Source: Myxococcota bacterium
GTDB taxonomy: Bacteria; Myxococcota_A; Bradymonadia; UBA7976; UBA1532
Direction of reading: 5' to 3'
Length of the DNA stretch: 64,000 nt
Assembly (NCBI GenBank): GCA_963169045.1
Contig: CAUJDF010000029.1
Coordinates: 124,001-188,000, forward strand
The translations under genes were made by a program, and so were the position numbers. Shown one piece after another: positions 1 through 64,000 of this stretch. The number at the start of each line of letters is the position of its first letter. The stretch's first letter is position 1. The notes beneath the pieces are model-generated. The model had not been told where the DNA came from, made no database searches, and was given only the letters and a program-made list of their open reading frames with translations.

Positions 1-1019
1 GCGGCGAGGCCTTCGCCGCCGAGCGCCAGGTCATCCAGCGCCAGGTGGCCCACCTGTCGCGGCTCGTCGACGACCTGCTCGACGTGTCGCGGATCATGCG
101 CGGCAAGGTCGACCTGCGGCTGCGGCCCGTCGACCTGGCGGACGTCGTCGACAAGGCGGTGGAGATGGCCAGCCCGCTCTTCGAGCGGCGCGGACATCGC
201 CTCGCCCTCGCCGTGCCGCGCGGGCGCCTCGTGGTCGACGCCGACGAGGAGCGCCTGGCGCAGGTGTTCGCCAACCTGCTGACGAACGCCGCGCGTTACA
301 CCGAGCCCGGGGGCGACGTGGAGGTGACCGCCGCCGCGGACGGCGACGAGGCGGTCGTGCGGGTGCGCGACACCGGCATCGGCCTGCCGCCGGCCCTCGT
401 GCCCCGCATCTTCGATCTGTTCGTGCAGGGCGACCGCGGCCCGGAGCGCTCGGGCGGCGGCCTGGGCCTCGGGCTGGCGATCGCGCGCCGCTTCACCGAG
501 CTCCACGGCGGCCACATCACCGCCGCCAGCGAGGGGCTCGGCCGCGGCAGCGAGTTCACCGTGCGCCTGCCGCGGTCCGGCGCGCGGGTCGAGGCCCGCC
601 CCGAGCCCGACTCGAAGCCGCCGCTGCCCGCCGCTGCCCTCCGCGTGCTCATCGTCGACGACAACGCCGACGCCGCGGATCTGCTCGGGATCACGCTGCG
701 CCGCCGCGGCTACGCCGTGGCCGTGGCCCACGACGGCCCACAGGCGCTCGCGCTCGCGTCGAGCTTCGGCGCCGACGTGGCCCTCGTCGACATCGGGCTG
801 CCGGTCATGGACGGCCACGACCTCGCGCGGGCCCTGCGCGCCCGCCTCGGCGACCGCTCGCCGGCGCTCGTGGCGGTCACCGGCTACGGGCAGGCGTCGG
901 ACCGCCGGCGCTCCGCCGAGGCCGGCTTCGCGGCGCACCTCGTCAAGCCCGTACGCATCGAAGAGCTCTGCGCCGTCATCGAGGCCGTCGCCGACGCCCG
1001 CACGAACGACGCCACCTGA
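1..1019 (+). CDS. Hybrid sensor histidine kinase, 3' part (cut by window start)
   Basis: Two-component kinase whose N-terminus lies outside the window; the first full codon is at 3. The visible part begins at the end of the dimerisation helix pair (HLSRLVDDLLDVSRI), so the phospho-accepting His is just upstream. A HATPase domain follows, with N box (NLLTNAARYTEPGG), G1 box (DTGIGLP) and G2 box (GGGLGLGLAIARR). The C-terminus, about bases 640-1000, is a receiver domain starting LIVDDNADAADLL, with the phospho-acceptor Asp in LVDIGLPVMDG. A C-terminal receiver makes this a hybrid kinase that would pass phosphate to an unseen His-phosphotransfer protein or regulator. The sensor input is not visible. 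It ends 1 bp from the convergent M28 peptidase gene, so no terminator fits between them. Confidence 0.93.
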   Translation, partial: GEAFAAERQVIQRQVAHLSRLVDDLLDVSRIMRGKVDLRLRPVDLADVVDKAVEMASPLFERRGHRLALAVPRGRLVVDADEERLAQVFANLLTNAARYTEPGGDVEVTAAADGDEAVVRVRDTGIGLPPALVPRIFDLFVQGDRGPERSGGGLGLGLAIARRFTELHGGHITAASEGLGRGSEFTVRLPRSGARVEARPEPDSKPPLPAAALRVLIVDDNADAADLLGITLRRRGYAVAVAHDGPQALALASSFGADVALVDIGLPVMDGHDLARALRARLGDRSPALVAVTGYGQASDRRRSAEAGFAAHLVKPVRIEELCAVIEAVADARTNDAT

Positions 1020-1020
1020 C

Positions 1021-2412
1021 TCACCGATCGAGGCGGCCCGGGGCCTCGGCCAGCGTCCAGGCCATGATCGCCATCGCGGCGACGCCCTCGGCCAGCAGCG
1101 CCGGGTCGACCTTGTCGAGGGTGTCGGCGGGCGAGTGATGGAAGTCGAAGTAGTGGCGCTCGTCGACGACGAGCATCATGCCCGGCACGCCGGCGCGCTT
1201 GAGCGGGATGATGTCGGCGCCGGACGCGCCGGGCCACACGCGCGTGGCGCCGAGCGGCTGCAGCGCGGGCATCAGCGCCTTCAGCCGCTCCACCGCCGCC
1301 GCCTCCTTCGCCCCGTCGACCATCTCGAGGCCGAACCCCAGCGGCCGAAAGGCGCCCATGTCACTCTCGATCGCCGCGACATGATTGGGCAATTCGGCGG
1401 CGTGGGCCTCGGCGTATGCCTTCGCGCCGGCGAGGCCGTTCTCCTCGTTCGTCCAGAGCACGGCGCGGACGGTGCGGCGCGGCGGCGTCCCGAGCGCGCG
1501 CAGGAGGCGCAGGGCCTCGATCGTCATCACCACGCCGGCCCCGTCGTCGTGGGCGCCCTGACCGACGTCCCAGGAGTCGATGTGCGCGCCGATCACCACG
1601 ATCTCATCGGGCCGCTCGCGGCCGCGCAGCTCGGCGATCACGTTGGCCGACGGCGCAGTCCCCGCGTCGCGCGCGCCGAGCTTCAACCGCACCACGGGCT
1701 TGCGGCCCGCGTCGTAAAGCCGGTGCAGGAGCGCCGCGTCCTCGATCGTGATCGCCGCCGCCGGCACTCTGCGCGGTGCGTCGGCGTCGCTCGTGGCGCC
1801 CGTGTGCGGGGTGTGCAGCGAGCGCTCCGTCAGGGAACGCAAGAGAAATGCGACCGCGCCGACCTCCGCCGCGAGGCGCGGACCGTCGTAGCGGTAGCCG
1901 ACGACGGCGCCGTACCCCGAGGCGTTCTTCGCCTCGTCGTAGGGCGGCATCGGCGCGTCGATCAACAGGATCCGGCCCTTGGCCGCCGGCCCGAGCGCGC
2001 GCACCCCCGCCTCGTCCTTCGCCACCACCACCTCGGCCTCGAGGCCGCCGCGCGGCGTACCCACCGAGCCGCCGAGGGCCAGGACCCCGATCGGCTTGCG
2101 GAAGGGCGCCACCAGCGTCGCGAGCTCGTCGCCGCGCACCCACCTCTTCACCGTCACCGGCTCCGTGCGCACGCGCTCGTGCCCGTCCTTCGCGAACGTG
2201 GCCCGCGCCCACTCGATCGCACCCTCGAGCGCCCGCGAGCCGCTCAGGCGGTGGCCGAAGCCGTCGCACAGCTCGGTGAGGCGCCGGAAGGCCTGGTCAT
2301 CGCGCCGAGCGGCCGCCAGCAGACGCGCGGGGACGTCGGGCGGCGGCGCGGCGCCGAGCAGCGCGAGACAGGCGACGAGCAGCGTCGTGGGACCGGCGAG
2401 GCGGGCGAGCAT
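1021..2412 (-). CDS. Peptidase M28 family, exported zinc aminopeptidase/carboxypeptidase
   Basis: A 463-residue protein with an N-terminal hydrophobic export signal ending near ALLGAAPPPD. The second half is a co-catalytic zinc peptidase domain: GAHIDSWDVGQGAHDDGAG supplies the first His and bridging Asp, WTNEENGLAGA the catalytic Glu pair, AIESDMGAF a zinc Asp, and HYFDFHHSPADTLDKVD the last His ligand. The organisation (N-terminal part with PA-like insert, then M28) resembles the plasma glutamate carboxypeptidase/CPQ group. It probably acts on peptides outside the inner membrane. The start at 2412 places the signal peptide at residue 1; upstream in-frame codons lack coding character. Divergent from the next gene by 45 bp. 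Substrate unknown. Confidence 0.88.
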   Translation of the reverse strand: MLARLAGPTTLLVACLALLGAAPPPDVPARLLAAARRDDQAFRRLTELCDGFGHRLSGSRALEGAIEWARATFAKDGHERVRTEPVTVKRWVRGDELATLVAPFRKPIGVLALGGSVGTPRGGLEAEVVVAKDEAGVRALGPAAKGRILLIDAPMPPYDEAKNASGYGAVVGYRYDGPRLAAEVGAVAFLLRSLTERSLHTPHTGATSDADAPRRVPAAAITIEDAALLHRLYDAGRKPVVRLKLGARDAGTAPSANVIAELRGRERPDEIVVIGAHIDSWDVGQGAHDDGAGVVMTIEALRLLRALGTPPRRTVRAVLWTNEENGLAGAKAYAEAHAAELPNHVAAIESDMGAFRPLGFGLEMVDGAKEAAAVERLKALMPALQPLGATRVWPGASGADIIPLKRAGVPGMMLVVDERHYFDFHHSPADTLDKVDPALLAEGVAAMAIMAWTLAEAPGRLDR

Positions 2413-2457
2413 GCGCGGACCATATCGCACCGGCCTGCGATCTGATATGCCGCGCAC

Positions 2458-3153
2458 ATGCATCGCGTACTGCCCCACGGCCCCCTCGTCCGTCTCGACG
2501 ACCGTCTCTGGCAGGTGACCGGCTCGATCGAGCGCCTGCCCCTGCCGCGCAACATGCTCATCTACCGTCTCGACGACGGCGGGCTGCTCGTCCACAGCGC
2601 CATCGCCCTCGACGAGCCCGGCATGCTGGCGCTCGCGGCGCTCGGCCCGGTCGAGGCCGTCGTCGTCCCCAACGGCTATCACCGCCTCGACGCGCGGTTC
2701 TATCGCGCGCGCTTCCCCTCGGCGCGCTTCGTCGGTCCCGAGGGCTCGCGCAAGCGCATCGAGCAGGTCGTCCACCTCGACGAGACCTGCGAGGCGGCGC
2801 TGCCGGCGCTCGGCGTGCGCGTCCACGTCCCCGACGGCACGCGCGGCCTCGAGCTGGCGCTCGAGCTGCCCCTCGCGAGCGGCGCGGCCCTGGTCTTCTG
2901 CGACCTCGTCTTCCACGTGCCGCACCAGCCCGGCTTCGGCGGCTGGGTGCTCAAGAACATCTCGGCGAGCACCGGCTTCTTCGGGGCGTCGCGCCTCGCG
3001 AAGATGGCGCTCGTCCGCGACAAGAAGGCGCTCGCCGGCTGGCTGCGCCGCATGGCCGAGCGCGACGATCTGCGCCTCGTGGCGATGGCCCACGGCGACG
3101 CCGTCGCCGAAGACATCCCGGGCCACCTGCGCGCCGCCGCCGACCGGCTCTGA
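2458..3153 (+). CDS. DUF4336-like protein with metallo-beta-lactamase-like fold
   Basis: 231 residues, no signal peptide, predicted cytosolic. The N-terminus (GSIERLPLPRNMLIYRLDDGG) and the order of blocks resemble DUF4336 proteins, which look like degenerate metallo-beta-lactamases. The canonical HxHxDH metal motif is absent; instead there are NGYHRLD near residue 69, CDLVFHVPHQPG near 145 and a late MAHGD, where family members keep scattered His/Asp residues. No function is established for the family. There is no Shine-Dalgarno sequence; a TGATATGCC box lies 12 nt before the ATG, so the transcript may be leaderless. Family assignment is from memory of the pattern and moderately sure. Confidence 0.7.
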   Translation: MHRVLPHGPLVRLDDRLWQVTGSIERLPLPRNMLIYRLDDGGLLVHSAIALDEPGMLALAALGPVEAVVVPNGYHRLDARFYRARFPSARFVGPEGSRKRIEQVVHLDETCEAALPALGVRVHVPDGTRGLELALELPLASGAALVFCDLVFHVPHQPGFGGWVLKNISASTGFFGASRLAKMALVRDKKALAGWLRRMAERDDLRLVAMAHGDAVAEDIPGHLRAAADRL

Positions 3154-3320
3154 CGCGAAGTTCGGCGGCTCACTTCCGCCGATCCTGTGACTCCGGTCCT
3201 TCCCGGCGCCTGACGTGGGGGCGCGGGGCATTCCGCGCCGGCGCGAGGCACAAGGCGACGTCCGGCGTCGCCCGCGGCGTGCCATCCCGGTGGCACATCC
3301 GTTGCTCCTGGCGCCGCCCC
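3154..3320. other. Intergenic region upstream of the nuo operon
   Basis: 167 bp without a credible gene. It holds the inverted repeat and sigma-54-like site described separately, close to the nuoA start. No terminator with a U-tract was seen after the preceding gene. Confidence 0.5.
3291..3306 (+). promoter_or_regulatory. Sigma-54-like -24/-12 site upstream of nuoA
   Basis: TGGCAC-N5-TTGCT fits the core consensus, with exactly 10 bp between the GG (3292-3293) and the GC (3304-3305). The predicted start of transcription is near 3317, only about 4 nt before the nuoA ATG. The TGGCAC is also the right arm of a perfect inverted repeat with GTGCCA at 3279-3284, so it could instead be an operator half. 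No activator site was sought or found. Sequence match only. Confidence 0.4.
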
Positions 3321-3707
3321 ATGAGGCTGTGGCCCATCGCCGTGTATCTGCTCGCCGTCGTCGGCGTCGCCGCGGCGATGCTCCTGCTGTCGCACCTGCT
3401 CGGGCAGCGGCACCGCGAGCCCGAGACGGCGCTGCCCTACGAGGGCGGCGTCGAGTCCCACGGGACGGCCCGCGTCCCCGTCGCCGCGCCGTACTACCTC
3501 GTGGCGATGATGTTCGTGATCTTCGACCTCGAGGCCGTCTTCCTCTTCGCCTGGGCCGTCGCCGTGCCCGAGCTCGGCTGGGTGGCGTTCGTCGAGATCG
3601 CCGTCTTCGTCGGCGTGCTCGTGGCCGCGCTCGTCTGGCTGTGGCGCGTGGGCGCCCTCGACTGGAACCCGCGGGCCCGCGCCCGTCGGTGGGAGCGTGG
3701 CGCATGA
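3321..3707 (+). CDS. nuoA: NADH-quinone oxidoreductase subunit A
   Basis: 128-residue membrane subunit of complex I with three predicted transmembrane helices (about residues 3-25, 55-80 and 85-107), the usual size and topology. The loop between helices 1 and 2 carries the conserved YEGGVES-like segment, and helix 2 carries [11 protein letters not shown] with its conserved acidic residues near the quinone/proton interface. The ATG at 3321 gives the normal N-terminus directly into helix 1; an upstream in-frame ATG would add 14 unrelated basic residues. No Shine-Dalgarno sequence precedes the start. The stop overlaps the nuoB start by 4 bp (ATGA). First gene of a thirteen-gene operon. Confidence 0.95.
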
Positions 3708-4345
3708 AGTGGTGGATCACCCGCCCGGGACCGGCGCTCGAGGGAGACCCGCCGCTGGACGAGCCGCTCGAGGAGACGGTGCGGCGCTCGGTCGTCCTCA
3801 GCCGCCTCGAGGACCTCGTGGCCTGGGGCCGCAAGAACTCGATGTGGCCGTTCAACTTCGGCCTGTCGTGCTGCTTCGTCGAGATGGCGACGGCGCTCAC
3901 GAGCAAGTTCGACATGGCGCGCTTCGGAGCCGAGGTCATCCGCGGCACGCCGCGCGAGGCCGACGTGATGATCGTCGCCGGCACGGTCTTCGTGAAGGTC
4001 GCGCCCGTCATCAAGCGTCTGTACGAACAGATGATGGAGCCGCGCTGGGTCATCTCGATGGGATCCTGCGCGAACTCGGGTGGGATGTACGACGTCTACA
4101 GCGTCGTGCAGGGGGTCGACAAGTTCCTGCCCGTCGACGTCTACGTGCAGGGCTGCCCGCCGCGGCCCGACACGCTGATGGAAGGTCTGTTGCTGCTGCG
4201 GGAGAAGGTGGCGCACGAGCGGCGCCCGCTCGGCTGGTGGCTCGACGACCAGCGCGTCGTCCGCCCCGCCATGCCGGACCAGCGCGATCTGCGCCGCGAG
4301 CAGCGCGTCCGGGCGGGCAAGCTGGACACGCCCGATCACATCTGA
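3704..4345 (+). CDS. nuoB: NADH-quinone oxidoreductase subunit B (cluster N2)
   Basis: 213-residue peripheral-arm subunit that binds the terminal 4Fe-4S cluster N2, which hands electrons to quinone. The ligand set is complete: the tandem cysteines in GLSCCFVEM, the Cys in [10 protein letters not shown] and the Cys in GCPPRPD. The N-terminal amphipathic region ([20 protein letters not shown]) is typical. A C-terminal tail rich in Arg/Asp after residue about 175 is longer than in some homologues. The ATG overlaps the nuoA stop by 4 bp, implying translational coupling; nuoCD follows after 10 bp with a strong GAGGGGGG ribosome site. Confidence 0.96.
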
Positions 4346-4355
4346 GGGGGGCCCG

Positions 4356-6089
4356 ATGAGGGGTGCGCGCGCGGAGCCGTTCGAGGCGTTGCCTTCGGCG
4401 CTGACCGCGCCCGGCGTCACGCCGCAGGCGACCGCGGACGGCGTGCCCACGGCCTGGGTGCCCGCGGGACGCATCCACGACACGCTGGCGCAGCTCAAGC
4501 GCGACGGCTATCGCTTCCTGTACGACCTCACCGCCATCGACGAGCGCATGCGGACGCACCGCGAGCATCCCATGGGGGACTTCACGGTCGTCTACCATCT
4601 GTTCGACTACGACCGGAACGCCGACGTCCGGCTCAAGGTGGCGCTCTGCGGCGACCGGCCGTCGCTGCCGACGCTGACCGACGTCTGGCCCATGGCGAAC
4701 TGGTACGAGCGCGAGGTCTGGGACATGTTCGGCGTGAGCTTCGAGGGCCACCCGAACCTGTATCGCATCCTGATGCCGCGCGGCTGGCAGGGCCACCCGC
4801 TGCGCAAGGACCACCCGGCGCGCGCGACCGAGATGGAGCCGTTCCGCCTGCCCGACGAGCGCCAGGCCGAGCTGCAGGAGGCGCTGCGCTTCCGCCCCGA
4901 GGAGTGGGGCCTGCAGCGGCGCGAGGACGAGCTGCTCTTCCTCAACGTCGGGCCGCACCACCCCGGCACCCACGGCGTGCTGCGCATCGTGCTCGCGCTC
5001 GACGGCGAGGTCATCGTCGAGGCGGTGCCCGAGATCGGCTTCCATCACCGCGCCGCCGAGAAGATGGGCGAACGGCAGACCTGGCACACGTACATCCCAT
5101 ACACCGACCGCGTCGACTACCTCGGCGGGGTGATGAACAACCTGCCCTACTGCCTCGCGGTCGAGAAGCTGGCAGGGATCGAGGTCCCCGAGCGCGCGCT
5201 CGTCATCCGCGTCATGCTGTGCGAGCTCTTCCGCATCGCGAGCCACCTCGTCTGGTACGGCACGTTCGCGCAGGACGTGGGCGCGCTGTCGCCGGTCTTC
5301 TACATGTTCACCGACCGCGAGCGCATCCTCGAGATCATCGAGGCGGTGTGCGGCGGGCGGCTGCACCCGTCGTGGTTCCGCATCGGCGGCGTCGCGGCGG
5401 ACCTGCCAGAAGGGTGGGACGGCCTCGTCCGCGACTTCCTCGATTACATGCCGAAGCGGCTGCGCGACTACGACCAGATGGTGATGCGCAACCGCATCTT
5501 CCAGGGGCGCACGCGAGGCATCGGGCAATACACGCTGGACGAGGCGATCGAGTGGGGCGTCACGGGGCCCGGCCTGCGCGCCTGCGGCCTCGAATGGGAC
5601 TGGCGCCGCCGGCGGCCCTATGCCGGCTACGACCGCTTCGAGTTCGACGTGCCGACCGCGACCGCCGGCGACGCCTACGCGCGCGCCGAGGTGCGCGTCG
5701 AAGAGATCCGCCAGAGCCTGCGCATCGTGCGGCAGTGCCTCGAACACATGCCGGCCGGCGAATACAAGTCGTCGCACCCGCTCACCACGCCGCCCCGCAA
5801 GGAGCGGACGATGCAGGACATCGAGACCCTCATCCACCACTTCCTGACGGTGAGCTGGGGGCCGGTCGTGCCCGCCGGGGAGGCGCTGCAGATGGTCGAG
5901 GGCACCAAGGGCAACAACGGTTACTACCTGGTGAGCGACGGCGGCACGCACGCCTATCGCACGCGCATCCGCTCGATGACGTTCCCGCACATGCAGATGC
6001 TGCCGCAGATGGCGCGCGGCCTGATGGTCCCGGATCTGTTGGCCATCCTCGGCAGCATCGACTTCGTCCTCGCCGACGTGGATCGCTGA
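4356..6089 (+). CDS. nuoCD: NADH-quinone oxidoreductase fused subunits C and D
   Basis: 577 residues combining two complex I subunits in one chain. Residues about 30-175 are NuoC (30-kDa subunit), with [19 protein letters not shown] and the terminal LRKDHP-like signature. Residues about 185-577 are NuoD (49-kDa subunit), with [15 protein letters not shown] at its start, the quinone-site [12 protein letters not shown], and the C-terminal FVLADVDR. There is no stop or restart between the halves. Fusion of C and D is known from E. coli and some other lineages, while many bacteria keep them separate. The ATG at 4356 follows a GAGGGGGG ribosome site. Next gene nuoE starts 1 bp after the stop. Confidence 0.96.
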
Positions 6090-6090
6090 G

Positions 6091-6555
6091 ATGCTGACGC
6101 CCGAAGAGATCGACGACATCCGGCACGCGATCGCGACGCTGCCGCACAAGCAGGCGGCGGCCATCGAGGCGCTCGCCATCGTGCAGAGGCACCGCCGCTG
6201 GATCGACGACCAGGCGCTGCGCGACGTCGGCGAGCACCTCGAGATGAGCGTCGCCGCGCTCGAGGGCGTCGCCACCTTCTACAACCATCTCTTCCGTCGG
6301 CCGGTCGGCCGGCACGTCGTGCGTCTGTGCGACAGCGTGACGTGCTGGATGCTCGGCGGCGACGCGCTGCGCTCGGGGCTGCGCGCGACGCTCGGCGTCG
6401 ACCTCGGCGAGACCACGCCCGACGACCGTTTCACGCTGCTCACCATCCCGTGCCTCGGCTGCTGCGACCGCGCGCCCGCGCTCATGATCGACGACGACCT
6501 GCACACTGATCTGACACCCGGCGCTCTGGCCGGCCTGCTGCGGCGGTACGACTGA
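6091..6555 (+). CDS. nuoE: NADH-quinone oxidoreductase subunit E (cluster N1a)
   Basis: 154-residue thioredoxin-like 2Fe-2S protein of the NADH-oxidising module. It has the N-terminal helical bundle (KQAAAIEALAIVQRHRRWI, then EGVATFYNHLF) and the four ligands of N1a in CDSVTC and CLGCCD (Cys-x4-Cys and Cys-x3-Cys). Length is normal. It sits between nuoCD (1-bp gap) and nuoF (TGATG, 1-bp overlap), so it is probably translated by coupling. Partner of NuoF in the dehydrogenase tip of complex I. Confidence 0.96.
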   Translation: MLTPEEIDDIRHAIATLPHKQAAAIEALAIVQRHRRWIDDQALRDVGEHLEMSVAALEGVATFYNHLFRRPVGRHVVRLCDSVTCWMLGGDALRSGLRATLGVDLGETTPDDRFTLLTIPCLGCCDRAPALMIDDDLHTDLTPGALAGLLRRYD

Positions 6556-7838
6556 TGGAGACGCCGCTCACCGGACGCATCCGCGCCGACGGCGAGGTCG
6601 TCACGCTCGCCGAGTACCGCCGCGCCGGCGGCTACGAGGGCCTGCGCCGGGCGCTCGGGATGACACCCGCCGAGGTGCAGGCCGAGGTGAAGGCCTCGAA
6701 GCTGCGCGGCCGCGGCGGCGCCGGCTTCCCCACCGGCATCAAGTGGAGCTTCGTGCCGATGGGACCGGACGCGCCGCGGCCCAAGTACGTCGTCTGCAAC
6801 GCCGACGAGATGGAGCCCGGCACCTTCAAGGACCGCCTGCTCATGGAGGGCGATCCGCACCAGCTCGTCGAAGGCATGATCATCGCCGCCCATGCCATCG
6901 AGGCGAGCGTCGGTTACGTCTTCCTGCGATGGGCCTACCGCACGGCCGAGCGCCGCCTGCGCCGCGCCATCGCCGAGGCATACGAGGCCGGGCTGCTCGG
7001 CCGCGACATCCTCGGGCGCGGCGTCGACTTCGATCTGCACGTGCACGTGAGCGCCGGCCGCTACATCTGCGGCGAGGAGACGGCGTTGCTCAACGCGCTC
7101 GAGGGCAAGCGGGCGAACCCGCGCGCGAAGCCGCCGTACCCGCAAGTCTCCGGTCTGTTCGGCAAGCCGACCGTCGTGAACAACGTCGAGACGTTCGTGA
7201 ACCTGCCGCACATCCTGGCGCGTGGCGCGCAGTGGTTCGACGGCCTGTCGACCCTCTCCGCGGACGGCGGCACCAAGCTGTACGGCGTCAGCGGCCGCGC
7301 GCGCCGCCCCGGGCTGTGGGAGCTGCCGATCGGATCCACCGCCCGCGAGATCCTCTACGAGCGCGCGGGTGGCATGCGCGATGGCTACCGCCTGCGCGGC
7401 TTCCTGCCCGGCGGCGCGTCGACCGACTTCCTCACGGAAGCGCACCTCGACATGCCGCTCGACTTCGACACGCCGATGAAGCATGGCAGCCGGCTCGGCA
7501 CGGGCACGATGATCCTGCTCGACGACCGCACGTGCCCCGTCGGGATGAACGCGAACCTGCAGCGGTTCTTCGCGCAGGAGTCGTGCGGCTGGTGCACGCC
7601 GTGCCGCGAGGGCCTGCCGTGGGTGTCTCGCCTCCTCGACGCCATGGAGCGCGGCGACGGCCGGCCCGGCGACCTCGAGAAGCTCGCGCACCACGCGCAC
7701 TTCCTCGGCCCGGGGCACACGTTCTGCGCCCTCGCGCCGGGCGCCGCCGAGCCGCTGCAGAGCGGCCTGCGTCTGTTCCGCGAGGACTTCGAGCGGCACA
7801 TCGCCGAGCGCCGCTGTCCGTATGGGGGGAGCGCCTGA
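6555..7838 (+). CDS. nuoF: NADH-quinone oxidoreductase subunit F (FMN and NADH site, cluster N3)
   Basis: 427-residue flavoprotein where NADH is oxidised. The glycine-rich nucleotide loop RGRGGAGFPTGIKW, the FMN-associated NADEMEPGTFKDR and GRYICGEETALLNALEG segments, and the N3 ligands (SCGWCTPCREG plus the Cys of GHTFC) are all present. Length is typical. The start overlaps the nuoE stop by 1 bp and its own stop overlaps the nuoG start by 1 bp. Nothing suggests degradation or loss of function. Confidence 0.97.
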   Translation: METPLTGRIRADGEVVTLAEYRRAGGYEGLRRALGMTPAEVQAEVKASKLRGRGGAGFPTGIKWSFVPMGPDAPRPKYVVCNADEMEPGTFKDRLLMEGDPHQLVEGMIIAAHAIEASVGYVFLRWAYRTAERRLRRAIAEAYEAGLLGRDILGRGVDFDLHVHVSAGRYICGEETALLNALEGKRANPRAKPPYPQVSGLFGKPTVVNNVETFVNLPHILARGAQWFDGLSTLSADGGTKLYGVSGRARRPGLWELPIGSTAREILYERAGGMRDGYRLRGFLPGGASTDFLTEAHLDMPLDFDTPMKHGSRLGTGTMILLDDRTCPVGMNANLQRFFAQESCGWCTPCREGLPWVSRLLDAMERGDGRPGDLEKLAHHAHFLGPGHTFCALAPGAAEPLQSGLRLFREDFERHIAERRCPYGGSA

Positions 7839-10486
7839 TGGCCACTATCGTCGTCGACGGGAGGCCCTACGAGGCCGACCCCGCCCGCAACCTGCTCGAC
7901 GTCTGTCTGAGCCACAAGCTCGACCTGCCCTACTTCTGCTGGCACCCGGCGATGGGATCCGTCGGCGCCTGCCGCCAGTGCGCCGTCAAGCAGTTCAAGG
8001 ACGAGAACGACACGCGTGGGCGCCTCGTCATGGCCTGCATGACGCCGGCGGCCGACGGGGCTCGCTTCTCGATCGCCGACCCCGAGGCCAAGGCCTTCCG
8101 CGCGTCGGTCATCGAGTGGCTCATGCTCAACCACCCCCACGACTGCCCGGTCTGCGACGAGGGGAGCGAGTGCCATCTGCAGGACATGACCGTGATGACC
8201 GGGCACAACGAGCGGCGCTTCCGGTTCCCGAAGCGGAGCTACGTCAACCAGGACCTCGGCCCCTTCGTCAACCACGAGATGAACCGCTGCATCCAGTGCT
8301 ACCGCTGCGTGCGCTTCTATCGCGACTACGCCGGCGGCGCGGACCTGGACGTGTTCGGCGTGCACGACGGCCTGTACTTCGGCCGCGCCGGGGACGGCAC
8401 GCTCGAAAGCGAGTACGCGGGCAACCTGGTCGAGGTCTGTCCGACGGGTGTGTTCACCGACAAGACGCTGAAGCGCCACTACGCGCGCAAGTGGGACCTG
8501 CAGACGGCGCCGTCGATCTGCGTGCACTGCTCGCTCGGCTGCAACGTCATCCCCGGCGAGCGCGCCGGCGAGCTGCGCCGCATCCGCAACCGCTACAACC
8601 GTGAGATCAATGGGCATTTCCTCTGCGATCGCGGGCGCTACGGCTACGAGTTCGTGAACGACGAGCGCCGCGTGCGCCGCGCGCTGGCGCCGCACGGGCC
8701 GGACCGGTCCGCCGATCCGCTCGATCCCAACGAGGCGATCGCCCGCGTCGCGCCGCTGCTCGCGGGTCGGGTCGTCGGGATCGGGTCGCCGCGCGCCTCG
8801 CTGGAAGCCAACTTCGCGTTGCAGACGCTGGTCGGCCCGGATCGCTTCTTCCAGGGCATCTCGACCCGGGACAAGCGCCTGGTCGACACGGCCCTCGCGC
8901 TCTTGCGCGAGGGGCCGAGCCGCGCGCCGACGCTGCACGAGGTCGAGCGGGCCGACGCCGTGCTCGTGCTCGGCGAGGACGCGCCGAACACCGCGCCGCG
9001 CCTCGCGCTCGCGCTTCGCCAGACCGCGGGCGTGGTGCCGCGCCAGGCCGTCGCGGGCATCCCGCGCTGGCACGACAACGCCGTCCGCGAGCTCATTCAG
9101 GACGCGAAGACGCCGATCTACCTCGCGACGCCCGTCGCCACGCGCATCGACGACCTCGCCCGGCGCGGGCAGCACGCGCCGCCGGAGGAGATCGCGCGCC
9201 TCGGCTTCGCCGTCGCCCACGCGCTGAACGCCGACGCGCCGCCGGTCGGCGGCCTGGCGCCCGAGGTGGCGGCGCTCGCCGAGGAGATCGCCGGCGTCCT
9301 GCGCGCCGCCGAGCGGCCCGTCGTCGTGACCGGCACGTCGTGCGGCAGCGAGGCCGTGCTGCGCGCCGCCGCCCAGGTCGCGTGGGCCTGCGGCGCCGGC
9401 CTGTGCTGCGTCCTGCCCGAGTGCAACTCGATGGGGCTCGCGCTGCTCGGCGGCGGCAGCCTCGACGACGCCGCGCGCGCGCTCTCGGACGGCGACACGC
9501 TGATCGTCCTCGAGAACGACCTGTATGAGCGCACGACCGCCGCCGACGCGCTGCTGGCCCGCGCCGGCCACGTCGTCGTCGTCGACCACCTCGCGCATGC
9601 CACCGGCGCCCGCGCGCACACGCTGTTGCCCGCCGGCACGTTCGCCGAGTCGGACGGCACGCTCGTCAACAACGAGGGCCGGGCGCAGCGCTTCTTCCAG
9701 GTGTTCGCGCCTTCGGGACACAGCATCCGCGAGAGCTGGCGCTGGCTGCGCGATGTGATGAACGCCGCCGGCCGCGCCGAGGCCGCGGGATGGCACGCCC
9801 TCGACGATGTCATCGCCGCGCTCGCCGCGGCGCGGCCCGACCTCGCCGGGGTCCGCGACGCGGCGCCCTCGGCGGCGTGGCGCTTCGCCGGCAACAAGGT
9901 CGCGCGCCTGCCGCACCGCGCCACCGGCCGCACCGCGCTGCACGCGGACCGGAGCGTGCACGAGCCGCGCGCCGTCCCCGACCCCGACGCGCCGTTCAAC
10001 TTCTCGATGGAGGGCGCCGGCGTCGAGCTGCCGCTGCCGGCGGCGCTCGTCCCCCGCTTCTGGTCGCCGGGCTGGAACTCGGAGCAGGCGCTGCACCGCT
10101 TCCAGGAGGAGGTCGAGGGCCCGCTGCGCGGCGGCACGCCCGGCGTGCGCCTCGTCGCGCCCGGCGCCGGGCCCATCCCCTGGTGGCGCGATCCGCCGGG
10201 TCCCTTCCGCCGCCGCGAAGGGGAGTGGCGCGTCGTGCCGCTGCATCATGTGTTCGGATCCGATCCGCTGAGCATGCTGTCGCCCGGCGTCGCGCAGCGC
10301 GCCCCGGCGCCGTATGTCGCGCTGGCGCCCGCCGACGCGCTCGGCGCGGCGGTGGTCGTCACGGGCGAGGGCTTCGCGGCGACGCTGCCGGTGCGCGTCC
10401 TCCCGGAGCTGACGCCGGGCACCGCGGGTCTGCCCGTCGGCCTCGTCGGACCGCTGCCTGCCGTGGTGGAGGTGAAGCCCGCATGA
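7838..10486 (+). CDS. nuoG: NADH-quinone oxidoreductase subunit G, with N7 cluster site
   Basis: 882-residue iron-sulfur subunit. The N-terminal 2Fe-2S domain has CWHPAMGSVGACRQC and the Cys of ACMTP. The His-Cys3 cluster N5 is in HPHDCPVCDEGSECHLQD, and N4 uses CIQCYRC plus CPTGVF. The following molybdopterin-oxidoreductase-like domain opens with CVHCSLGC and a fourth Cys 27 residues later (HFLCDRG), which is the C-x2-C-x3-C-x27-C pattern of the extra cluster N7 seen in E. coli and Thermus. The rest, about residues 280-882, is the catalytically inactive molybdopterin-like fold. The ATG at 7838 follows GGGGGGA and overlaps the nuoF stop. The end overlaps nuoH by 4 bp. Confidence 0.96.
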   Translation: MATIVVDGRPYEADPARNLLDVCLSHKLDLPYFCWHPAMGSVGACRQCAVKQFKDENDTRGRLVMACMTPAADGARFSIADPEAKAFRASVIEWLMLNHPHDCPVCDEGSECHLQDMTVMTGHNERRFRFPKRSYVNQDLGPFVNHEMNRCIQCYRCVRFYRDYAGGADLDVFGVHDGLYFGRAGDGTLESEYAGNLVEVCPTGVFTDKTLKRHYARKWDLQTAPSICVHCSLGCNVIPGERAGELRRIRNRYNREINGHFLCDRGRYGYEFVNDERRVRRALAPHGPDRSADPLDPNEAIARVAPLLAGRVVGIGSPRASLEANFALQTLVGPDRFFQGISTRDKRLVDTALALLREGPSRAPTLHEVERADAVLVLGEDAPNTAPRLALALRQTAGVVPRQAVAGIPRWHDNAVRELIQDAKTPIYLATPVATRIDDLARRGQHAPPEEIARLGFAVAHALNADAPPVGGLAPEVAALAEEIAGVLRAAERPVVVTGTSCGSEAVLRAAAQVAWACGAGLCCVLPECNSMGLALLGGGSLDDAARALSDGDTLIVLENDLYERTTAADALLARAGHVVVVDHLAHATGARAHTLLPAGTFAESDGTLVNNEGRAQRFFQVFAPSGHSIRESWRWLRDVMNAAGRAEAAGWHALDDVIAALAAARPDLAGVRDAAPSAAWRFAGNKVARLPHRATGRTALHADRSVHEPRAVPDPDAPFNFSMEGAGVELPLPAALVPRFWSPGWNSEQALHRFQEEVEGPLRGGTPGVRLVAPGAGPIPWWRDPPGPFRRREGEWRVVPLHHVFGSDPLSMLSPGVAQRAPAPYVALAPADALGAAVVVTGEGFAATLPVRVLPELTPGTAGLPVGLVGPLPAVVEVKPA

Positions 10487-11439
10487 GACCGCTCTCGTTG
10501 CAGCTGGTCTCGGTCGTCACCGTCCTCGTCGGCGTGCTGACGCTGGCCGCGGGCCTCATCTGGCTCGAGCGCCGCCTGCTCGCCTTCTGGCAGGAGCGCC
10601 TCGGCCCCAACCGCGTCGGCCCCGCCGGCCTGCTGCAGCCGGTCGCCGATGCCATCAAGTTGCTCGCCAAGGAAGACTGGGTCCCGCCGTTCGCCGACAG
10701 GCCGGTCTTCGTCATCGCCCCGGCCATCGTCTTCGTGACGGTGCTGATGTCCTTCGCGGTCGTCCCGATCACGCCGGGCATCGGCGTCGTCGACCTCGAC
10801 GTGGGTCTGTTGTTCTTCCTCGCCATGACCGGCCTCGGCGCCTACAGCGCCGTGCTCGCCGGCTGGGCGTCGGGCAGCAAGTACGCCCTGCTCGGCGGCC
10901 TGCGCGCCGCCGCCCAGCTCCTCAGCTACGAAGTGTTCATGGGTCTGTCGCTGATGGGCGTGGTCGTCATGGCCGGCTCGTTCAACCTGCGCGACATCGT
11001 CGACGCCCAGCGCGACCTTTGGTTCATCGTCCCCCAGTTCGCCGGCTTCGTCGTCTTCATGGTGGCGGGCCTGGCCGAGACGCACCGGCTGCCGTTCGAC
11101 ATGCCCGAGGCCGAGGCGGAGCTCGTCGCCGGCTTCCACGCCGAGTACAGCGGCATGAAGTTCGGCATGTTCTTCGTCGGCGAGTACGCGGGCATCATCC
11201 TGATCTCTTCGCTCATCACGGTGCTCTTCCTCGGCGGATGGCATGGCCCGTGGTTGCCCGGCTGGCTGTGGTTCTTCCTGAAGACCATGCTCTTCATCTG
11301 CTTCTTCATCTTGCTGCGGGCTTCGCTCGCGCGCCCGCGCAACGACCAGCTCATGGCCTACGGCTGGAAGGTCATGCTGCCCGTCGCCCTGCTCAACCTG
11401 ATGGTCACGGCGGCCGTCGTGCTCGCCGTGGGAGACTGA
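10483..11439 (+). CDS. nuoH: NADH-quinone oxidoreductase subunit H
   Basis: 318-residue membrane subunit with about eight helices that forms the quinone entry at the joint of the two arms. Conserved signatures include [19 protein letters not shown] after helix 1 and the acidic loop [18 protein letters not shown], both linked to quinone and proton coupling. Length is typical. The ATG overlaps the nuoG stop by 4 bp and nuoI begins 4 bp after the stop. Confidence 0.96.
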
Positions 11440-11443
11440 AGCC

Positions 11444-11959
11444 ATGTGGAGCGCCCTGCGGACGATCTGGCGGGTGTTCCTGCATCTGTTCGAGAAGAAG
11501 CCGACCATCGAGTATCCCGAGGTGAAGCCGAAGCTGCCGCCGCGCTACCGCGGTCGCATCGTGCTCACCCGCGACCCAGACGGCCTCGAGCGCTGCGTCG
11601 CCTGCTACCTCTGCTCGGCGGCGTGCCCCGTCGACTGCATCGCGCTGCAGATGGCGGAGGCGCCCGACGGGCGCCGCTATCCGGCCTTCTTCCGGATCAA
11701 CTTCTCGCGGTGCATCTTCTGCGGGTTCTGTGAAGAGGCGTGTCCCACGTATGCCATCCAGCTGACACCCGACTTCGAGATGAGCGAGTACCGCCGCGGC
11801 GCGATGGTCTACGAGAAGGAGGACCTGACCGTCGACGGGCAGGGCAAGTACCCCGGCTACAACTTCTACCGGGTGGCCGGCCTGGCGATCGCAGGCAAGG
11901 GCAAGGGCGAGGCCGAAGGCGAACGCGCGCCGATCGACGTGCGGGGCCTGTTGCCATGA
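11444..11959 (+). CDS. nuoI: NADH-quinone oxidoreductase subunit I (clusters N6a/N6b)
   Basis: 171-residue ferredoxin-type subunit. Two 4Fe-4S motifs are complete: [15 protein letters not shown] and [12 protein letters not shown]. The N-terminal amphipathic helix ([15 protein letters not shown]) would lie against the membrane arm, and [15 protein letters not shown] is the standard lead-in to the first cluster. The C-terminal tail after the second cluster is ordinary. Stop overlaps nuoJ by 4 bp. Confidence 0.96.
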
Positions 11960-12495
11960 ACGTCATGTTCTACGTCGCCGCCGTCGTCGCCGTGGCGTGC
12001 ACGGTCCGCGTCGTGACGCACGTGAACGGCGTGCACGCGCTCCTGTACTTCGTCGTCTCGCTGTTCGCCGTCGCCACCATCTTCTATCTCATCGGCGCTC
12101 CGTTCGTGGCCGCGCTCGAGCTGATCGTCTACGCCGGCGCGATCATGGTGCTCTTCATCTTCGTCGTGATGCTGCTCAACAGAGGGCCGCAGTCGGTGGC
12201 GCAGGAGCGGAGCTGGCTGAACCCGCGCGCGTGGGTGGGTCCCACCGCGCTGTCGCTGGTGCTCGCCGTCGAGGTGGGGATCCTCCTGTTCGCGGGCGAT
12301 CTCGAGCTCGAGACCCAGACGCGGGTCGCGCCGAAGGAGGTGGGGATCACGCTGCTCGGGCCGTACCTGCTCGCGGTGGAGATCGCGTCGATGCTGCTGC
12401 TGGCGGGGCTCGTCGGCGCCTATCATCTGGGACGCGAGGGGGGACGCGAGGGGGGACGCGAGGGGGCACATCGCGAGCCGGGGGCGGGGCGATGA
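11956..12495 (+). CDS. nuoJ: NADH-quinone oxidoreductase subunit J
   Basis: 179-residue membrane subunit with five predicted helices. Helix 3 carries the hallmark [20 protein letters not shown] with its pi-bulge tyrosine region. The C-terminus beyond the last helix is unusual: three copies of Gly-Arg-Glu-Gly encoded by three perfect 12-bp DNA repeats, then a short polar tail. The start and stop each overlap the neighbouring gene by 4 bp. Confidence 0.95.
12429..12464 (+). repeat. Three perfect 12-bp tandem repeats in the 3' end of nuoJ
   Basis: GGGACGCGAGGG occurs three times head to tail and keeps frame, encoding Gly-Arg-Glu-Gly units in the cytosolic tail of NuoJ. Slippage here would change tail length without a frameshift. 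Confidence 0.9.
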
Positions 12496-12854
12496 CCAGC
12501 GTCCCCACCAGCCATGTGTTGCTGCTCGCCGGCACGCTGTTCGCCATCGGGCTCGTCGGCCTGCTCGTGCGGCGCAACGTCGTGTTCATGCTCGTCTCGA
12601 TCGAAGTGATGCTGAACGCGGCGGGCCTCGCGTTCGTCGCCGCCGGGTCGCACTGGGGGCAGGCCGACGGGCAGGTGATGTTCATCTTCGTGCTGGCGAT
12701 GGCCGCCGCCGAGGTGTCGGTCGGCCTCGCGCTCGTGCTGCGCCTGCACCAGCGCTTCCGCACCGTCGACGCCGACGCCGCGCGCGAGCTCGGCGGCGAG
12801 GGCGTCGCATCGCCGGCCTACGGCGCGGTCGCGGCCGACGGCGGAGACGAGTGA
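12492..12854 (+). CDS. nuoK: NADH-quinone oxidoreductase subunit K
   Basis: 120-residue subunit with three helices. Conserved membrane glutamates are present in [13 protein letters not shown] and [15 protein letters not shown], the second and third helices of the proton path. The last ~20 residues ([13 protein letters not shown] onward) extend beyond the usual ~100-residue NuoK. The ATG overlaps the nuoJ stop by 4 bp. Confidence 0.95.
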
Positions 12855-14716
12855 TGCTGCGCCTCGCGTGGTTGCTGCCCGCGCTGCCGTTCGCCGGCTT
12901 CGTCGCTCTGGCGCTCCTCGGCCGGCGCCTGCCGCGCGCCACCGCGACGGCGGTGGGCGTCGGATCCGTCGGCCTCGCGTTCGCGGTCGCCGTCGCCATC
13001 GGCGCGGCGTGGCTCGCGGCGCCGCCGGCCGGCGGGGCGTACGTCCAGCATCTCTGGCGCTGGTTCGACGTGGCCGGCTTCGCGCCGGACGTCGCGCTCT
13101 TCGTAGACCCGCTCGCCCTCGTGATGTGCGGGGTCGTCACCGGCGTCGGCTTCCTCATCCACGTCTACGCCACCGAGTACATGCGGGACGAACCCGGTTA
13201 CGCCCGCTTTTTCGCCAGCATGAACCTGTTCGTCGGCTCGATGCTGACGCTGGTGCTCGCGGACGACCTGCTGCTGCTGTACCTCGGGTGGGAGGGCGTC
13301 GGCCTCTGCAGCTACCTGCTCATCGGCTTCTGGTATCGCGACGCCGCCAACGGGCGCGCGGCGCGCAAGGCGTTCGTGGTGACGCGCGTCGGCGACACCG
13401 CGTTCGCCATCGCGCTGTTCCTGATCGTGCGCGAGCTGGGGACGCTCGAGATCGACGAGGTCCTGGTCCGCGCCGCGGCGCAGTGGCCGGCCGGCGGAAC
13501 GCTGGCGATCCTCGTGGCCGCGCTCCTGCTCGCCGGCGCCGCCGGCAAGTCGGCGCAGGCGCCGCTGCAGGTGTGGCTTCCCGATGCCATGGCGGGCCCG
13601 ACGCCCGTCTCGGCGCTCATCCACGCCGCCACGATGGTCACCGCGGGCGTGTACCTGATCGCGCGGATGAACGTCTTGTTCGCGCTCGCCCCGCCGGTGA
13701 TGACCGCCGTCATGATCGTGGGCGCGGCGACGCTGCTGCTGGGCGCGTTCAGTGCGCTCGCGCAGCGCGACCTCAAGCGCGTGCTCGCCTACTCGACGAT
13801 CAGCCAGATCGGCTACATGTTCCTGGCGCTCGGCGTGGGCGCGTGGTCCGCCGCCGTCTTCCACCTGATGACGCACGCGTTCTTCAAGGCGCTGCTCTTC
13901 CTCGGCGCCGGCGCGGTGCTGCTCGCCACTCATCACGAGGGCGACGTGCTGAAGCTCGGCGGTCTGCGCCGCCGGCTCCCGGTGACGTTCTGGACGTTCG
14001 TGATCGGCGGCGCGGCGCTCGCAGGCGTCCCGCTCGTCACCGCCGGATTCTTCAGCAAGGACGCGATCTTGTGGGAGGCGTGGTCCCGCGGCGGGCCGGT
14101 GCCGTGGGCGGTCGGCCTGCTCGGCGCCTTCCTGACGGCGCTCTACGTGTCCCGTGTCATCCTGCTGACCTTCTTCGGGGAACAGAAGCACGCCGCCGAG
14201 CCGGAGCGCGGGCTGCGCATCCAGCTGCCGCTGGTCGCGCTGGCGGCGCTCTCGATCGGCGGCGGCTGGGTCCACGGCGGCTTCGACCGCTTCCTCGCCG
14301 GGGACGCGCACGGCGGCGAGGCGCTCTTCGAGGTCGTCGCCGCCGTCATCTCGCTCGCCGGCGTCGGCGTCGCGTGGCTGGCGTGGCGCCGCGGTCTCTG
14401 GGCGCGCCCGGACGGCGCGCTGCAGCGCTTCTGGCGGTCCGGCTGGGGCTTCGACGCGGTCTACCACACGCTGTTCGTGCGCCCCTATGTCTGGTTCGCG
14501 CGCGCCAACGCCCGGGACGTCTTCGACCGCGGGGCGGATGCCATCGCCGGGCTCGCCCGCGGCGGCAACCGACTGCTCGTCGCCAGCCAGGACGGCCGCG
14601 TGCGCACGTACGTCGCCGGCCTCGCGCTCGGGGCGGTGGTGCTGCTGGCGATCGGCGTCATCTTCGCGCGCCCCGAGCCGGCGGGCGCCGAGACCGCGAC
14701 GGAGGTGCGTCCATGA
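12854..14716 (+). CDS. nuoL: NADH-quinone oxidoreductase subunit L (proton channel)
   Basis: 620-residue antiporter-like subunit at the far end of the membrane arm. It has LGWEGVGLCSYLLIGFWY with the key Glu, AGPTPVSALIHAATMVTAG with the discontinuous helix, the central QRDLKRVLAYSTISQIGYM, and a long C-terminal part including the lateral helix region. The ATG at 12854 overlaps the nuoK stop as TGATG; an adjacent GTG at 12851 would add one residue. Stop overlaps nuoM by 4 bp. Confidence 0.96.
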   Translation: MLRLAWLLPALPFAGFVALALLGRRLPRATATAVGVGSVGLAFAVAVAIGAAWLAAPPAGGAYVQHLWRWFDVAGFAPDVALFVDPLALVMCGVVTGVGFLIHVYATEYMRDEPGYARFFASMNLFVGSMLTLVLADDLLLLYLGWEGVGLCSYLLIGFWYRDAANGRAARKAFVVTRVGDTAFAIALFLIVRELGTLEIDEVLVRAAAQWPAGGTLAILVAALLLAGAAGKSAQAPLQVWLPDAMAGPTPVSALIHAATMVTAGVYLIARMNVLFALAPPVMTAVMIVGAATLLLGAFSALAQRDLKRVLAYSTISQIGYMFLALGVGAWSAAVFHLMTHAFFKALLFLGAGAVLLATHHEGDVLKLGGLRRRLPVTFWTFVIGGAALAGVPLVTAGFFSKDAILWEAWSRGGPVPWAVGLLGAFLTALYVSRVILLTFFGEQKHAAEPERGLRIQLPLVALAALSIGGGWVHGGFDRFLAGDAHGGEALFEVVAAVISLAGVGVAWLAWRRGLWARPDGALQRFWRSGWGFDAVYHTLFVRPYVWFARANARDVFDRGADAIAGLARGGNRLLVASQDGRVRTYVAGLALGAVVLLAIGVIFARPEPAGAETATEVRP

Positions 14717-16170
14717 GCCTGCTGTGGCTCGTCCTGCTGCCCGTCGTCGGCGGCCTGCTCGCGCTGCCCCTGCGCGACCGCGGCGCCCGCTGGGTGGCGC
14801 TCGGCGCCCTTGCCGCCGCCCTGGCGCTCGTCTGCGCCGTCTGGTCCGCGGGCGACGGCGGCCGCGTCGCCGATCTGTCGCTCGCGTGGCTGCCGCAGAT
14901 GGGCATCCGCCTCCATCTCGCGCTGGATGGCATCAGCTTCGTCCTCATCGTGCTCACGCTCGTCCTCGGCCTGCTCGCCGTGCTCGCCTCGTGGACGGAG
15001 ATCCGCGAGCGCGTCGGCTTCTTCCACTTCAACCTGCTGTGGACGCTCGCCGGCATCGTGGGCGTCTTCCTGGCGCTCGATCTGTTCCTGTTCTTCTTCT
15101 TCTGGGAGCTGATGATCGTCCCCATGTACCTGCTGATCGCGATCTGGGGACACGAGAACCGCACCCACGCCTCGTTCAAGTTCTTCCTGTTCACGCAGGC
15201 GGGCGGCCTGTTCCTGTTCGTGGCCATCCTGGGGCTGGTGTTCGTGCACCAGCAGGCCACCGGCGAGCTCACGTTCGACCACGATCGGCTGCTCGACACG
15301 CCCATGTCCGAGGGGGTCGCGTTCTGGCTCATGCTCGGCTTCTTCGTGGCCTTCGCGGTCAAGCTGCCGGCGTTCCCGCTGCACACGTGGCTGCCGGACG
15401 CCCACACCGAGGCGCCGACCGCCGGCAGCCTCGTCCTCGCGGGATTGCTGCTGAAGACCGGCGCCTACGGTCTGTTGCGCTTCGCCATCCCGCTCTTCCC
15501 ACAGGCATCGGCGACGTTCGCGCCGTATGCCATGGCGCTCGGCGTGGCCGGCATCCTGTACGGCGCGGTGCTCGCGTTCGGACAACGCGACCTGAAGCGG
15601 CTGATCGCCTACACCAGCGTGAGCCACCTCGGGTTCGTGCTGCTCGGGCTGTATGCCTGGAACGAGATGGCGTTGCAGGGCGTGGTGCTCCAGATGGTGG
15701 CGCACGGCCTGGCGACCGGCGGTCTGTTCGTCCTCGTCGGCATGCTGTCGGAGCGGACGCACACCCGCGATCTCGAGAAGCTCGGCGGGATCTGGGACGT
15801 CGCGCCGCGGCTCGGGGGCGCCGGCATGGTGCTGGTGATGGCCGCGCTCGGCCTGCCGGGGCTCGGCAGCTTCGTCGCCGAGATGCTGATCCTCTTCGGG
15901 ACTTTCCGCGTGGCGCCCGTCATGACCGCGCTCGCGACGCTGGGCCTCGTCTGCGCGACGATCTACGCACTGTGGATCGTCCAGCGGACGTTCCACGGGG
16001 AGAACCGCGGCGGCTGGTCGTTCGCCGACCTGCGGGCGCGGGAGGCGGGCGTGCTCGCCGCATTGATCGGCGCGCTGCTGTGGCTCGGCCTGTACCCGCA
16101 GCCGGTCTTCGACGTCGCGCGCGCGGCGCTCGCGTCCCTGCAGGGGGTCGTTTCGGGAGGGCACTCGTGA
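14713..16170 (+). CDS. nuoM: NADH-quinone oxidoreductase subunit M (proton channel)
   Basis: 485-residue antiporter-like membrane subunit. The helix-5 Glu lies in FFFWELMIVPMYLLIAIWG, the broken helix in FPLHTWLPDAHTEAPTAGS, and a second conserved block in QRDLKRLIAYTSVSHLGFV. Length is slightly shorter than E. coli NuoM but normal for the family. Start (ATGA) and stop (GTGA) overlap nuoL and nuoN by 4 bp each. Confidence 0.96.
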   Translation: MSLLWLVLLPVVGGLLALPLRDRGARWVALGALAAALALVCAVWSAGDGGRVADLSLAWLPQMGIRLHLALDGISFVLIVLTLVLGLLAVLASWTEIRERVGFFHFNLLWTLAGIVGVFLALDLFLFFFFWELMIVPMYLLIAIWGHENRTHASFKFFLFTQAGGLFLFVAILGLVFVHQQATGELTFDHDRLLDTPMSEGVAFWLMLGFFVAFAVKLPAFPLHTWLPDAHTEAPTAGSLVLAGLLLKTGAYGLLRFAIPLFPQASATFAPYAMALGVAGILYGAVLAFGQRDLKRLIAYTSVSHLGFVLLGLYAWNEMALQGVVLQMVAHGLATGGLFVLVGMLSERTHTRDLEKLGGIWDVAPRLGGAGMVLVMAALGLPGLGSFVAEMLILFGTFRVAPVMTALATLGLVCATIYALWIVQRTFHGENRGGWSFADLRAREAGVLAALIGALLWLGLYPQPVFDVARAALASLQGVVSGGHS

Positions 16171-17600
16171 ACGGGACCGATCTCGTCGCGCTCGGTCCGC
16201 TGCTGGCGCTCGGCGCCGCGGCCGTGGTCACGCTCCTGAGCATCGCCGTGCGCCGGCACCAGCGCGCGACCGCGACGATCGCCGGGCTCGGCCTCGTCGC
16301 CGCCGCCTGCGCGCTGCCGGCGGCGGCAGACGTGGCGCCGCGCCAGGTGACGGCGCTCGTGCGCATCGACGACTTCGCGCTGCTCTACATCGGCCTCTTC
16401 CTGGCGGCGGCGTTCGCCACGATCGTGCTCGCCCACGACGACCTGCGACGGCGCGCCGAGCCCCACCGCGAGGAGTTCCACGTCCTCGTGCTGCTCTCGA
16501 CGCTCGGCGCCTGCGTCCTCGCGACGAGCACCCACTTCGCGTCGTTCTTCCTCGGCCTCGAGACGTCGAGCGTCGCGCTGTACGCGCTGATCGCGTACCC
16601 GCGGTCGGGACCGGCGCACGCCGAGGCGGGTCTGAAGTATCTGCTGCTGGCCGGCGCGTCCTCGGCCTTCCTGCTGTTCGGGATGGCGCTCGTCTACGCG
16701 GACCTCGGGGCGCTCTCGTTCGACGGGTTCGCCGCGGCGCTGCTCGCCGGTCGCGGTACGCCGGCGCTCGTGTGGCCGGCGCTGGCGCTCGTCGTCGCCG
16801 GCGCGTCGTTCAAGCTGGCGGTCGCGCCCTTCCACATGTGGGTGCCCGACGTGTACCAGGGCGCGCCGGCGCCGGTGACCGGCTTCCTCGCCACGGTGAG
16901 CAAGGGCGCGGTGCTGGCAGCGCTGCTGCGCCTGTTCGTCGCGCTCGGCGGCGTCGAGCGGCCGGTGGTGGTGTGGACGTTCGGCGCGCTCGCGGTCACG
17001 TCGATGCTCGCCGGCAACCTGCTGGCGCTCTCCCAGCGCAGCCTCAAGCGTTTGCTCGCGTGCTCGTCCGTCGCGCACCTCGGCTACGTGCTCGTGGCCT
17101 TCCTCGCCGCGGCGCCCGTCGCGCTCGAGGCCGTGACCTGGTACCTCGTCGCGTACTTCGTGACGACGCTGGCGGCGTTCGGCGTGGTGACGGTGCTCGC
17201 AGGCGGCGACCGCGAGGCGGACGCGCTCGACGACTACCGCGGCCTGTTCTGGCGGCGGCCGTGGCTCGCGGCGCTGCTGACCGGCTGTCTGCTGTCGCTC
17301 GCCGGCATCCCGCTGACGGCGGGCTTCCTCGCGAAGTTCTACGCGCTGGCCGCGGGGACGTCGGAGGCGCGCTGGGCGCTGGTGGTCGCGCTCGTCGTGA
17401 ACAGCGCGCTGAGCGCGTTCTATTACCTGCGCGTCGTGGTCGCGATGGCGGCGCCAGCGCCGGCCGCGGCGCCAGCGCGGCGCGTGCCGCTCGGGGCGGG
17501 CGTGCTGCTCGCGGTGCTCGCGCTGCTGCTGGTCGGGCTCGGCGTGTACCCGGCGGCGCTCACGGCGCTCATCCGCGCCACCGCGACGGCGCTGTCGTAG
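16167..17600 (+). CDS. nuoN: NADH-quinone oxidoreductase subunit N (proton channel)
   Basis: 477-residue antiporter-like subunit, last gene of the operon. It has FLGLETSSVALYALIAY, WVPDVYQGAPAPVTGFLATV and QRSLKRLLACSSVAHLGYV. The start is a GTG overlapping the nuoM stop (GTGA); the next in-frame start would remove part of helix 1. A 13-bp gap separates its stop from the stop of the convergent lipoprotein gene, and no U-tract terminator is visible there. Confidence 0.95.
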   Translation: MNGTDLVALGPLLALGAAAVVTLLSIAVRRHQRATATIAGLGLVAAACALPAAADVAPRQVTALVRIDDFALLYIGLFLAAAFATIVLAHDDLRRRAEPHREEFHVLVLLSTLGACVLATSTHFASFFLGLETSSVALYALIAYPRSGPAHAEAGLKYLLLAGASSAFLLFGMALVYADLGALSFDGFAAALLAGRGTPALVWPALALVVAGASFKLAVAPFHMWVPDVYQGAPAPVTGFLATVSKGAVLAALLRLFVALGGVERPVVVWTFGALAVTSMLAGNLLALSQRSLKRLLACSSVAHLGYVLVAFLAAAPVALEAVTWYLVAYFVTTLAAFGVVTVLAGGDREADALDDYRGLFWRRPWLAALLTGCLLSLAGIPLTAGFLAKFYALAAGTSEARWALVVALVVNSALSAFYYLRVVVAMAAPAPAAAPARRVPLGAGVLLAVLALLLVGLGVYPAALTALIRATATALS

Positions 17601-17613
17601 CGACCGCGGGCGC

Positions 17614-18006
17614 CTACGCGCCGAGGGCGCGGAACTCGGCGCACACCTCGACGCAGGACGGCGCGCACACCCCGCCCTTCTCGAAGTGGCCGGTGTGGAC
17701 CTCGCCGTCGCAGGTGCAGGTGCGCTTCGGGCAGTCGAGGCCGTAGGCGCAGCCGTGGGAGGCGTACCAGAGCGCCTCGCACGTGGCGGCGGCGTAACAC
17801 TCGAGCTGGGCGCGGCTGAGGTCCTGGTCGCAGAACTCCTCGCAATAGGTGGTCGCGTCGCCCACGAGCAGCTCGCACAGCGCGATCTTGCGCTCGCAGC
17901 GCGGCTGGCAGTCGGAGAGCGCCGTCTCCTCGACGGCGGGCCGCTCGCGGTCGCCGCACGCGACACACACGAGCGCCACGCCAAAGACCGGCCAGCGGTC
18001 CCGCAT
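17614..18006 (-). CDS. Cys-rich lipoprotein, unknown function
   Basis: 130 residues. An N-terminal hydrophobic segment ends in a lipobox (VCVAC, Cys17), so it should be lipid-anchored. The mature part has about 14 further cysteines, including CxxxC and CTC patterns (DCQPRC, YCEEFCDQ, CPKRTCTC, CAPSCVEVC), suggesting a small disulfide-stabilised module. No enzyme motif was recognised. The start at 18006 has a good ribosome site (GAGGGAGGCGGAG) directly before it; an upstream in-frame start would bury the signal sequence. Convergent with nuoN. Family unknown. Confidence 0.75.
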   Translation of the reverse strand: MRDRWPVFGVALVCVACGDRERPAVEETALSDCQPRCERKIALCELLVGDATTYCEEFCDQDLSRAQLECYAAATCEALWYASHGCAYGLDCPKRTCTCDGEVHTGHFEKGGVCAPSCVEVCAEFRALGA

Positions 18007-18053
18007 CTCCGCCTCCCTCGGGCGCCCGTGAAGACTGGGGCCCCGGCCTCGGG

Positions 18054-18082
18054 TTGACACTCATGGGACGAGAGGGCAGCGT
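18054..18082 (+). promoter_or_regulatory. Possible sigma-70-type promoter for ttcA
   Basis: TTGACA (18054-18059), a 17-bp spacer, then CAGCGT (18077-18082). The -35 is perfect; the -10 keeps only the most conserved A at position 2 and T at position 6. It lies 43 bp before the ttcA start. Confidence 0.4.
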
Positions 18083-18124
18083 CTCCGGTCGCCTTTTCAC
18101 CGCACGTGCCGTCGAGGAGAGCCG

Positions 18125-19009
18125 ATGATCGCCCCCCGCAGCGAGGCCGAGAAGCTGCAGAACCGCCTGCGCAGCCGCATGATCAAGACCTGTGAGCGCT
18201 ACGAGCTGATCGAGCCGGGCGACCGCGTGATGGTGGCGATCTCCGGCGGCAAGGACAGCTACACCCTGCTCGACCTGCTCTGGTCGATGCGCCGCACGTC
18301 GCCGTTCCCCTTCGATCTGGTGGCGGTGCACCTCGACCAGCGCCAGCCGGGCTACGACGGGCGGCCGCTCGAGGACTGGCTGAAGGCGTTCGGGGCGCCG
18401 TACGAGATCCTGCACGAGGACACGTACTCGATCGTGATGGACGTGACGGGCGGGCAGGGCACCTTCTGCGCGCCGTGCTCGCGTCTGCGCCGCGGCATCC
18501 TCTACACGACGGCGGAGCGCCTCGGGTGCAACAAGATCGCGCTGGGACACCACCGCGACGATGCCCTCGAGACGTTCATGATGAACCTGTTCTACGCGGG
18601 CAAGCTGCAGGCCATGCCGGCGAAGTACAAGACCGACGACGGCCGCTTCGACGTCATCCGGCCCCTGGTGGAGTGCGCCGAGGAGGAGATTGCGACGCAC
18701 GCGCGCAACGCGGCGTACCCGATCCTGCCGTGCAACCTGTGCGGCAGCCAGGACGGGCTGAAGCGCGAGAAGATGAACCAGCTCCTCACGCAGCTCGAGC
18801 AGCAGATCCCCGACGTGCGCAAGGTGATGCTGGCGGCGCTGCGCAACGTGGTGCCGTCGCATCTGCTCGATCCGGAGCTCACCCGGGTCTGGAACGAGCA
18901 CGGGACGCGTCGCGGGCAACACCAGCCGGGGGATCGGCAGCAGTTCGCCTGCGGGAGCGACGCCGTCGAGGCGCCGGTGGCCGATCCCGGCCTCGTCCAG
19001 ATCACCTGA
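18125..19009 (+). CDS. ttcA: tRNA 2-thiocytidine biosynthesis protein TtcA
   Basis: 294-residue iron-sulfur ATP pyrophosphatase that makes 2-thiocytidine at position 32 of some tRNAs. The PP-loop SGGKDSYTLLDLLW, both CxxC motifs (CAPC and CNLC, which supply cluster cysteines), and GHHRDDALETFMMNLFYAGKL are all present and in the family order. A C-terminal extension of about 40 residues after DPEL is not conserved as I recall it. The ATG has a GAGGAG ribosome site. The stop overlaps the next start by 1 bp (TGATG). Confidence 0.93.
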   Translation: MIAPRSEAEKLQNRLRSRMIKTCERYELIEPGDRVMVAISGGKDSYTLLDLLWSMRRTSPFPFDLVAVHLDQRQPGYDGRPLEDWLKAFGAPYEILHEDTYSIVMDVTGGQGTFCAPCSRLRRGILYTTAERLGCNKIALGHHRDDALETFMMNLFYAGKLQAMPAKYKTDDGRFDVIRPLVECAEEEIATHARNAAYPILPCNLCGSQDGLKREKMNQLLTQLEQQIPDVRKVMLAALRNVVPSHLLDPELTRVWNEHGTRRGQHQPGDRQQFACGSDAVEAPVADPGLVQIT

Positions 19010-19968
19010 TGCGCGCCTTCGTCACGGGGGGATCGGGCTTCGTCGGCCGCGCGCTCGTCCGCACGCTGCTCGAGCGGGGCGACGGCGTGCAGGCGCTGGT
19101 GCGCTCCGACGCCGCCGCCGAGAAGGTGCGCGGCGCCGCCCTCACGCGCGGCGACCTCGACGACGTGGCGGCGATGGCGGAGGGGATGCGCGGCTGCGAC
19201 GTCGTCTTCCACTCGGCGGCCAAGGTCGAGGCGTGGGGCGATCCGGCCGACTTCCACCGGATCAACGTGCAGGGCACGGCCAACGTGATCCGGGCGGCGC
19301 GCGAAGCGGGCGTGCCGCGGTTCGTGCACGTCGGCACCGAGGCCGCGTTCGCCGACGGCACGCCGATGGTCGACCTCGACGAGCGCCGGCCGCTGCCGGC
19401 GAAGCCGATCGGGCTGTACCCGCGCACGAAGAACGCCGCGGAGCGCGTCGTCCTCGAGGCGAACGGCGAGGGCCTGGCGACGATGGTCTGCCGGCCGCGC
19501 TTCATCTGGGGCAAGGGCGACACGACGCTCGTCCCGCAGTTCGCCGCGGCCGTGCGCGAGGGCCGCTACCGCTGGATCGACCACGGCGACTACCTGACGT
19601 CGACCTGCCACGTCGACAACGTCGTCGAGGGCCTGATCCTCGCGGCGGAGCGCGGGCGGCCCGGCGGCGCGTGGTTCCTCACCGACGGCGCGCCGGTGCG
19701 CTTCCGCGACTTCATCACCGACATGCTCGCCACCCAGGGGGTCGCCCTGCCCGACGCCAGCGTGCCCCGTGGCGTCGCCTACGCGCTCGCCTGCGGCGTC
19801 GAGGGCGTGTGGCGCCTGTTCCGCCTGCGCCGCGAGCCGCCCCTCGTCCGCATGATGGTGCTGCTGATGGGCAGCCCGGTCGTGGTGCGCGACGATCTCG
19901 CGCGGCGCGAGCTCGGCTACGTCGGCCGCGTCACGCGCGAGGCGGGCCTCGCCGGCATGAAGGGCTGA
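19009..19968 (+). CDS. NAD(P)-dependent epimerase/dehydrogenase, extended SDR
   Basis: 319 residues of the extended short-chain dehydrogenase class. The nucleotide loop TGGSGFVG is at residues 6-13 and the catalytic Tyr/Lys are in YPRTK; a Ser/Thr partner lies in HVGTEAAF. The overall pattern (HSAAKVEAWG, then STCHVDNVVEGLILA) resembles 3-beta-hydroxysteroid dehydrogenase-like and dihydroflavonol-reductase-like members. Substrate cannot be told. It is translationally coupled to ttcA but no functional link is evident. Confidence 0.85.
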   Translation: MRAFVTGGSGFVGRALVRTLLERGDGVQALVRSDAAAEKVRGAALTRGDLDDVAAMAEGMRGCDVVFHSAAKVEAWGDPADFHRINVQGTANVIRAAREAGVPRFVHVGTEAAFADGTPMVDLDERRPLPAKPIGLYPRTKNAAERVVLEANGEGLATMVCRPRFIWGKGDTTLVPQFAAAVREGRYRWIDHGDYLTSTCHVDNVVEGLILAAERGRPGGAWFLTDGAPVRFRDFITDMLATQGVALPDASVPRGVAYALACGVEGVWRLFRLRREPPLVRMMVLLMGSPVVVRDDLARRELGYVGRVTREAGLAGMKG

Positions 19969-20850
19969 CTACGCCAGGAAGTCGGCGGCCTTCACCGCGA
20001 ACACGGCGCACGGAAAACGCCGCAGCACAAGCTCCGCGAAGTGGCCCATGGCCTGCCCGACGGGGCCGACGCGCGTCATGGTCGCCATGACGACCAGGTC
20101 CGCGCCGGTCACGAGCGCGTAGGCCGGCAGGGTGCGCGCGGGGTCGCCGTCGATGAGGTGTACGCGCTCCGGCGGGACGTCGGAGGCGTGCTCGGCGGCG
20201 AACGCGGCGAGGCGGTCGAGCGCGAGGGCGCGTGTGGCCGCGGTCAGCGCCTCGTACTGCGGCGCCCCCATCCGGGGGCGCAGGACGCCCTGGCCGGCCA
20301 CCTCCCAGGCGTGCGCGAGGTGGGCCTCGCCGCCCGCCACCGCCGCCGCGTCGAGCGCCGCCCGCACGACCCGCGCGGCGATCTCGACGCTGCGCGGGTT
20401 CTCGGGGTGCGGGTCCACGAGCGCCAGCACGCGTCGCAGCGGGCCGACGGGCCCCGGGCGCACGATCCACACGGGGCACGGGCACTTGCGCGCGAGGTCG
20501 TACGCCAGCGACGCCATGTTGGGCCGCCCGTCGTCGTCGGCGCGCTCGAGCTTCAGCACGAGGTCGCACGCCCGCGCGCGGACGTAACGCGCGACCTCGG
20601 GCGCCGCCGCGCCGTGGAGCACCGCCGTCGCCACCGCCAGCCCCTCGTCGCGCAGCGGCGCCGCCAGCGTCTCGAGGAGGTCGCGCATCGGCGCTTCGTC
20701 GAACCGCGCGAAGAGGTTTGTGTCCTCCACGACGGTGACCAGGTCGACGGCGGCGCCCGTGCGGCGCGCGAGGAAGGCGGCGCGCTCGAGCGCGGGCCGC
20801 TCCCCCGGCTCCGTCCCGACGTGGACGAGCAGCCGTGCGAACCTGGTCAT
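19969..20850 (-). CDS. Tandem-domain universal stress protein (UspE-like)
   Basis: 293 residues made of two Usp domains, about 1-145 and 150-293. The second ends with the family signature VVMATMTRVGPVG then AELVLRRFPCAVFAVK; the first has CDLVLKLERADDDGR and LARKCPCPVWIVRPG, both closely like the tandem protein UspE. It is cytosolic and probably acts in stress survival through nucleotide or ligand binding. A strong TTTAGGAG ribosome site 6 nt before the ATG fixes the start. It lies 41 bp behind the ABC permease gene on the same strand and abuts the convergent SDR gene with no gap. Confidence 0.88.
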   Translation of the reverse strand: MTRFARLLVHVGTEPGERPALERAAFLARRTGAAVDLVTVVEDTNLFARFDEAPMRDLLETLAAPLRDEGLAVATAVLHGAAAPEVARYVRARACDLVLKLERADDDGRPNMASLAYDLARKCPCPVWIVRPGPVGPLRRVLALVDPHPENPRSVEIAARVVRAALDAAAVAGGEAHLAHAWEVAGQGVLRPRMGAPQYEALTAATRALALDRLAAFAAEHASDVPPERVHLIDGDPARTLPAYALVTGADLVVMATMTRVGPVGQAMGHFAELVLRRFPCAVFAVKAADFLA

Positions 20851-20891
20851 CGTGGGCTCCTAAAGGGGGGATTCCCCGCGGGGACGCCGGG

Positions 20892-21920
20892 TCACTGCCA
20901 GCGGAACGTCCGCAGGGCGATGACGAACGTGACGACGCCCCACGCGGCGAGCACGGCGAGCGGCGCGGCCTGGGACGCGAGCGGGGCGCCCTCGTTCACC
21001 AGCGCCCGCAGCGCGTCGTTCAACGCGGTCAGCGGCAGCGCCTGGATGAGCGGCTGCAAGGGCTCGGGGAACTTCGCGTACGAGAAGAATGTGCCCGACA
21101 GCAGCCACATGGGCATGGTGACGGCGTTCATCAGGCCGTTGGCGACCTCGACGCTGTCGGTGCGGGCGCTGATGAGCAGCGAGATGCCCGCGAAGCTGAG
21201 CGCGCCGAGCAGCGACACGAGCGCGACCGGCAGCACACCGCTGCGCACCTCGAGGTCGAAGGCCAGCGCGGCGAAGCCGAGCACCAGGGCCACCTCGGCG
21301 GCGAGGAAGACCAGCCGCGAGAGGATGAACGACAGCAGGTAGTGCGCGCGGCGCATGGGCGTGGCGGCGAACCGCTTCAGCAGGCGCCGGCTGCGGGTGC
21401 TGACGACGGCGTAGCCGATGCCCCAGAGGCTGCTGCCCATGATGTTGAGGCCGATGAGGCCGGGCACGAGGAAGTCGACGTAGCGACCGCCCCGCTCGTC
21501 GACGTGCTCGTCGACCAGCGTCACGCGCGGCGCGGCGCCGGCGGCGCGCTCGAGCGCGCGCTCCACCGCGAGGCGCGCGGTGCCGCTCTCGGGCCGCGTG
21601 GGGTCGAAGCGCACCGTCACGCGGTCGCCCTCCGCCCGCGCGACGACGAGCGCCACCTCGCCGGTGCGCAGCGCCCGCGCCGCCTCGTCGGGCGCGAGCG
21701 CGCGCACGCCGAGACCGCCGGCCGCCTTCAGCGCCGCGACCTCGTGGGCCAGGCCGGCAACGACCGCCACCTGCGGCTCGTCGGGCACCCGGCTGCGGAA
21801 GGCGAGGCCCAGCGCGATCGTGAGCAGGACGGGAAAACCGAACACCCAGAAGAGCGCGGCCGGCTCGCGGACGAACTCCAGGAGGCGGGCGCGGGTCAGC
21901 TCGAGGAGGGGGTGGCGCAT
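20892..21920 (-). CDS. ABC-2 type transporter permease
   Basis: 342-residue membrane subunit. One helix near residues 20-42 is followed by a ~150-residue soluble region, then five more helices from about residue 155, the usual ABC-2 layout. IMGSSLWGIGYAVVSTRSRRL and MPMWLLSGTFFSYAKFP are typical. With the adjacent ATPase it would form an exporter; the cargo (drug, lipid or other) is not evident. The ATG overlaps the ATPase stop by 1 bp. Confidence 0.9.
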   Translation of the reverse strand: MRHPLLELTRARLLEFVREPAALFWVFGFPVLLTIALGLAFRSRVPDEPQVAVVAGLAHEVAALKAAGGLGVRALAPDEAARALRTGEVALVVARAEGDRVTVRFDPTRPESGTARLAVERALERAAGAAPRVTLVDEHVDERGGRYVDFLVPGLIGLNIMGSSLWGIGYAVVSTRSRRLLKRFAATPMRRAHYLLSFILSRLVFLAAEVALVLGFAALAFDLEVRSGVLPVALVSLLGALSFAGISLLISARTDSVEVANGLMNAVTMPMWLLSGTFFSYAKFPEPLQPLIQALPLTALNDALRALVNEGAPLASQAAPLAVLAAWGVVTFVIALRTFRWQ

Positions 21921-22852
21921 CAACCCTCCCGCAGCCCGCGGCCGGTGAGGTGGACGAACACGTCCTCGAGCGTCGCGGCGTGGGTCTCGAGGTGGGTCAG
22001 GCCGAGGCCGGCGCCCTCGATGGCCGCGAGCACGCCGGCGACGACACGCGCGACGTGGGTGGCGTGCACGACGACGCGGCCCTCGCGCCGCGCGACGTGG
22101 CGCACGCCGTCCACCGCGAGCAGCGCCGCGTCCGGGAGCTCGCCGGTCAGCTCGAGCTCGACCACCTGGTCCGCGCCGAGCGAGGCGATGAGCTCCGCCG
22201 GCGTGCCGAGCGCGATGACCCGGCCGCGGTCGACGATGGCCACGCGGTCGCACAGGCGCGCCGCCTCCTCCATGTAGTGCGTGGTGATGAGCACCGTGCC
22301 GCCGCGGTCGACGAAGCGCTCGACGACCGCCCACAGTTGCAGGCGCGCCTGCGGGTCGAGGCCGGTCGTCGGCTCGTCGAGGAAGAGCACGTCCGGATCG
22401 CCGACGAGGGCGCAGGCCAGCGCCAGCCGCTGCTTCTGCCCGCCGGAGAGCTTCGCGAAGCGCGCCCCCCGCTTCGCCTCGAGCTCGAGCAGGGCCACCA
22501 CCTCGTCGACGGTACGGCCGCGCGCGTAGAAGCTGCGGAAGAGACGGACGATCTCGGCGACGGTGAGCTTCTCCGGGAACTGCGTCTCCTGGAGCGCGAT
22601 GCCGATGCGCTCGCGCAGGCGGTCGGCGGTGGCCCGCGTCCAGCGCTCGCCGAGGATCTCGATCGTGCCGGCGTCCGGCGCGTGCAGGCCCTCGAGCATC
22701 TCGACCGTCGTCGTCTTGCCGGCGCCGTTGGGGCCGAGCAGGCCGAAGCACTCGCCGCGCCGCACCTCGAGGTCGAGGCCGTCGACGGCGGTGAGCTTGC
22801 CGTAGCGCTTCACGAGCCCGCGGGCGCGCAGGGCGACTTCTGGCTGAGACAT
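21920..22852 (-). CDS. ABC transporter ATP-binding protein
   Basis: 310-residue ATPase: Walker A GPNGAGKTT, Q-loop ALQETQFPEKL, signature LSGGQKQR, Walker B VLFLDEPTTGLD, and H-loop ITTHYMEEA. A C-terminal ~90-residue extension is common in the DrrA/CcmA-like exporter ATPases that pair with ABC-2 permeases. The ATG at 22852 (MSQPEV) is preferred; an in-frame start 54 bp upstream would add a poorly coding Arg/Gly-rich stretch. No Shine-Dalgarno sequence is evident. Divergent from the carboxylase gene. Confidence 0.92.
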   Translation of the reverse strand: MSQPEVALRARGLVKRYGKLTAVDGLDLEVRRGECFGLLGPNGAGKTTTVEMLEGLHAPDAGTIEILGERWTRATADRLRERIGIALQETQFPEKLTVAEIVRLFRSFYARGRTVDEVVALLELEAKRGARFAKLSGGQKQRLALACALVGDPDVLFLDEPTTGLDPQARLQLWAVVERFVDRGGTVLITTHYMEEAARLCDRVAIVDRGRVIALGTPAELIASLGADQVVELELTGELPDAALLAVDGVRHVARREGRVVVHATHVARVVAGVLAAIEGAGLGLTHLETHAATLEDVFVHLTGRGLREG

Positions 22853-23052
22853 CACGGCAACCAGCACGCCCCGACCGGGACGGGCTCGCCGACCAGGCAC
22901 ACCCACATGCCGTCCGCCTCCCCCGCATCAACTTCGAGCGCCGCCCGTATCACCGCCCACCGACCAGCGTCAATGACTCTTCCGGTCACCGCGCGCCGAC
23001 GAGACGCCGGCGACGGTCGAACGCGCGACGCGCCGTGGCATGATGGCGCGCG
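22853..23052. other. Divergent intergenic region
   Basis: 200 bp between the ABC ATPase and the carboxylase genes. Apart from a TGGCATGAT box (23036-23044), 14 nt before the carboxylase start, I see no promoter, operator repeat or small gene. Confidence 0.4.
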
Positions 23053-26000
23053 ATGACCGCACGACCCGAGCTGCGCCGCGTCGCGGTGCTCAACCGCGGC
23101 GAGCCCGCGGTGCGCTTCCTGCGCGCGCTGCGCGAATACAACCTCGAGCGCGGCGCCGCGCTCGAGGCCGTCGCGTTCTACACCGACCCGGACGCGGGCG
23201 CGCCGTTCGTGCGCCTCGCCGACGACGCCGTCGCGCTCGGCGCGCCGCTCGTCGACGGCCCGGGCGGGCGCCCGGTCAGCGCGTACTGCCACCACGAGCG
23301 CGTGATCGCGCACCTGCGCGCCGCCCGCTGCGACGCCGTGTGGCCCGGCTGGGGATTCGCGAGCGAGGACGCGGACTTCGTCGCGCTGCTCGAGGCGGCG
23401 GGCGTCGTCTTCCTCGGCCCGCCCGCGGCGGCCATGCGCCGCCTCGGCGACAAGATCGCGGCCCGCCACCTCGCGCTCGAAACCGGCGTCCCGCTCGCGC
23501 CGTGGGCGGTCCTCGACGAGGGCGCGGATCCCGTCGACGCCGCGCGCGCGATCGGCTACCCGCTGATGGTCAAGGCCTCGGCGGGCGGCGGCGGGCGCGG
23601 CATCCGACGCGTGAGCGGCCCCGGCGACCTCGCCGCCGCCGTCGCCGCCGTCCGCAACGAGGTCGCGAAGGTCTTCGGGGCCGGCGGCGTCCTGCTCGAG
23701 GCGTGCGTCTTGGACGCGCGCCACGTGGAGGTGCAGATCGTCGCCACGGACGAGCGCGCATTCGCGCTCGGCGTGCGTGACTGCTCCGTCCAGCGTCGCC
23801 ACCAGAAGGTCGCCGAGGAGGCGCCTTCGCCCGTCCTGCCCGCCACGGTCGCCGACGAGCTGTGCGCGGCGGCGGTGCGCCTCGCCGAGCGCGCCGGCTA
23901 CCGCGGCGCCGGCACCGTCGAGTTCCTGTATCGGCCGTCCGACGGCCTGGCCTCGTTCCTCGAGGTGAACGCGCGCCTGCAGGTCGAGCACACGGTCACC
24001 GAGATGGTCACCGGCGACGACCTCGTGAAGGCGCAGATCGACGTCGCGCGCGGGCTGCCGTGGGCGCCCTGCGGGGTCGCTCGCGGCCATGCGATCGAAG
24101 TGCGCCTCAACGCCGAGGACCCGGAGCAGGGCTTCCGGCCCGCCCCTGGCCTCGTGCGCCTCTTCCGCGTGCCGTCCGGGCCCGGCGTGCGCGTCGACAG
24201 CGGCGTCGCCGAGGACATGGCCATCGCGCCGCAGTTCGACTCGATGGTCGCCAAGGTGATCGCCTGGGGCGCGGACCGGCGGCAGGCCATCGCGCGGCTC
24301 GTCCGCGCGCTGCGCGAGATGGAGGTCGTCGTCGAGGACGGCGCCACGAACAAGGCGTTCCTGCTCGACGTGCTCGCGCACCCGGCCTTCCTCGACGGCA
24401 CCGCGCACACCGGCTGGCTCGACCGCGCGATGGCCGCCGGCGAGATGACCGCGCCGGCCTACGCGTTCGAGGCGCTGCTCGCCGCGGCCGTGCTCGAGTA
24501 CCGGCGCCAGCACGCCGCCGACGTGCAGCGCTTCTTCGCCCAGGTGCAGAACGGCATCCCACAACATCTGCCCGCGCCCGAGGGCCTGCAGATCGACCTG
24601 CGCCTGCGCGGTGTGGCGCGCGCGCTGCGTGTCTTCGCGCTCGGCCGCGGCCGCTACCTCGTCGGCGCCGGGGACGCGCTGCACCCCGTCTTCCTCGAGA
24701 CCACCGGCGAGCACTCCCTGCTCCTCGCCATCGGCGATCGCCGCCACAAGGTCCTGTTCGCCTACGGTCGCGCCGGCATCAGCGTCGAGGTCGACGGCGC
24801 GGTGCACACCATCGAGCGCGCGTCCGGCGGCACGGTGCGCGCGCCCGCGCCGGCGATGGTGGTCCACGTGGCGGTGCGGGAGGGCGACGCCGTCCGCCAG
24901 GGCGACGTGCTGTGCACGGTCGAGGCGATGAAGCTGGAGATGTCCCTCTTCGCGCCGGAGGCGGGCGTCGTGCGCGCGGTCCTGTGCCGCGCCAACCAGC
25001 AGGTGAGCGCGGGGCAACCGCTCTTGATGCTCGATCCCGAGGCCGCGCCGGGCACGTCGGAAGTGTGCAGGGACGCCGGGGATCCGGCGCCGGCCCCGCG
25101 GCCGCTCGACCGCTTGCTCGCCTCGGGCGCCGAGGTCGTCGACGCGCTGCCGGAGCCCGAGGCCACCGCCGTCGTCGCGGACCTCGTCGACGCGGTGGAG
25201 TCGATGCTGCTCGGCTTCGACGTGGCGCCCGCCCTCGCGAGCCGGGTCGAGGCGTTCTTCGAGGCCGGTCTCGACGAGCCGGCGCATCCGTCGCGCTGGG
25301 CGCCGCTCGCCGGCCTGCTCGCGGTCTTCGCCGACGCGGAGTCGCTCTTCGACCGCAACCTGCTGCCCGTCGCCGGCGAGGCCGCCGCCGCGCCCGCGGA
25401 GACGGCGTTCTACGAGTTCTGCCGCCGCCACCTCGAGGGCGAGGCCGGCGCGCCCGCCGAGGCGCGCCCGGCGCTGCTGCGCGCGCTCCGCCGCTACGGG
25501 ATCGCCGGCTTCGAGCCGGCCGACGCGGTGCGCCGCGCCCTCTGGCGCCTCGCCGCCGCGCACGCGCACGGCGAGCTGCGCCACCGCCTGTGCTCGGCGC
25601 TGCTGCGCGCGGTGATGTCGCTCCACGCGGCCGGCGTGCGCCTCGACGCGGTGCCCGGCCTGCGCGAGACGCTGGACCGCGTCGCCCAGGTGGCCGATCC
25701 CGACCACCGCGCCGTCGAGGACAACGCGCGCCAGGCCGCCTACGTGCTCTTCGAGCAGCAGCGCTTCGTGCAGCGGCGCCGGCAGGTCGAGACCGTGCTC
25801 GACGCCGCGCTCGGCACGCTGGCCGCAGGCGACCGCGCGAGCGCCGCCTGGCGCCGGCGCATGGACGCGCTGGTCCGCTCGCCGCACTCGCTCCTGCCGC
25901 TGCTCTTCCGGCGCGACGACGACGGGCCGCGCGGCGACGTGCTCGCCGAGGCCACCCTGCGCCGCCTCTACGCGGAGCGCCGCCTCGCCGAGTTCGCGCT

Positions 26001-28590
26001 GTGCCGGGACGGCGCGCTGCTGCGCGCCAGCTTCCGCGTCGAGGACGACGCAGTCGCCGCCGTGCTCGGTCCACCCTCGCAACTGCGGGAAATGTTTGCT
26101 TTTTGTGCGCCGGGGACGGCGCCGCACGCGGTCGTCGGCGGCGTGCAGCGCGCCGCGGAGATCATCGTGCGGGGCCTCGTCGACCGCGCGGACTTCGCGC
26201 GCGTCCTCGAGGCGGCGGCCTCGTCCTTCCCGGACGTCGCGCGCGTGACCGTGAGCTGGGCCGACGGCCGCGAGCGGCTGCGCCACCGCACGTACGAGCG
26301 CGGCGTCGAGGTGCGCCTGCTGCGCGACATCCACCCCGAGGCCGCGCGCCGCGTCGAGCTCTGGCGCCTCTCCGAGTTCGAGCTCGAGCGTCTCGAGGCG
26401 CCGGAGCAGCTGTACGCGTTCCACGCGCGCGCCCGCGCGAACCCGCGGGACGAGCGCATCTTCATCTTCGCCGAGGTGCGCGACGTGCCGCTGCGCGCGG
26501 CGGCGGGCGGCCGCGACGAGCACCTCTGGGAGTTCGAGCAGGCCTACTTCGAGGCGCTGCGCGTCATCCGCCAGGTGCAGGCGCGCCGCTCGACGCGCGA
26601 GCGCCTGCACGGCAACCGCCTCGTCTTGCACGTGCGGCCCGTGGTGCGCCTCACCGCGGCCGACGTGGCCCACGTGGCGCGCCGCCTCGAAGCGCCGGCG
26701 CGTCCGCTCGGCCTCGACAAGACGGTCATCCAGGCCCGCGTGCGCGACGCCGCGGCGCCCGAGGGCTTCGTGCGCAAGGCGTTCGTCGTCGACCGCCCCG
26801 GCCGCCACCGCCTCGAGGTGCGCGAGCGCGAATGGAGCGACCGCACCATCCGCGCGCTGTCGCCGTACGGCCTGCGTGTCCTGCAGGCGCGCCGCCTCGG
26901 CACCATCTACCCGTACGAGCTCGCGCGCATGCTCGCCGGCGGGGACGACGACGTGGTCACGCCCCACGCCGACCTGCGCGGCGGGACGTTCGTGGAGCAC
27001 GACCTCGCGGCGGACGACACGCTCGTGCCCGTCGCGCGCCCGCCGGGCGGCAGCGTCGCCGGCGTGGTCGTCGGCCTGATGACGCACCACCCGGAGCGCT
27101 ACCCCGACGGCCTCGAGCGCGTGTGGATCGCCGCCGACGCGACGCGCGCGATGGGCGCGCTCGCCGAGCCGGAGTGCCGCCGCATCCTCGCCGCCCTCGA
27201 CCTCGCCGCGGCGCGCGACCTGCCCGTGGAGTGGGTCGCGCTGTCGTCGGGCGCGCGCATCGCGATGGACAGCGGCACCGAGAACCTCGACTGGACGGCG
27301 CGGGTCCTGCGCCGCATCGTGCGCTTCACCGAAGAGGGCGGTGTCATCCATGTCATCGTGCCGGGGGTGAACGTCGGCGCGCAGGCCTACTGGGACGCCG
27401 AGGCCACGATGCTGCAACACACCCGCGGCGCGCTGATCATGACCGCCGACGGCGCGATGGTGCTCACCGGCAAGAAGGCGCTCGAGTACGCCGGCAGCGT
27501 GTCCGCCGAGGACGAGCGCGGCATCGGCGGCTTCGAGCGCATCATGGGACCCAACGGGCAGGCGCAGTACTTCGCGCGCGACCTCGGCGACGCCTACCGT
27601 CTGTTGTTCGAGCACTACCGCTACACCTACCGCCGGCCGGGCGAAGGCGGGCCACGCGCCCATGCCACTCGCGACCCCGCGGAGCGCGACGTGCGCCTGC
27701 ACCCGTACCGCGCGACCTTCGGCGAGCCGTTTCGCACCGTCGGCGATCTGTTCGACCCGCACATGAACCCGGGGCGCAAGACGCCGTTCGCCATCCGCGA
27801 GGTGATGGGCGCGGTCGTCGACCAGGACCAGGGCCACCTCGAGCGCTGGCGCCAGCAGCGCTACGCCGAGACGGCCGTCGTCTGGGATGCCTGCCTCGGC
27901 GGCCATCCCGTGTGTCTCATCGGCTTCGAGAGCCACCCCATGCCGCGACGCGGGCGCGTCCCCCTCGACGGCCCCGAGACGTGGACGGGCGGCACGCTCT
28001 TTCCGCAGTCGTCGAAGAAGGTGGCGCGCGCGATCAACGCCGCGAGCGGCAATCGGCCCGTCGTGGTGCTCGCCAACCTCAGCGGCTTCGACGGATCGCC
28101 CGAGTCCCTGCGCAAGCTGCAGCTCGAGCACGGCGCCGAGATCGGCCGCGCGGTCGTGAACTTCCGCGGCGCCATCGTGTTCGTGGTCATCGGCCGCTAC
28201 CACGGCGGCGCCTACGTCGTGTTCAGCAAGGCGCTCAACCCCCGGCTGACGGCGCTCGCCGTCGAGGGCAGCTACGCGAGCGTGATCGGCGGCGCGCCGG
28301 CGGCGGCGGTCGTCTTCCCGCGCGAGGTGCGCGCCCGCGCCGACGCCGACGCCCGCGTCGTCGCCTCGCGCCGCGCGCTCGCGAGCGCCGCGCCCGCGGA
28401 CCGCCCGCGCCTGCGCGAGCAGCACGAGGCGCTGTACGCGCAGGTGCTGCTCGAGGCCCAGGGCGACGTCGCCCGCGAGTTCGACGCCGTGCACACCGTC
28501 GAGCGGGCGGTGCGCGTGGGCTCGCTCGACGCCGTCATCCCCGCGGCCGCGCTGCGCCCCGCGCTCATCGAAGCCATCCGCCGCCCATGA
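23053..28590 (+). CDS. Single-chain multidomain acyl-CoA (acetyl-CoA type) carboxylase
   Basis: 1845 residues holding every step of biotin-dependent carboxylation. Residues about 1-450 are biotin carboxylase, with ATP-grasp KASAGGGGRGIR from Lys174 and EVNARLQVEHTVTE at 304-317. About 595-670 is the biotin carrier, VEAMKLEM, biotinyl Lys627. About 690-1280 is a large central region whose end, including RLHGNRLVL and LGTIYPYELARML, resembles the ACC-central domain of eukaryotic acetyl-CoA carboxylase. About 1290-1845 is the carboxyltransferase, with SSGARIAMDSGTENLDW, GIGGFERIMGPNGQAQYF and FPQSSKKVARAINAA. Most bacteria split these over four proteins; single chains of this size are known from eukaryotes and some actinobacteria. 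The true acyl substrate is unknown. No Shine-Dalgarno sequence; its stop overlaps the GNAT start by 4 bp. Confidence 0.93.
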   Translation: MTARPELRRVAVLNRGEPAVRFLRALREYNLERGAALEAVAFYTDPDAGAPFVRLADDAVALGAPLVDGPGGRPVSAYCHHERVIAHLRAARCDAVWPGWGFASEDADFVALLEAAGVVFLGPPAAAMRRLGDKIAARHLALETGVPLAPWAVLDEGADPVDAARAIGYPLMVKASAGGGGRGIRRVSGPGDLAAAVAAVRNEVAKVFGAGGVLLEACVLDARHVEVQIVATDERAFALGVRDCSVQRRHQKVAEEAPSPVLPATVADELCAAAVRLAERAGYRGAGTVEFLYRPSDGLASFLEVNARLQVEHTVTEMVTGDDLVKAQIDVARGLPWAPCGVARGHAIEVRLNAEDPEQGFRPAPGLVRLFRVPSGPGVRVDSGVAEDMAIAPQFDSMVAKVIAWGADRRQAIARLVRALREMEVVVEDGATNKAFLLDVLAHPAFLDGTAHTGWLDRAMAAGEMTAPAYAFEALLAAAVLEYRRQHAADVQRFFAQVQNGIPQHLPAPEGLQIDLRLRGVARALRVFALGRGRYLVGAGDALHPVFLETTGEHSLLLAIGDRRHKVLFAYGRAGISVEVDGAVHTIERASGGTVRAPAPAMVVHVAVREGDAVRQGDVLCTVEAMKLEMSLFAPEAGVVRAVLCRANQQVSAGQPLLMLDPEAAPGTSEVCRDAGDPAPAPRPLDRLLASGAEVVDALPEPEATAVVADLVDAVESMLLGFDVAPALASRVEAFFEAGLDEPAHPSRWAPLAGLLAVFADAESLFDRNLLPVAGEAAAAPAETAFYEFCRRHLEGEAGAPAEARPALLRALRRYGIAGFEPADAVRRALWRLAAAHAHGELRHRLCSALLRAVMSLHAAGVRLDAVPGLRETLDRVAQVADPDHRAVEDNARQAAYVLFEQQRFVQRRRQVETVLDAALGTLAAGDRASAAWRRRMDALVRSPHSLLPLLFRRDDDGPRGDVLAEATLRRLYAERRLAEFALCRDGALLRASFRVEDDAVAAVLGPPSQLREMFAFCAPGTAPHAVVGGVQRAAEIIVRGLVDRADFARVLEAAASSFPDVARVTVSWADGRERLRHRTYERGVEVRLLRDIHPEAARRVELWRLSEFELERLEAPEQLYAFHARARANPRDERIFIFAEVRDVPLRAAAGGRDEHLWEFEQAYFEALRVIRQVQARRSTRERLHGNRLVLHVRPVVRLTAADVAHVARRLEAPARPLGLDKTVIQARVRDAAAPEGFVRKAFVVDRPGRHRLEVREREWSDRTIRALSPYGLRVLQARRLGTIYPYELARMLAGGDDDVVTPHADLRGGTFVEHDLAADDTLVPVARPPGGSVAGVVVGLMTHHPERYPDGLERVWIAADATRAMGALAEPECRRILAALDLAAARDLPVEWVALSSGARIAMDSGTENLDWTARVLRRIVRFTEEGGVIHVIVPGVNVGAQAYWDAEATMLQHTRGALIMTADGAMVLTGKKALEYAGSVSAEDERGIGGFERIMGPNGQAQYFARDLGDAYRLLFEHYRYTYRRPGEGGPRAHATRDPAERDVRLHPYRATFGEPFRTVGDLFDPHMNPGRKTPFAIREVMGAVVDQDQGHLERWRQQRYAETAVVWDACLGGHPVCLIGFESHPMPRRGRVPLDGPETWTGGTLFPQSSKKVARAINAASGNRPVVVLANLSGFDGSPESLRKLQLEHGAEIGRAVVNFRGAIVFVVIGRYHGGAYVVFSKALNPRLTALAVEGSYASVIGGAPAAAVVFPREVRARADADARVVASRRALASAAPADRPRLREQHEALYAQVLLEAQGDVAREFDAVHTVERAVRVGSLDAVIPAAALRPALIEAIRRP

Positions 28591-29009
28591 TCGACGTGCG
28601 CCTCGCGACGCCGGACGACCGGCCCTGGATCGACGCCCGCTACGACGAGGTGGGCTTCGTGCGCTCCGAGTGGGAGCGCGTGCTGCAGGTCGTCGCCGAG
28701 CTGGACGGGCAGCGCGCCGGCACCGGCCGCATCGTCCGCGTCGGCGTGGGCGACGCCGAGCTCGGCGGCATGTTCGTCGTCTCCGCGGCGCGCGGCCGCG
28801 GCGTCGCCGGCGCCCTCGTCGAGGCGCTGCTCGCGCGGCGCGATCCGGCGGTGCGCCTCTTCTGCCTGCCGTTCGCACACCTCAGCGACTTCTATGGACG
28901 TTTCGGCTTCGCGCCCGCTGTCGGTGACGTGCCGCTCGCGGTCGCCGAGAAGCATCGCTGGTGCAACGCGACCTATCCGCACGAGACGCTGCTGCTCGAG
29001 CTGCGTTGA
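28587..29009 (+). CDS. GNAT family N-acetyltransferase
   Basis: 140 residues. The acetyl-CoA-binding loop is represented by AARGRGVAGALVEALL, and the C-terminal LSDFYGRFGFAPAVG is the common GNAT ending. Length is typical. It is coupled to the carboxylase by a 4-bp overlap (ATGA), so the two are made together; whether it acts on the carboxylase or merely shares its transcript cannot be told. Confidence 0.85.
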   Translation: MIDVRLATPDDRPWIDARYDEVGFVRSEWERVLQVVAELDGQRAGTGRIVRVGVGDAELGGMFVVSAARGRGVAGALVEALLARRDPAVRLFCLPFAHLSDFYGRFGFAPAVGDVPLAVAEKHRWCNATYPHETLLLELR

Positions 29010-29055
29010 GGCGCCCGGCGCGCTCGTGTATGCAGGTGTCACCGGGAGGTGAGAC

Positions 29056-29349
29056 ATGCGGCGTGCGTGGGGATCGATCGTGCTGCTGGCGGCCGGGTCC
29101 GCGGCGGCGCAGGACGCGGGCGACGCGGCGGCGCTGAAGGCCGACGTGCAGCGCCTGGTCGACGCGAAGTCGGTATGCATGTGCACGAGCGGCGAGTGGC
29201 AGCACGTCGCCGGGCGTCTGTTGAGTCAGGAGCAGGCGATCGGCGGCGAGACGCGCCTCAAGCTGCGCTGCGCGGTGAGCGCGTGGCGCGCGGACGGCAC
29301 GCCCGGCAGGGGCGCCAACTGCAGCGACTTCGTGGTGGTCGGACGCTGA
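29056..29349 (+). CDS. Small exported Cys-containing protein, unknown
   Basis: 97 residues with a clear signal peptide (MRRAWGSIVLLAAGSAAAQ, cleavage after AAA or AAQ). The mature ~78 residues have four cysteines (VCMCTSG, LRCAVS, GANCSDF) and no recognised family. A strong ribosome site GGGAGGTGAG precedes the ATG. The stop overlaps the MAPEG start by 1 bp, suggesting coupling. A TATGCA box sits 27 bp before the start. Confidence 0.75.
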   Translation: MRRAWGSIVLLAAGSAAAQDAGDAAALKADVQRLVDAKSVCMCTSGEWQHVAGRLLSQEQAIGGETRLKLRCAVSAWRADGTPGRGANCSDFVVVGR

Positions 29350-29789
29350 TGCGCGGCAACCCGGCCTTCGTCATCTGGTGCGCCGCCGTGGTGGTGCTCC
29401 TCGTGAAGATGCATCTCAACTCGCTCGGCCAGCTCCTGTCGCGCATGCGCACTCAGGTGTGGGGCAGCCCCGAGGACGCGCAGCGCTTCGGCAAGCCCGG
29501 CGCCACCGCCGGCGTCGACACCGGGCTCGGTGATCGCGCCGCGCGCTGCTGGCGCAACGACCTCGAGAACATCCCGATGTTCCTGATCCTCGGCCTCGCG
29601 TACGTGCTGGCGGGCGCGCCGGCGACGTGGGCCGGCGCGGCGTTCGGCGCGTTCACGCTCGCGCGCATCGGCCACACCGTCTTCTATCTGCGCGCCATGC
29701 AGCCGTGGCGCACGATCGCCTACCACCTGGGGAACGCCGCGCAGGTGGTGGTCATCGCCCACCTCGTCGTCCTGCTGTCTCAGGGCTGA
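29349..29789 (+). CDS. MAPEG family membrane protein
   Basis: 146 residues with four predicted helices. RCWRNDLENIPMFLILGLAY and ARIGHTVFYLRAMQPWRTI match the MAPEG family (microsomal glutathione transferase, prostaglandin E synthase type), where Arg residues bind a thiol cofactor. Eukaryotic members use glutathione. Bacterial members are little studied; here a bacillithiol operon lies about 12 kb away, so a different thiol could be considered (inference). The 3' end overlaps the convergent PLD-fusion gene by 10 bp. Confidence 0.85.
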   Translation: MRGNPAFVIWCAAVVVLLVKMHLNSLGQLLSRMRTQVWGSPEDAQRFGKPGATAGVDTGLGDRAARCWRNDLENIPMFLILGLAYVLAGAPATWAGAAFGAFTLARIGHTVFYLRAMQPWRTIAYHLGNAAQVVVIAHLVVLLSQG

Positions 29790-32278
29790 AGACGCTCCAC
29801 CCAGATGGGCGCCGACCAGGCCATGCGGTCGGCGTCCACGGCGTGCAGCTCGACGTAGAAGAAGTGGCGGCCGGCGGCGGGCAGGTCGAGCGCGAGCTGC
29901 TGCCACGCGCCGGGCGCCACCTCGGCGATCTCCTGCACCGCCTCGACCTTCTCGCCACCGATCGTGCCGCGCATGAGGCGCATCGCGAAGCGGCCGGTGT
30001 AGGTGGCATCGGCGACGAAGAGATCGGCGGTGACGCGATCGTCGAGGGTGCGCAGCTCGCCGCCCATCGGCACGCGGCCGGCGGCGGCGAAGCGCAGCTC
30101 GAGGTCCTCGTCCTCGGTGGCATAGACGGCGCGCGCGTCGATGGCGGCCATGAGATCGGCCTCGGTCAGCGCCGGCGCCAGCACGGCGGTGCGCGTCGTG
30201 TGTCCCGTGCCCCAGTTGGCGAAGTGGTTGTCGTGGTTCGCCGCCGGCGCCATGCGGAAGCCATGGCGCAAGAAGTAGTCCCAGTCGTCGTGGATCTTCG
30301 TGTAGCGCCGCGTCCTGCCCTCGGCGTCGGTCGAGAGGCTGGGGTTCTCGGGGTGCTCGCTGCCGAGGTCGGTGCCGCGGCCCACGGTGACCTCCATGAG
30401 GCGCAGGTAGGGGCGGCTCGCGGCCTCGATGTTGGCGAGCGTCTCGGCGACGATGCCTTCGTCGGGCAGCGCGGTGCCGTCGATCCAGGACCCGCGGACC
30501 TCCTTCAGCGGCGCGTAGTCGTCGAGCCCGTAATCATTGAACTTGTCGGCGCGCTCGCCCTTCTTGGGCAGATCGGTCAGCGGCCTGCCGAAGATCTGGT
30601 CCCAGCTGCCGGTGAGGAACTCCTCGTTCTCCCGGAAGGTGCGCGGGTGGTTGAACATGAGGATCGGGCGCTCGCCGGCGCGGGCCCGGTTCGGCAGCCA
30701 CTCGTCGTACAGCGTGTCGAAGCGGCCGCGCTCCACCTTGGCGAGGTCCTTCGTCCCGAGGATGTTGACGTGGTTGCCCTCGCTGTTGGTGCTCCACTCC
30801 ATCGACGCGAGGCCGAGGAAGGCGCCGCCGGACTCGGCGGTGACGGCCTCCGCCGCAGAGCGCAGGGCCGTCCAGCCCTCGGGCTGCATGTTGGGCGTCC
30901 GGTCGCCCTCGCGGTCGTCGACGACGTGCGGCGACAGCGCGAGGAAGTCCATCCCGCCCGCGTCGCGGGCGTACTCGAAGGCGAAGCGCGCGGCGGCGGC
31001 GTGGTCGGCGCCGACGTCGACCGAGACGAGCTGTCCCGCTTCGTCCTTACGCTGCGGCTTGCCGTCGTCCCACGGGTGGTCGTCGCCGGCGGCGTGATAG
31101 TGCGCGTGCAGGTTGCCGAAGAACACGCGCGTCTCGGCGGCGTGCTGCCGCGCCGCGTCCGTGCCGGCGTCGAGCGACTCGGCGGTGAGCGACCATGCCC
31201 ACAGCCGCGCATAGAGCTCGACGAACGGCGTCACGACCTCGGGCCGGTCGTAGCGGACGAAGTTCTCCCAGTTGTTGAAGAACGCGCTGCCGGACCAGTT
31301 GCCCGATCCGTTCAGCAGCACCCTGCCGTCGATGATCGCCAGCTTGTTGTGCTGCAGCTGGTACAGGTCGCCGTTGGTCTGCTTGTAGCGGATCTGCACG
31401 CCGGCGGTCCGCATGCGATTCCAGAGGCCGCCCTGCGTCTCGGCGCGGTCGGCGGCGTTCACGAGCACGCGGACGCGGACGCCGCGCTCCGCCGCGCGCG
31501 CCAGCTCCTTCTGCAGCTTGTCGAACAGCAGGTGGTGCATGAGCACGTCCACCGACTGCTGCGCCTCGCGGATGCCATCGGCGAGCAGCGCGATCGGCGC
31601 GGTGCCCGGCGAGAAGGCGACCCTGCCCGGCACGCTGCACGCGCCCGCCGCGTCGTGCTGCGCGGCCCACATCGCCTCGAAGTGACAGGTGAAGGCGCCG
31701 ACGAGCGCCTCGTCGCCGCGCACCACCGTGACGTTCTCTTCGTTGATCGTGGTGCCGGTCGACGACCAGTTGTTGCTGCCGGTCAGCAGCGTGGCGCCGT
31801 CGACGAGCATGAACTTGGCGTGCTGCAGGCCGGCGTACTCGCCGTTGCCCTTGCCGCGCACGAACTTCACGTCGACGCCGGCGGCCTCGAGCCGTCGCGA
31901 CGGGTTGTCGCCCTGGGATTGCCCGGCGTCCATGGCGATTCGAATGGCCACTCCGCGCGCGTGGGCGCGCTTCAGGGCCGCCTCGATGGCCGGGACGCTG
32001 AACGTGAACTGCGCGACGTCGATCGTCTCCTGCGCGCCGTCGATCAGCGCGACGACGCGCTCGACGACGGCGGAGCGCTTCTGCAGCCACGCCTTGTCGG
32101 CGGCGGTGCAGACGTCGCAGTGGGGCTGCGTGAGCACCACCTCGAAGCCGGCGCCGACGCCGTCGGCCTTGCCGTCGCCGGGCAGGGCGCCGCCGGCGCC
32201 GGGGCCGGCGTTCTCGTTCGTCGCGGGGACGCCGTCGCAGGCGGCGAGGAGGAGCAGGAGGGCGAATCGTGCGCGCAT
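29780..32278 (-). CDS. Lipoprotein fusing a phospholipase D domain to a PHP/CehA-type domain
   Basis: 832 residues. A lipobox (LLAAC, Cys14) predicts lipid anchoring. Residues about 45-395 form a two-motif phospholipase D domain: HAKFMLVDGATLLTGSNNW and HNKLAIIDGRVLLNGSGNW, both complete HxKxxxxD motifs. Residues about 405-735 look like a metal-dependent PHP domain of the CehA/McbA type: GNLHAHYHAAG, MDFLALSPHVVDDREGD, SMEWSTNSEGNHVNILG, PILMFNHP and PAANHDNHFANWG supply the expected His/Asp/Glu. The last ~90 residues may be a beta domain. Two phosphoesterase-type activities on one lipoprotein is unusual; substrates are unknown. The start at 32278 gives the lipobox; an ATG 18 bp upstream is possible. 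Confidence 0.88.
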   Translation of the reverse strand: MRARFALLLLLAACDGVPATNENAGPGAGGALPGDGKADGVGAGFEVVLTQPHCDVCTAADKAWLQKRSAVVERVVALIDGAQETIDVAQFTFSVPAIEAALKRAHARGVAIRIAMDAGQSQGDNPSRRLEAAGVDVKFVRGKGNGEYAGLQHAKFMLVDGATLLTGSNNWSSTGTTINEENVTVVRGDEALVGAFTCHFEAMWAAQHDAAGACSVPGRVAFSPGTAPIALLADGIREAQQSVDVLMHHLLFDKLQKELARAAERGVRVRVLVNAADRAETQGGLWNRMRTAGVQIRYKQTNGDLYQLQHNKLAIIDGRVLLNGSGNWSGSAFFNNWENFVRYDRPEVVTPFVELYARLWAWSLTAESLDAGTDAARQHAAETRVFFGNLHAHYHAAGDDHPWDDGKPQRKDEAGQLVSVDVGADHAAAARFAFEYARDAGGMDFLALSPHVVDDREGDRTPNMQPEGWTALRSAAEAVTAESGGAFLGLASMEWSTNSEGNHVNILGTKDLAKVERGRFDTLYDEWLPNRARAGERPILMFNHPRTFRENEEFLTGSWDQIFGRPLTDLPKKGERADKFNDYGLDDYAPLKEVRGSWIDGTALPDEGIVAETLANIEAASRPYLRLMEVTVGRGTDLGSEHPENPSLSTDAEGRTRRYTKIHDDWDYFLRHGFRMAPAANHDNHFANWGTGHTTRTAVLAPALTEADLMAAIDARAVYATEDEDLELRFAAAGRVPMGGELRTLDDRVTADLFVADATYTGRFAMRLMRGTIGGEKVEAVQEIAEVAPGAWQQLALDLPAAGRHFFYVELHAVDADRMAWSAPIWVERLQP

Positions 32279-32345
32279 GGCGCGGGCGGAGAGCACGAAG
32301 CGTGCCCGCGCCAGGAGCCCGCGCGGCGCGGACGCGGTGGCTACT

Positions 32346-32834
32346 TCAGCGGCCGTGGCACTGCTTGTACTTCTTGCCGCTGCCGCAGGGACACGGCTCG
32401 TTGCGCCCGGTCTTGGGACCTTCGCGCTTCACCGTCTGCCCCGTCTCCTTCTCGTCGGTCACGTAGAACCAGCGCCCGTCGATGCGCCGGAAGACCGAGA
32501 GCTCGCGGAGCGCCGCCGGTCGCCCGTTGACCGTGTACTTCGCCTCGAAGAGCACCTTGCCGTGCTCGTCGTCCGGGCCGCCGCCCTCCGTCCGGATCAC
32601 CTTCAGCTCGTGCCACTTCGTCGAGGCGGCGGCGCGGGCGATGGCGCCCTTGTCCTTCGACTTGAGCCGCGTCGGATCGTGGGTCTCGAGCAGGTACTCG
32701 ACCTCTTCGATCGCGTACGCCGTGTAGCGCGACCGCATCAGGTCCTCGGCGGTGGCGGGCACGGCCTCGCCGCGGATGTAGGGGCCGCAGCATTCGTCGT
32801 AGGGGCGCTCGCGCCCGCAGGGGCAGGGTTGCAT
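32346..32834 (-). CDS. YchJ-like SEC-C motif protein
   Basis: 162 residues with zinc-binding SEC-C motifs at both ends: [14 protein letters not shown] near the N-terminus and [15 protein letters not shown] at the C-terminus. The middle ([23 protein letters not shown] and WHELKVI) is the UPF0225/YchJ fold, related to NTF2. Cytosolic; the exact role is unknown, although SEC-C motifs bind zinc and are also found in SecA. There is no Shine-Dalgarno sequence; a TGCTACCCT box lies 14 nt before the ATG. It is followed 67 bp later by the PLD fusion gene on the same strand. Confidence 0.9.
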
Positions 32835-32860
32835 GGGGCGGGAGGGTAGCACCGCCCGGG

Positions 32861-33799
32861 TCACTCGCACACGGGCGGCGGGGCGCCGGGATCGACGGGC
32901 GCGACGAGGACGGCCTCGGCCACGCCGCCGAACACGAGGCGCCAGCTCTCGTTCGTGCCGTCGCCGTCGAGGTCGGCGTCGGGCGCCCGGCCGGCGGCAC
33001 GGAGCCCGTCGTCGAGCGCCACCGGGCCGCCCGGCAGCGGGACCTGGAAGCGGTGCGCGTCGTCGGGGGTCAGGAAGGCCTCGAAGCGCAGGTCGGCGTG
33101 CGGCTGCTCCGCCGGGATCTCCACCTGCACCGCGCCGCGGAGCCGCAGCCCCTGCCACGCGCACCCGTCGGCGGGCGGCGAGGGCGGCGGCAGCCAGAGG
33201 ACGAGCGGCGGGCGCTCCGCCGGGACCGCGCCGGGCGTCGCCAGCGAGAGGCAGTGCGGGCCGTCGCCGAGGCACGCCGCGGGCGTCGCGGTGACCGCCA
33301 GCGCGGGCGCCTGCGACACCGGGCGGAACCGCGGCAGCGCCTCCATGTCGCCGGTCGGCTCGGCGAGGAAGAGGGACGCCTGGAAGCCGTCCCCGCCTTC
33401 GACGGCGGCGCCGAACGCGACGACGAAGTGGGCGCGGCCCGCCCGGATGGGATCGCCGACGGCGGTGGCGAACACCGCTTCGACCTCGGGCTGGACCTCG
33501 CCGAGCATGAGGCGCGCGTCCGTCAGGCGGTATGCGCGGCCGGGCAGATCGGCGGGCGGCGTGCTGATGGGGGCCGCGTCCGTGTCCGGCGGCGCGGCGT
33601 CGCCCGCGCTGGAATCGCCGGCGCTGGCATCGCCGGCGCTGGCATCGCCGGCCGCGCCGTCGGCGGGCGCGGCATCGGAGGTGATCTCGATCGGCGCCGC
33701 GTCGGGGCCGGCGTCGAGCGCCGGCAGCACGGGGGCGGCCTCACAGGCGAAGAGGCCGCACGTCGCAGCCACGGTGAGGGACGTTCGCAGGCTTCGCAT
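32861..33799 (-). CDS. Lipoprotein with Asp/Ala-rich linker, unknown
   Basis: 312 residues. Lipobox CGLFAC puts the anchored Cys at 19. Residues about 25-85 are a low-complexity Ala/Asp/Gly/Ser/Pro linker containing direct repeats of Ser-Ala-Gly-Asp-Ala. The rest, rich in beta-type sequence with an [10 protein letters not shown] segment that looks like a calcium-binding loop, matches no family I know. It is probably exposed on the cell surface. It precedes the YchJ-like gene on the same strand with a 26-bp gap. Confidence 0.75.
33606..33650 (-). repeat. Three 15-bp tandem repeats in a lipoprotein linker
   Basis: The unit GCGCTGGCATCGCCG (plus-strand reading) occurs three times with one substitution, encoding Ser-Ala-Gly-Asp-Ala-like units of the linker. 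Confidence 0.8.
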
Positions 33800-33916
33800 G
33801 GCCGCGGAGTCTGCGCCCGGCGGGGCGCGGCTGGCAAGCGCGCGCGTCGCGCCGCGTCGCGACGAGACCCATCGTGGCGGCGGGCGGACCGGTGGTAGCC
33901 TCGCGGCGAGGTGGCG

Positions 33917-35980
33917 ATGCGTACATGGATCTGGATGTTGGCGGCGCTCGTCGCCGCGTGTGACGACGGCGGCGGCGCGGCGGACGAAGGCGGCGCGCGG
34001 GACGCCGCGCCCCGGCCCGACGCGGCCGCGAGCCGCGACGGCGGCGCCGCCGACGCTGCGGCGCCGGACGCGCGCCTCTTCCTCGACGGCGCGCCGCCGC
34101 CCGACGCCGGGATCTTCGTCGACGGCGGCCCGCTCTGTCCGGAGCGCGCCCGCGCCTGTCTCGCCGCGGGCACGCCGGCGTTCCGGGAGTGCCGGAGCGG
34201 CCGGTGGGTCGTCGATGCGTGTCCGCAGGGCGAGCTCTGCGAGGGCGACGAGGCCGCCTGCCTGCCCGATCCGGCCACGTGCGCCGCCGGCACCGTCCTG
34301 TGCCTCGACGGCGTGCCCACCGAGTGCGCCGGCGGCGTCTACCGGCCGCTCGAGGCGTGCCCCGAAGGCACGCGGTGCTCGGGCGCGGGCCTCTGCCGCT
34401 CGCCGGAGTGCGCCGTCGCCGAGGACCGCCGCAGCTACCTCGGCTGCGACTACGTGGCCGCCGCGCTGCCCAACCTCGCCTACGCGCCGCTCGGCGCCAC
34501 CCCGTCCTCGCCGCTCGGCGTCGTGATCGCCAACCCCGATCCGGACCACGCGGTGAAGGTCTGGGCGCGCGACGCCGCGGGCGCCCTCGCGCCGCTCGTG
34601 GGGGAGGTGACCGTCGCGCCGCCGCTCACCGCCGCCGGCTCCACGCCGGTCACCGTCCGCAGCGAGCTGCGCGACGCCGCCGGCGCCACCGTCGCCGAGG
34701 GGTTCGAGCAGGCCGACGGCCTCGACGTCCCGCCGCGGGGCATGGCGATCCTGCTCTTCCGCAACCACGGCTACACCGAGCAGAGCAAGGTCGCCGCCGA
34801 GGCCTGGCGCATCAGCACCGACGCCCCCGTCGTGGCGACGCAGTTCGGTCCGTACTGCTGCAACTACAGCTTCACGAACGACGCCTCGCTCCTGCTGCCG
34901 ACGTCGGCGCTCGGCACGGACCACCGCGTGATCGGGGTGCCGTCGTGGTCCTTCGGGCGCGGCGAGGACGGCGGCAGCGCCATCCCCGCGACGATCAGCG
35001 TCATCGCGCCGCAGGGCGGGACCGACGTCACCATCACGCTGCCGCCGGGCGCGCAGGTCCGTACGGACGCTGCCGGCCGGCTGCGCCGCAACGGCGACGT
35101 CGTGACGATGACGCTCGGGGGCGGCGAGCTCGTCCACCTGCTCAGCGAGGCCCCGCCGGCCGTCCGGGAGGGCGCGGCGCCCGGCATCGATCTCAGCGGC
35201 GCGCGCGTCGAGAGCAATCGCCCCGTCGCCGTCTTCAGCGGCCACCTCTGCACCTACTACCCGCAGGACCAGGAGGCCTGCGACCACCTCGAGGAGCAGG
35301 TCTCGCCCGTCGACACCTGGGGCAACGAGCTCGTCCTCGCCCCGGTCGTCCTGCGCGCCGCCGACCCGGCGCGATCCCACGAGGCCGTCTACTGGAAGAT
35401 CCTCGCCGCGCGGGACGCCACCACCGTCCGCTTCAGCGTGCCGCTCAACGCCATCGGCCCACGCCCGCCCGGATCGCCGGGCGTCACCGACTGCCGCGTC
35501 CTCGCCGTGGACGGGCAGACGCTCACGCTCGACGCCGGCGAGTCCTGCGAGCTCGGCTCGGCAGAGGCCGTCGGCGTGAGCGCCGACGGGCCCATCTCGG
35601 CCATGGGCATCGTCAGCGGCCAGGCCTCGACCGGCGCGCTCGCGACGTTCGGCGCCCACGCCGGCGATCCGTCGATCTTCCAGGCGCCGCCCGTGCGCCA
35701 GCTCCGCAGCAGCTACATGTTCCTGGCGCCGACGACCTACCACACCGACACGGTGACGATCTTCGCGCCCCCGGACGCCACGTTCGAGATCGACGGCGAG
35801 GTGCGCGAGCTCGTGCGGCGCGCGCCGGTGCCCGGGACGAACTGGGTGTACGGCCACCTCGGCATCGAGGACGGCCCGCACTTCATCGCCGGCTCGCGGC
35901 CGTTCGGGATGGTGGTGTTCGCCTACGACGACTACGTCAGCTATGCGTTCACCGGCGGGCTCAACCTGGACAAGCGGTGA
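33917..35980 (+). CDS. Lipoprotein with IgGFc-binding-protein-type domain
   Basis: 687 residues. Lipobox LVAAC gives Cys15, followed by a Gly/Asp/Ala/Pro linker to about residue 75, then a Cys-rich part of ~90 residues (CPERARAC, CRSGRWVVDACPQGELC, CPEGTRCSGAGLC). From about 165 to the end it resembles the N-terminal domain of IgGFc-binding proteins: ATQFGPYCCNYSFTNDASLLLP, NRPVAVFSGHLCTYYP, and the closing FAYDDYVSYAFTGGLNL. In myxobacteria such proteins are common surface molecules of unknown role. Either ATG 33917 (with GAGG before it) or a leaderless GTG at 33911, 15 nt behind a TAGCCT box, may be the start. The HAD gene overlaps its stop. Confidence 0.85.
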   Translation: MRTWIWMLAALVAACDDGGGAADEGGARDAAPRPDAAASRDGGAADAAAPDARLFLDGAPPPDAGIFVDGGPLCPERARACLAAGTPAFRECRSGRWVVDACPQGELCEGDEAACLPDPATCAAGTVLCLDGVPTECAGGVYRPLEACPEGTRCSGAGLCRSPECAVAEDRRSYLGCDYVAAALPNLAYAPLGATPSSPLGVVIANPDPDHAVKVWARDAAGALAPLVGEVTVAPPLTAAGSTPVTVRSELRDAAGATVAEGFEQADGLDVPPRGMAILLFRNHGYTEQSKVAAEAWRISTDAPVVATQFGPYCCNYSFTNDASLLLPTSALGTDHRVIGVPSWSFGRGEDGGSAIPATISVIAPQGGTDVTITLPPGAQVRTDAAGRLRRNGDVVTMTLGGGELVHLLSEAPPAVREGAAPGIDLSGARVESNRPVAVFSGHLCTYYPQDQEACDHLEEQVSPVDTWGNELVLAPVVLRAADPARSHEAVYWKILAARDATTVRFSVPLNAIGPRPPGSPGVTDCRVLAVDGQTLTLDAGESCELGSAEAVGVSADGPISAMGIVSGQASTGALATFGAHAGDPSIFQAPPVRQLRSSYMFLAPTTYHTDTVTIFAPPDATFEIDGEVRELVRRAPVPGTNWVYGHLGIEDGPHFIAGSRPFGMVVFAYDDYVSYAFTGGLNLDKR

Positions 35981-36609
35981 TCGACGCAAAGCGGGTGGCG
36001 GCGGCGATCGCGGCCGTGCCGGCGGGCGCGTACGTGGCGACGGACGCCGACGGCACGCTCTGGGACGCCGATGTCGGCGACGACACGGTGCGCTGCGCCG
36101 CCGAGACGTGGGCGCGCGGGACGGACGTCGAGGCGTACCTCGCCGCGCTCGCGGCGGACTACGGCCGCGGCACGCGCCTCGCCGCGGAGCACCTGCGCGG
36201 CGTGCGGCCCGACGTGGCGCGCGCGGCGCTCCGGACGTTCTTCGCGCCGCGCCTGCATCCGCGTCGCTGGCTCGTCGACGCGCTCTCCGGCGCGGCCGCG
36301 CGCGGAGTGAACGTGGTCGTCGTCTCGGCGTCGCCGCGCCTCGCCGCCGAGGTGGGCGTCGCGCTCGTCGGCGTCCGGTGGCCCGTCGTCGCCATCGAGC
36401 TCGACGCCGCCGGCGCCGTCGTCGAGCCGGCGCCGGTGATCGAGGGCAAGGTCGCGGCGTGGCGCGCGCGCGGCCTGCCGCCACCGGCGCTCGCGCTCGG
36501 CGACTCCCCGTGGGACGTCCCGCTGCTCGAGTCCGCCGCCGTCTCGTTCCGTCTCGTGCACGCGGGCGCCGATCCGCATCGCGACACGCCGCTCGCCGAC
36601 CTCGACTGA
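35977..36609 (+). CDS. HAD superfamily hydrolase (phosphatase)
   Basis: 210 residues. Motif I is ATDADGTLWDADVG, with the nucleophile Asp and the +2 Asp; motif II is VVVVSAS; motif III Lys lies in GKVAAW; motif IV is LALGDSPWDVPLLE. An alpha-helical cap of ~70 residues follows motif I (PserB/class-I-like). It likely removes phosphate from a small molecule. The start is GTG at 35977, overlapping the previous stop by 4 bp (GTGA). No signal peptide, so unlike its lipoprotein neighbour it is cytosolic. Confidence 0.85.
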   Translation: MIDAKRVAAAIAAVPAGAYVATDADGTLWDADVGDDTVRCAAETWARGTDVEAYLAALAADYGRGTRLAAEHLRGVRPDVARAALRTFFAPRLHPRRWLVDALSGAAARGVNVVVVSASPRLAAEVGVALVGVRWPVVAIELDAAGAVVEPAPVIEGKVAAWRARGLPPPALALGDSPWDVPLLESAAVSFRLVHAGADPHRDTPLADLD

Positions 36610-36614
36610 CCACC

Positions 36615-36781
36615 CGCAACTTGGAACATCGTCTCCGCAAGGTGGAGACGCGTCCCCGCAATTCGCGATCGCGTTCCGCAGCGCGGCGATCGCCGTTCCG
36701 CGAGCTCGATGCGCGTCCAGTGAGATCGAAAAAGCGTCCTGGAAACGGCGGCATCCGACCGCGAACCTCCGAACGCCGGCG
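36615..36781 (+). repeat. Degenerate ~21-bp tandem repeat array
   Basis: About eight units of 20-22 bp. The first six start CGCAA or a variant and most end CGTCC, CGTCTC or GTTC: 36615-36635, 36636-36656, 36657-36676, 36677-36698, 36699-36718 and 36719-36739; two weaker units follow. One frame reads as heptads (RNLEHRL, RKVETRP, RNSRSRS). Units 3 and 4 contain the palindromes CGCGATCGCG and CGGCGATCGCCG. Confidence 0.6.
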
Positions 36782-36875
36782 GAGAGCGTGTGTACGTGAC
36801 GCATCGGGGCGCGACGCCTCGCGGAACCTCGGTCGTGCCGTCGCGGATGGTCGGGCGAGAAAACCCAATGAGAAC

Positions 36876-36917
36876 AACGATGTTCCAAATCGCGGGGGCG
36901 TCGTCCGAAGTTGCGGG
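36876..36917 (-). repeat. Two inverted copies of the ~21-bp repeat
   Basis: 36876-36896 matches the reverse complement of the first array unit at 18 of 20 positions (core ACGATGTTCCAA). 36897-36917 is a weaker copy ending AAGTTGCGGG. Together with the array they form an inverted repeat with about 240 bp between arms. Confidence 0.6.
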
Positions 36918-36967
36918 CGACGCCGGCGCGTGCGCCCGCGCGCGACCCGCGAACGGCCGCCGGGCGG

Positions 36968-36995
36968 TTGACTCTCGCGACCTCCAGTCTAGACT
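36968..36995 (+). promoter_or_regulatory. Sigma-70-type promoter for the DUF2911-kinase operon
   Basis: TTGACT (36968-36973), 16-bp spacer, TAGACT (36990-36995). The -10 lies in a perfect palindrome AGTCTAGACT (36986-36995). Predicted start of transcription is near 37002, leaving a ~46-nt leader with a GAGGA ribosome site before the GTG at 37048. Confidence 0.55.
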
Positions 36996-37047
36996 CCACG
37001 CGCCCGGGCCGCGCGACGGCCCCCAACCGACTCGTGAGGATGGACGC

Positions 37048-37896
37048 GTGAAGAATCTCGTTCTCGGAGCCGTGCTCTCCGGCCTGATGGCCGCCTCCGC
37101 CACGACCGTCTCGGCGCAGCAGCTCGAGCTGCCCGCGCCGAGCCCCGCCGCCTCGGTGTCGCAGCGCGTCGGCCTGACCGACATCTCGGTCGAGTACTCG
37201 AGCCCGGCGGTGAAGGGCCGCAAGATCTGGGGCGACCTCGTGCCCTGGGACAAGCCGTGGCGCAGCGGCGCCAACGCGGCGACGAAGATCACGTTCGGCC
37301 GCGACGTGAACTTCGGCGGCAAGAACGTGCCCGCCGGCAGCTACGCCATCGTCTCGATCCCGACGCAGAAGGGCTGGACCGTCGCCCTGAACAAGGACAC
37401 CACGATCTTCGGCGGCGGCAAGGCGTACGACCAGAAGCAGGACCTCGTGCGCGTCCCGGCGACGACCGCCGAGATCCCGGCGCGCGAGCGCATGATCTTC
37501 GTCTTCTCGAACACGACCGACGACGCGACCTCGCTCGACCTCGAGTGGGAGAAGCTGCGCGTCTCGGTGCCGATCAAGGTCGACACGGCGGCGCAGGCGC
37601 AGACCAACATCAAGAAGACGCTCGACAACGCCTGGCGCAACCACGCCCAGGCCGCGCGCTACGTGGCCGAAAAGAAGGACTTCGACACGGCGCTGAAGTA
37701 CATCGACACCTCCATCGGCATCCAGTCGACCTGGTACAACAACTGGATCAAGGCCGACATCCTGGCGAAGAAGGGCAACACGGCCGAGGCGCGCAAGTTC
37801 GCGCAGACGGCGTGGGACCTCGGCTCGAAGGACCCGAACTTCTTCTTCAAGGACCAGGTGCAGAAGGCGCTGGCGGACTGGAAGGACGCCAAGTAA
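37048..37896 (+). CDS. DUF2911 domain protein, exported
   Basis: 282 residues. A signal peptide (MKNLVLGAVLSGLMAASATTVSAQ) predicts export. The core, about residues 30-180, matches DUF2911 as I recall it: ISVEYSSPAVKGRKIWGDLVPWDKPWR, then FGGKNVPAGSYAIVSIP. The remaining ~100 residues are helical with a TPR-like character (RYVAEKKDFDTALKYIDTSI, then AKKGNTAEARKFAQTAWDLG). Function unknown; the family is best known from Bacteroidota. The GTG at 37048 is the only start that keeps the signal peptide, and GAGGA lies just before it. The kinase gene starts 10 bp after its stop. Less extremely GC-rich codon choice (many AAG, GAC, AAC) fits a well-expressed protein. Confidence 0.85.
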   Translation: MKNLVLGAVLSGLMAASATTVSAQQLELPAPSPAASVSQRVGLTDISVEYSSPAVKGRKIWGDLVPWDKPWRSGANAATKITFGRDVNFGGKNVPAGSYAIVSIPTQKGWTVALNKDTTIFGGGKAYDQKQDLVRVPATTAEIPARERMIFVFSNTTDDATSLDLEWEKLRVSVPIKVDTAAQAQTNIKKTLDNAWRNHAQAARYVAEKKDFDTALKYIDTSIGIQSTWYNNWIKADILAKKGNTAEARKFAQTAWDLGSKDPNFFFKDQVQKALADWKDAK

Positions 37897-37906
37897 TCGA
37901 GATGAC

Positions 37907-40900
37907 GTGGCGATCGACGGCACGAGAGCGGACGCAGCGGCGACGGCGGCCACCGTCGAGGCCGCGCCGTCCCCGGTCGTCGTCGATCGCTACGAGCTCG
38001 GGCCCCTCCTCGGCAGCGGCGGCTTCGGCCAGGTCCACGTCGCCCGCGATCGCCTGACCGGCGAGCGCGTCGCCCTCAAGCGCATCGTCGGCGAGTCGCC
38101 GCGCGTCCGCCGCGAGGTCTGGGCGCTGCGCCTCCTGCGCCTCCCGGGCGTCGTCCGGCTCCTCGACGCCGGCGTCGACGGCGGCCACGCCTGGCTCGTG
38201 ACCGAGCTGGTGCAGGGATCGCCCTTTCCGGGCCGCCCGGGACGCCAGCCCTGGACGTCGATCGCCGAGGCCACGCTGCAGCTCCTCGAGGTCCTCGGGC
38301 GCGTGCACGCCGCCGGCGTCGTCCACCGGGATCTGAAGCCCGCGAACGTCCTCGTGACGCCCGACGGGCGCCCGATCCTGCTCGACTTCGGCCTCGCCAT
38401 CGACGCCTCGCCCGGGGAGCGCCTCACCGGCGAAGGGCTGGTGCTCGGGACGCCCGACTACCTCGCCCCGGAGCAGGTGCTCGGCGAGCCGCCGACGGTG
38501 CGCACCGATCTCTACGCGCTCGGGGTGATGGTGTACGAGGCGCTGGCCGGCGTCCGGCCGTTCGCCGGCGGCGACCTGCGCGGGATGCTGTACGCGCGCC
38601 TCGTGCGGCCGCCGTCGCCGCTGCGCGAGCACGACGTCGACGCGCCCGAGCGGGTGGTCGAGGTGGTCGAGGCGCTGCTCGCCCGCGATCCGGCGCAGCG
38701 GCCCGCCTCGGCGCGGGAGGTGGCGCGGCGCCTGCGCGAGGGGGGGCGGACGGACGTCGCCGCGCGGCCCTGGCTGCCGAGGCTCGGCGACGCCGGGCCG
38801 CTCGAGGCGCTCGTCGACCGCGGACGCGCGGGGGCGCCCGCCGATGTCGTCGGTCCGCCGGGATCCGGGCGCACCCGCCTGCTCCGCGACGCCGTGGACG
38901 TCTGGCGCGCCGAAGGGCTCGAGGTGTCGTGGCTGTCGCCGTCCGCGCGCGCCTTCGGCAGCCTCGGCCAGCTCGTCGCCGGGCTCGACCAGCTCTGGGA
39001 CCTCGCGCTCGAAGGCGCGCGCGACTGGGTCGACGCGCGCCTCGCTTCGCAGCTCGCCGCCGGTCGGGTGATCGTGGCGGACGGGCTCGAGTCGCTCGAC
39101 GCCGAGACGCGCGACGCGCTGCGGCGCGTCCGGGAGCGTGGCGCGGTCGTCCGCGCGCCACCGCCCGACGCGGCGCTCGCGCCCGCGATCGCCCTCGAGC
39201 CGCTGACGGCCGAGGCGCTGCGTCCGCTGTTCGCCGGTCCGGAGCGGCTGTTCCACCTGCCGCAGGACGCCGCGCGCGTGCTGTTCGCGCGCACGGCCGG
39301 GCGGCCCGCCGCCGTCGTGGAGGAGCTCGAGGCCTGGCTCCGCGCCGGGCTCGCGCGCCGCGACGGCGACCTGCTGGCGGTCGATCGCGCGTCGATCGAC
39401 CGGCTGCGGGGCGGGCTCCGCCTGCGCGCCGAGGGGGACGCGCCCGTCGTCCCCGCGCGGACGCTGCGCCCCGACCAGCACGCCGCCCTCCGCTGGCTCG
39501 CCCTCGCCGGCGAGCACGCCCGGCCCTCGCTGCTCGCCGAGCTCCAGGGCGTCCCGCTGTGGAAGGCGGAGGCGCTGGTCGGCGAGCTGGCGACGCTGGG
39601 CCTGCTCGCGGTCACGGCGAGTGGGCGCGTCGACGTCGTCGCCGAGCCTGCCGGGATCGACGGCGCCGACGAGCGGCGCGCCGCGCACGCCCGCCTCGCG
39701 GAGAGGCTGCCGCGCGGCACGCCCGCCCGGCTCTATCACGTCGCCGCCGCCGGGCGCGCGGGCGAGGTCGCGGGCGAGGCGCTCCGGGTGGCCGAGGCCG
39801 CCCGGCGGCGCGGCGAGGTCGGCCCGGCCATGGCGGCGCTCGCCGAGGGGCTGCGCTGGGCGCGCGTCGGTCCCGCCGGCGACGACGCCGACGAGGGCGG
39901 GCTGCTGCGCGCCTGGACGGTCCTCGCCTGGCGCGACGCGAGCCCCGCGACCCTCGAGCGCGTCCGCTTCGAGTGCGCGCGGGCGCGGCACGCAGCGCCG
40001 GAGGGCGAGGCGCTCGCGCGCCTGCTGCAGGCCGCCGTCGCCACCCTCACCGCCGACGGGGCGACGGCCTTTGCGCTGGCCGAGGCCGTGCCGGCGTTCG
40101 CCGACGGGCGGCTCGAGCTCGTGCGGCAGGACGTCCGGATGCGCGCGGCGCGCCTGTGCCCCCCGGCGGTCGACGAGCGGGCGCTGCACGAGGCGCTGGC
40201 CTGGGCGCAGGCGATCGAGGCGCCCGACGTCCGGTGGCACGCGACGCGGTGGCAGGCCGGCCACGAGTATCGCCGCGGCCGGTTCGCCGCGTCCGCCGCG
40301 CTGCACGAGCGCGCCGCCGCGGAGGCCGACGGACCGCTCGACCGCCTCTCGGCGCTCACGGGCGCGGCTTCCGCCTGGCTCGAGGCCTTCGCACCGGAGC
40401 AAGCGCTCGCGCTCGCGGTCGAAGCGGGTGGCCTGGCCGAGGCGCTGCGGCACCCCCACTTCGAGGCCCGGTGCGCGTGGATCGCCCGCGCGGCGCAGTA
40501 CCGTCTCCGTCGCCGGCCGTCGCCGGATCTCGACCTCGTCGAGGCCGTGACGCGGCTCGGCGAGGCGGGCGTCGAGTCGCTCGTCCTGCTCACCGAGGCG
40601 GCGATCGCGAGGGACGCGGGCGACGCGGCGACGACCGTCCGCCTCGCCCGGCGCGCCGCGGAGCTCTTCCGGCGCCGCGGCATCGCCTCCGCCGCCGCGC
40701 TCTCCCGGGCGCTCGCGCTGGCCGCGGGCGACGCCGACCGCGCCGATCTCGACGACGTCGTGGCCCGGATCGCGCCGTCGGCGGAGCGCGGCGTCGGGAT
40801 TCAGATCGCCGGTCTCCTGGCGGGCGTGACGGGGCTCGGCGACGCGCTGCGCCGTCTGGATCCCATGCCGCTCGCCGCCGAGGTGCCGCGGGCGGCATGG

Positions 40901-40972
40901 TCCCATCGCCTCGATGTCATGAGCGTCGAGGAGGCGCTTGCGTGCCTCGGCGCGATCTGCGATCGCTCGTGA
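37907..40972 (+). CDS. Ser/Thr protein kinase fused to an ATPase/TPR-like region
   Basis: 1021 residues. The kinase domain covers about 29-285: glycine loop LLGSGGFGQVHVA, Lys58 in ALKRI, catalytic HRDLKPANV near 140, DFGLA and PDYLAPEQ. Activity is expected. Next comes an AAA/STAND-like region opening with GPPGSGRTRLL near 316; the usual Walker A Lys is Arg, while a Walker B-like VIVADGLESLD is present. The C-terminal ~400 residues are Ala/Arg-rich helices resembling TPR arrays. Such kinase-ATPase-TPR chains are common in myxobacteria. Start is a GTG at 37907 with a weak GAGAT before it. No transmembrane helix was seen, so it is likely cytosolic. It follows DUF2911 by 10 bp and precedes the small protein by 41 bp. 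Confidence 0.9.
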   Translation: MAIDGTRADAAATAATVEAAPSPVVVDRYELGPLLGSGGFGQVHVARDRLTGERVALKRIVGESPRVRREVWALRLLRLPGVVRLLDAGVDGGHAWLVTELVQGSPFPGRPGRQPWTSIAEATLQLLEVLGRVHAAGVVHRDLKPANVLVTPDGRPILLDFGLAIDASPGERLTGEGLVLGTPDYLAPEQVLGEPPTVRTDLYALGVMVYEALAGVRPFAGGDLRGMLYARLVRPPSPLREHDVDAPERVVEVVEALLARDPAQRPASAREVARRLREGGRTDVAARPWLPRLGDAGPLEALVDRGRAGAPADVVGPPGSGRTRLLRDAVDVWRAEGLEVSWLSPSARAFGSLGQLVAGLDQLWDLALEGARDWVDARLASQLAAGRVIVADGLESLDAETRDALRRVRERGAVVRAPPPDAALAPAIALEPLTAEALRPLFAGPERLFHLPQDAARVLFARTAGRPAAVVEELEAWLRAGLARRDGDLLAVDRASIDRLRGGLRLRAEGDAPVVPARTLRPDQHAALRWLALAGEHARPSLLAELQGVPLWKAEALVGELATLGLLAVTASGRVDVVAEPAGIDGADERRAAHARLAERLPRGTPARLYHVAAAGRAGEVAGEALRVAEAARRRGEVGPAMAALAEGLRWARVGPAGDDADEGGLLRAWTVLAWRDASPATLERVRFECARARHAAPEGEALARLLQAAVATLTADGATAFALAEAVPAFADGRLELVRQDVRMRAARLCPPAVDERALHEALAWAQAIEAPDVRWHATRWQAGHEYRRGRFAASAALHERAAAEADGPLDRLSALTGAASAWLEAFAPEQALALAVEAGGLAEALRHPHFEARCAWIARAAQYRLRRRPSPDLDLVEAVTRLGEAGVESLVLLTEAAIARDAGDAATTVRLARRAAELFRRRGIASAAALSRALALAAGDADRADLDDVVARIAPSAERGVGIQIAGLLAGVTGLGDALRRLDPMPLAAEVPRAAWSHRLDVMSVEEALACLGAICDRS

Positions 40973-41013
40973 CGCGTCGCCGGACGGGCCGGCGACACGA
41001 AGCGAGGTGGGGC

Positions 41014-41427
41014 ATGGCGAAGAGGAAGCAGCCGAACGTTCCCGGGACGAACGACGCGGCGGCGGCGCCGCTGGCGGCCGACGGTGGGCAGACGGCCGAT
41101 GGCGTCGGGGTCGAGGTCGAGACGTTCCTGACGGTGCCGGGCACTCAGCAGTTCGATCCCTGGAATCTGTACGAGCTGAAGGAGGGCACCTCCCGCGTCG
41201 GCTTCCTCTGGGTGCAGCCGCTCGACAGCAGGTACACGAACCTGTTGTACCACTGGGCGATCAGGGACGGTTATCACCCGCTGGGGCCGGTCAAGATCAG
41301 CTTCACCACCAAGGTGGACACGTTCAGCAGATTCAAGGAAACGGTGACGAACGACACGACCGTGGGGAACGGCCAGTACGTCGTGTCGCTGACCGGCGCG
41401 CGCATGCGCGTGATCGACATTCCCTGA
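41014..41427 (+). CDS. Small protein of unknown function
   Basis: 137 residues with no signal peptide. The N-terminal ~35 residues are polar low complexity (KRKQPNVPGTNDAAAA). The rest looks like a small beta-rich domain: FDPWNLYELKEGTSRVGFLW, LDSRYTNLLYHWAIRDGYHP, then KISFTTKVDTFSRFKETVT. A good ribosome site GAGGTGGGGC precedes the ATG. Base composition is somewhat less GC-rich than its neighbours. It is the last gene of the DUF2911-kinase group and might be a substrate or partner of the kinase (inference). It abuts the convergent bshA stop with no gap. Confidence 0.75.
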   Translation: MAKRKQPNVPGTNDAAAAPLAADGGQTADGVGVEVETFLTVPGTQQFDPWNLYELKEGTSRVGFLWVQPLDSRYTNLLYHWAIRDGYHPLGPVKISFTTKVDTFSRFKETVTNDTTVGNGQYVVSLTGARMRVIDIP

Positions 41428-42564
41428 TCACAGCAGGCGCCGATAGAGCGCCTCGTAGCGGTCGATCGCGGGCTCGAGCCGGAAACGCTCGAGCGTGCGC
41501 GCCCGCGCCCTCGCCCCGAAGGCCCGGCGCCGCGCCGGGTCCCGCAGCAGCTCGAGCACCCGCGCCGACATCGCCGCGACGTCGCCCACCGGCGCCAGGA
41601 AGCCCGTCTCGCCTTCGTCGACGACCTCGGGCAGCCCGCCCACGTCGCTCGCCACCACCGGCACGCCGCAGCTCAGCGCCTCGAGCGCGGCGAGGCCGAA
41701 GCTCTCGGTCTCGCTCGGCAACAGGAAGACGTCGCTGGCGGCGAGCAGGTCCGCGAAGGCCTCCTGCTTGCCGAGGAAGACGACGCGGTCGTGCAGGCCG
41801 AGCTCGCGCAGGCGGCGCTCCGCCGGCGATCGCTCGGGGCCGTCGCCGACGAGCACGAGCCGGCACGGCACCTCGCGGTTCACGGCGGCGAAGATCGCGA
41901 CCACGTCGCCGATGCGCTTCACCGGACGGAAGTTCGAGACGTGGAACAGCACCGGCTCGTCGCCGAGACGCGGCAGGTAGCAGCGCAGGCGCGCGCGGTC
42001 GCCGGCGGGCGCGTACGCGTCGGTGTCGACGAAGTTGGGGATGACCTCGATCGGGAAGTCGGTCGGGATGTCGAAGTTGGCCCACGTCGCGCGGCGCAGG
42101 AACTCGGAGGGGGCGGTGACCGCGTCGCTCTTCAGGATCGAGAAGCGCGTGATCGGCAGGTGGCACGGATCGGCGCCGACGAGCGTGATGTCGGTGCCGT
42201 GCAGCGTGGTGACGATGCGCGGCGCGCGCGGTCCGAGGACCTCGCGCGCCATCCAGGCGGCGGTGGCGTGCGGCACGGCGTAGTGGACGTGGAGGACGTC
42301 GAGGCGCTCGTACGTCGCGACCTCGATCATCTTCGAGGCGAGCGCGATGGCGTAGGGGCTCGAGTCCTGCAGGACCGGGTAGTCGCTCTCGGTCACCTCG
42401 TGGAAGAGCACGTTCTCGTCGGCGCCGTGGTGCAGCCGCACCGGCAGGTCGCGGGCGATGAAGTGCACGCGGTGGCCGCGGCGCGCCATCGCCAGGCCGA
42501 TCTCGGTGGCGATGAGGCCGCTGCCGCCGAACGTCGGGAAGCAGGTGATGCCGAGCGAGATCAC
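41428..42564 (-). CDS. bshA: N-acetyl-alpha-D-glucosaminyl L-malate synthase BshA
   Basis: 378-residue GT4 glycosyltransferase that joins UDP-GlcNAc to L-malate, the first step of bacillithiol synthesis. It has the BshA-type N-terminus GITCFPTFGGSGLIATEIG, the substrate loops VLHVHYAVPHA and LHGTDITLVG, the nucleotide-binding VSNFRPVKRI, and the GT4 signature ETESFGLAALEALSCGVP. Length is typical. The start is GTG at 42564, overlapping the bshB stop by 4 bp (GTGA). Last gene of the bshC-bshB-bshA unit. Substrate assignment relies on the family match plus both partner genes. Confidence 0.93.
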   Translation of the reverse strand: MISLGITCFPTFGGSGLIATEIGLAMARRGHRVHFIARDLPVRLHHGADENVLFHEVTESDYPVLQDSSPYAIALASKMIEVATYERLDVLHVHYAVPHATAAWMAREVLGPRAPRIVTTLHGTDITLVGADPCHLPITRFSILKSDAVTAPSEFLRRATWANFDIPTDFPIEVIPNFVDTDAYAPAGDRARLRCYLPRLGDEPVLFHVSNFRPVKRIGDVVAIFAAVNREVPCRLVLVGDGPERSPAERRLRELGLHDRVVFLGKQEAFADLLAASDVFLLPSETESFGLAALEALSCGVPVVASDVGGLPEVVDEGETGFLAPVGDVAAMSARVLELLRDPARRRAFGARARARTLERFRLEPAIDRYEALYRRLL

Positions 42565-43310
42565 CGGCGCTCCGGGAAGAACAAGGGCTTGCCTCCGAAC
42601 TGGTTGCGGCGGAAGTGGTCGAGCGGATCGGCGAGGCCGAGCGTCTCGCGGACGACGTACGGCTCGCCGAACGCGACGCCGATGCGGGCGCCGTAGAAGG
42701 CGTCGCGCGCCTCGAGCGAGGAGAGGGACAGCGCGGAGCCGACGAGCGTCGGCGGCGCGTCGGGACGCGCGGCGACCTGGCTGCCGTAGCAGCGCACGGC
42801 GGCCATCTTGCGCGCGTGCACGGCGCTGACGTCGACGACGAGGCTCGGCTCGGCGAGATGGCGCATCGGGTAGAACAGCGCCTGGCGCGGCGTGTGCGGC
42901 TCGCCGTCGCCGTACTTGCGCAGGCCGGCGAGGAAGAGCGCCCGCGTCACGAGGGCGCTCGCCGCCTCGTGGTCCGGGTGGCGCTCGTGCCAGTAGGGCG
43001 CGACGACGATCTCGGGGCGCAGGCGCCGCAGGGCGTCGACGACGAGGGCCGCCGCGCGGTCGTCGTCGGCGCGGAGTCCGGCGTCGGGCAGGCCGAGGTT
43101 CTCGCGGTGGACGAGGCCCAGCTCGCGGGAGGCGGCTTCGGTCTCGGCGGCGCGCGTCTCGGGCGTGCCCCGGCTCGCCATTTCGCCGCGCGTGAGGTCG
43201 ACGACGCCGACGCGGTGCCCGCGCTCGCCGCCGGCCGCGAGCAGGCCGCCGCAGAAGAGCTCGACGTCGTCGGGGTGCGGGCCGAAGGCCACGTAGTCGA
43301 GGTGTGTCAT
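42561..43310 (-). CDS. bshB: N-acetylglucosaminyl-malate deacetylase BshB (PIG-L family)
   Basis: 249-residue zinc deacetylase that removes acetate from GlcNAc-malate. Zinc ligands are in GPHPDDVELFCGG (His12, Asp15 region) and in HERHPDHEAAS. LTRGEMASRGTPETRAAE and RENLGLPDAG are BshB1-type segments. Length and lack of signal peptide fit a cytosolic enzyme. It lies 43 bp behind bshC and overlaps bshA by 4 bp. No clear Shine-Dalgarno sequence before the ATG. Confidence 0.92.
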   Translation of the reverse strand: MTHLDYVAFGPHPDDVELFCGGLLAAGGERGHRVGVVDLTRGEMASRGTPETRAAETEAASRELGLVHRENLGLPDAGLRADDDRAAALVVDALRRLRPEIVVAPYWHERHPDHEAASALVTRALFLAGLRKYGDGEPHTPRQALFYPMRHLAEPSLVVDVSAVHARKMAAVRCYGSQVAARPDAPPTLVGSALSLSSLEARDAFYGARIGVAFGEPYVVRETLGLADPLDHFRRNQFGGKPLFFPERR

Positions 43311-43353
43311 GACGGTCGTGCAACCTGCGCGCGCCCGCGAGGGATTCCGTGCC

Positions 43354-44961
43354 TCACGGACACAGGTCGCGCAGCGCGCCGTCGAAGGGGGCGCAGGCCT
43401 CGAGCACGAGACGCGCGAAGCCGCGCGTGCCCCAGCGCGCCGCGTAGTAGGGCAGGCCGTGGACGCGCTCCTGCGGGACGCCGTCCGGTGCGAGATACGC
43501 GCGCAGGCGGTCGAGGCGCTCCACCGTCACCTGGTCCCGCTGCGCGAGCGCGCGGGCGTACTTCGCGACGAGCTTCGCGACCTGGTCGCGGACCGACTCT
43601 TCGGTGCGCGCCGCCGTCTTCGCCAGGTTGGGGTCGAGGGCCGCCATCTGCCCGGAGAGACGAGCGAATTCGGGCGCGAGGGCGGCGACGAGGCGCGCCT
43701 CGGCCACGTCGGGCGGGTCGAAGCCTTCGTGGCGCGCGAGGCGCTGCAGAAGCGCGTCGCGCGGCGCGGCGAGGTCGTCGGGCGCGAGGCCGAGCCGGTC
43801 GAGCAGGGCGCGCGAGCGGTCGTCGACGACGCGGAAGCGGGCGCGCGGGACGACGAGCGGCATCGGCAGGCCGAAGTGCGCGTACACACGCGGGAGCTGC
43901 GCCCAATACGCGATCTCGCCCGGCCCGCCGACGTAGGCCGCCGTCGGCAGCCACGTGTCCTGCAGCAGCGGGCGCAGCAGCGCCGAGGTCGTGAAGCGCG
44001 CCGGATCGCGCTCGAGCCAGCCGCGCAGCTCGGCGTGGGTGACGTGCAGGCCGGCGACCGTGAAACCGTCGGGCGCGGGGTCGAGGCGGTAGCGCGCGCC
44101 CGTTCGGGGGAGGCTCGCCGCCGCAGAGTCTGCGGCTGCGCCCGTGGCTTCGCCGCCGTCGGGCGCGAAGAAGCAGAGCGGCGAGCCCGGGCGCACGTGC
44201 ACCTGCTCGCCGAAGCCGGCGCCGGCGAGCGCCGCGCCCTGGTCCTGCAGCGCGCCGGCGATGGCGGCGGCCTCGTCGATCGCGCGGCGGTGCACGGGGG
44301 CGGCGAGCGCCGGCATCGTGCGCGGGTCGACGATCAGCAGCTCGGGAAAGACCGCGACGAGCAGCCTCGCGAAGGCGTCCGCGAGCGTCGCGCCCGGCGC
44401 GTAGGCGCGCTCGAGCAGGCCGAGGTGCTCGGCGGCGTGCGGCTGGGCGCCGAGCTCGGCGCGCAGGGCGGTCAGCGCCGCCGTTGCGTCGACGCGCACC
44501 TCGGAGACCGGCACGCGCGAGTCGGCGGGCAGGCCGAGGCCGACGCGCAGGAGCCCGCCCGTGCCGCGCGGCACGAACGTGTGGTCGATCTCGGGCAGGT
44601 CGTGGTCCTCGGTCTGCATCCAGAAGACCGGCACGCACGCGCGCCCCGTCTCCGCCTCGAGCGCGCGCGCGGCGGCGATGGCGGCGGCGGCCTTGTAGAG
44701 CGTGAAGAGCGGACCGAGGAAGAGGCCCATCTGCTGGCCCGTCACCGCCGCGACGGTGCCCGGACGCGCGAGGCGCTCGAGCAGGTGCGGCGCGTGCGCG
44801 TTGCGCGCGACGAGCGCGTCGATCAGCGCCGGCGCGACCGGGCGCGCGGCCGCTTCGACCGCGGCACGGCGCGCCGCCGGGTCGCGGAAGCGGTCGGGGA
44901 GGAGGGCCAGGGCGCGCGGCTCCCGGGCGAGCCACGCCGGCGTGAAGGCGGAGGACGACAT
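43354..44961 (-). CDS. bshC: Bacillithiol synthase BshC (cysteine-adding)
   Basis: 535 residues, the normal length. It adds cysteine to glucosaminyl-malate to finish bacillithiol. Diagnostic blocks are TGQQMGLFLGPLFTLYKAAAAI near residues 70-90, VPVFWMQTEDHDLPEIDH near 110, and PGEIAYWAQLPRVYAHFGLPMP near 350, then a coiled-coil-like helical stretch and ERVHGLPYYAARWG at the end. The protein is cytosolic. No Shine-Dalgarno sequence; TGGTATCAGT lies 14 nt before the ATG, so the operon transcript may be leaderless. Divergent from the MopE-like lipoprotein gene by 90 bp. Confidence 0.94.
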   Translation of the reverse strand: MSSSAFTPAWLAREPRALALLPDRFRDPAARRAAVEAAARPVAPALIDALVARNAHAPHLLERLARPGTVAAVTGQQMGLFLGPLFTLYKAAAAIAAARALEAETGRACVPVFWMQTEDHDLPEIDHTFVPRGTGGLLRVGLGLPADSRVPVSEVRVDATAALTALRAELGAQPHAAEHLGLLERAYAPGATLADAFARLLVAVFPELLIVDPRTMPALAAPVHRRAIDEAAAIAGALQDQGAALAGAGFGEQVHVRPGSPLCFFAPDGGEATGAAADSAAASLPRTGARYRLDPAPDGFTVAGLHVTHAELRGWLERDPARFTTSALLRPLLQDTWLPTAAYVGGPGEIAYWAQLPRVYAHFGLPMPLVVPRARFRVVDDRSRALLDRLGLAPDDLAAPRDALLQRLARHEGFDPPDVAEARLVAALAPEFARLSGQMAALDPNLAKTAARTEESVRDQVAKLVAKYARALAQRDQVTVERLDRLRAYLAPDGVPQERVHGLPYYAARWGTRGFARLVLEACAPFDGALRDLCP

Positions 44962-45051
44962 GGGGCGTACTGATACCACGCGGGCGGACGCGGCGCGCCG
45001 TGGTGAACGCGGACGTGACCCATTCGCGCCGGGTGGGTTAGCCTCCGCCGC

Positions 45052-46878
45052 ATGGCACGAGGTGGGTGGGTTCGCGCGTCGGCGCTCCTCGCGGCGCTCT
45101 CCGGGTGCACCGTGGATGTCGCCGACCAGTGCGGCGGCGCCGGCGATTGCGCCGCGGGCGAGGTCTGCGAAAGAGGGACGTGCGTCGCCGGGGCCGACGC
45201 CGCGGCGCGCGACGGCGCGACGGATCGGGACGTCGCCCCGGCCGACGCGGCGCCCCCGCGCGACGCGGCGCCGCCGGCCGACGCGGCAGCGCCGGCGGAT
45301 GCCACGCCTCCCGCCGACGGCGCGGTCCCCGACGCCTCGGTCCCCGACGCCTCGGTCCCCGACGGCGCGGTCCCCGACGCGATCGCTCCGTGCTCGAGCC
45401 CTGAAGTCTGCAACGGCGTCGACGACGACTGCGACGGTCCGATCGACGAGGGCGTCCAGCGCACGTTCCACCGCGACCTCGACCAGGACGGCTTCGGCGA
45501 TCCCATGTTGTTCATGGCCGGCTGCGAGGCGCCCGACGGCTGGATCGTCAACAGCCGCGACTGCGATGACCGCAACGCCGCCGTCTTTCCCGGCGCGCCG
45601 GAGATCTGTGACGGCCGCGACCAGAGCTGCGACGGCAACCCCGACGAGGGCGCCGACGCCCAGTGCGCGCGGCCGAACGCGGCCGGCCTCTGCGTCGGGC
45701 GCTGCACGTACGAGTGTCAGGCGGGCTTCATCGACGACAACCTCGCGGGCGACGACGGCTGCGAGCGCGGCTGCGGCCCGCCGGCGCCCGGCGTCGTCGT
45801 CAGCGACCTGCCGGCGCCGGCCGCCGGCGGCCACCCCTCGGTCGCGGTCGCCGAGGACGGGCGCTGGGCCGTCGCCCGGGCCGGCCCCGACGACGGCGAG
45901 AACGTGAGCAACCTGCGCCTGTATACCGACGGGGCGATGCAGCACATCGGCGCGGACGACGGCGACTACGCCGATCCGGTCGTCGTGGCGACGCCCGTCG
46001 GCTGGATGGTCGCCGCGCGGCGCACGGACGAGGTGGACGACGCGCCCGCCGGCCTGGAGGTGATGCTCGTCGCCGGCGAGGACGGGGTGCAGGTGGCCGC
46101 CGAGCGTGGGCTCGCCGTGACGCTGCTCGACGCGGCCACGCGGCGCGACGGCGACGTCAACCACCTCTTCGTCGCCTTCGAGCACGAGAGCGGCAACGGC
46201 GCCCGCAGCCTCGGCTGGCTCGAGTACTTCGTGAACGACCACTTCCGGGAGCTGCGCCCGCTCCTCCCCGCGCGCGTGCTGCCGCCGCCGTCGGGCTTCC
46301 ACGTCGACTCGCGCCCTGCCCTGATCGCGCGTGCCGACGGCTTCGGCATCGTGTCGTTGTTCTCGGGCAACGAGGGCGTCCAGGTGCTCTATCAGGCGCT
46401 GGACGCGCAGGGCAGGTCGGCGGGGACGGCGACCTGGACGCCCTTCCAGGCGCCGGCGGCGCGCCTGGCCGCCGCCTGGCGCCCGGGGACGCGGGACGCG
46501 GCGGTGATGGTGCCGCGGCAGAACGGCGCGGCGCTCGACTTCGTACCGCTGGCCCTCGGCGCGCCGGCCTTCGGGCAGGCGAACACCATCGACGACGTCC
46601 CGATCGACGAGTTCCGCGAGCCGTCGATCGCGCCGACGCGCGATGGCTTCCTGGCGACGTACTCGCGCCGGGAGGGGGCCGCGCCGCGGCGGTCGGCGGG
46701 CGCCCTGGCGCGGCCGGCGGCGCTGCTCGCGCAAGAGGTGCGGGTCTTGCCGGCCGTGCCGACGGAGGCCACGCGGATGGACGTCGCCGGCGCCGGCGGG
46801 GTGGTGCGCGCCGTGTGGTACGAGCCGGCGCCGCGCGGCGGTTTCGACGTGCGGACGGCCGAGCTGCCCTGCAACTGA
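45052..46878 (+). CDS. Lipoprotein with MopE-like metal-binding motifs
   Basis: 608 residues. Lipobox LAALSGC gives Cys19. A short Cys motif (CGGAGDCAAGEVCERGTC) precedes an Asp/Ala/Pro linker (to about residue 118) built on DNA repeats. Residues about 120-205 carry MopE-like units: CNGVDDDCDGPIDEG, DLDQDGFGDP, DCDDRNAAVFPGAPEICDG and CDGNPDEG, which suggest metal (calcium or copper) binding. The ~370-residue C-terminal part looks like a beta-propeller or similar all-beta fold without catalytic motif. Probably surface exposed. TAGCCT lies 13 nt before the ATG, with GTGACC 18 bp further up; no Shine-Dalgarno sequence. Confidence 0.85.
   Translation: MARGGWVRASALLAALSGCTVDVADQCGGAGDCAAGEVCERGTCVAGADAAARDGATDRDVAPADAAPPRDAAPPADAAAPADATPPADGAVPDASVPDASVPDGAVPDAIAPCSSPEVCNGVDDDCDGPIDEGVQRTFHRDLDQDGFGDPMLFMAGCEAPDGWIVNSRDCDDRNAAVFPGAPEICDGRDQSCDGNPDEGADAQCARPNAAGLCVGRCTYECQAGFIDDNLAGDDGCERGCGPPAPGVVVSDLPAPAAGGHPSVAVAEDGRWAVARAGPDDGENVSNLRLYTDGAMQHIGADDGDYADPVVVATPVGWMVAARRTDEVDDAPAGLEVMLVAGEDGVQVAAERGLAVTLLDAATRRDGDVNHLFVAFEHESGNGARSLGWLEYFVNDHFRELRPLLPARVLPPPSGFHVDSRPALIARADGFGIVSLFSGNEGVQVLYQALDAQGRSAGTATWTPFQAPAARLAAAWRPGTRDAAVMVPRQNGAALDFVPLALGAPAFGQANTIDDVPIDEFREPSIAPTRDGFLATYSRREGAAPRRSAGALARPAALLAQEVRVLPAVPTEATRMDVAGAGGVVRAVWYEPAPRGGFDVRTAELPCN
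45316..45375 (+). repeat. Four 15-bp tandem repeats in the lipoprotein linker
   Basis: Four units, alternating GACGGCGCGGTCCCC and GACGCCTCGGTCCCC (pattern A-B-B-A), encode Asp-Gly/Ala-Ala/Ser-Val-Pro pentapeptides. Confidence 0.9.
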
Positions 46879-46917
46879 CGCCCTCGCCGAAACGCGCGCC
46901 TTCCCCGCGCGGGACGC

Positions 46918-46947
46918 TTGCGGCGCGCCGCGCGTCTGGCGCAACGT
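46918..46947 (+). promoter_or_regulatory. Possible promoter giving a leaderless M23 lipoprotein transcript
   Basis: TTGCGG (46918-46923), 18-bp spacer, CAACGT (46942-46947), with the ATG 13 nt behind the first base of the -10. Weak as a single match, but the spacing recurs at other genes here. Confidence 0.35.
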
Positions 46948-46954
46948 CGAGGTC

Positions 46955-48016
46955 ATGCGTGCCTCGCTCGTGCTCGTCATCGCGATCGCGCTCGCCGGTT
47001 GCGGCGACGCCACGCTCGCCTCCGGCGACGGTCCAGACCGGGCGGCCGACGCGGCGACGCTCGACGTCGGCACGCCCGACCCCGACGCCTCGCCGCCCGA
47101 CACGGCGGCGCCCGACCCCGACGCGGACGCCTCCCCGCCCGATCCGGACGTCTCGCCGCCCGATCCGGACGCGTCGCCGCCCGATCCGGACGCCGCCGCG
47201 CCGGACGCGACCCCGCCCGAGCCCGCGCCCCCCGATCCTGCGCCGCCCGAGCCCGCCCCGCCCGCCGACGACTGCCCGCGCGTCCGCGTGAGCGGCACCG
47301 GCGACGACGGCCTGAACGTGCGCCCCGATCCGTCGACGGCCCGACCGCCCGTCGGCCACCTCGCCGAGGGCGCCGTCGCCGCGGTCACCGGCGTGGTCGA
47401 GGGCGAGGCGATCCGCGGCGACACGACGTGGTTCGCGATCGAGCGCGGGGACCTCGCCGGCTTCGTCAGCGGCGTCTTCGTCGCCTGCCTGCCCCCGGGC
47501 GGCCCGGACGACGACGAGTTCCTGCTGCCCCTCGCGTGCGGCAGTCGCGTCCGCATCAGCCAGGGCAACGACGGCGCCTACAGCCACAACGGCCGCTCGC
47601 GCTTCGCCTTCGACTTCTCGATCGGCCTCGACACGCCGCTGCTCGCCATGCGCGCCGGCCGCGTCGCCTACCGGCGCGGCGACGTGCGCCCCGGCGACCG
47701 CTGCTACTCCGGTGGCGGCCCCGATTGCGCCGCCGAGGTGAACTACGTCGTCGTCGAGCACGCCGACGGCACGCAGACGCAGTACGCGCACATGAACCGC
47801 GTCGACGTCGATCGCGACGAGCGCGTCGAGCGCGGCCAGCACCTCGGCCTCTCCGGCGGGACGGGCTACTCCACCGGACCGCACGCCCACGTCGCCCGCC
47901 AGCGCCCGTGCGGCGGCCCGTTCTGCGAGAGCATTCCGCTGAGCTTCGCCGACGTTCCCGGCGACGGCGTCCCCGCCACCGGCGACGTGGTGGTCTCCGC
48001 CAACGGCTGCCCCTGA
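46955..48016 (+). CDS. Lipoprotein with SH3b and M23 (LytM) peptidase domains
   Basis: 353 residues. Lipobox IALAGC gives Cys16. A Pro/Asp linker to about residue 108 includes 7-residue repeats. Residues about 110-180 form a bacterial SH3 domain (DDGLNVRPDPSTARPPVGHL, then FVSGVFVACL). From about 190 an M23/LytM zinc peptidase follows: His211 and Asp220 in HNGRSRFAFDF, YAHM, and His310/His312 in GPHAHVARQR. The metal set looks complete, so a cell-wall hydrolase anchored to a membrane is likely. The start has no properly spaced ribosome site (GAGG is only 2 nt away). Confidence 0.9.
   Translation: MRASLVLVIAIALAGCGDATLASGDGPDRAADAATLDVGTPDPDASPPDTAAPDPDADASPPDPDVSPPDPDASPPDPDAAAPDATPPEPAPPDPAPPEPAPPADDCPRVRVSGTGDDGLNVRPDPSTARPPVGHLAEGAVAAVTGVVEGEAIRGDTTWFAIERGDLAGFVSGVFVACLPPGGPDDDEFLLPLACGSRVRISQGNDGAYSHNGRSRFAFDFSIGLDTPLLAMRAGRVAYRRGDVRPGDRCYSGGGPDCAAEVNYVVVEHADGTQTQYAHMNRVDVDRDERVERGQHLGLSGGTGYSTGPHAHVARQRPCGGPFCESIPLSFADVPGDGVPATGDVVVSANGCP
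47131..47193 (+). repeat. Three 21-bp tandem repeats in the M23 lipoprotein linker
   Basis: Units with core CCGCCCGATCCGGACG repeat every 21 bp, encoding Ser-Pro-Pro-Asp-Pro-Asp-Ala/Val heptapeptides. Confidence 0.85.
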
Positions 48017-48049
48017 TCGATCTGGACGTGTCTGGTATGGTCCGCGCCC

Positions 48050-50506
48050 ATGCGGAACCACCTCGCGATCCTGGCCATGTCGCTGGCCGCCGTCTTCTCG
48101 AGTCCCGTCCTCGCGCAGCCGCACGCCGGCGAGATCGCCGCGGGCATCCGCCGCCTCGGCACCGTCGGCAGCGTGCTCTACGTCGCCGCCCACCCCGACG
48201 ACGAGAACACACGTTTCCTGGCGTGGCTCGTGGGCGACCGCGGCCTGCGGGCCGGCTATCTGTCGCTGACGCGCGGCGACGGCGGGCAGAACCTGATCGG
48301 CACCGAGCAGGACGAGCTGCTCGGGCTCATCCGCACGCAGGAGCTGCTGGCGGCGCGCCGCATCGACGGCGCCGAACAGCTGTTCACGCGGGCGCGCGAC
48401 TTCGGCTACTCGAAGAGCGCCGAAGAGACGCTGAAGATCTGGGGTCGTGAACAGGTCCTCGGCGACGTGGTGCTCGCCATCCGGCGGTTCCGCCCCGACG
48501 TGATCGTGACCCGCTTCACGCCCGATCCGCCGAACCATGGCCACCACACGGCCTCGGCGGTCCTCGCCGAGGAGGCCTTCCGCCTCGCCGCCGATCCGAA
48601 GGCCTACCCCGAGCATGGGTTGCCGCCGTGGCAGGCCGACCGCCTGCTCCACAACGTCTCGACGTGGCGGCTGCCGAAGGACGCGGACATGTCCGCCTAC
48701 CTGAAGCAGGACGTGGGCAGCTACGACCCGCTGCGCGGCCGGTCGTGGGGCGAGGTGTCCGCCGAGAGCCGCAGCCAGCACAAGAGCCAGGGCTTCGGCG
48801 CGGCCGTCGACCGCGGTCCGCTGCTCGAGTACTTCGCGCCCGTCGCCGGCACGAAGCCGAAGAGCGCGCCGCTCGAGGGCCTCGATTTCGGCTGGACGCG
48901 CTTCGGCGCGGGTCACGTCGCGGCGGCCGTCGCCGAGGCCGAGAAGACCTACGACGCGCGCGCCCCGCACGCGAGCCTGCCGGCGCTGCTGAAGGTCCGC
49001 GCGGCAGTCGCGGCCCTGCCCGACGGAAATCCGTGGAAACACGTGAAGTTGCGCGAGGTCGACCGCCTGGTCGCCGCCTGCGCCGGGCTGTTCGCCGACG
49101 TGCGCGCCGCCCAGCCCGACGGCGTGCCCGGCGGCGAGGTTGCGCTCGCGCTGACCGCCATCGCCCGCTCGCCGGCGTCCATCCGGCTGGTGGAGGTCGC
49201 GCTGCCCGGCGGCGCGAAGCTCGAGGGCGCGGCCCTCACGACGAACACGCCCTGGATGGCGGAACAGAAGGTGACGCTGCCGGGGGACGCGCCCATCTCG
49301 ACGCCGTACTGGCTGCGAGAGCCGGCCGACGGCGGCCTGTACCACGTGTCGGATCGGGCGCTCGTCGGCCGCCCCGAGGGCGATCCGGCGCTGTCCGTGA
49401 CGTTCACCTTCGCGATCGGAGGCCAGCACATCGCCGTGACGCGCCCGGTGACGTTCGTGTGGGTCGACCCGGTGCGCGGCGAGCTGTCGCGGCTCTTCGA
49501 GGTGGCGCCGGCGGTCTCGGCGACGCTCGACCGCGAGGTCTTCATGTTCCCGAACGGCCGCCCGCAGGCGGTGTCGGTGACGCTCGCCGCCGGCAAGCCG
49601 GTGACGGGCACCGCGCGCCTCGAGCTGCCCGCCGGCTGGAAGAGCGCGCCGGCGTCGATGTCCTTCGCGCTCGACGCCCGCGGCGCCGAGCGCACGGTGA
49701 CGTTCACCGTCACGCCGACCGCGAACGCGTCGCGCGCGACCGTCCGCGCGGTGGTCGACGTCGAGGGCCGCAGCGAGTCGTGGCGCGTACGCACGGTGAG
49801 CTACGACCACATCCCGCCGCAGACCGTGCGGCAGCCCTCGACGGCGGCCCTCGTCCCCGTGGCGCTCGAGTCGCGCGTGCGCCGCATCGCCTACATCCCC
49901 GGCCCCGGGGACAAGGTGGCCGAGAGCCTCGCCGCCGTCGGCTACGACGTCACGATCCTGCCCGACGAGCGTCTCGCCGCCGAGAAGCTGGACCGCTTCG
50001 AGGCCATCGTGGTCGGCATCCGCGCGTTCAACGCCAACCCGCGCCTCACCGTCCACCGCGAGCGCCTGATGCAGTACGTGGAGCGCGGCGGCCGCCTGGT
50101 CGTGCAGTACAACACCAACAGCCGCGTCGGCCCGCTGGCGGTGCAGGTGGGCCCGTACCCGCTCGAGATCGGGCGCGAGCGCGTCACCGACGAGACGGCC
50201 GCCATCCGGCCCGTCGATCCGAAGGAGCCGCTGCTGAACGGTCCGAACCGGCTCGGCGTTGCCGACTTCGAGGGCTGGGTGCAGGAGCGCGGCCTCTACT
50301 TCGCGACGAAGTGGGACGAGAAGTACCGCCCGGTCTTCGCGATGGGCGACCCCGGCGAGAAGCCGCTCGAGGGGTCCACGCTCGTCGCGCGGCACGGCAA
50401 GGGCACCTTCGTCTACACGGGCCTCGCGTTCTTCCGGCAGCTGCCGGCCGGCGTGCCCGGCGCGTACCGTCTCATGGCCAACCTGCTGAACCTGAAGGCG
50501 AAATGA
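48050..50506 (+). CDS. Exported PIG-L family deacetylase with C-terminal GATase-like domain
   Basis: 818 residues with a signal peptide (MRNHLAILAMSLAAVFSSPVLAQ). Residues about 40-250 are a PIG-L/LmbE deacetylase: AAHPDDENTRF, LTRGDGGQNLIGTEQ and the second metal site in NHGHHTAS. The middle (about 350-590) is beta-rich. The C-terminal ~200 residues (YIPGPGDKVAESLAAVGYDVTIL, VVGIRAFN, YVERGGRLVVQYN) resemble a class I amidotransferase-like or ThuA-like fold. It probably deacetylates an amino sugar outside the inner membrane. TGGTATGGT lies 14 nt before the ATG with no Shine-Dalgarno sequence. The stop overlaps the small membrane protein start by 4 bp. Confidence 0.88.
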   Translation: MRNHLAILAMSLAAVFSSPVLAQPHAGEIAAGIRRLGTVGSVLYVAAHPDDENTRFLAWLVGDRGLRAGYLSLTRGDGGQNLIGTEQDELLGLIRTQELLAARRIDGAEQLFTRARDFGYSKSAEETLKIWGREQVLGDVVLAIRRFRPDVIVTRFTPDPPNHGHHTASAVLAEEAFRLAADPKAYPEHGLPPWQADRLLHNVSTWRLPKDADMSAYLKQDVGSYDPLRGRSWGEVSAESRSQHKSQGFGAAVDRGPLLEYFAPVAGTKPKSAPLEGLDFGWTRFGAGHVAAAVAEAEKTYDARAPHASLPALLKVRAAVAALPDGNPWKHVKLREVDRLVAACAGLFADVRAAQPDGVPGGEVALALTAIARSPASIRLVEVALPGGAKLEGAALTTNTPWMAEQKVTLPGDAPISTPYWLREPADGGLYHVSDRALVGRPEGDPALSVTFTFAIGGQHIAVTRPVTFVWVDPVRGELSRLFEVAPAVSATLDREVFMFPNGRPQAVSVTLAAGKPVTGTARLELPAGWKSAPASMSFALDARGAERTVTFTVTPTANASRATVRAVVDVEGRSESWRVRTVSYDHIPPQTVRQPSTAALVPVALESRVRRIAYIPGPGDKVAESLAAVGYDVTILPDERLAAEKLDRFEAIVVGIRAFNANPRLTVHRERLMQYVERGGRLVVQYNTNSRVGPLAVQVGPYPLEIGRERVTDETAAIRPVDPKEPLLNGPNRLGVADFEGWVQERGLYFATKWDEKYRPVFAMGDPGEKPLEGSTLVARHGKGTFVYTGLAFFRQLPAGVPGAYRLMANLLNLKAK

Positions 50507-50637
50507 GCGAAGAGCGGCCGGAGCTCGACGCGCGCCCGCCGCTGCTCGGGCGTTGGCGGAACATCTACCTCGCGGTGGTGGGGGTCCTGGTCCTCCAGCT
50601 CGTGATCTACACCGTGCTCACGAAGGTCTATTCGTGA
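50503..50637 (+). CDS. 44-residue single-helix membrane protein
   Basis: MSEERPELDARPPLLGRW is followed by one hydrophobic helix (IYLAVVGVLVLQLVIYTVL) and a 4-residue tail. It overlaps the PIG-L stop and the symporter start by 4 bp each, so its place between two coupled genes argues that it is translated. It may be a small accessory subunit of the symporter, or act with the exported deacetylase (inference). Confidence 0.75.
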   Translation: MSEERPELDARPPLLGRWRNIYLAVVGVLVLQLVIYTVLTKVYS

Positions 50638-52328
50638 AGGCGCTGGACTGGATCATCCTCGTAGGCACGACGCTCGCGATCGTCGGCTGGGGGACGTGGA
50701 AGACACGCGGTCCGCGCACCGCCGCGAGCTACCTGCGCGGCGACTACGAGCAGCGCTGGACGACGATCGGTCTGTCGGTGATGGCGACGCAGGCGAGCGC
50801 CATCACCTTCCTGTCCACGCCGGGGCAGGGCTACGAAGATGGCATGCGCTTCGTGCAGTTCTACTTCGGGCTGCCGCTGGCGATGATCATCATCAGCGCC
50901 GTCTTCGTGCCGATCTTCTACAAGCTGCGCGTCACCACCGCCTACGAGTTCCTCGAGGCGCGCTTCGACGTGAAGACGCGGCTGCTCGGGGCCTTCCTCT
51001 TCCTCGTGCAGCGCGGCCTCGGCACCGGGGTGACCATCTACGCGCCGGCGATCATCCTCTCGACGGCGCTCGGGTGGCCGCTCGAGCCGACGATCTGGGG
51101 CACCGGCGGCGTCGTCATCCTCTACACCATCACCGGGGGCGCGCGGACGGTCTCGGCGACACAGAAGCAACAGATGGTGCTGATGCTCGGTGGCATGCTC
51201 GTCGCGGCCGTCGTCATCGTCTTCCGCCTGCCGGACCACGTGTCGCTGCCGCGCGCCATCGACGTGGCGGGCGCCCTGGGCCACGTGAACGTCATGAACT
51301 GGAGCTTCGACTGGAACGACCGCTACACCGTGTGGTCGGGGCTCCTGGGGGGTCTGTTCCTGCAGCTCGCCTACTTCGGGACGGACCAGAGCCAGGTGCA
51401 GCGCTACCTCGGCGGCGAGTCGGTGACGGCCAGCCGCCTGGGCCTGCTGTTCAACGGCGTGCTCAAGATCCCGATGCAGTTCCTCATCCTCGGCGTCGGG
51501 GTGCTGGTCTTCGTGTTCTACCAGTTCACGGCGCCGCCGCTCGTGTTCAACGAGCGCGTGCGCGCGGCGGTGGGCGAGACGGCGCAGGCGGGTGAATTCG
51601 CGGCGCTCGAGGCGCGGTGGGCCGAAGTGCAGGCGACGAAGCGCGCCGCGGCGGACCGCTTCGTGACCGCGCTCGACGCCGGCGACGACGCGGCGGCGGC
51701 GGACGCGCGTGCGGTGATCCAGGCCGAGGCGAAGCAGGCGGCCGACGTCCGAAAGCAGGCGCAGACCCTCGTGACGCAGGCGCTGCCCGGCGAGACGGCG
51801 AAGGACGCCGACTACGTCTTCATCACGTTCGTGAAGCGCTGGCTGCCGACCGGTGTGTTCGGCCTGCTCGTGGCGGTGATCATGGCCGCCGCGATGAGCG
51901 CCATCGCCAGCGGCCTGAGCTCGCTCGGCGCGACGACCACCCACGACTTCTATCGCCGCGTGTTCGGGCGAGAGGCGAGCGACGCGCACCTGCTCCGCGC
52001 GTCGAAGGCGTTCACCGTGCTCTGGGGCCTCATCGCGCTGTGCTTCGCGAGCTTCGCGGCGATGATCGACAACCTCATCCAGGCCGTGAACATCCTCGGC
52101 TCGCTGTTCTACGGCACGGTGCTCGGGCTGTTCCTCGTCGCGTTCTTCGTGAAGTGGGTGCGCGGCCACGCCGCGTTCTTCGCGGCGCTCGTCTCCCAGG
52201 CCGCCGTCATCGCGGTGTACGTGCTCACCGAGGTCGGCTACCTCTGGTTCAACGTGATCGGCTGCCTGCTGGTCGTCGTGCTCGGCGTCGCGCTGCAGGC
52301 GGTGCTGCCCCGGTCCCGCGCGGCCTGA
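50634..52328 (+). CDS. Sodium:solute symporter (SSS family)
   Basis: 564 residues with about 13 predicted helices. GLSVMATQASAITFLSTPGQGY is the conserved sodium-site region of helix 1, YEFLEARFDVKTR and YTITGGARTVSATQKQQ are family signatures. Unusually, a ~90-residue soluble helical insert lies between helices at about residues 310-400 (ARWAEVQATKRAAADRF, AAADARAVIQAEAKQAADVR). The substrate is unknown; coupling to the exported deacetylase suggests a deacetylated amino-sugar product (inference). The start is GTG at 50634, overlapping the small gene stop. Confidence 0.9.
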   Translation: MKALDWIILVGTTLAIVGWGTWKTRGPRTAASYLRGDYEQRWTTIGLSVMATQASAITFLSTPGQGYEDGMRFVQFYFGLPLAMIIISAVFVPIFYKLRVTTAYEFLEARFDVKTRLLGAFLFLVQRGLGTGVTIYAPAIILSTALGWPLEPTIWGTGGVVILYTITGGARTVSATQKQQMVLMLGGMLVAAVVIVFRLPDHVSLPRAIDVAGALGHVNVMNWSFDWNDRYTVWSGLLGGLFLQLAYFGTDQSQVQRYLGGESVTASRLGLLFNGVLKIPMQFLILGVGVLVFVFYQFTAPPLVFNERVRAAVGETAQAGEFAALEARWAEVQATKRAAADRFVTALDAGDDAAAADARAVIQAEAKQAADVRKQAQTLVTQALPGETAKDADYVFITFVKRWLPTGVFGLLVAVIMAAAMSAIASGLSSLGATTTHDFYRRVFGREASDAHLLRASKAFTVLWGLIALCFASFAAMIDNLIQAVNILGSLFYGTVLGLFLVAFFVKWVRGHAAFFAALVSQAAVIAVYVLTEVGYLWFNVIGCLLVVVLGVALQAVLPRSRAA

Positions 52329-52335
52329 GCCGCAT

Positions 52336-52608
52336 TCAGCGCGGTGCGCCGAGCGGCGCGGTGCCGGGCTCCTTCAGCAGGCCGCGGACGTCGACGAGGT
52401 GGCGCACGGCGGGCGCGGGCGCCTCGAGGGCGGGCGCGAGCGCGGCCTTCGCCGCCAGCAGGCGGTCGAGGTCCACGAGGCGCACGACGGCGGCGCCGGC
52501 GTGGGTGGGGTCGCGCCGCGATCGCGCGTCGGGACCCGAAGCGTGGGCGACGCTCAGCGCGAGCGCGGCGGTGAGGCTGCCGAGGGCCAGGCGGCGGATT
52601 CCCTGCAC
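52336..52608 (-). CDS. Small exported protein, unknown
   Basis: 90 residues from a GTG start at 52608, with an AGGAG ribosome site about 7 nt upstream. A signal peptide (QGIRRLALGSLTAALALSVAHAS) is clear. The mature ~65 residues (VVRLVDLDRLLAAKAALAPA) have no recognised family. Longer in-frame starts exist but lack ribosome sites and place a charged stretch before the signal. Convergent with the symporter gene, 7 bp apart. Confidence 0.6.
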   Translation of the reverse strand: MQGIRRLALGSLTAALALSVAHASGPDARSRRDPTHAGAAVVRLVDLDRLLAAKAALAPALEAPAPAVRHLVDVRGLLKEPGTAPLGAPR

Positions 52609-52746
52609 GCGACACTCCTGCCTGGCGGACCAGGCGCCGTTGGGGTTCGGGAGGGCTGAACCGCGCGCGGCGGCCGCCCGATTCCCGCCCCTGCATCGCC
52701 GCGACGACATTGGGAATCCGGCCCCTGGCGAGGCGGGCGCGATCCG

Positions 52747-53691
52747 TCAGGGCAGGGTGCTGCCCGGCGGAATGAAGGTGAAGGGCGGGTAGTCGATGTC
52801 GAGGCCGTCGATGGTCACGTCGTGGCCGACGAGCGAGTGGTGCCCGATCTCGATGCCCCGCCGGATCGACGTGTCCCGACCGATGACCACGAAGTCGCCG
52901 ACCTGGACGTCGAAGAAGTCGACGCGCTTGCCGATGTGGACGAACGAGCCGATGGACACGGTGCTCGTGCCGGTGAAGTCGTCGCCCACGTGGGAGAACG
53001 CGCCGACCTGCGTGCCGATGGGCAGCGAGGCGCGCTTGCCGATGCGCGCGAAGCTCTCGACGAACGAGCCCTCGCCGACGCCGGCGTCGTCGTCGATGCG
53101 GACGCGGGCCTCGATCTCGAGCGGCCCGATGAGCGTGACACGGTCGCCGAGGATCGAGAAGGCGCCCACGACCGGCGCGTCGTGCAGGTCGATGTCGTCG
53201 CCGGCCGTGACGCTGGCGCCGATCTGCGCCATCGCGAGCAACGCCCGATCGCCGATGCGGACGCGATCTCCGATGTCCGTGCCGATGCCGATGTCGGCGT
53301 CGTCGCCGATGCGGACGCGGTCGCCGATCTCGACGTCGTCGCCGACGAACCCGTCCTCGCCGATGCGGGTGCGCGATCCGATCACCGTCGGCGCGGCCGG
53401 CCCGGCGAGCGGATCGCCGAGCTGGGTGCGATCCCCGATGACAGTCAGGCAGCCGATGGTGACGTTCTCTTCGACGATGACACCGTAGCCCAGGTCCGCC
53501 GACGGACAGATCGAGGCCGCCGTGCTCACGCAGTCGTCGCCGTATCCGTCCCCGTTGCCGTCGGTCTGGGCCGGATTGGCCACCGTCGGGCAGTTGTCGA
53601 CGGCGTCGCCCACCCCATCGTCGTCCTCGTCGCCCGGCGCGGCCGTCGCCGTGAGCGGCACCCAGACCAGCAGGAACCAAGTCGCCTTCAT
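52747..53691 (-). CDS. Exported left-handed beta-helix (hexapeptide repeat) protein with TSP3-like motif
   Basis: 314 residues. A signal peptide (MKATWFLLVWVPLTATAAPG) is followed by one thrombospondin-type-3-like calcium motif (DEDDDGVGDAVDNCP and DGNGDGYGDDC) and then, from about residue 65, a long run of hexapeptide-type repeats with IG-x-x-x-x spacing (VIGDRTQLGD, IGSRTRIGED, VEIGDRVRIGDDADIGIGTD). That pattern forms left-handed beta-helices. No acyltransferase catalytic His could be singled out, and export argues against the usual cytosolic sugar-acyltransferase role; a structural or adhesive role is possible. A strong AGGAGGT ribosome site fixes the start. It follows the GH1 gene by 65 bp. 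Confidence 0.85.
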   Translation of the reverse strand: MKATWFLLVWVPLTATAAPGDEDDDGVGDAVDNCPTVANPAQTDGNGDGYGDDCVSTAASICPSADLGYGVIVEENVTIGCLTVIGDRTQLGDPLAGPAAPTVIGSRTRIGEDGFVGDDVEIGDRVRIGDDADIGIGTDIGDRVRIGDRALLAMAQIGASVTAGDDIDLHDAPVVGAFSILGDRVTLIGPLEIEARVRIDDDAGVGEGSFVESFARIGKRASLPIGTQVGAFSHVGDDFTGTSTVSIGSFVHIGKRVDFFDVQVGDFVVIGRDTSIRRGIEIGHHSLVGHDVTIDGLDIDYPPFTFIPPGSTLP

Positions 53692-53756
53692 CGCTACCTC
53701 CTGTGTCTCGTCCCCCGGAGGTGGACACGACAGCGTCGGCGACGTCGCGCGATTTG

Positions 53757-55334
53757 TCAGCGGGGCAGGTTGCGGGTGCGGGCGATCTCGGCGAAGGCGG
53801 CGACCGAGCGGCGGGCGACGCGGGTCTTGGCGGCGTCGTCCGGGTCGACGGCGTAGAGCCCCATGCGGATGTCCATGCCGTGGTTCCACTCGTAGTTGTC
53901 GGTGAGCGTCCACCAGAAGTAGCCACGGACGTCGGCCCCCGCGGCCATGGCATCCCGCAGCGCGGTGAGGTTGGCGCGCAGGTAGGCGCCGCCGGTGCCG
54001 TCGTCGTTCGGATCGGGCTCGCCGTTCTCGGTGATGATCGCGGGCAGGCGCAGCTCCTCGTTCACGAAGCGCAGCATCTCGCCCAGCTTCTCGGGGTGGT
54101 TCTGTCCGATGCCGAACGCCGTGGGTTTGATGGTGAGGCGTGGCGAGAAGGAGGGCAGGATGGACGTCCGCATGCCTTCGACCGTGAGACCGAAGTACCA
54201 GTTCACGCCGATGTAGTCCATGCGGCCGGCCAGGTCGGGGCGGTCGACGGTGTCGCCGTCGAGGCGCTCGTCGTAGCGGCCGAGCGCGACGGCGTTCAGG
54301 AAGACCTCGTTCCACAGGTAGGAGAGGTTGCGGGCGCCCTGGACGTCGAGCTCGTTCTGCGGGTCCTTGGGAAAGATGGGGACGAGCGGGTACACGATGC
54401 CGACGAACGAGGTCGTGCCGTCACCGTTCGCGTCGGCGGTGTCGTTGGCCTTGACCGCGTCGTACATGCGCGCGTGGGCCTCGATCAGGGCGTCGAAGAC
54501 CGTGCGGGCGGCGGTGAGCCGCCCGACGACGGCGGGCGGGTGCGATCGCTCGGCCGACGGGAAGAGATAGCCGAACACCATGTTCTGCAGGGGTTCGTTG
54601 AGCGTCGCCCACAGATCGATCTCGCCGCCGAACTCCCTGGCGACGAAGCCGGCGAACTTCGTGATCTCGCGGACGGTGCGCTCCCGGTCGACCCAGCCTC
54701 TCGGCGAGCAGTTCGTGAAGTCGACGTGGCAGCCGACCGGGTCGTGGATCCAGGTGGGCAGCGCGTAGTGGTTGAGCGTGACCAGCGGCTCGAGGCCCTT
54801 GGCCTTCATCGCCGCGAGGATGGCGTGGTACTTCGCGATCGCGTCGGCGTCCGCGTGCGCCCGCAGCGCGTCGTAGCCCTCGATCCCGTCGGTGGCCGTC
54901 GGGAAGACGCGGCTCCACTCGATGCTGAAGCGGAGGGCGTCGCCGTGCAGCTCGTCGGCGACGCGGGCGATGTCGGCTTCGTAGAGCTCCCAGAAGCCGG
55001 GGCCGACGACGGCGGGGTCCTGCCCGGCCAGGTGGGCGTCCGCGCTGCCCGTGGTCTCCGGCGCCGTCGTGAACTGGTACCAGTCGGAGGCTTCGTCGAC
55101 GCACTGCGCGCGAGGCAGCGTGGGGCAGCCCATGTCGGACTGGAAGCCGGCGATGGCCGTGCCGAAGAGGAAGCCGGGCGGGAAGTCGGTGGGCGGCGGC
55201 GGGGCCGCGTCCGGCGCCGCCGCAGCGTCTGCGGCTTCGCCTGCGTCGGGCGCCGTCGCGTCGGCCGCGTCGCTCTTCGTCTCGCCGTCGTCGCAGGCGC
55301 ACAGGAGCGCCGCCAGCACGAGCCATCGCCGCAT
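53757..55334 (-). CDS. Lipid-anchored glycoside hydrolase family 1 (beta-glycosidase type)
   Basis: 525 residues. Lipobox LLCAC gives Cys14; Asp follows at +2. After an Ala/Asp/Pro linker to about residue 50, a GH1 barrel runs to the end. FLFGTAIAGFQSD and FSIEWSRVFP are family signatures. The acid/base Glu247 is in TLNEP and the nucleophile Glu436 in ITENGEP, so activity is expected. Substrate specificity (glucoside, galactoside or other) is not clear. GGGGAGG precedes the ATG; a TATGAT -10-like box lies on this strand at 55359-55364. GH1 enzymes are usually cytosolic in bacteria, so lipid anchoring is noteworthy. Confidence 0.92.
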   Translation of the reverse strand: MRRWLVLAALLCACDDGETKSDAADATAPDAGEAADAAAAPDAAPPPPTDFPPGFLFGTAIAGFQSDMGCPTLPRAQCVDEASDWYQFTTAPETTGSADAHLAGQDPAVVGPGFWELYEADIARVADELHGDALRFSIEWSRVFPTATDGIEGYDALRAHADADAIAKYHAILAAMKAKGLEPLVTLNHYALPTWIHDPVGCHVDFTNCSPRGWVDRERTVREITKFAGFVAREFGGEIDLWATLNEPLQNMVFGYLFPSAERSHPPAVVGRLTAARTVFDALIEAHARMYDAVKANDTADANGDGTTSFVGIVYPLVPIFPKDPQNELDVQGARNLSYLWNEVFLNAVALGRYDERLDGDTVDRPDLAGRMDYIGVNWYFGLTVEGMRTSILPSFSPRLTIKPTAFGIGQNHPEKLGEMLRFVNEELRLPAIITENGEPDPNDDGTGGAYLRANLTALRDAMAAGADVRGYFWWTLTDNYEWNHGMDIRMGLYAVDPDDAAKTRVARRSVAAFAEIARTRNLPR

Positions 55335-55447
55335 CACCACCTCCCCGAAGGACGCGCCATCATAACGAGAGGGGGCGGACGCGCGCAGCCGCTTGACGAC
55401 GGACCTGCCCGGCCACAGATTCGGGCAAACGCCGAAGGGGAGCCGCC
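55335..55447. other. Divergent promoter region
   Basis: 113 bp between the GH1 gene and the tiny Cys protein. It has a TATGAT box on the minus strand (55359-55364) without a clear -35, and a plus-strand promoter described separately. Confidence 0.4.
55392..55420 (+). promoter_or_regulatory. Sigma-70-type promoter for the tiny Cys protein gene
   Basis: TTGACG (55392-55397), 17-bp spacer, CAGATT (55415-55420). Start of transcription would be near 55427, with AAGGGGAG in the short leader before the ATG at 55448. Confidence 0.5.
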
Positions 55448-55603
55448 ATGTGCCGACGGGTGACGTGTCCGAAGTGTGGCAAGCCGACGTTCGCCGGGTG
55501 CGGCGCGCACGTCGAGCAGGTGCTCGGCGACGTGCCGCGCGACCAGCGGTGCAAGTGCGACGAGAAGGCCGCCGAGCCCGGCAAGACGCGCCCGCCCCGC
55601 TGA
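55448..55603 (+). CDS. 51-residue Cys-rich zinc-ribbon-like protein
   Basis: A tiny cytosolic protein with five or more conserved-looking cysteines: MCRRVTCPKCGKPTFAGCG, then HVEQVLGDVPRDQRCKC. This matches a widespread family of ~50-65-residue proteins in bacteria and fungi with the pattern CRxVTCxxCxKPTWxGCGxHVxxAL (from memory), presumed zinc binding but without known function. It has its own promoter and a ribosome site (AAGGGGAG). The C-terminal tail is short and basic/Pro-rich. Easily missed because of its size. Confidence 0.85.
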   Translation: MCRRVTCPKCGKPTFAGCGAHVEQVLGDVPRDQRCKCDEKAAEPGKTRPPR

Positions 55604-55657
55604 CCTCGCTCTGGCCGCTCGCCGGCGCGTGGCGACCGTCGTCGGCGCCGGCGCCGC

Positions 55658-55686
55658 TTGCCGCCCGCTGAGGCGCGTGCGAACGT
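55658..55686 (+). promoter_or_regulatory. Promoter for a leaderless lipoprotein transcript
   Basis: TTGCCG (55658-55663), 17-bp spacer, GAACGT (55681-55686). The ATG at 55694 begins 13 nt after the first base of the -10, so transcription would start about at the start codon. Confidence 0.4.
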
Positions 55687-55693
55687 CGCGCGC

Positions 55694-56530
55694 ATGCCGA
55701 CGCGCGCGACGCTCCTCTGTGTGACGCTCCTTCTCGCGGCCTGCGGCGCCCGACAGACGCCGGCGGTGCCATCGGCGGTGCCATCGGTGCCATCGCCGGA
55801 GAGCGCGGCGGTGTCTCCGTCGCGCCGCCCGTGGCCGGCGGCGCCGCGCGCCGACGGCGAGGCGGCGACCCTGCTGCCCTGCGTCGCGCCGCAGCCCCTC
55901 GAGGCGCTGTGCGCCTGCCTCGCCGCGGCGGCGCCCGAAGCGCGCACCGGCATGGAGAATCGGCGGACGTGCGCGCCGCTCGAGTCGCCGGCGGCGCCGG
56001 GCCTGCGCCTCGCCCGCGTCGAATACAACCTGATCGAAGCCCGGCACTACGTCGTGCACGAGACCGCCGCCGGCTGGGTGACCGTCGGCGACCTCGACTA
56101 CTTCACCGTCGGCGGCTGGAACGGCGTGCACAACGAGATCGCGTTCCCTTCGATCAAAGTGTTCGCGCTCGGGCCGGCGCGGGTCGCGCGCATCGAGGTG
56201 GAGCGCTTCCTCAGCGACACCGACCTCGGCATCGCCGAAGCCGAGGCGACGGAGACGACCGAGGTGATGTTCTGCGTGCTCGAGCCGCCGGGCGGCGGGG
56301 CGCCGTCGTGCCCGGTCACCGCGCCGATCAGCTACGAGTACGAGCGCGATCGCATCGAGGGAGAGACGCCGCGGCCCGAGATCGCGGACCTCGCCACGCC
56401 CGACATGCCGGTGCGCCGGGACTGGGAGAACGAGGTGCGCCTCTCGCCCGACGGCGTGGTGACGGTGGAGCGCGTGCGGGACAGCGACCCGACGGCGGCG
56501 CCCTTCCGGCGCGAGCTCCGGCTCTGGTGA
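55694..56530 (+). CDS. Lipoprotein, unknown function
   Basis: 278 residues. Lipobox LLLAAC gives Cys17, then a Pro/Ser/Ala linker with Val-Pro-Ser repeats to about residue 50. The mature domain has two early cysteine groups (LPCVAP, LCACLAAA, RRTCAPL) and a beta-rich remainder (VEYNLIEARHYVVHETAAGW). No family was recognised. The start at 55694 puts the lipobox at the normal distance; an in-frame start 36 bp earlier would weaken the signal. No Shine-Dalgarno sequence. Convergent with the ABC exporter gene, 4 bp apart. Confidence 0.78.
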   Translation: MPTRATLLCVTLLLAACGARQTPAVPSAVPSVPSPESAAVSPSRRPWPAAPRADGEAATLLPCVAPQPLEALCACLAAAAPEARTGMENRRTCAPLESPAAPGLRLARVEYNLIEARHYVVHETAAGWVTVGDLDYFTVGGWNGVHNEIAFPSIKVFALGPARVARIEVERFLSDTDLGIAEAEATETTEVMFCVLEPPGGGAPSCPVTAPISYEYERDRIEGETPRPEIADLATPDMPVRRDWENEVRLSPDGVVTVERVRDSDPTAAPFRRELRLW

Positions 56531-56534
56531 CGCC

Positions 56535-58316
56535 CTACTGGTAGCCCTGCGCCTGCAGCGCGAAGAGCTGCGCGTAGCGGCCCTGCGCGGCGACGAGCTC
56601 GGCGTGGGTGCCCTGCTCGACGATGCGGCCGCCATCGATGACGACGATGTGGTCGGCCATGCGCACCGTCGGAAAGCGGTGCGAGATGAGGATGCTCGTG
56701 CGGCCGGCGGTCAGGGCGCGGAAGCGCTCGAAGACCGCGTGCTCCGCCTCGGCGTCGAGGGCGGCGGTGGGCTCGTCGAGCACGAGGATGTCGGCGTCCT
56801 CGCGCATGAAGGCGCGGGCGAGGGCGACCTTCTGCCACTGCCCGCCGGACAGCTCGGTGCCGTCCTTGAACCAGCGGCCGAGCATGGCGTCCCAGCGCTG
56901 CGGCAGCCCGGCGACGAGCTCGGCGGCGCCGCCGCGGCCGGCGGCGCGCTCGAGGCGGTCCACGTCGGCGAGGTGGGCGTGGTCGCCGAAGCCGACGTTC
57001 TCGCGCGCCGGCAGCTGGTACTTGTTGAAGTCCTGGAAGACGACGGCGACGCGGCGGTGGAGCGCGGCCTCGTCCCAGTCGCGCAGGTCGCGGCCGTCGA
57101 GCAGGATGCGCCCCTCGGTGGGCGCGTAGAGGCGCGTCAGCAGCTTGATGAACGTGGTCTTGCCGGCGCCGTTGTGGCCGACGAGCGCCAGGCTGCGGCC
57201 CTCGGGCACGTACAGGTCGACGCCGCGCAGGGCCCAGTCCTCGCGGCCGGGGTAGCGGAAGCCGACCCCTTCGAAGCGCAACCCACGCTCGGGCAGGGCG
57301 AGGGCGCCCGCCGGCGTCGACGTGGGATCGATCGCGGTGTCGAGGAAGCCGAAGAGGTTGCTCAGGTACAGGTTGTGCTCCCACATGCCGCCGAGCGACG
57401 ACAGGACGGCCTGGAACGACTGCTGTCCCTGTCGGAAGGCGACCAGATACAGCGTCAGGCTGCCGAGGCCGATGCCGCCCTGCACCGCGGTGAGCGCCAT
57501 CCACGCGTAGCAGCCGTAGAAGGCGCCGGTCCCGACGAGCGAGAGCAGGTAGCCCCAGCCGGCGCGCCGCCACGCGAGGCGGGCGTCCTCGCGGTAGAGC
57601 TTCTCGCCCAGGTCCTTGTATCGACGCAGCAGGAGGCCGCCGAGGCCGAACAGCTTCACCTCCTTGGCGTGCTGGTCGTTGGCGAGGACGTACTCGATGT
57701 AGTTGAGGCGGCGGTTCTCGGGCGCGCGCCAGTTGCGCAGCTTGAAGGCCGCCTCCGAGAAGCGCATCTCGACGAGCGTGGCCGGCACCGCGGCGACCAT
57801 GAGGCCGAGGACGGCCCAGGGGCTGAACGACCACAGCAGGCCCGCGTAGCCGGCGAGCGTCAGCAGGTTCTGGCCGAGCGAGAGCACCTCGCCGACGACG
57901 GCGACCGGGCGGGAGCTGGCCTCGCGCCGGGCGCGGGTGAGGCGGTCGTAGAGCTCGCTGTCCTCGAAGTGGCGCAGCTCGAGGGTGCCGGCCTTCTCGA
58001 GGATGGCGACGTTCACGTCGACCGCCAGACGCGCGCCGAGGAGCTGGCGCGCGAGCGAGAGCCCGCGCTGCACGAGGGCGAGCGCGGTGACGAGGCCCAG
58101 CTCCACGAGGACCCAGCGCAGCGTGGCGTCGCGGTCGCCGGCGACGACGGCGTCGATGATCGCCTTGCCGACCCAGGCCACGCCGAGCGGCAGCAGCGCC
58201 ACGAAGACCGTGAGCGCGACGAGCGCGGCGGCGAGGCGGGGGGAGCCGCGCCAGACCAGGCGGACGGTGCGGGGGAGGTGGGTGAAGCCCGAGCGGGCGC
58301 GGTGCAGAAGCGACAT
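56535..58316 (-). CDS. ABC transporter, fused membrane and ATPase domains (exporter half)
   Basis: 593 residues. Residues about 1-320 hold six helices of the type IV exporter fold. The ATPase follows: Walker A GHNGAGKTTF, Q-loop VFQDFNKYQLPA, signature ELSGGQWQK, Walker B ILVLDEPTAALD and H-loop ISHRF. It should work as a homodimer. Resemblance is to MsbA/LagD-like multidrug or peptide exporters without peptidase domain; the cargo is unknown. There is no Shine-Dalgarno sequence before the ATG. It lies 38 bp behind the giant lipoprotein gene on the same strand, so the two could be co-transcribed. Confidence 0.92.
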   Translation of the reverse strand: MSLLHRARSGFTHLPRTVRLVWRGSPRLAAALVALTVFVALLPLGVAWVGKAIIDAVVAGDRDATLRWVLVELGLVTALALVQRGLSLARQLLGARLAVDVNVAILEKAGTLELRHFEDSELYDRLTRARREASSRPVAVVGEVLSLGQNLLTLAGYAGLLWSFSPWAVLGLMVAAVPATLVEMRFSEAAFKLRNWRAPENRRLNYIEYVLANDQHAKEVKLFGLGGLLLRRYKDLGEKLYREDARLAWRRAGWGYLLSLVGTGAFYGCYAWMALTAVQGGIGLGSLTLYLVAFRQGQQSFQAVLSSLGGMWEHNLYLSNLFGFLDTAIDPTSTPAGALALPERGLRFEGVGFRYPGREDWALRGVDLYVPEGRSLALVGHNGAGKTTFIKLLTRLYAPTEGRILLDGRDLRDWDEAALHRRVAVVFQDFNKYQLPARENVGFGDHAHLADVDRLERAAGRGGAAELVAGLPQRWDAMLGRWFKDGTELSGGQWQKVALARAFMREDADILVLDEPTAALDAEAEHAVFERFRALTAGRTSILISHRFPTVRMADHIVVIDGGRIVEQGTHAELVAAQGRYAQLFALQAQGYQ

Positions 58317-58354
58317 GGCCGCAACGGTGGGCACGGCGGCGCGGCGCCGCAACC

Positions 58355-61300
58355 TCAGCGGCTCGTCAGGATGACGCGCTCCCAGTCGCGGGCGTCGTTC
58401 AGGAACTGGCTCGTGCCGCAGCGGAAGCCGCCGGCGAGCCGATCGGTGCTCGTGTGCCAGCAGAGGCGTCGTTCGTCCTGCGGGCCGGCCGTGTCGCACG
58501 AGTTGCGGGTGACGATCTGATCCGGCGCGGCGAAGCCCATGCTGTAGGACGGGTTGAAGTACCAGCCCACGCCGTTGTGCACGTTGAGGATGTTGCCGCG
58601 CCCGGTGTCTTCGAACACCTCGGCGCGCTCGCCCATCGCCAGCGCCTGGAAGTTCGGCTCGCCGACGCGGCGGCAGCCGAACATCACGTGCTCGCCGTCG
58701 CAGGCCTCGAGGATGGGCGCGAGCGGCCAGGACTCGCCGTACAGGCTGCGGTGGCAGACCTCCCAGCCGCCGAGGTCGTCCTCCGGCACGTCCAGCAGGA
58801 TGCCTTCGAACGTGAACAGACCGCCGCAGGCGCCCTCGATGCACTCGACGCCGGCGCCGCAGGCGCGCCCGCAGCGGCCGCAGTGCCGCTCGTCGGCCTG
58901 CAGGTCGACGCAGGCGCCGTCGCAGAGGCCGTAGCCGGCCTGCTCGCAGTCGTCGCCGCGCGCCGCGCAGCCTTCGTCCGCCGGCCAGTCGATGCGACCG
59001 TCGCGGTCGTTGTCCACGCCGTCGGCGCAGAAGGGCGCGCCGTCGGGATCGGCCTCGTCGTCGTCGCGGGGACCGTCGCAGCCGACGTCCGTGAGGTCCG
59101 GTTCGCCGTCCTGGTCGTTGTCGATGCCGTCGGCGCAGCGGGGCGGCAGGTTCTCCACGCCGCCCTCTTCGCGCGCGCCGGCGAAGCGGCAGCCGGCGTC
59201 GTCCGGCCAGTCGGTGCGGCCGTCGGCGTCGTCGTCGCGGCCGTTGGCGCAGGCGGGCCGCGCGGCGGGATCGCGCTCGTCCGGATCGGCGGCGTACGCG
59301 CAGCCCGGGTCGCGCGGAAAGTCGGTGCGGCCGTCGGCGTCGTCGTCGCGGTCGTTCGCGCAGGCGGGGGCCGGCGCGGGGTCGGCCTCGTCGTCGTCGC
59401 CGGCGGCGACGCACCCCTGATCGAACGGGAAGTCGACGACGCCGTCGCGGTCGTCGTCTTCGCCGTTGCCGCAGGCGGGCAGCGCGTCCGGATCGGCCTC
59501 GTCGCGATCCGCGGGCCAGGCGCAGCCGGGGTCGTCGCGATCGATGAGACCGTCGGCGTCGTCGTCGGCGCCGTTCCCGCAGGCCGCCGACGGACCGAAC
59601 TCGGACTCGCCGCCGGCGCCGATGCAGCTCGGGTCCTCGGGCCAGTCGGCGGCGCCGTCGCGGTCGTCGTCGCGCCCGTTGGCGCAGGGCGGCGGCGCCG
59701 CCGGGTCGTCCTCGGAGCGGTCGCCGGGTCCGGAACATCCCGGATCCGCTGGGAAATCCGCGCGGCCGTCCCGGTCGTCGTCGGCGCCGTTGGCGCAGGT
59801 GGTCGGCGCGTCGGGGTCGGCCTCGTCGGCGTCGCCGGGATCGGCGCAGCCGGGATCGAGCGCGTCGACGAGGCCGTCGCGGTCGTCGTCGGCGCGGTTC
59901 GCGCAGGCGGGCGCCGGTCCCGGCGAGCGGCGGAGGTCGAGCGCGAAGTCGCCGCCGCCGATCTTCGCGTCGACCACGACGTAGTAGGCGCCGGGGCGCG
60001 CGAGGTCGACGGCGAGCGTCGAGAGCGGGTCCACGGCCGACGCGTCGTCGTTGCACCCGAGGTCCGGACCGTCCGCGCAGTCGGCGCGCACGTAGATCAC
60101 CGTGTCGAAGCCGGTCGCGTCGTTCGCGGTGGAGAGCTCGAGGCGCGTCGGCTGGTCGACCGTGACGACGTACACCTTCTCCGCGCCGCGCAGGCCGCCG
60201 CAGACGCCCTGGAGCTGGCTACCGCCGGCGCCGGTGCGGCCGAGGACGCGCTCGGCGTCGGCGGGGATGCGCTCGGGCACGACGCCCGCCGGGCAGGCCG
60301 CCGCGGGGTCGCCCTCGCTGGGGAAGGCGGCGGCGACGCACTCCGGATCGCGCGGGTAGTCGATGGCGCCGTCGCCGTCGTCGTCGAGGCCGTTGGCGCA
60401 CGCCGGGCGGACGGGGGGATCGGCCTCGCCTTCGTCCCGCCGCGAGTCGCACCCGGGATCGGCCGGGTAGTCGGCGGCGCCGTCGCGGTCGTCGTCGAGG
60501 CCGTTGCCGCAGACGGCGTCGCGCTCGTCGTCGTCGAAGGGGTCGGCGCAGCCGGGATCCTCCGCGTCGGCCAGTCCGTCGCGGTCGTCGTCGAGCTCGT
60601 TGCGGCAGCGGGGCTGCGGGCGCTCCGAGCGCGTGCAGGCGAAGGGGCAGTCCGGGTCGTCGGCGTCGGCGAGGCCGTCGCGGTCGTTGTCGAGTCCGTC
60701 GTTGCAGGCCGGCGCCGCCGCCGGCTCCGGCACGCCGCCGCCCGACGAGCGCTCGAGCGTGAGCAGCGCGAACAGGTGGCTCGAGAGGTCGTCCCAGCCC
60801 TGGGGGCTGCCGCCGAAGCCCTCGCCCCACGTCCCGGTGTTCGGGTCCTGCCACTGCAACAGGGTGTAGGCGACGTCGAAGTAATGGGAGGGCGACTCGT
60901 CCGGGTAGCCCAGCGCCGCGGGATCGCGGTCGCCGAACGCGCCGGCGTACACCGCGCCGCCGAGCCCGTCGTCGGCGGAGGCGTCGAGCGCCTTCTGCGC
61001 CGCCCAGAAGTAGTAGAAGGTGCTGGTCGGCGCGAACTGCCCGATCATCTGGTCGTAGAGCCAGTGCTGGCGCAGCCACTGGAGCGCGCGCTGGGCGTCG
61101 GCGCCGCCGGCCGGTACGCCCGCGAGGCGGTAGCCCCACAGGAGCGCGGCGGTCATCGACGAGCTCGACGCGTTCGCAGGGTGGTAGGCGCCGCCGCCGT
61201 CGTCGTTCTGGTCCGCCTGCAGGAACGGGATCGCCCCCGGCAGGACGGCCCCGGCGCCGGGCTGGACCTGCTCGGCCGCCGCGAGCCCCGACATCGCGAA

Positions 61301-62971
61301 GTGCGTCGTGGACAGGTCGCCCGAGGCCTCGGCCGTGCGGTAGTTCCACCCGCCGACGTTGTTCGGCGCCTGCCGCCCCTGTACCCGGTGCAGCGCCGCG
61401 ACGCCGTTGGCGAGCGCCTGGCTCGCCGTGACCTCGGCGCCGACGTCGTCGGGACCGCCGGTGAGCAGGTATCGCGCCAGGGCCATCAGGTTGCCGCCGG
61501 TCACATAGGCGTACGGCTGCGCGTTCGGGTCGGTCATCGACGGCTCGCCGTCGATGAGCCCGGCGACGAGGCGGCGGACGAGCTGCTGGTCGTTCGGCGT
61601 CAGGCCGTCGTACCCGACGGGCCAGCCCTGCCAGGCGAACGAGCGCCGGTCGAGGAAGGCCAGCACGCCGAGGAAGTTGTGTCGGGCGTCGCCGATCGTT
61701 CCAACGCCGCGCTCGATGTTGCGCAGGCGCTGCAGGCCGAGCCGGATGGCCGTTTCGACCTCGCAGGCGAAGGGCGTGCCGGGACAGGGGCCCGCGCCGT
61801 CGAAGGGCTCGACGCGGTCGCCTTCGGCGAGGCCCTCGTCGACCTGCCCGTCGCGGTCGTCGTCGAGGCCGTTGCAGACCTCGTCGCGGGGCGGGCCCTC
61901 GAGGCAGGCGCTCCACGGCGTCCAGGCGCCGGCCTCGCAGGATCGGGCGCGGAGGCCCTCGTCGCCGCACGCCTCCTGCTCGGCGACGCCGTCGCGGCAG
62001 ACGTCGGCGTCGTCGCAGGCGGAGAAGTCCGTCCAGCGGCCGCCCCGGCACGCGCGCGCCTCGACGCCGCGCCCGTTGAGGCCGCAGGGGCGGTCCTCGC
62101 TGGCGCCGAGCACGCACTCGTCGGGGTCGTCGCAGGCGCCCCACGCGGCCCAGGTGCCCGCCTCGCAGACGCGGGCCTCGAGGCCGTTGCCGTTGAGGCC
62201 GCAGACGCGCTGCTGCGCCGCGGCGTCGACGCACTCGTCGGGATCTTCGCACGCCTCGAGCGGGCCGAAGCGGCCCTCCGGGCCGCACGTGTGGGCCTGC
62301 GTCCCGCGGCCGTTGAGACCGCAGGGGAGGCGCTCGACGGTGCCGGGCTCGCAGGGGCGGTCCGGGTCGTCGCAGACGCCCCAGGCGGACCAGCGGCCTC
62401 CGGCGCAAGTGCGCGATCGGCGGGCGTTTTCGCTGTCGCCGCACGGCTCCTCCTGGGTCGCGCGCTCGATGCACTCGTCGGGATCGGCGCAGGGCTCGAA
62501 CGCCGTCCAGGCGCCGTCCGCGCAGGTGCGCGCGCGGGATCCGTTGCCGTTCAGGCCGCAGGGCCGGCGCTCGATCGCGCCGTCGTCGCACTCGGCGGGC
62601 ATGCCGCCCGCGCCGCCGTCACCGCCCTGACCGCCCGCGCCGCCGGCGCCGCCGTCGCCGCCCTGACCGCCGGCGCCGCCGTCGCCGCCCTGACCGCCGG
62701 CGCCGCCGTCGCCGCCCCGACCGCCCGAGCCGCCGCTGCCGCCGTCGCCGCCCCGACCGCCCGAGCCGCCGCTGCCGCCCTGACCGCCGGCGCCGCCGCC
62801 GCCTTCGCCGCCGCCGCCTTCGCCGCCGCCGCCGCCGATCGAGCCGCCCTCGCCGCCGCTGCCGCCGATCGAGCCGCCCGCGCCGCCCTCACCGCCAGCG
62901 CCGCCGCCGTCCTCCACGCACCCGCCCAGCAGCCCCGCGAAGAGCAGGACCGGGAACCAAGACTGTCGCAT
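58355..62971 (-). CDS. Giant mosaic repeat lipoprotein with terpenoid-cyclase-like domain
   Basis: 1538 residues. Lipobox LLGGC gives Cys18. About 19-124 is Gly-rich collagen-like sequence; 125-350 has six ~38-residue Cys repeats (RPCGLNGNGSRARTC, then GxWxxWxxC) that recall thrombospondin type 1; 373 has CNGLDDDRDGQVDEG. About 397-737 looks like an alpha/alpha-barrel of the terpenoid cyclase/prenyltransferase superfamily (AIRLGLQRLRNIERG, GGWNYRTAEASGDLSTTHFA). Then come about thirteen repeats of CANGxDDDxDGxxDxPxDPGC type, split after the fourth by a PPC-like domain (about 888-1014). The last ~190 residues (CEQAGYGLCDGACV onward) are another Cys-containing part. A surface adhesin or calcium-dependent scaffold is a fair guess; no catalytic residues are certain. 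Start matches the promoter at 62997-63025. Confidence 0.88.
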   Translation of the reverse strand: MRQSWFPVLLFAGLLGGCVEDGGGAGGEGGAGGSIGGSGGEGGSIGGGGGEGGGGEGGGGAGGQGGSGGSGGRGGDGGSGGSGGRGGDGGAGGQGGDGGAGGQGGDGGAGGAGGQGGDGGAGGMPAECDDGAIERRPCGLNGNGSRARTCADGAWTAFEPCADPDECIERATQEEPCGDSENARRSRTCAGGRWSAWGVCDDPDRPCEPGTVERLPCGLNGRGTQAHTCGPEGRFGPLEACEDPDECVDAAAQQRVCGLNGNGLEARVCEAGTWAAWGACDDPDECVLGASEDRPCGLNGRGVEARACRGGRWTDFSACDDADVCRDGVAEQEACGDEGLRARSCEAGAWTPWSACLEGPPRDEVCNGLDDDRDGQVDEGLAEGDRVEPFDGAGPCPGTPFACEVETAIRLGLQRLRNIERGVGTIGDARHNFLGVLAFLDRRSFAWQGWPVGYDGLTPNDQQLVRRLVAGLIDGEPSMTDPNAQPYAYVTGGNLMALARYLLTGGPDDVGAEVTASQALANGVAALHRVQGRQAPNNVGGWNYRTAEASGDLSTTHFAMSGLAAAEQVQPGAGAVLPGAIPFLQADQNDDGGGAYHPANASSSSMTAALLWGYRLAGVPAGGADAQRALQWLRQHWLYDQMIGQFAPTSTFYYFWAAQKALDASADDGLGGAVYAGAFGDRDPAALGYPDESPSHYFDVAYTLLQWQDPNTGTWGEGFGGSPQGWDDLSSHLFALLTLERSSGGGVPEPAAAPACNDGLDNDRDGLADADDPDCPFACTRSERPQPRCRNELDDDRDGLADAEDPGCADPFDDDERDAVCGNGLDDDRDGAADYPADPGCDSRRDEGEADPPVRPACANGLDDDGDGAIDYPRDPECVAAAFPSEGDPAAACPAGVVPERIPADAERVLGRTGAGGSQLQGVCGGLRGAEKVYVVTVDQPTRLELSTANDATGFDTVIYVRADCADGPDLGCNDDASAVDPLSTLAVDLARPGAYYVVVDAKIGGGDFALDLRRSPGPAPACANRADDDRDGLVDALDPGCADPGDADEADPDAPTTCANGADDDRDGRADFPADPGCSGPGDRSEDDPAAPPPCANGRDDDRDGAADWPEDPSCIGAGGESEFGPSAACGNGADDDADGLIDRDDPGCAWPADRDEADPDALPACGNGEDDDRDGVVDFPFDQGCVAAGDDDEADPAPAPACANDRDDDADGRTDFPRDPGCAYAADPDERDPAARPACANGRDDDADGRTDWPDDAGCRFAGAREEGGVENLPPRCADGIDNDQDGEPDLTDVGCDGPRDDDEADPDGAPFCADGVDNDRDGRIDWPADEGCAARGDDCEQAGYGLCDGACVDLQADERHCGRCGRACGAGVECIEGACGGLFTFEGILLDVPEDDLGGWEVCHRSLYGESWPLAPILEACDGEHVMFGCRRVGEPNFQALAMGERAEVFEDTGRGNILNVHNGVGWYFNPSYSMGFAAPDQIVTRNSCDTAGPQDERRLCWHTSTDRLAGGFRCGTSQFLNDARDWERVILTSR
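58940..60720 (-). repeat. Thirteen DDDxDG (MopE-like) repeats in the giant lipoprotein
   Basis: Units of ~35 residues with the pattern C-x-N-G-x-D-D-D-x-D-G-x-x-D then a second Cys. Four lie before and nine after a PPC-like domain. At DNA level the repeats diverge but share GTCGCGGTCGTCGTC cores. Confidence 0.85.
62600..62915 (-). repeat. Gly-rich repeat tract
   Basis: Encodes ~105 residues of Gly-Gly-x triplets. Part of it is built from 27-bp DNA units encoding GGDGGAGGQ-type nonapeptides, at least three nearly perfect. Prone to length change by slippage or recombination. Confidence 0.85.
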
Positions 62972-62996
62972 GTGTCGCCCCCGAGAGTCGCCCATG

Positions 62997-63025
62997 AGGC
63001 TACGGAGCGGCACCGACCGCCACAA
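62997..63025 (-). promoter_or_regulatory. Promoter of the giant lipoprotein gene
   Basis: On the minus strand TTGTGG (63025-63020), 17-bp spacer, TAGCCT (63002-62997). Predicted start near 62990; the ~19-nt leader contains GGGGGCG before the ATG at 62971. The same TAGCCT box occurs before two other genes in the window. Confidence 0.5.
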
Positions 63026-63124
63026 GCGGCGCCCGAGGCAGCCGAGGACGTCGGTAGATCGAATTCGTGGGCCGCGCGCTGAAAGGGGCGTAAGGATCGC
63101 CTCATCCCCCGCATGGAGCACACG

Positions 63125-64000
63125 ATGCGCGCGCTCGTCCTACTCCTCGTCACGGCGACGGCGCTGCCGGCCCTCGCCCAGAAGCCGGTGCAGATCGCCG
63201 CCGGCCCGGTCGAGGCGCCGTTCAGCCTCACCGCCGCCGACGGTACCGGCCTCGCCCTCGTCGGCTTTGACGGCCGGGCGGTCGTCGACGGTCCGCTGGC
63301 CTTCACCGAGGTGCGGCTGACGTTCCAGAACCCGCAGGCACGGACCATCGAAGGTCACTTCAAGGTGGTCATGCCCGACGGGGCCGCGATCAGCCGCTTC
63401 GCGATGAAGATCCGCGGCGACTGGATGGAGGGCGAGGTGGTCGAGAAGCAGGCCGCCCGCCGCGCCTACGAGGACGCGCTGCACCGCAAGCAGGACCCGG
63501 CGCTGCTCGAGCAGGACGCCGGCAACACCTTCATGGCGCGCGTCTTTCCCATCCAGGCCCACGAGCGCAAGGAGATCATCGTCTCCTGGTCGAACACGCT
63601 GACGCAGGCCGGCGAGGCCTACCGCCTGCCGCTGCGCGGCCTCCCCAAGATCCAGAAGCTCGAGCTGACGGCGATGACCGCCGGCGAGGACGGCGGCGGC
63701 GCGAAGACGTCGCTCGGCGGCACGCAGAGCCGCTACCGCGTGTCGCGCGTCGAGAAGGCCGACTTCAAGCCCGATGAGGACTGGGTCATCTTCGGCGGCG
63801 ACATCCCCGTCGGCGGCGACGCGCTGCGCAATGACCGGCTCGCGGTGGCGCGCTTCGTCGTGCGCACGCCCGACGCGCAGGAGCCCGGCGGCACCGCGCT
63901 CGTGCTCTTCGACACCTCGGCCTCGCGCGCGCTCGAGTACACCGACCGTCTCGCGCGCCTGCGCGCCCTCGTCAACCGCCTGCCCGACATCGGCATCAAG
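63125..64000 (+). CDS. VIT and von Willebrand factor A domain protein, 5' part (cut by window end)
   Basis: 292 codons to the window end. A signal peptide (MRALVLLLVTATALPALAQ) is followed by a VIT domain about 25-150 (EGEVVEKQAARRAYEDAL, LLEQDAGNTFMARVFPI), as in inter-alpha-trypsin inhibitor heavy chains. The VWA domain then starts near 250 with the metal-ion site LVLFDTSASRAL (DxSxS). Exported, probably for protein-protein contact at the envelope. The ATG at 63125 has GGAG 7 nt upstream; an in-frame ATG at 63113 has none. Divergent from the giant lipoprotein gene. Confidence 0.9.
   Translation, partial: MRALVLLLVTATALPALAQKPVQIAAGPVEAPFSLTAADGTGLALVGFDGRAVVDGPLAFTEVRLTFQNPQARTIEGHFKVVMPDGAAISRFAMKIRGDWMEGEVVEKQAARRAYEDALHRKQDPALLEQDAGNTFMARVFPIQAHERKEIIVSWSNTLTQAGEAYRLPLRGLPKIQKLELTAMTAGEDGGGAKTSLGGTQSRYRVSRVEKADFKPDEDWVIFGGDIPVGGDALRNDRLAVARFVVRTPDAQEPGGTALVLFDTSASRALEYTDRLARLRALVNRLPDIGIK

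Follow-up and report, generated by a model that had tools for sequence, protein, structure and literature searches.

A bacillithiol locus of Myxococcota with a secreted PIG-L enzyme and a putative importer suggests breakdown and recovery of the thiol outside the cytoplasm

Bacillithiol (BSH) has been predicted to be more widespread among bacteria than any other thiol (PMC6282198). The BSH biosynthesis systems of Bacillota, Deinococcota, and Bacteroidota use three enzyme families, BshA, BshB, and BshC, and the same families with intact motifs are encoded in the DNA analysed here, a stretch of 64,000 nucleotides (the window) from an uncultured member of the Myxococcota. To our knowledge, the breakdown, transport, and recycling of BSH outside Bacillota are almost unexplored, and among open-licence papers we found none on BSH catabolism or on the partner genes described below. 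Myxococcota carrying bshABC, mostly without nmbA, have been published previously, so the pathway is not new for the phylum, and that phylum-level occurrence agrees with the window; the accessible part of that paper counts genomes and does not cover partner genes, co-occurrence with glutathione, or block transfer (PMC12719100). The described enzymes closest to the partner that we discuss here are Mca and Bca/BshB2, PIG-L zinc hydrolases; Bca and Mca cleave a Cys-GlcN amide, leaving a reusable GlcN glycoside (PMC10950700). The genes of the locus are as follows.

37048..37896, plus strand: secreted DUF2911 protein with signal peptide, beta domain, and TPR-like helices (PF11138, 166.2 bits; model; synteny)
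37907..40972, plus strand: Ser/Thr protein kinase (PF00069), between bshA and the DUF2911 gene in the window only
41428..42564, minus strand: bshA, GlcNAc-malate synthase, 378 aa, GTG start (TIGR03999; homologue of PDB 2jjm/5d00)
42561..43310, minus strand: bshB1, GlcNAc-malate deacetylase, 249 aa (TIGR04001; homologue of 6p2t and TT1542)
43354..44961, minus strand: bshC, cysteine-adding enzyme, 535 aa (TIGR03998; homologue of PDB 4wbd; BshC tree)
45052..46878, plus strand: MopE-motif lipoprotein (PF11617); separates bshC from the PIG-L gene only in the window
46952..48016, plus strand: M23 peptidase lipoprotein (PF01551); also separates these two genes only in the window
48050..50506, plus strand: secreted PIG-L hydrolase, 818 aa, with signal peptide, zinc PIG-L domain, beta domains, and conserved C-terminal domain
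50628..52328, plus strand: sodium:solute symporter (SSF), 566 aa (PF00474, 126.7 bits), putative sugar-malate importer

A sequence-only reading of this DNA had described a complete BSH pathway on one strand. Here we confirmed the bshC-bshB-bshA set, which lies on the minus strand with a 43-bp gap between bshC and bshB and a 4-bp overlap between bshB and bshA, and all quoted motifs were found (TGQQMGLFLGPLFTLYK in BshC, HPDD and HPDHE in BshB, and GGSG and LHGTD in BshA). The reading frames are unbroken, and the catalytic and zinc motifs are intact. NCBIfam profile searches placed all three proteins above the curated equivalog cut-offs, much too strongly for chance matches: BshC scored 379.8 bits against TIGR03998 (cut-off, 265.8), BshB1 275.4 bits against TIGR04001 (cut-off, 182.5), and BshA 508 bits against TIGR03999 (cut-off, 273.7). 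Among solved structures, BshC comes closest to the B. subtilis enzyme (4wbd), BshB1, which has no signal peptide, to Thermus TT1542 and B. subtilis BshB (6p2t), and BshA to the Bacillus enzyme (2jjm/5d00). Judged from these gene products, working BSH synthesis in the host, although putative, is very likely. The earlier reading did not give the strand, and it overlooked three more conserved partners just beyond its coordinates.

Compared with the BSH systems of Bacillota, Deinococcota, and Bacteroidota, the window genes are all contiguous and tightly packed, the host also has glutathione genes, and known thiol partners were not recovered. The sequence-only reading had proposed a search of the genome for bacilliredoxins, Bdr, gshA, and gshB. 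No BrxA/B (PF06491) and no YpdA/Bdr above the cut-off (TIGR04018) were found in the 50 genomes of the phylum searched, the best match in the host reaching 88.6 bits versus 339.9. This would fit an operon that is silent or that makes a related metabolite and not bacillithiol. However, the three enzymes exceed their equivalog cut-offs with intact motifs, and the PF06491 search was also blank in Thermus and Deinobacterium control genomes, although both carry BshC, and we consider this explanation extremely improbable. The search for the glutathione genes was positive for GshB (384.6 bits against NF003573, cut-off 272; 370.9 against TIGR01380, cut-off 299.05), and a plant-type glutamate-cysteine ligase homologue is full length and scores 401 bits against TIGR01436, below the cut-off of 463. 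Going by these genes, the host probably makes glutathione as well as BSH. BSH had been suggested to act instead of, or beside, glutathione; with GshB and a probable GshA encoded, the two thiols would be made side by side, and a role of BSH as a substitute in the host is not supported. GshB was also found in 27 of the 30 bsh-positive genomes of the phylum sample and in Myxococcus, and true replacement of glutathione is apparent only in two genomes of one genus (G065 and G196). The MAPEG protein at 29.3 kb does exist (29349-29789, plus strand; PF01124, 73.9 bits), but the proposal that it uses another thiol has lost its basis, as the glutathione genes mean that it needs no new thiol.

Comparison of neighbourhoods, obtained by searching relatives with the window genes, revealed a conserved block shared by the window, Myxococcus, and most bsh-positive relatives, in the order DUF2911, bshA, (bshB), bshC, secreted PIG-L, SSF. 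Gene order and orientation are the same in the window and in Myxococcaceae. Same-strand variants occur in L163 (bshC-bshB-bshA-PIG-L-SSF) and L164 (DUF2911-bshC-bshB-bshA-PIG-L-SSF). The Ser/Thr protein kinase gene does not belong to the conserved block in relatives, and in Myxococcaceae neither the MopE-motif nor the M23 peptidase lipoprotein gene separates bshC from the PIG-L gene. The SSF gene adjoins the PIG-L gene in most bsh-positive loci. The nearest solved relative of the symporter is 5nv9, a sialic acid transporter (SiaT), matched at E = 4e-42 with a best stretch of about 295 residues; sugar and monocarboxylate symporters are also among its nearest solved relatives, and the sugar-malate product is its putative substrate. 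A fold search with the DUF2911 model gave TPR matches only. This block context, in which PIG-L, SSF, and DUF2911 accompany the bsh genes, appears to be new.

In the BshC tree, the window sequence falls inside the Myxococcota clade as sister to Myxococcaceae; we know of no biochemically tested member of this clade. The BshC, PIG-L, and DUF2911 trees, and weakly that of SSF, group the window with Myxococcaceae in conflict with the RpoB tree, and the AU test rejected an own-family clade for all four proteins, against RpoB. As these four proteins group with Myxococcaceae against RpoB, it appears that the block was transferred as a whole. A BshC phylogeny had been proposed for placing the donor lineage, and the answer is partial: the nearest relatives are Myxococcaceae, and Bacillota, Deinococcota, and Bacteroidota are ruled out as donors because BshC groups with Myxococcota. 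The plasmid search gave no match for BshC.

The PIG-L protein (PF02585, 57.4 bits) carries the zinc motifs AHPDDE and NHGHH, whose ligands HPDD and H..H show little or no variation among 18 homologues, and its predicted structure (pLDDT 85.9) has the MshB/BshB fold. It shares the zinc hydrolase domain, and by our proposal the chemistry, of Mca and Bca/BshB2, but, unlike them, it has a signal peptide, further C-terminal domains that add about 600 aa, and a linked symporter. It is also far below both family cut-offs: the best NCBIfam match is a weak one to Mca (38.6 bits versus 277), and the BshB2 profile gave 20.1 bits versus 195. A signal-like N-terminus is present in 29/29 PIG-L homologues of L032-L178. 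Whether this putative enzyme acts on a GlcN-malate amide, either BSH or a conjugate, we regard as an even question.

Among 284 genomes of the host's phylum, a sample from which Myxococcaceae are absent (best rpoB DNA match to M. xanthus, 81%), PIG-L at E<=1e-60 and BshC each occur in 30, with 29 in common (Fisher p ~2e-37). The sole PIG-L genome without BshC (G129) has bshA adjoining PIG-L on a contig of 3.3 kb. By our count, PIG-L and BshC go together in ten families that have both bsh-positive and bsh-negative members. Linkage and co-transfer by themselves can produce such co-occurrence. It is therefore possible to see an ordinary BSH operon here, with BSH as a second, cytoplasmic redox buffer only and PIG-L, SSF, and DUF2911 as passengers for unrelated reasons: bshABC alone accounts for three of the genes, neighbours travel along when a block moves horizontally, as this one seems to have done, and a DUF2911-PIG-L-SSF module is found apart from bsh in other phyla. 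PIG-L occurs in some bsh-positive genomes of KSB1, Calditrichota, and Acidobacteriota, with SSF adjacent in several; bsh lies beside PIG-L only once in other phyla (L210, Acidobacteria, bshA and bshB), and PIG-L is missing from several bsh-positive genomes. However, loss of a passenger would be expected to be as frequent as loss of bshB, whereas PIG-L tracks bshC in 29 of 30 genomes, despite rearrangements and in at least ten families, and BshB1 is above the cut-off in only 14 of the 30. We consider mere passengers unlikely, and it is quite probable that PIG-L and the symporter are functional members of the BSH locus.

BshB1 above the cut-off is missing from 16 of the 30 bsh-positive genomes, whereas nearly all of the 30 have PIG-L, so the secreted enzyme may have another role, even in deacetylation. 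On this view PIG-L would replace BshB in some members of the phylum: it would deacetylate GlcNAc-malate outside the cytoplasm, and SSF would bring the product back in. This would require export of an intermediate, both enzymes are present in the window and in 13 other genomes, and other PIG-L deacetylases, below the BshB1 cut-off, occur in some of the BshB1-less genomes; we find such a replacement very improbable. The block of bsh, PIG-L, and importer, with partners almost never found without bsh, suggests an undescribed system for BSH breakdown and recovery outside the cytoplasm. The known BshA-BshB-BshC pathway would produce BSH (Cys-GlcN-malate) in the cytoplasm, and BSH, or more likely its S-conjugates, would exit. 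The secreted PIG-L would then hydrolyse the Cys-GlcN amide, a reaction that Bca and Mca carry out within the cells of other bacteria. The symporter would return GlcN-malate, and BshC would reload it with cysteine; the secreted DUF2911 protein is a further conserved member of this six-gene locus. We infer every substrate in this scheme, as well as BSH export and the direction of salvage, and among the block genes no exporter of BSH or its conjugates was identified. The analysis establishes gene identity, conserved linkage, co-occurrence, a phylogeny fitting block transfer, signal peptides, an intact zinc motif, and an MshB/BshB-like fold. Our best explanation overall, a BSH locus with a secreted PIG-L amidase and an importer, has about as much chance of being right as wrong, and the salvage cycle as drawn is a tentative proposal.

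A secreted enzyme with an importer would also suit scavenging, in which these often predatory bacteria would cleave BSH or related amino-sugar amides that their prey set free, take up the product through SSF, and pass it to BshC or to catabolism. Distant relatives of the PIG-L protein on alphaproteobacterial plasmids lie in an apparent uptake and catabolic cluster. They are full length (about 32% identity) with the same zinc motifs but have no signal peptide, and no bshC is present on these plasmids. Encoded next to them are an ArgH-like, fumarate-releasing lyase (in Rhizobium and Aminobacter, for example), a sugar ABC importer, and PfkB/ROK kinases, sometimes together with nagB; judged by gene content the cluster looks catabolic, and the combination of lyase, importer, and kinases would be expected if the substrate were glucosamine-malate. 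As this wider family is found in glutathione users, it need not be BSH specific. However, feeding does not need a strict tie to the cell's own bsh genes, and bsh-negative members of the phylum are without PIG-L; we regard a digestive role as quite improbable. In a joint reading of both groups, the large PIG-L family would define BSH processing beyond the known cytoplasmic use. In Myxococcota, PIG-L, SSF, and DUF2911 would carry out extracytoplasmic BSH salvage, tied to bshC/bshA more strictly than BshB is, and in glutathione-using Alphaproteobacteria cytoplasmic members, with the ArgH-like lyase (GlcN-malate to fumarate), kinases, and NagB, would form the first bacillithiol catabolic operons. 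We hold this joint reading to be doubtful.

The locus and its host offer a clear example of bacteria equipped for both glutathione and bacillithiol. The relatives of the PIG-L protein provide candidates for genes of BSH catabolism in organisms that do not themselves produce the thiol. As the block with its amidase-like secreted enzyme and importer is present in laboratory myxobacteria, extracellular thiol cycling would be directly testable there.

The three bacillithiol (BSH) genes lie next to each other in the window, as the sequence-only reading had claimed, with a gap of 43 bp between bshC and bshB and an overlap of 4 bp between bshB and bshA. Each product scores over its curated cut-off by a wide margin. 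The genes and their partners are the following.

37048-37896, plus strand, DUF2911, secreted protein
42564-41428, minus strand, bshA (TIGR03999, BshA)
43310-42561, minus strand, bshB (TIGR04001, BshB1)
44961-43354, minus strand, bshC (TIGR03998, BshC)
48050-50506, plus strand, PIG-L, secreted 818-aa hydrolase
50628-52328, plus strand, SSF, sodium:solute symporter

The BSH pathway in the window is complete, and the closest solved structures for BshA, BshB and BshC are Bacillus and Thermus enzymes. An unlikely rival is that the operon makes a different metabolite. Taken alone, a bsh operon in Myxococcota is an already known kind of thing, since BSH has been predicted in several phyla, some Proteobacteria included (Hiras et al. 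2018, PMC6282198), and a 2025 study (PMC12719100) names Myxococcota among the phyla with bshABC, most Myxococcota having no NmbA.

Searches with the real neighbour genes of the window against related loci showed that the operon is part of a conserved block with DUF2911, PIG-L and SSF. In 12 loci of Myxococcus, Pyxidicoccus and Corallococcus, SSF and PIG-L point leftward, bshC, bshB and bshA follow rightward, and DUF2911 again points leftward. The window block (37048 to 52328) has this order and orientation, mirrored. In it, a kinase and a small ORF separate DUF2911 from bshA, and bshC and PIG-L are set apart by an M23 peptidase and a MopE lipoprotein. Most genomes of the phylum with bsh genes keep these partners, in several arrangements; a one-strand arrangement is seen at locus L164 for the whole set and at L163 for bsh, PIG-L and SSF. 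One of the 12 loci comes from a record named Comamonas sp. KCTC 72670 (L037), whose BshC falls inside Myxococcaceae, and this record is probably misnamed or contaminated. Also present in the window are a protein of 1845 aa that resembles acyl-CoA carboxylases and unites the domains for biotin carboxylase, biotin carrier and carboxyltransferase in one chain (23053-28590, plus strand) and an IgGFc-binding-domain protein (33911-35980, plus strand; PF17517, 185.9 bits).

Among 284 genomes of the phylum, with PIG-L counted as present at E<=1e-60, PIG-L and BshC were each found in 30 and together in 29 (Fisher p about 2e-37). In one exception (G218), the BshC match is partial and below the cut-off, and in the other (G129), PIG-L lies on a 3.3-kb contig that also bears bshA. 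By our own count, ten families hold genomes both with and without bsh, and PIG-L tracks bsh in every one. As no more than 14 of these 30 bsh-bearing genomes have a BshB1 over the cut-off, the secreted PIG-L accompanies BshC more steadily than the classical deacetylase does. The tie of bsh to the secreted zinc hydrolase, to the symporter and to DUF2911 looks obligate; a less likely rival is that the partner genes are passengers. In about half of the bsh-bearing genomes of the phylum (G005, G016, G021, G050, G060, G198, G206, G265, G274 and others), bshC-bshA comes without a bshB1 over the cut-off, adjoining or elsewhere. In other phyla, a PIG-L-SSF(-DUF2911) module occurs in some of the bsh-bearing genomes examined, mostly away from bsh. 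A module of DUF2911, PIG-L and SSF apart from bsh was seen in bsh-bearing genomes of KSB1, Calditrichota and another bacterium (L199-L201, L204-L206).

The RpoB tree places the host with its own family (support 98/98). The BshC tree places the window beside Myxococcaceae (100/98), with BshC sequences of the sample clustering with named Myxococcaceae, and a single clade for the host's family was rejected by the AU test (p = 3.7e-5). With this clustering, it is very likely that the host belongs to Myxococcota. The window also groups with Myxococcaceae in the trees of PIG-L (SH-aLRT 94; own-family clade rejected, p = 2.7e-5), SSF (SH-aLRT 37; p = 0.0098) and DUF2911 (SH-aLRT 96; p = 8e-39). Because all four trees depart from RpoB in this way, transfer of the whole block between the host lineage and Myxococcaceae is the simplest reading, and the agreement of the trees is consistent with such a joint transfer. 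Ancient duplication and loss, in place of block transfer, may also account for them, as a less simple reading. In four genomes of families f12 and f2 (G005, G016, G026, G165; L150-L153), a gap inside one long frame interrupts the matches to RpoB, which suggests an RpoB insertion.

PIG-L has a signal peptide, and 29 of 29 homologues inspected share a signal-like N-terminus. Besides its N-terminal PIG-L domain, the protein has beta domains and ends in a C-terminus of very high conservation. The zinc ligands AHPDDE and H..H are conserved. The N-terminal part of the predicted model (pLDDT 85.9) matches MshB and BshB. The top curated profile, with a weak score of 38.6 bits, is Mca (mycothiol S-conjugate amidase). 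Mca and Bca permit recycling within bacterial cells (PMC10950700). We propose a similar but extracytoplasmic scheme, in which the secreted PIG-L, with a predicted amidase activity, would cleave the Cys-GlcN amide of BSH or BSH conjugates outside the cytoplasm, and SSF, whose closest solved relative is 5nv9, would then recover GlcN-malate. Prey digestion and periplasmic deacetylation would be less likely alternatives. Besides its signal peptide, the DUF2911 protein contains a beta domain and TPR-like helices.

Against this amidase reading, the wide PIG-L family is also found in glutathione users. An independent clue in favour of the proposal comes from 22 alphaproteobacterial plasmids, which carry full-length homologues with about 32% identity and the same zinc motifs, those aligned being without a signal peptide. 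A sugar ABC importer and an ArgH-like lyase adjoin PIG-L in every cluster inspected. Clusters with annotation also show a ROK regulator, most have a kinase of the PfkB or ROK type, and Loktanella adds nagB. The lyase scores over the ArgH cut-off and has the SSIMPQKRNP catalytic loop in 6 of 6 aligned sequences. In related clusters without PIG-L, it is accompanied by nagB and a ROK kinase in Paroceanicella and by a SIS protein in Roseomonas. Lyases of the ArgH superfamily act on malyl or succinyl groups and release fumarate, and as glucosamine-6-phosphate enzymes are encoded alongside, GlcN-O-malate, the core of BSH, is a natural guess for the substrate; since the lyase scores as an ArgH, this re-assignment is tentative. 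The clusters that combine PIG-L, lyase, importer, PfkB/ROK kinase, ROK regulator and sometimes nagB (L215-L223, L225-L227) look like a route by which glutathione users break down a glucosamine-malate compound, for example BSH.

Among 50 genomes of the phylum, no BrxA/B and no YpdA over the cut-off was found. Two genomes of one genus (G065 and G196; family f16, genus g60) have bsh, with neither GshB nor any GCS2-type ligase found, and they are the only ones in the sample that look like a probable true replacement of gsh by bsh. The host assembly (draft, 9.0 Mb, 109 contigs, 95.4% complete) encodes a GshB over two cut-offs and a plant-type, full-length GshA homologue that scores below its own cut-off. 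The MAPEG protein (29349-29789, plus strand) can therefore be an ordinary glutathione user, and the other thiol suggested for it is not needed. GshB is also found in 27 of the 30 bsh-bearing genomes of the sample and in Myxococcus and Corallococcus genomes with the bsh operon. BSH had been suggested to act instead of, or beside, glutathione; these ligases speak against the former, and in this organism BSH would be made beside glutathione.
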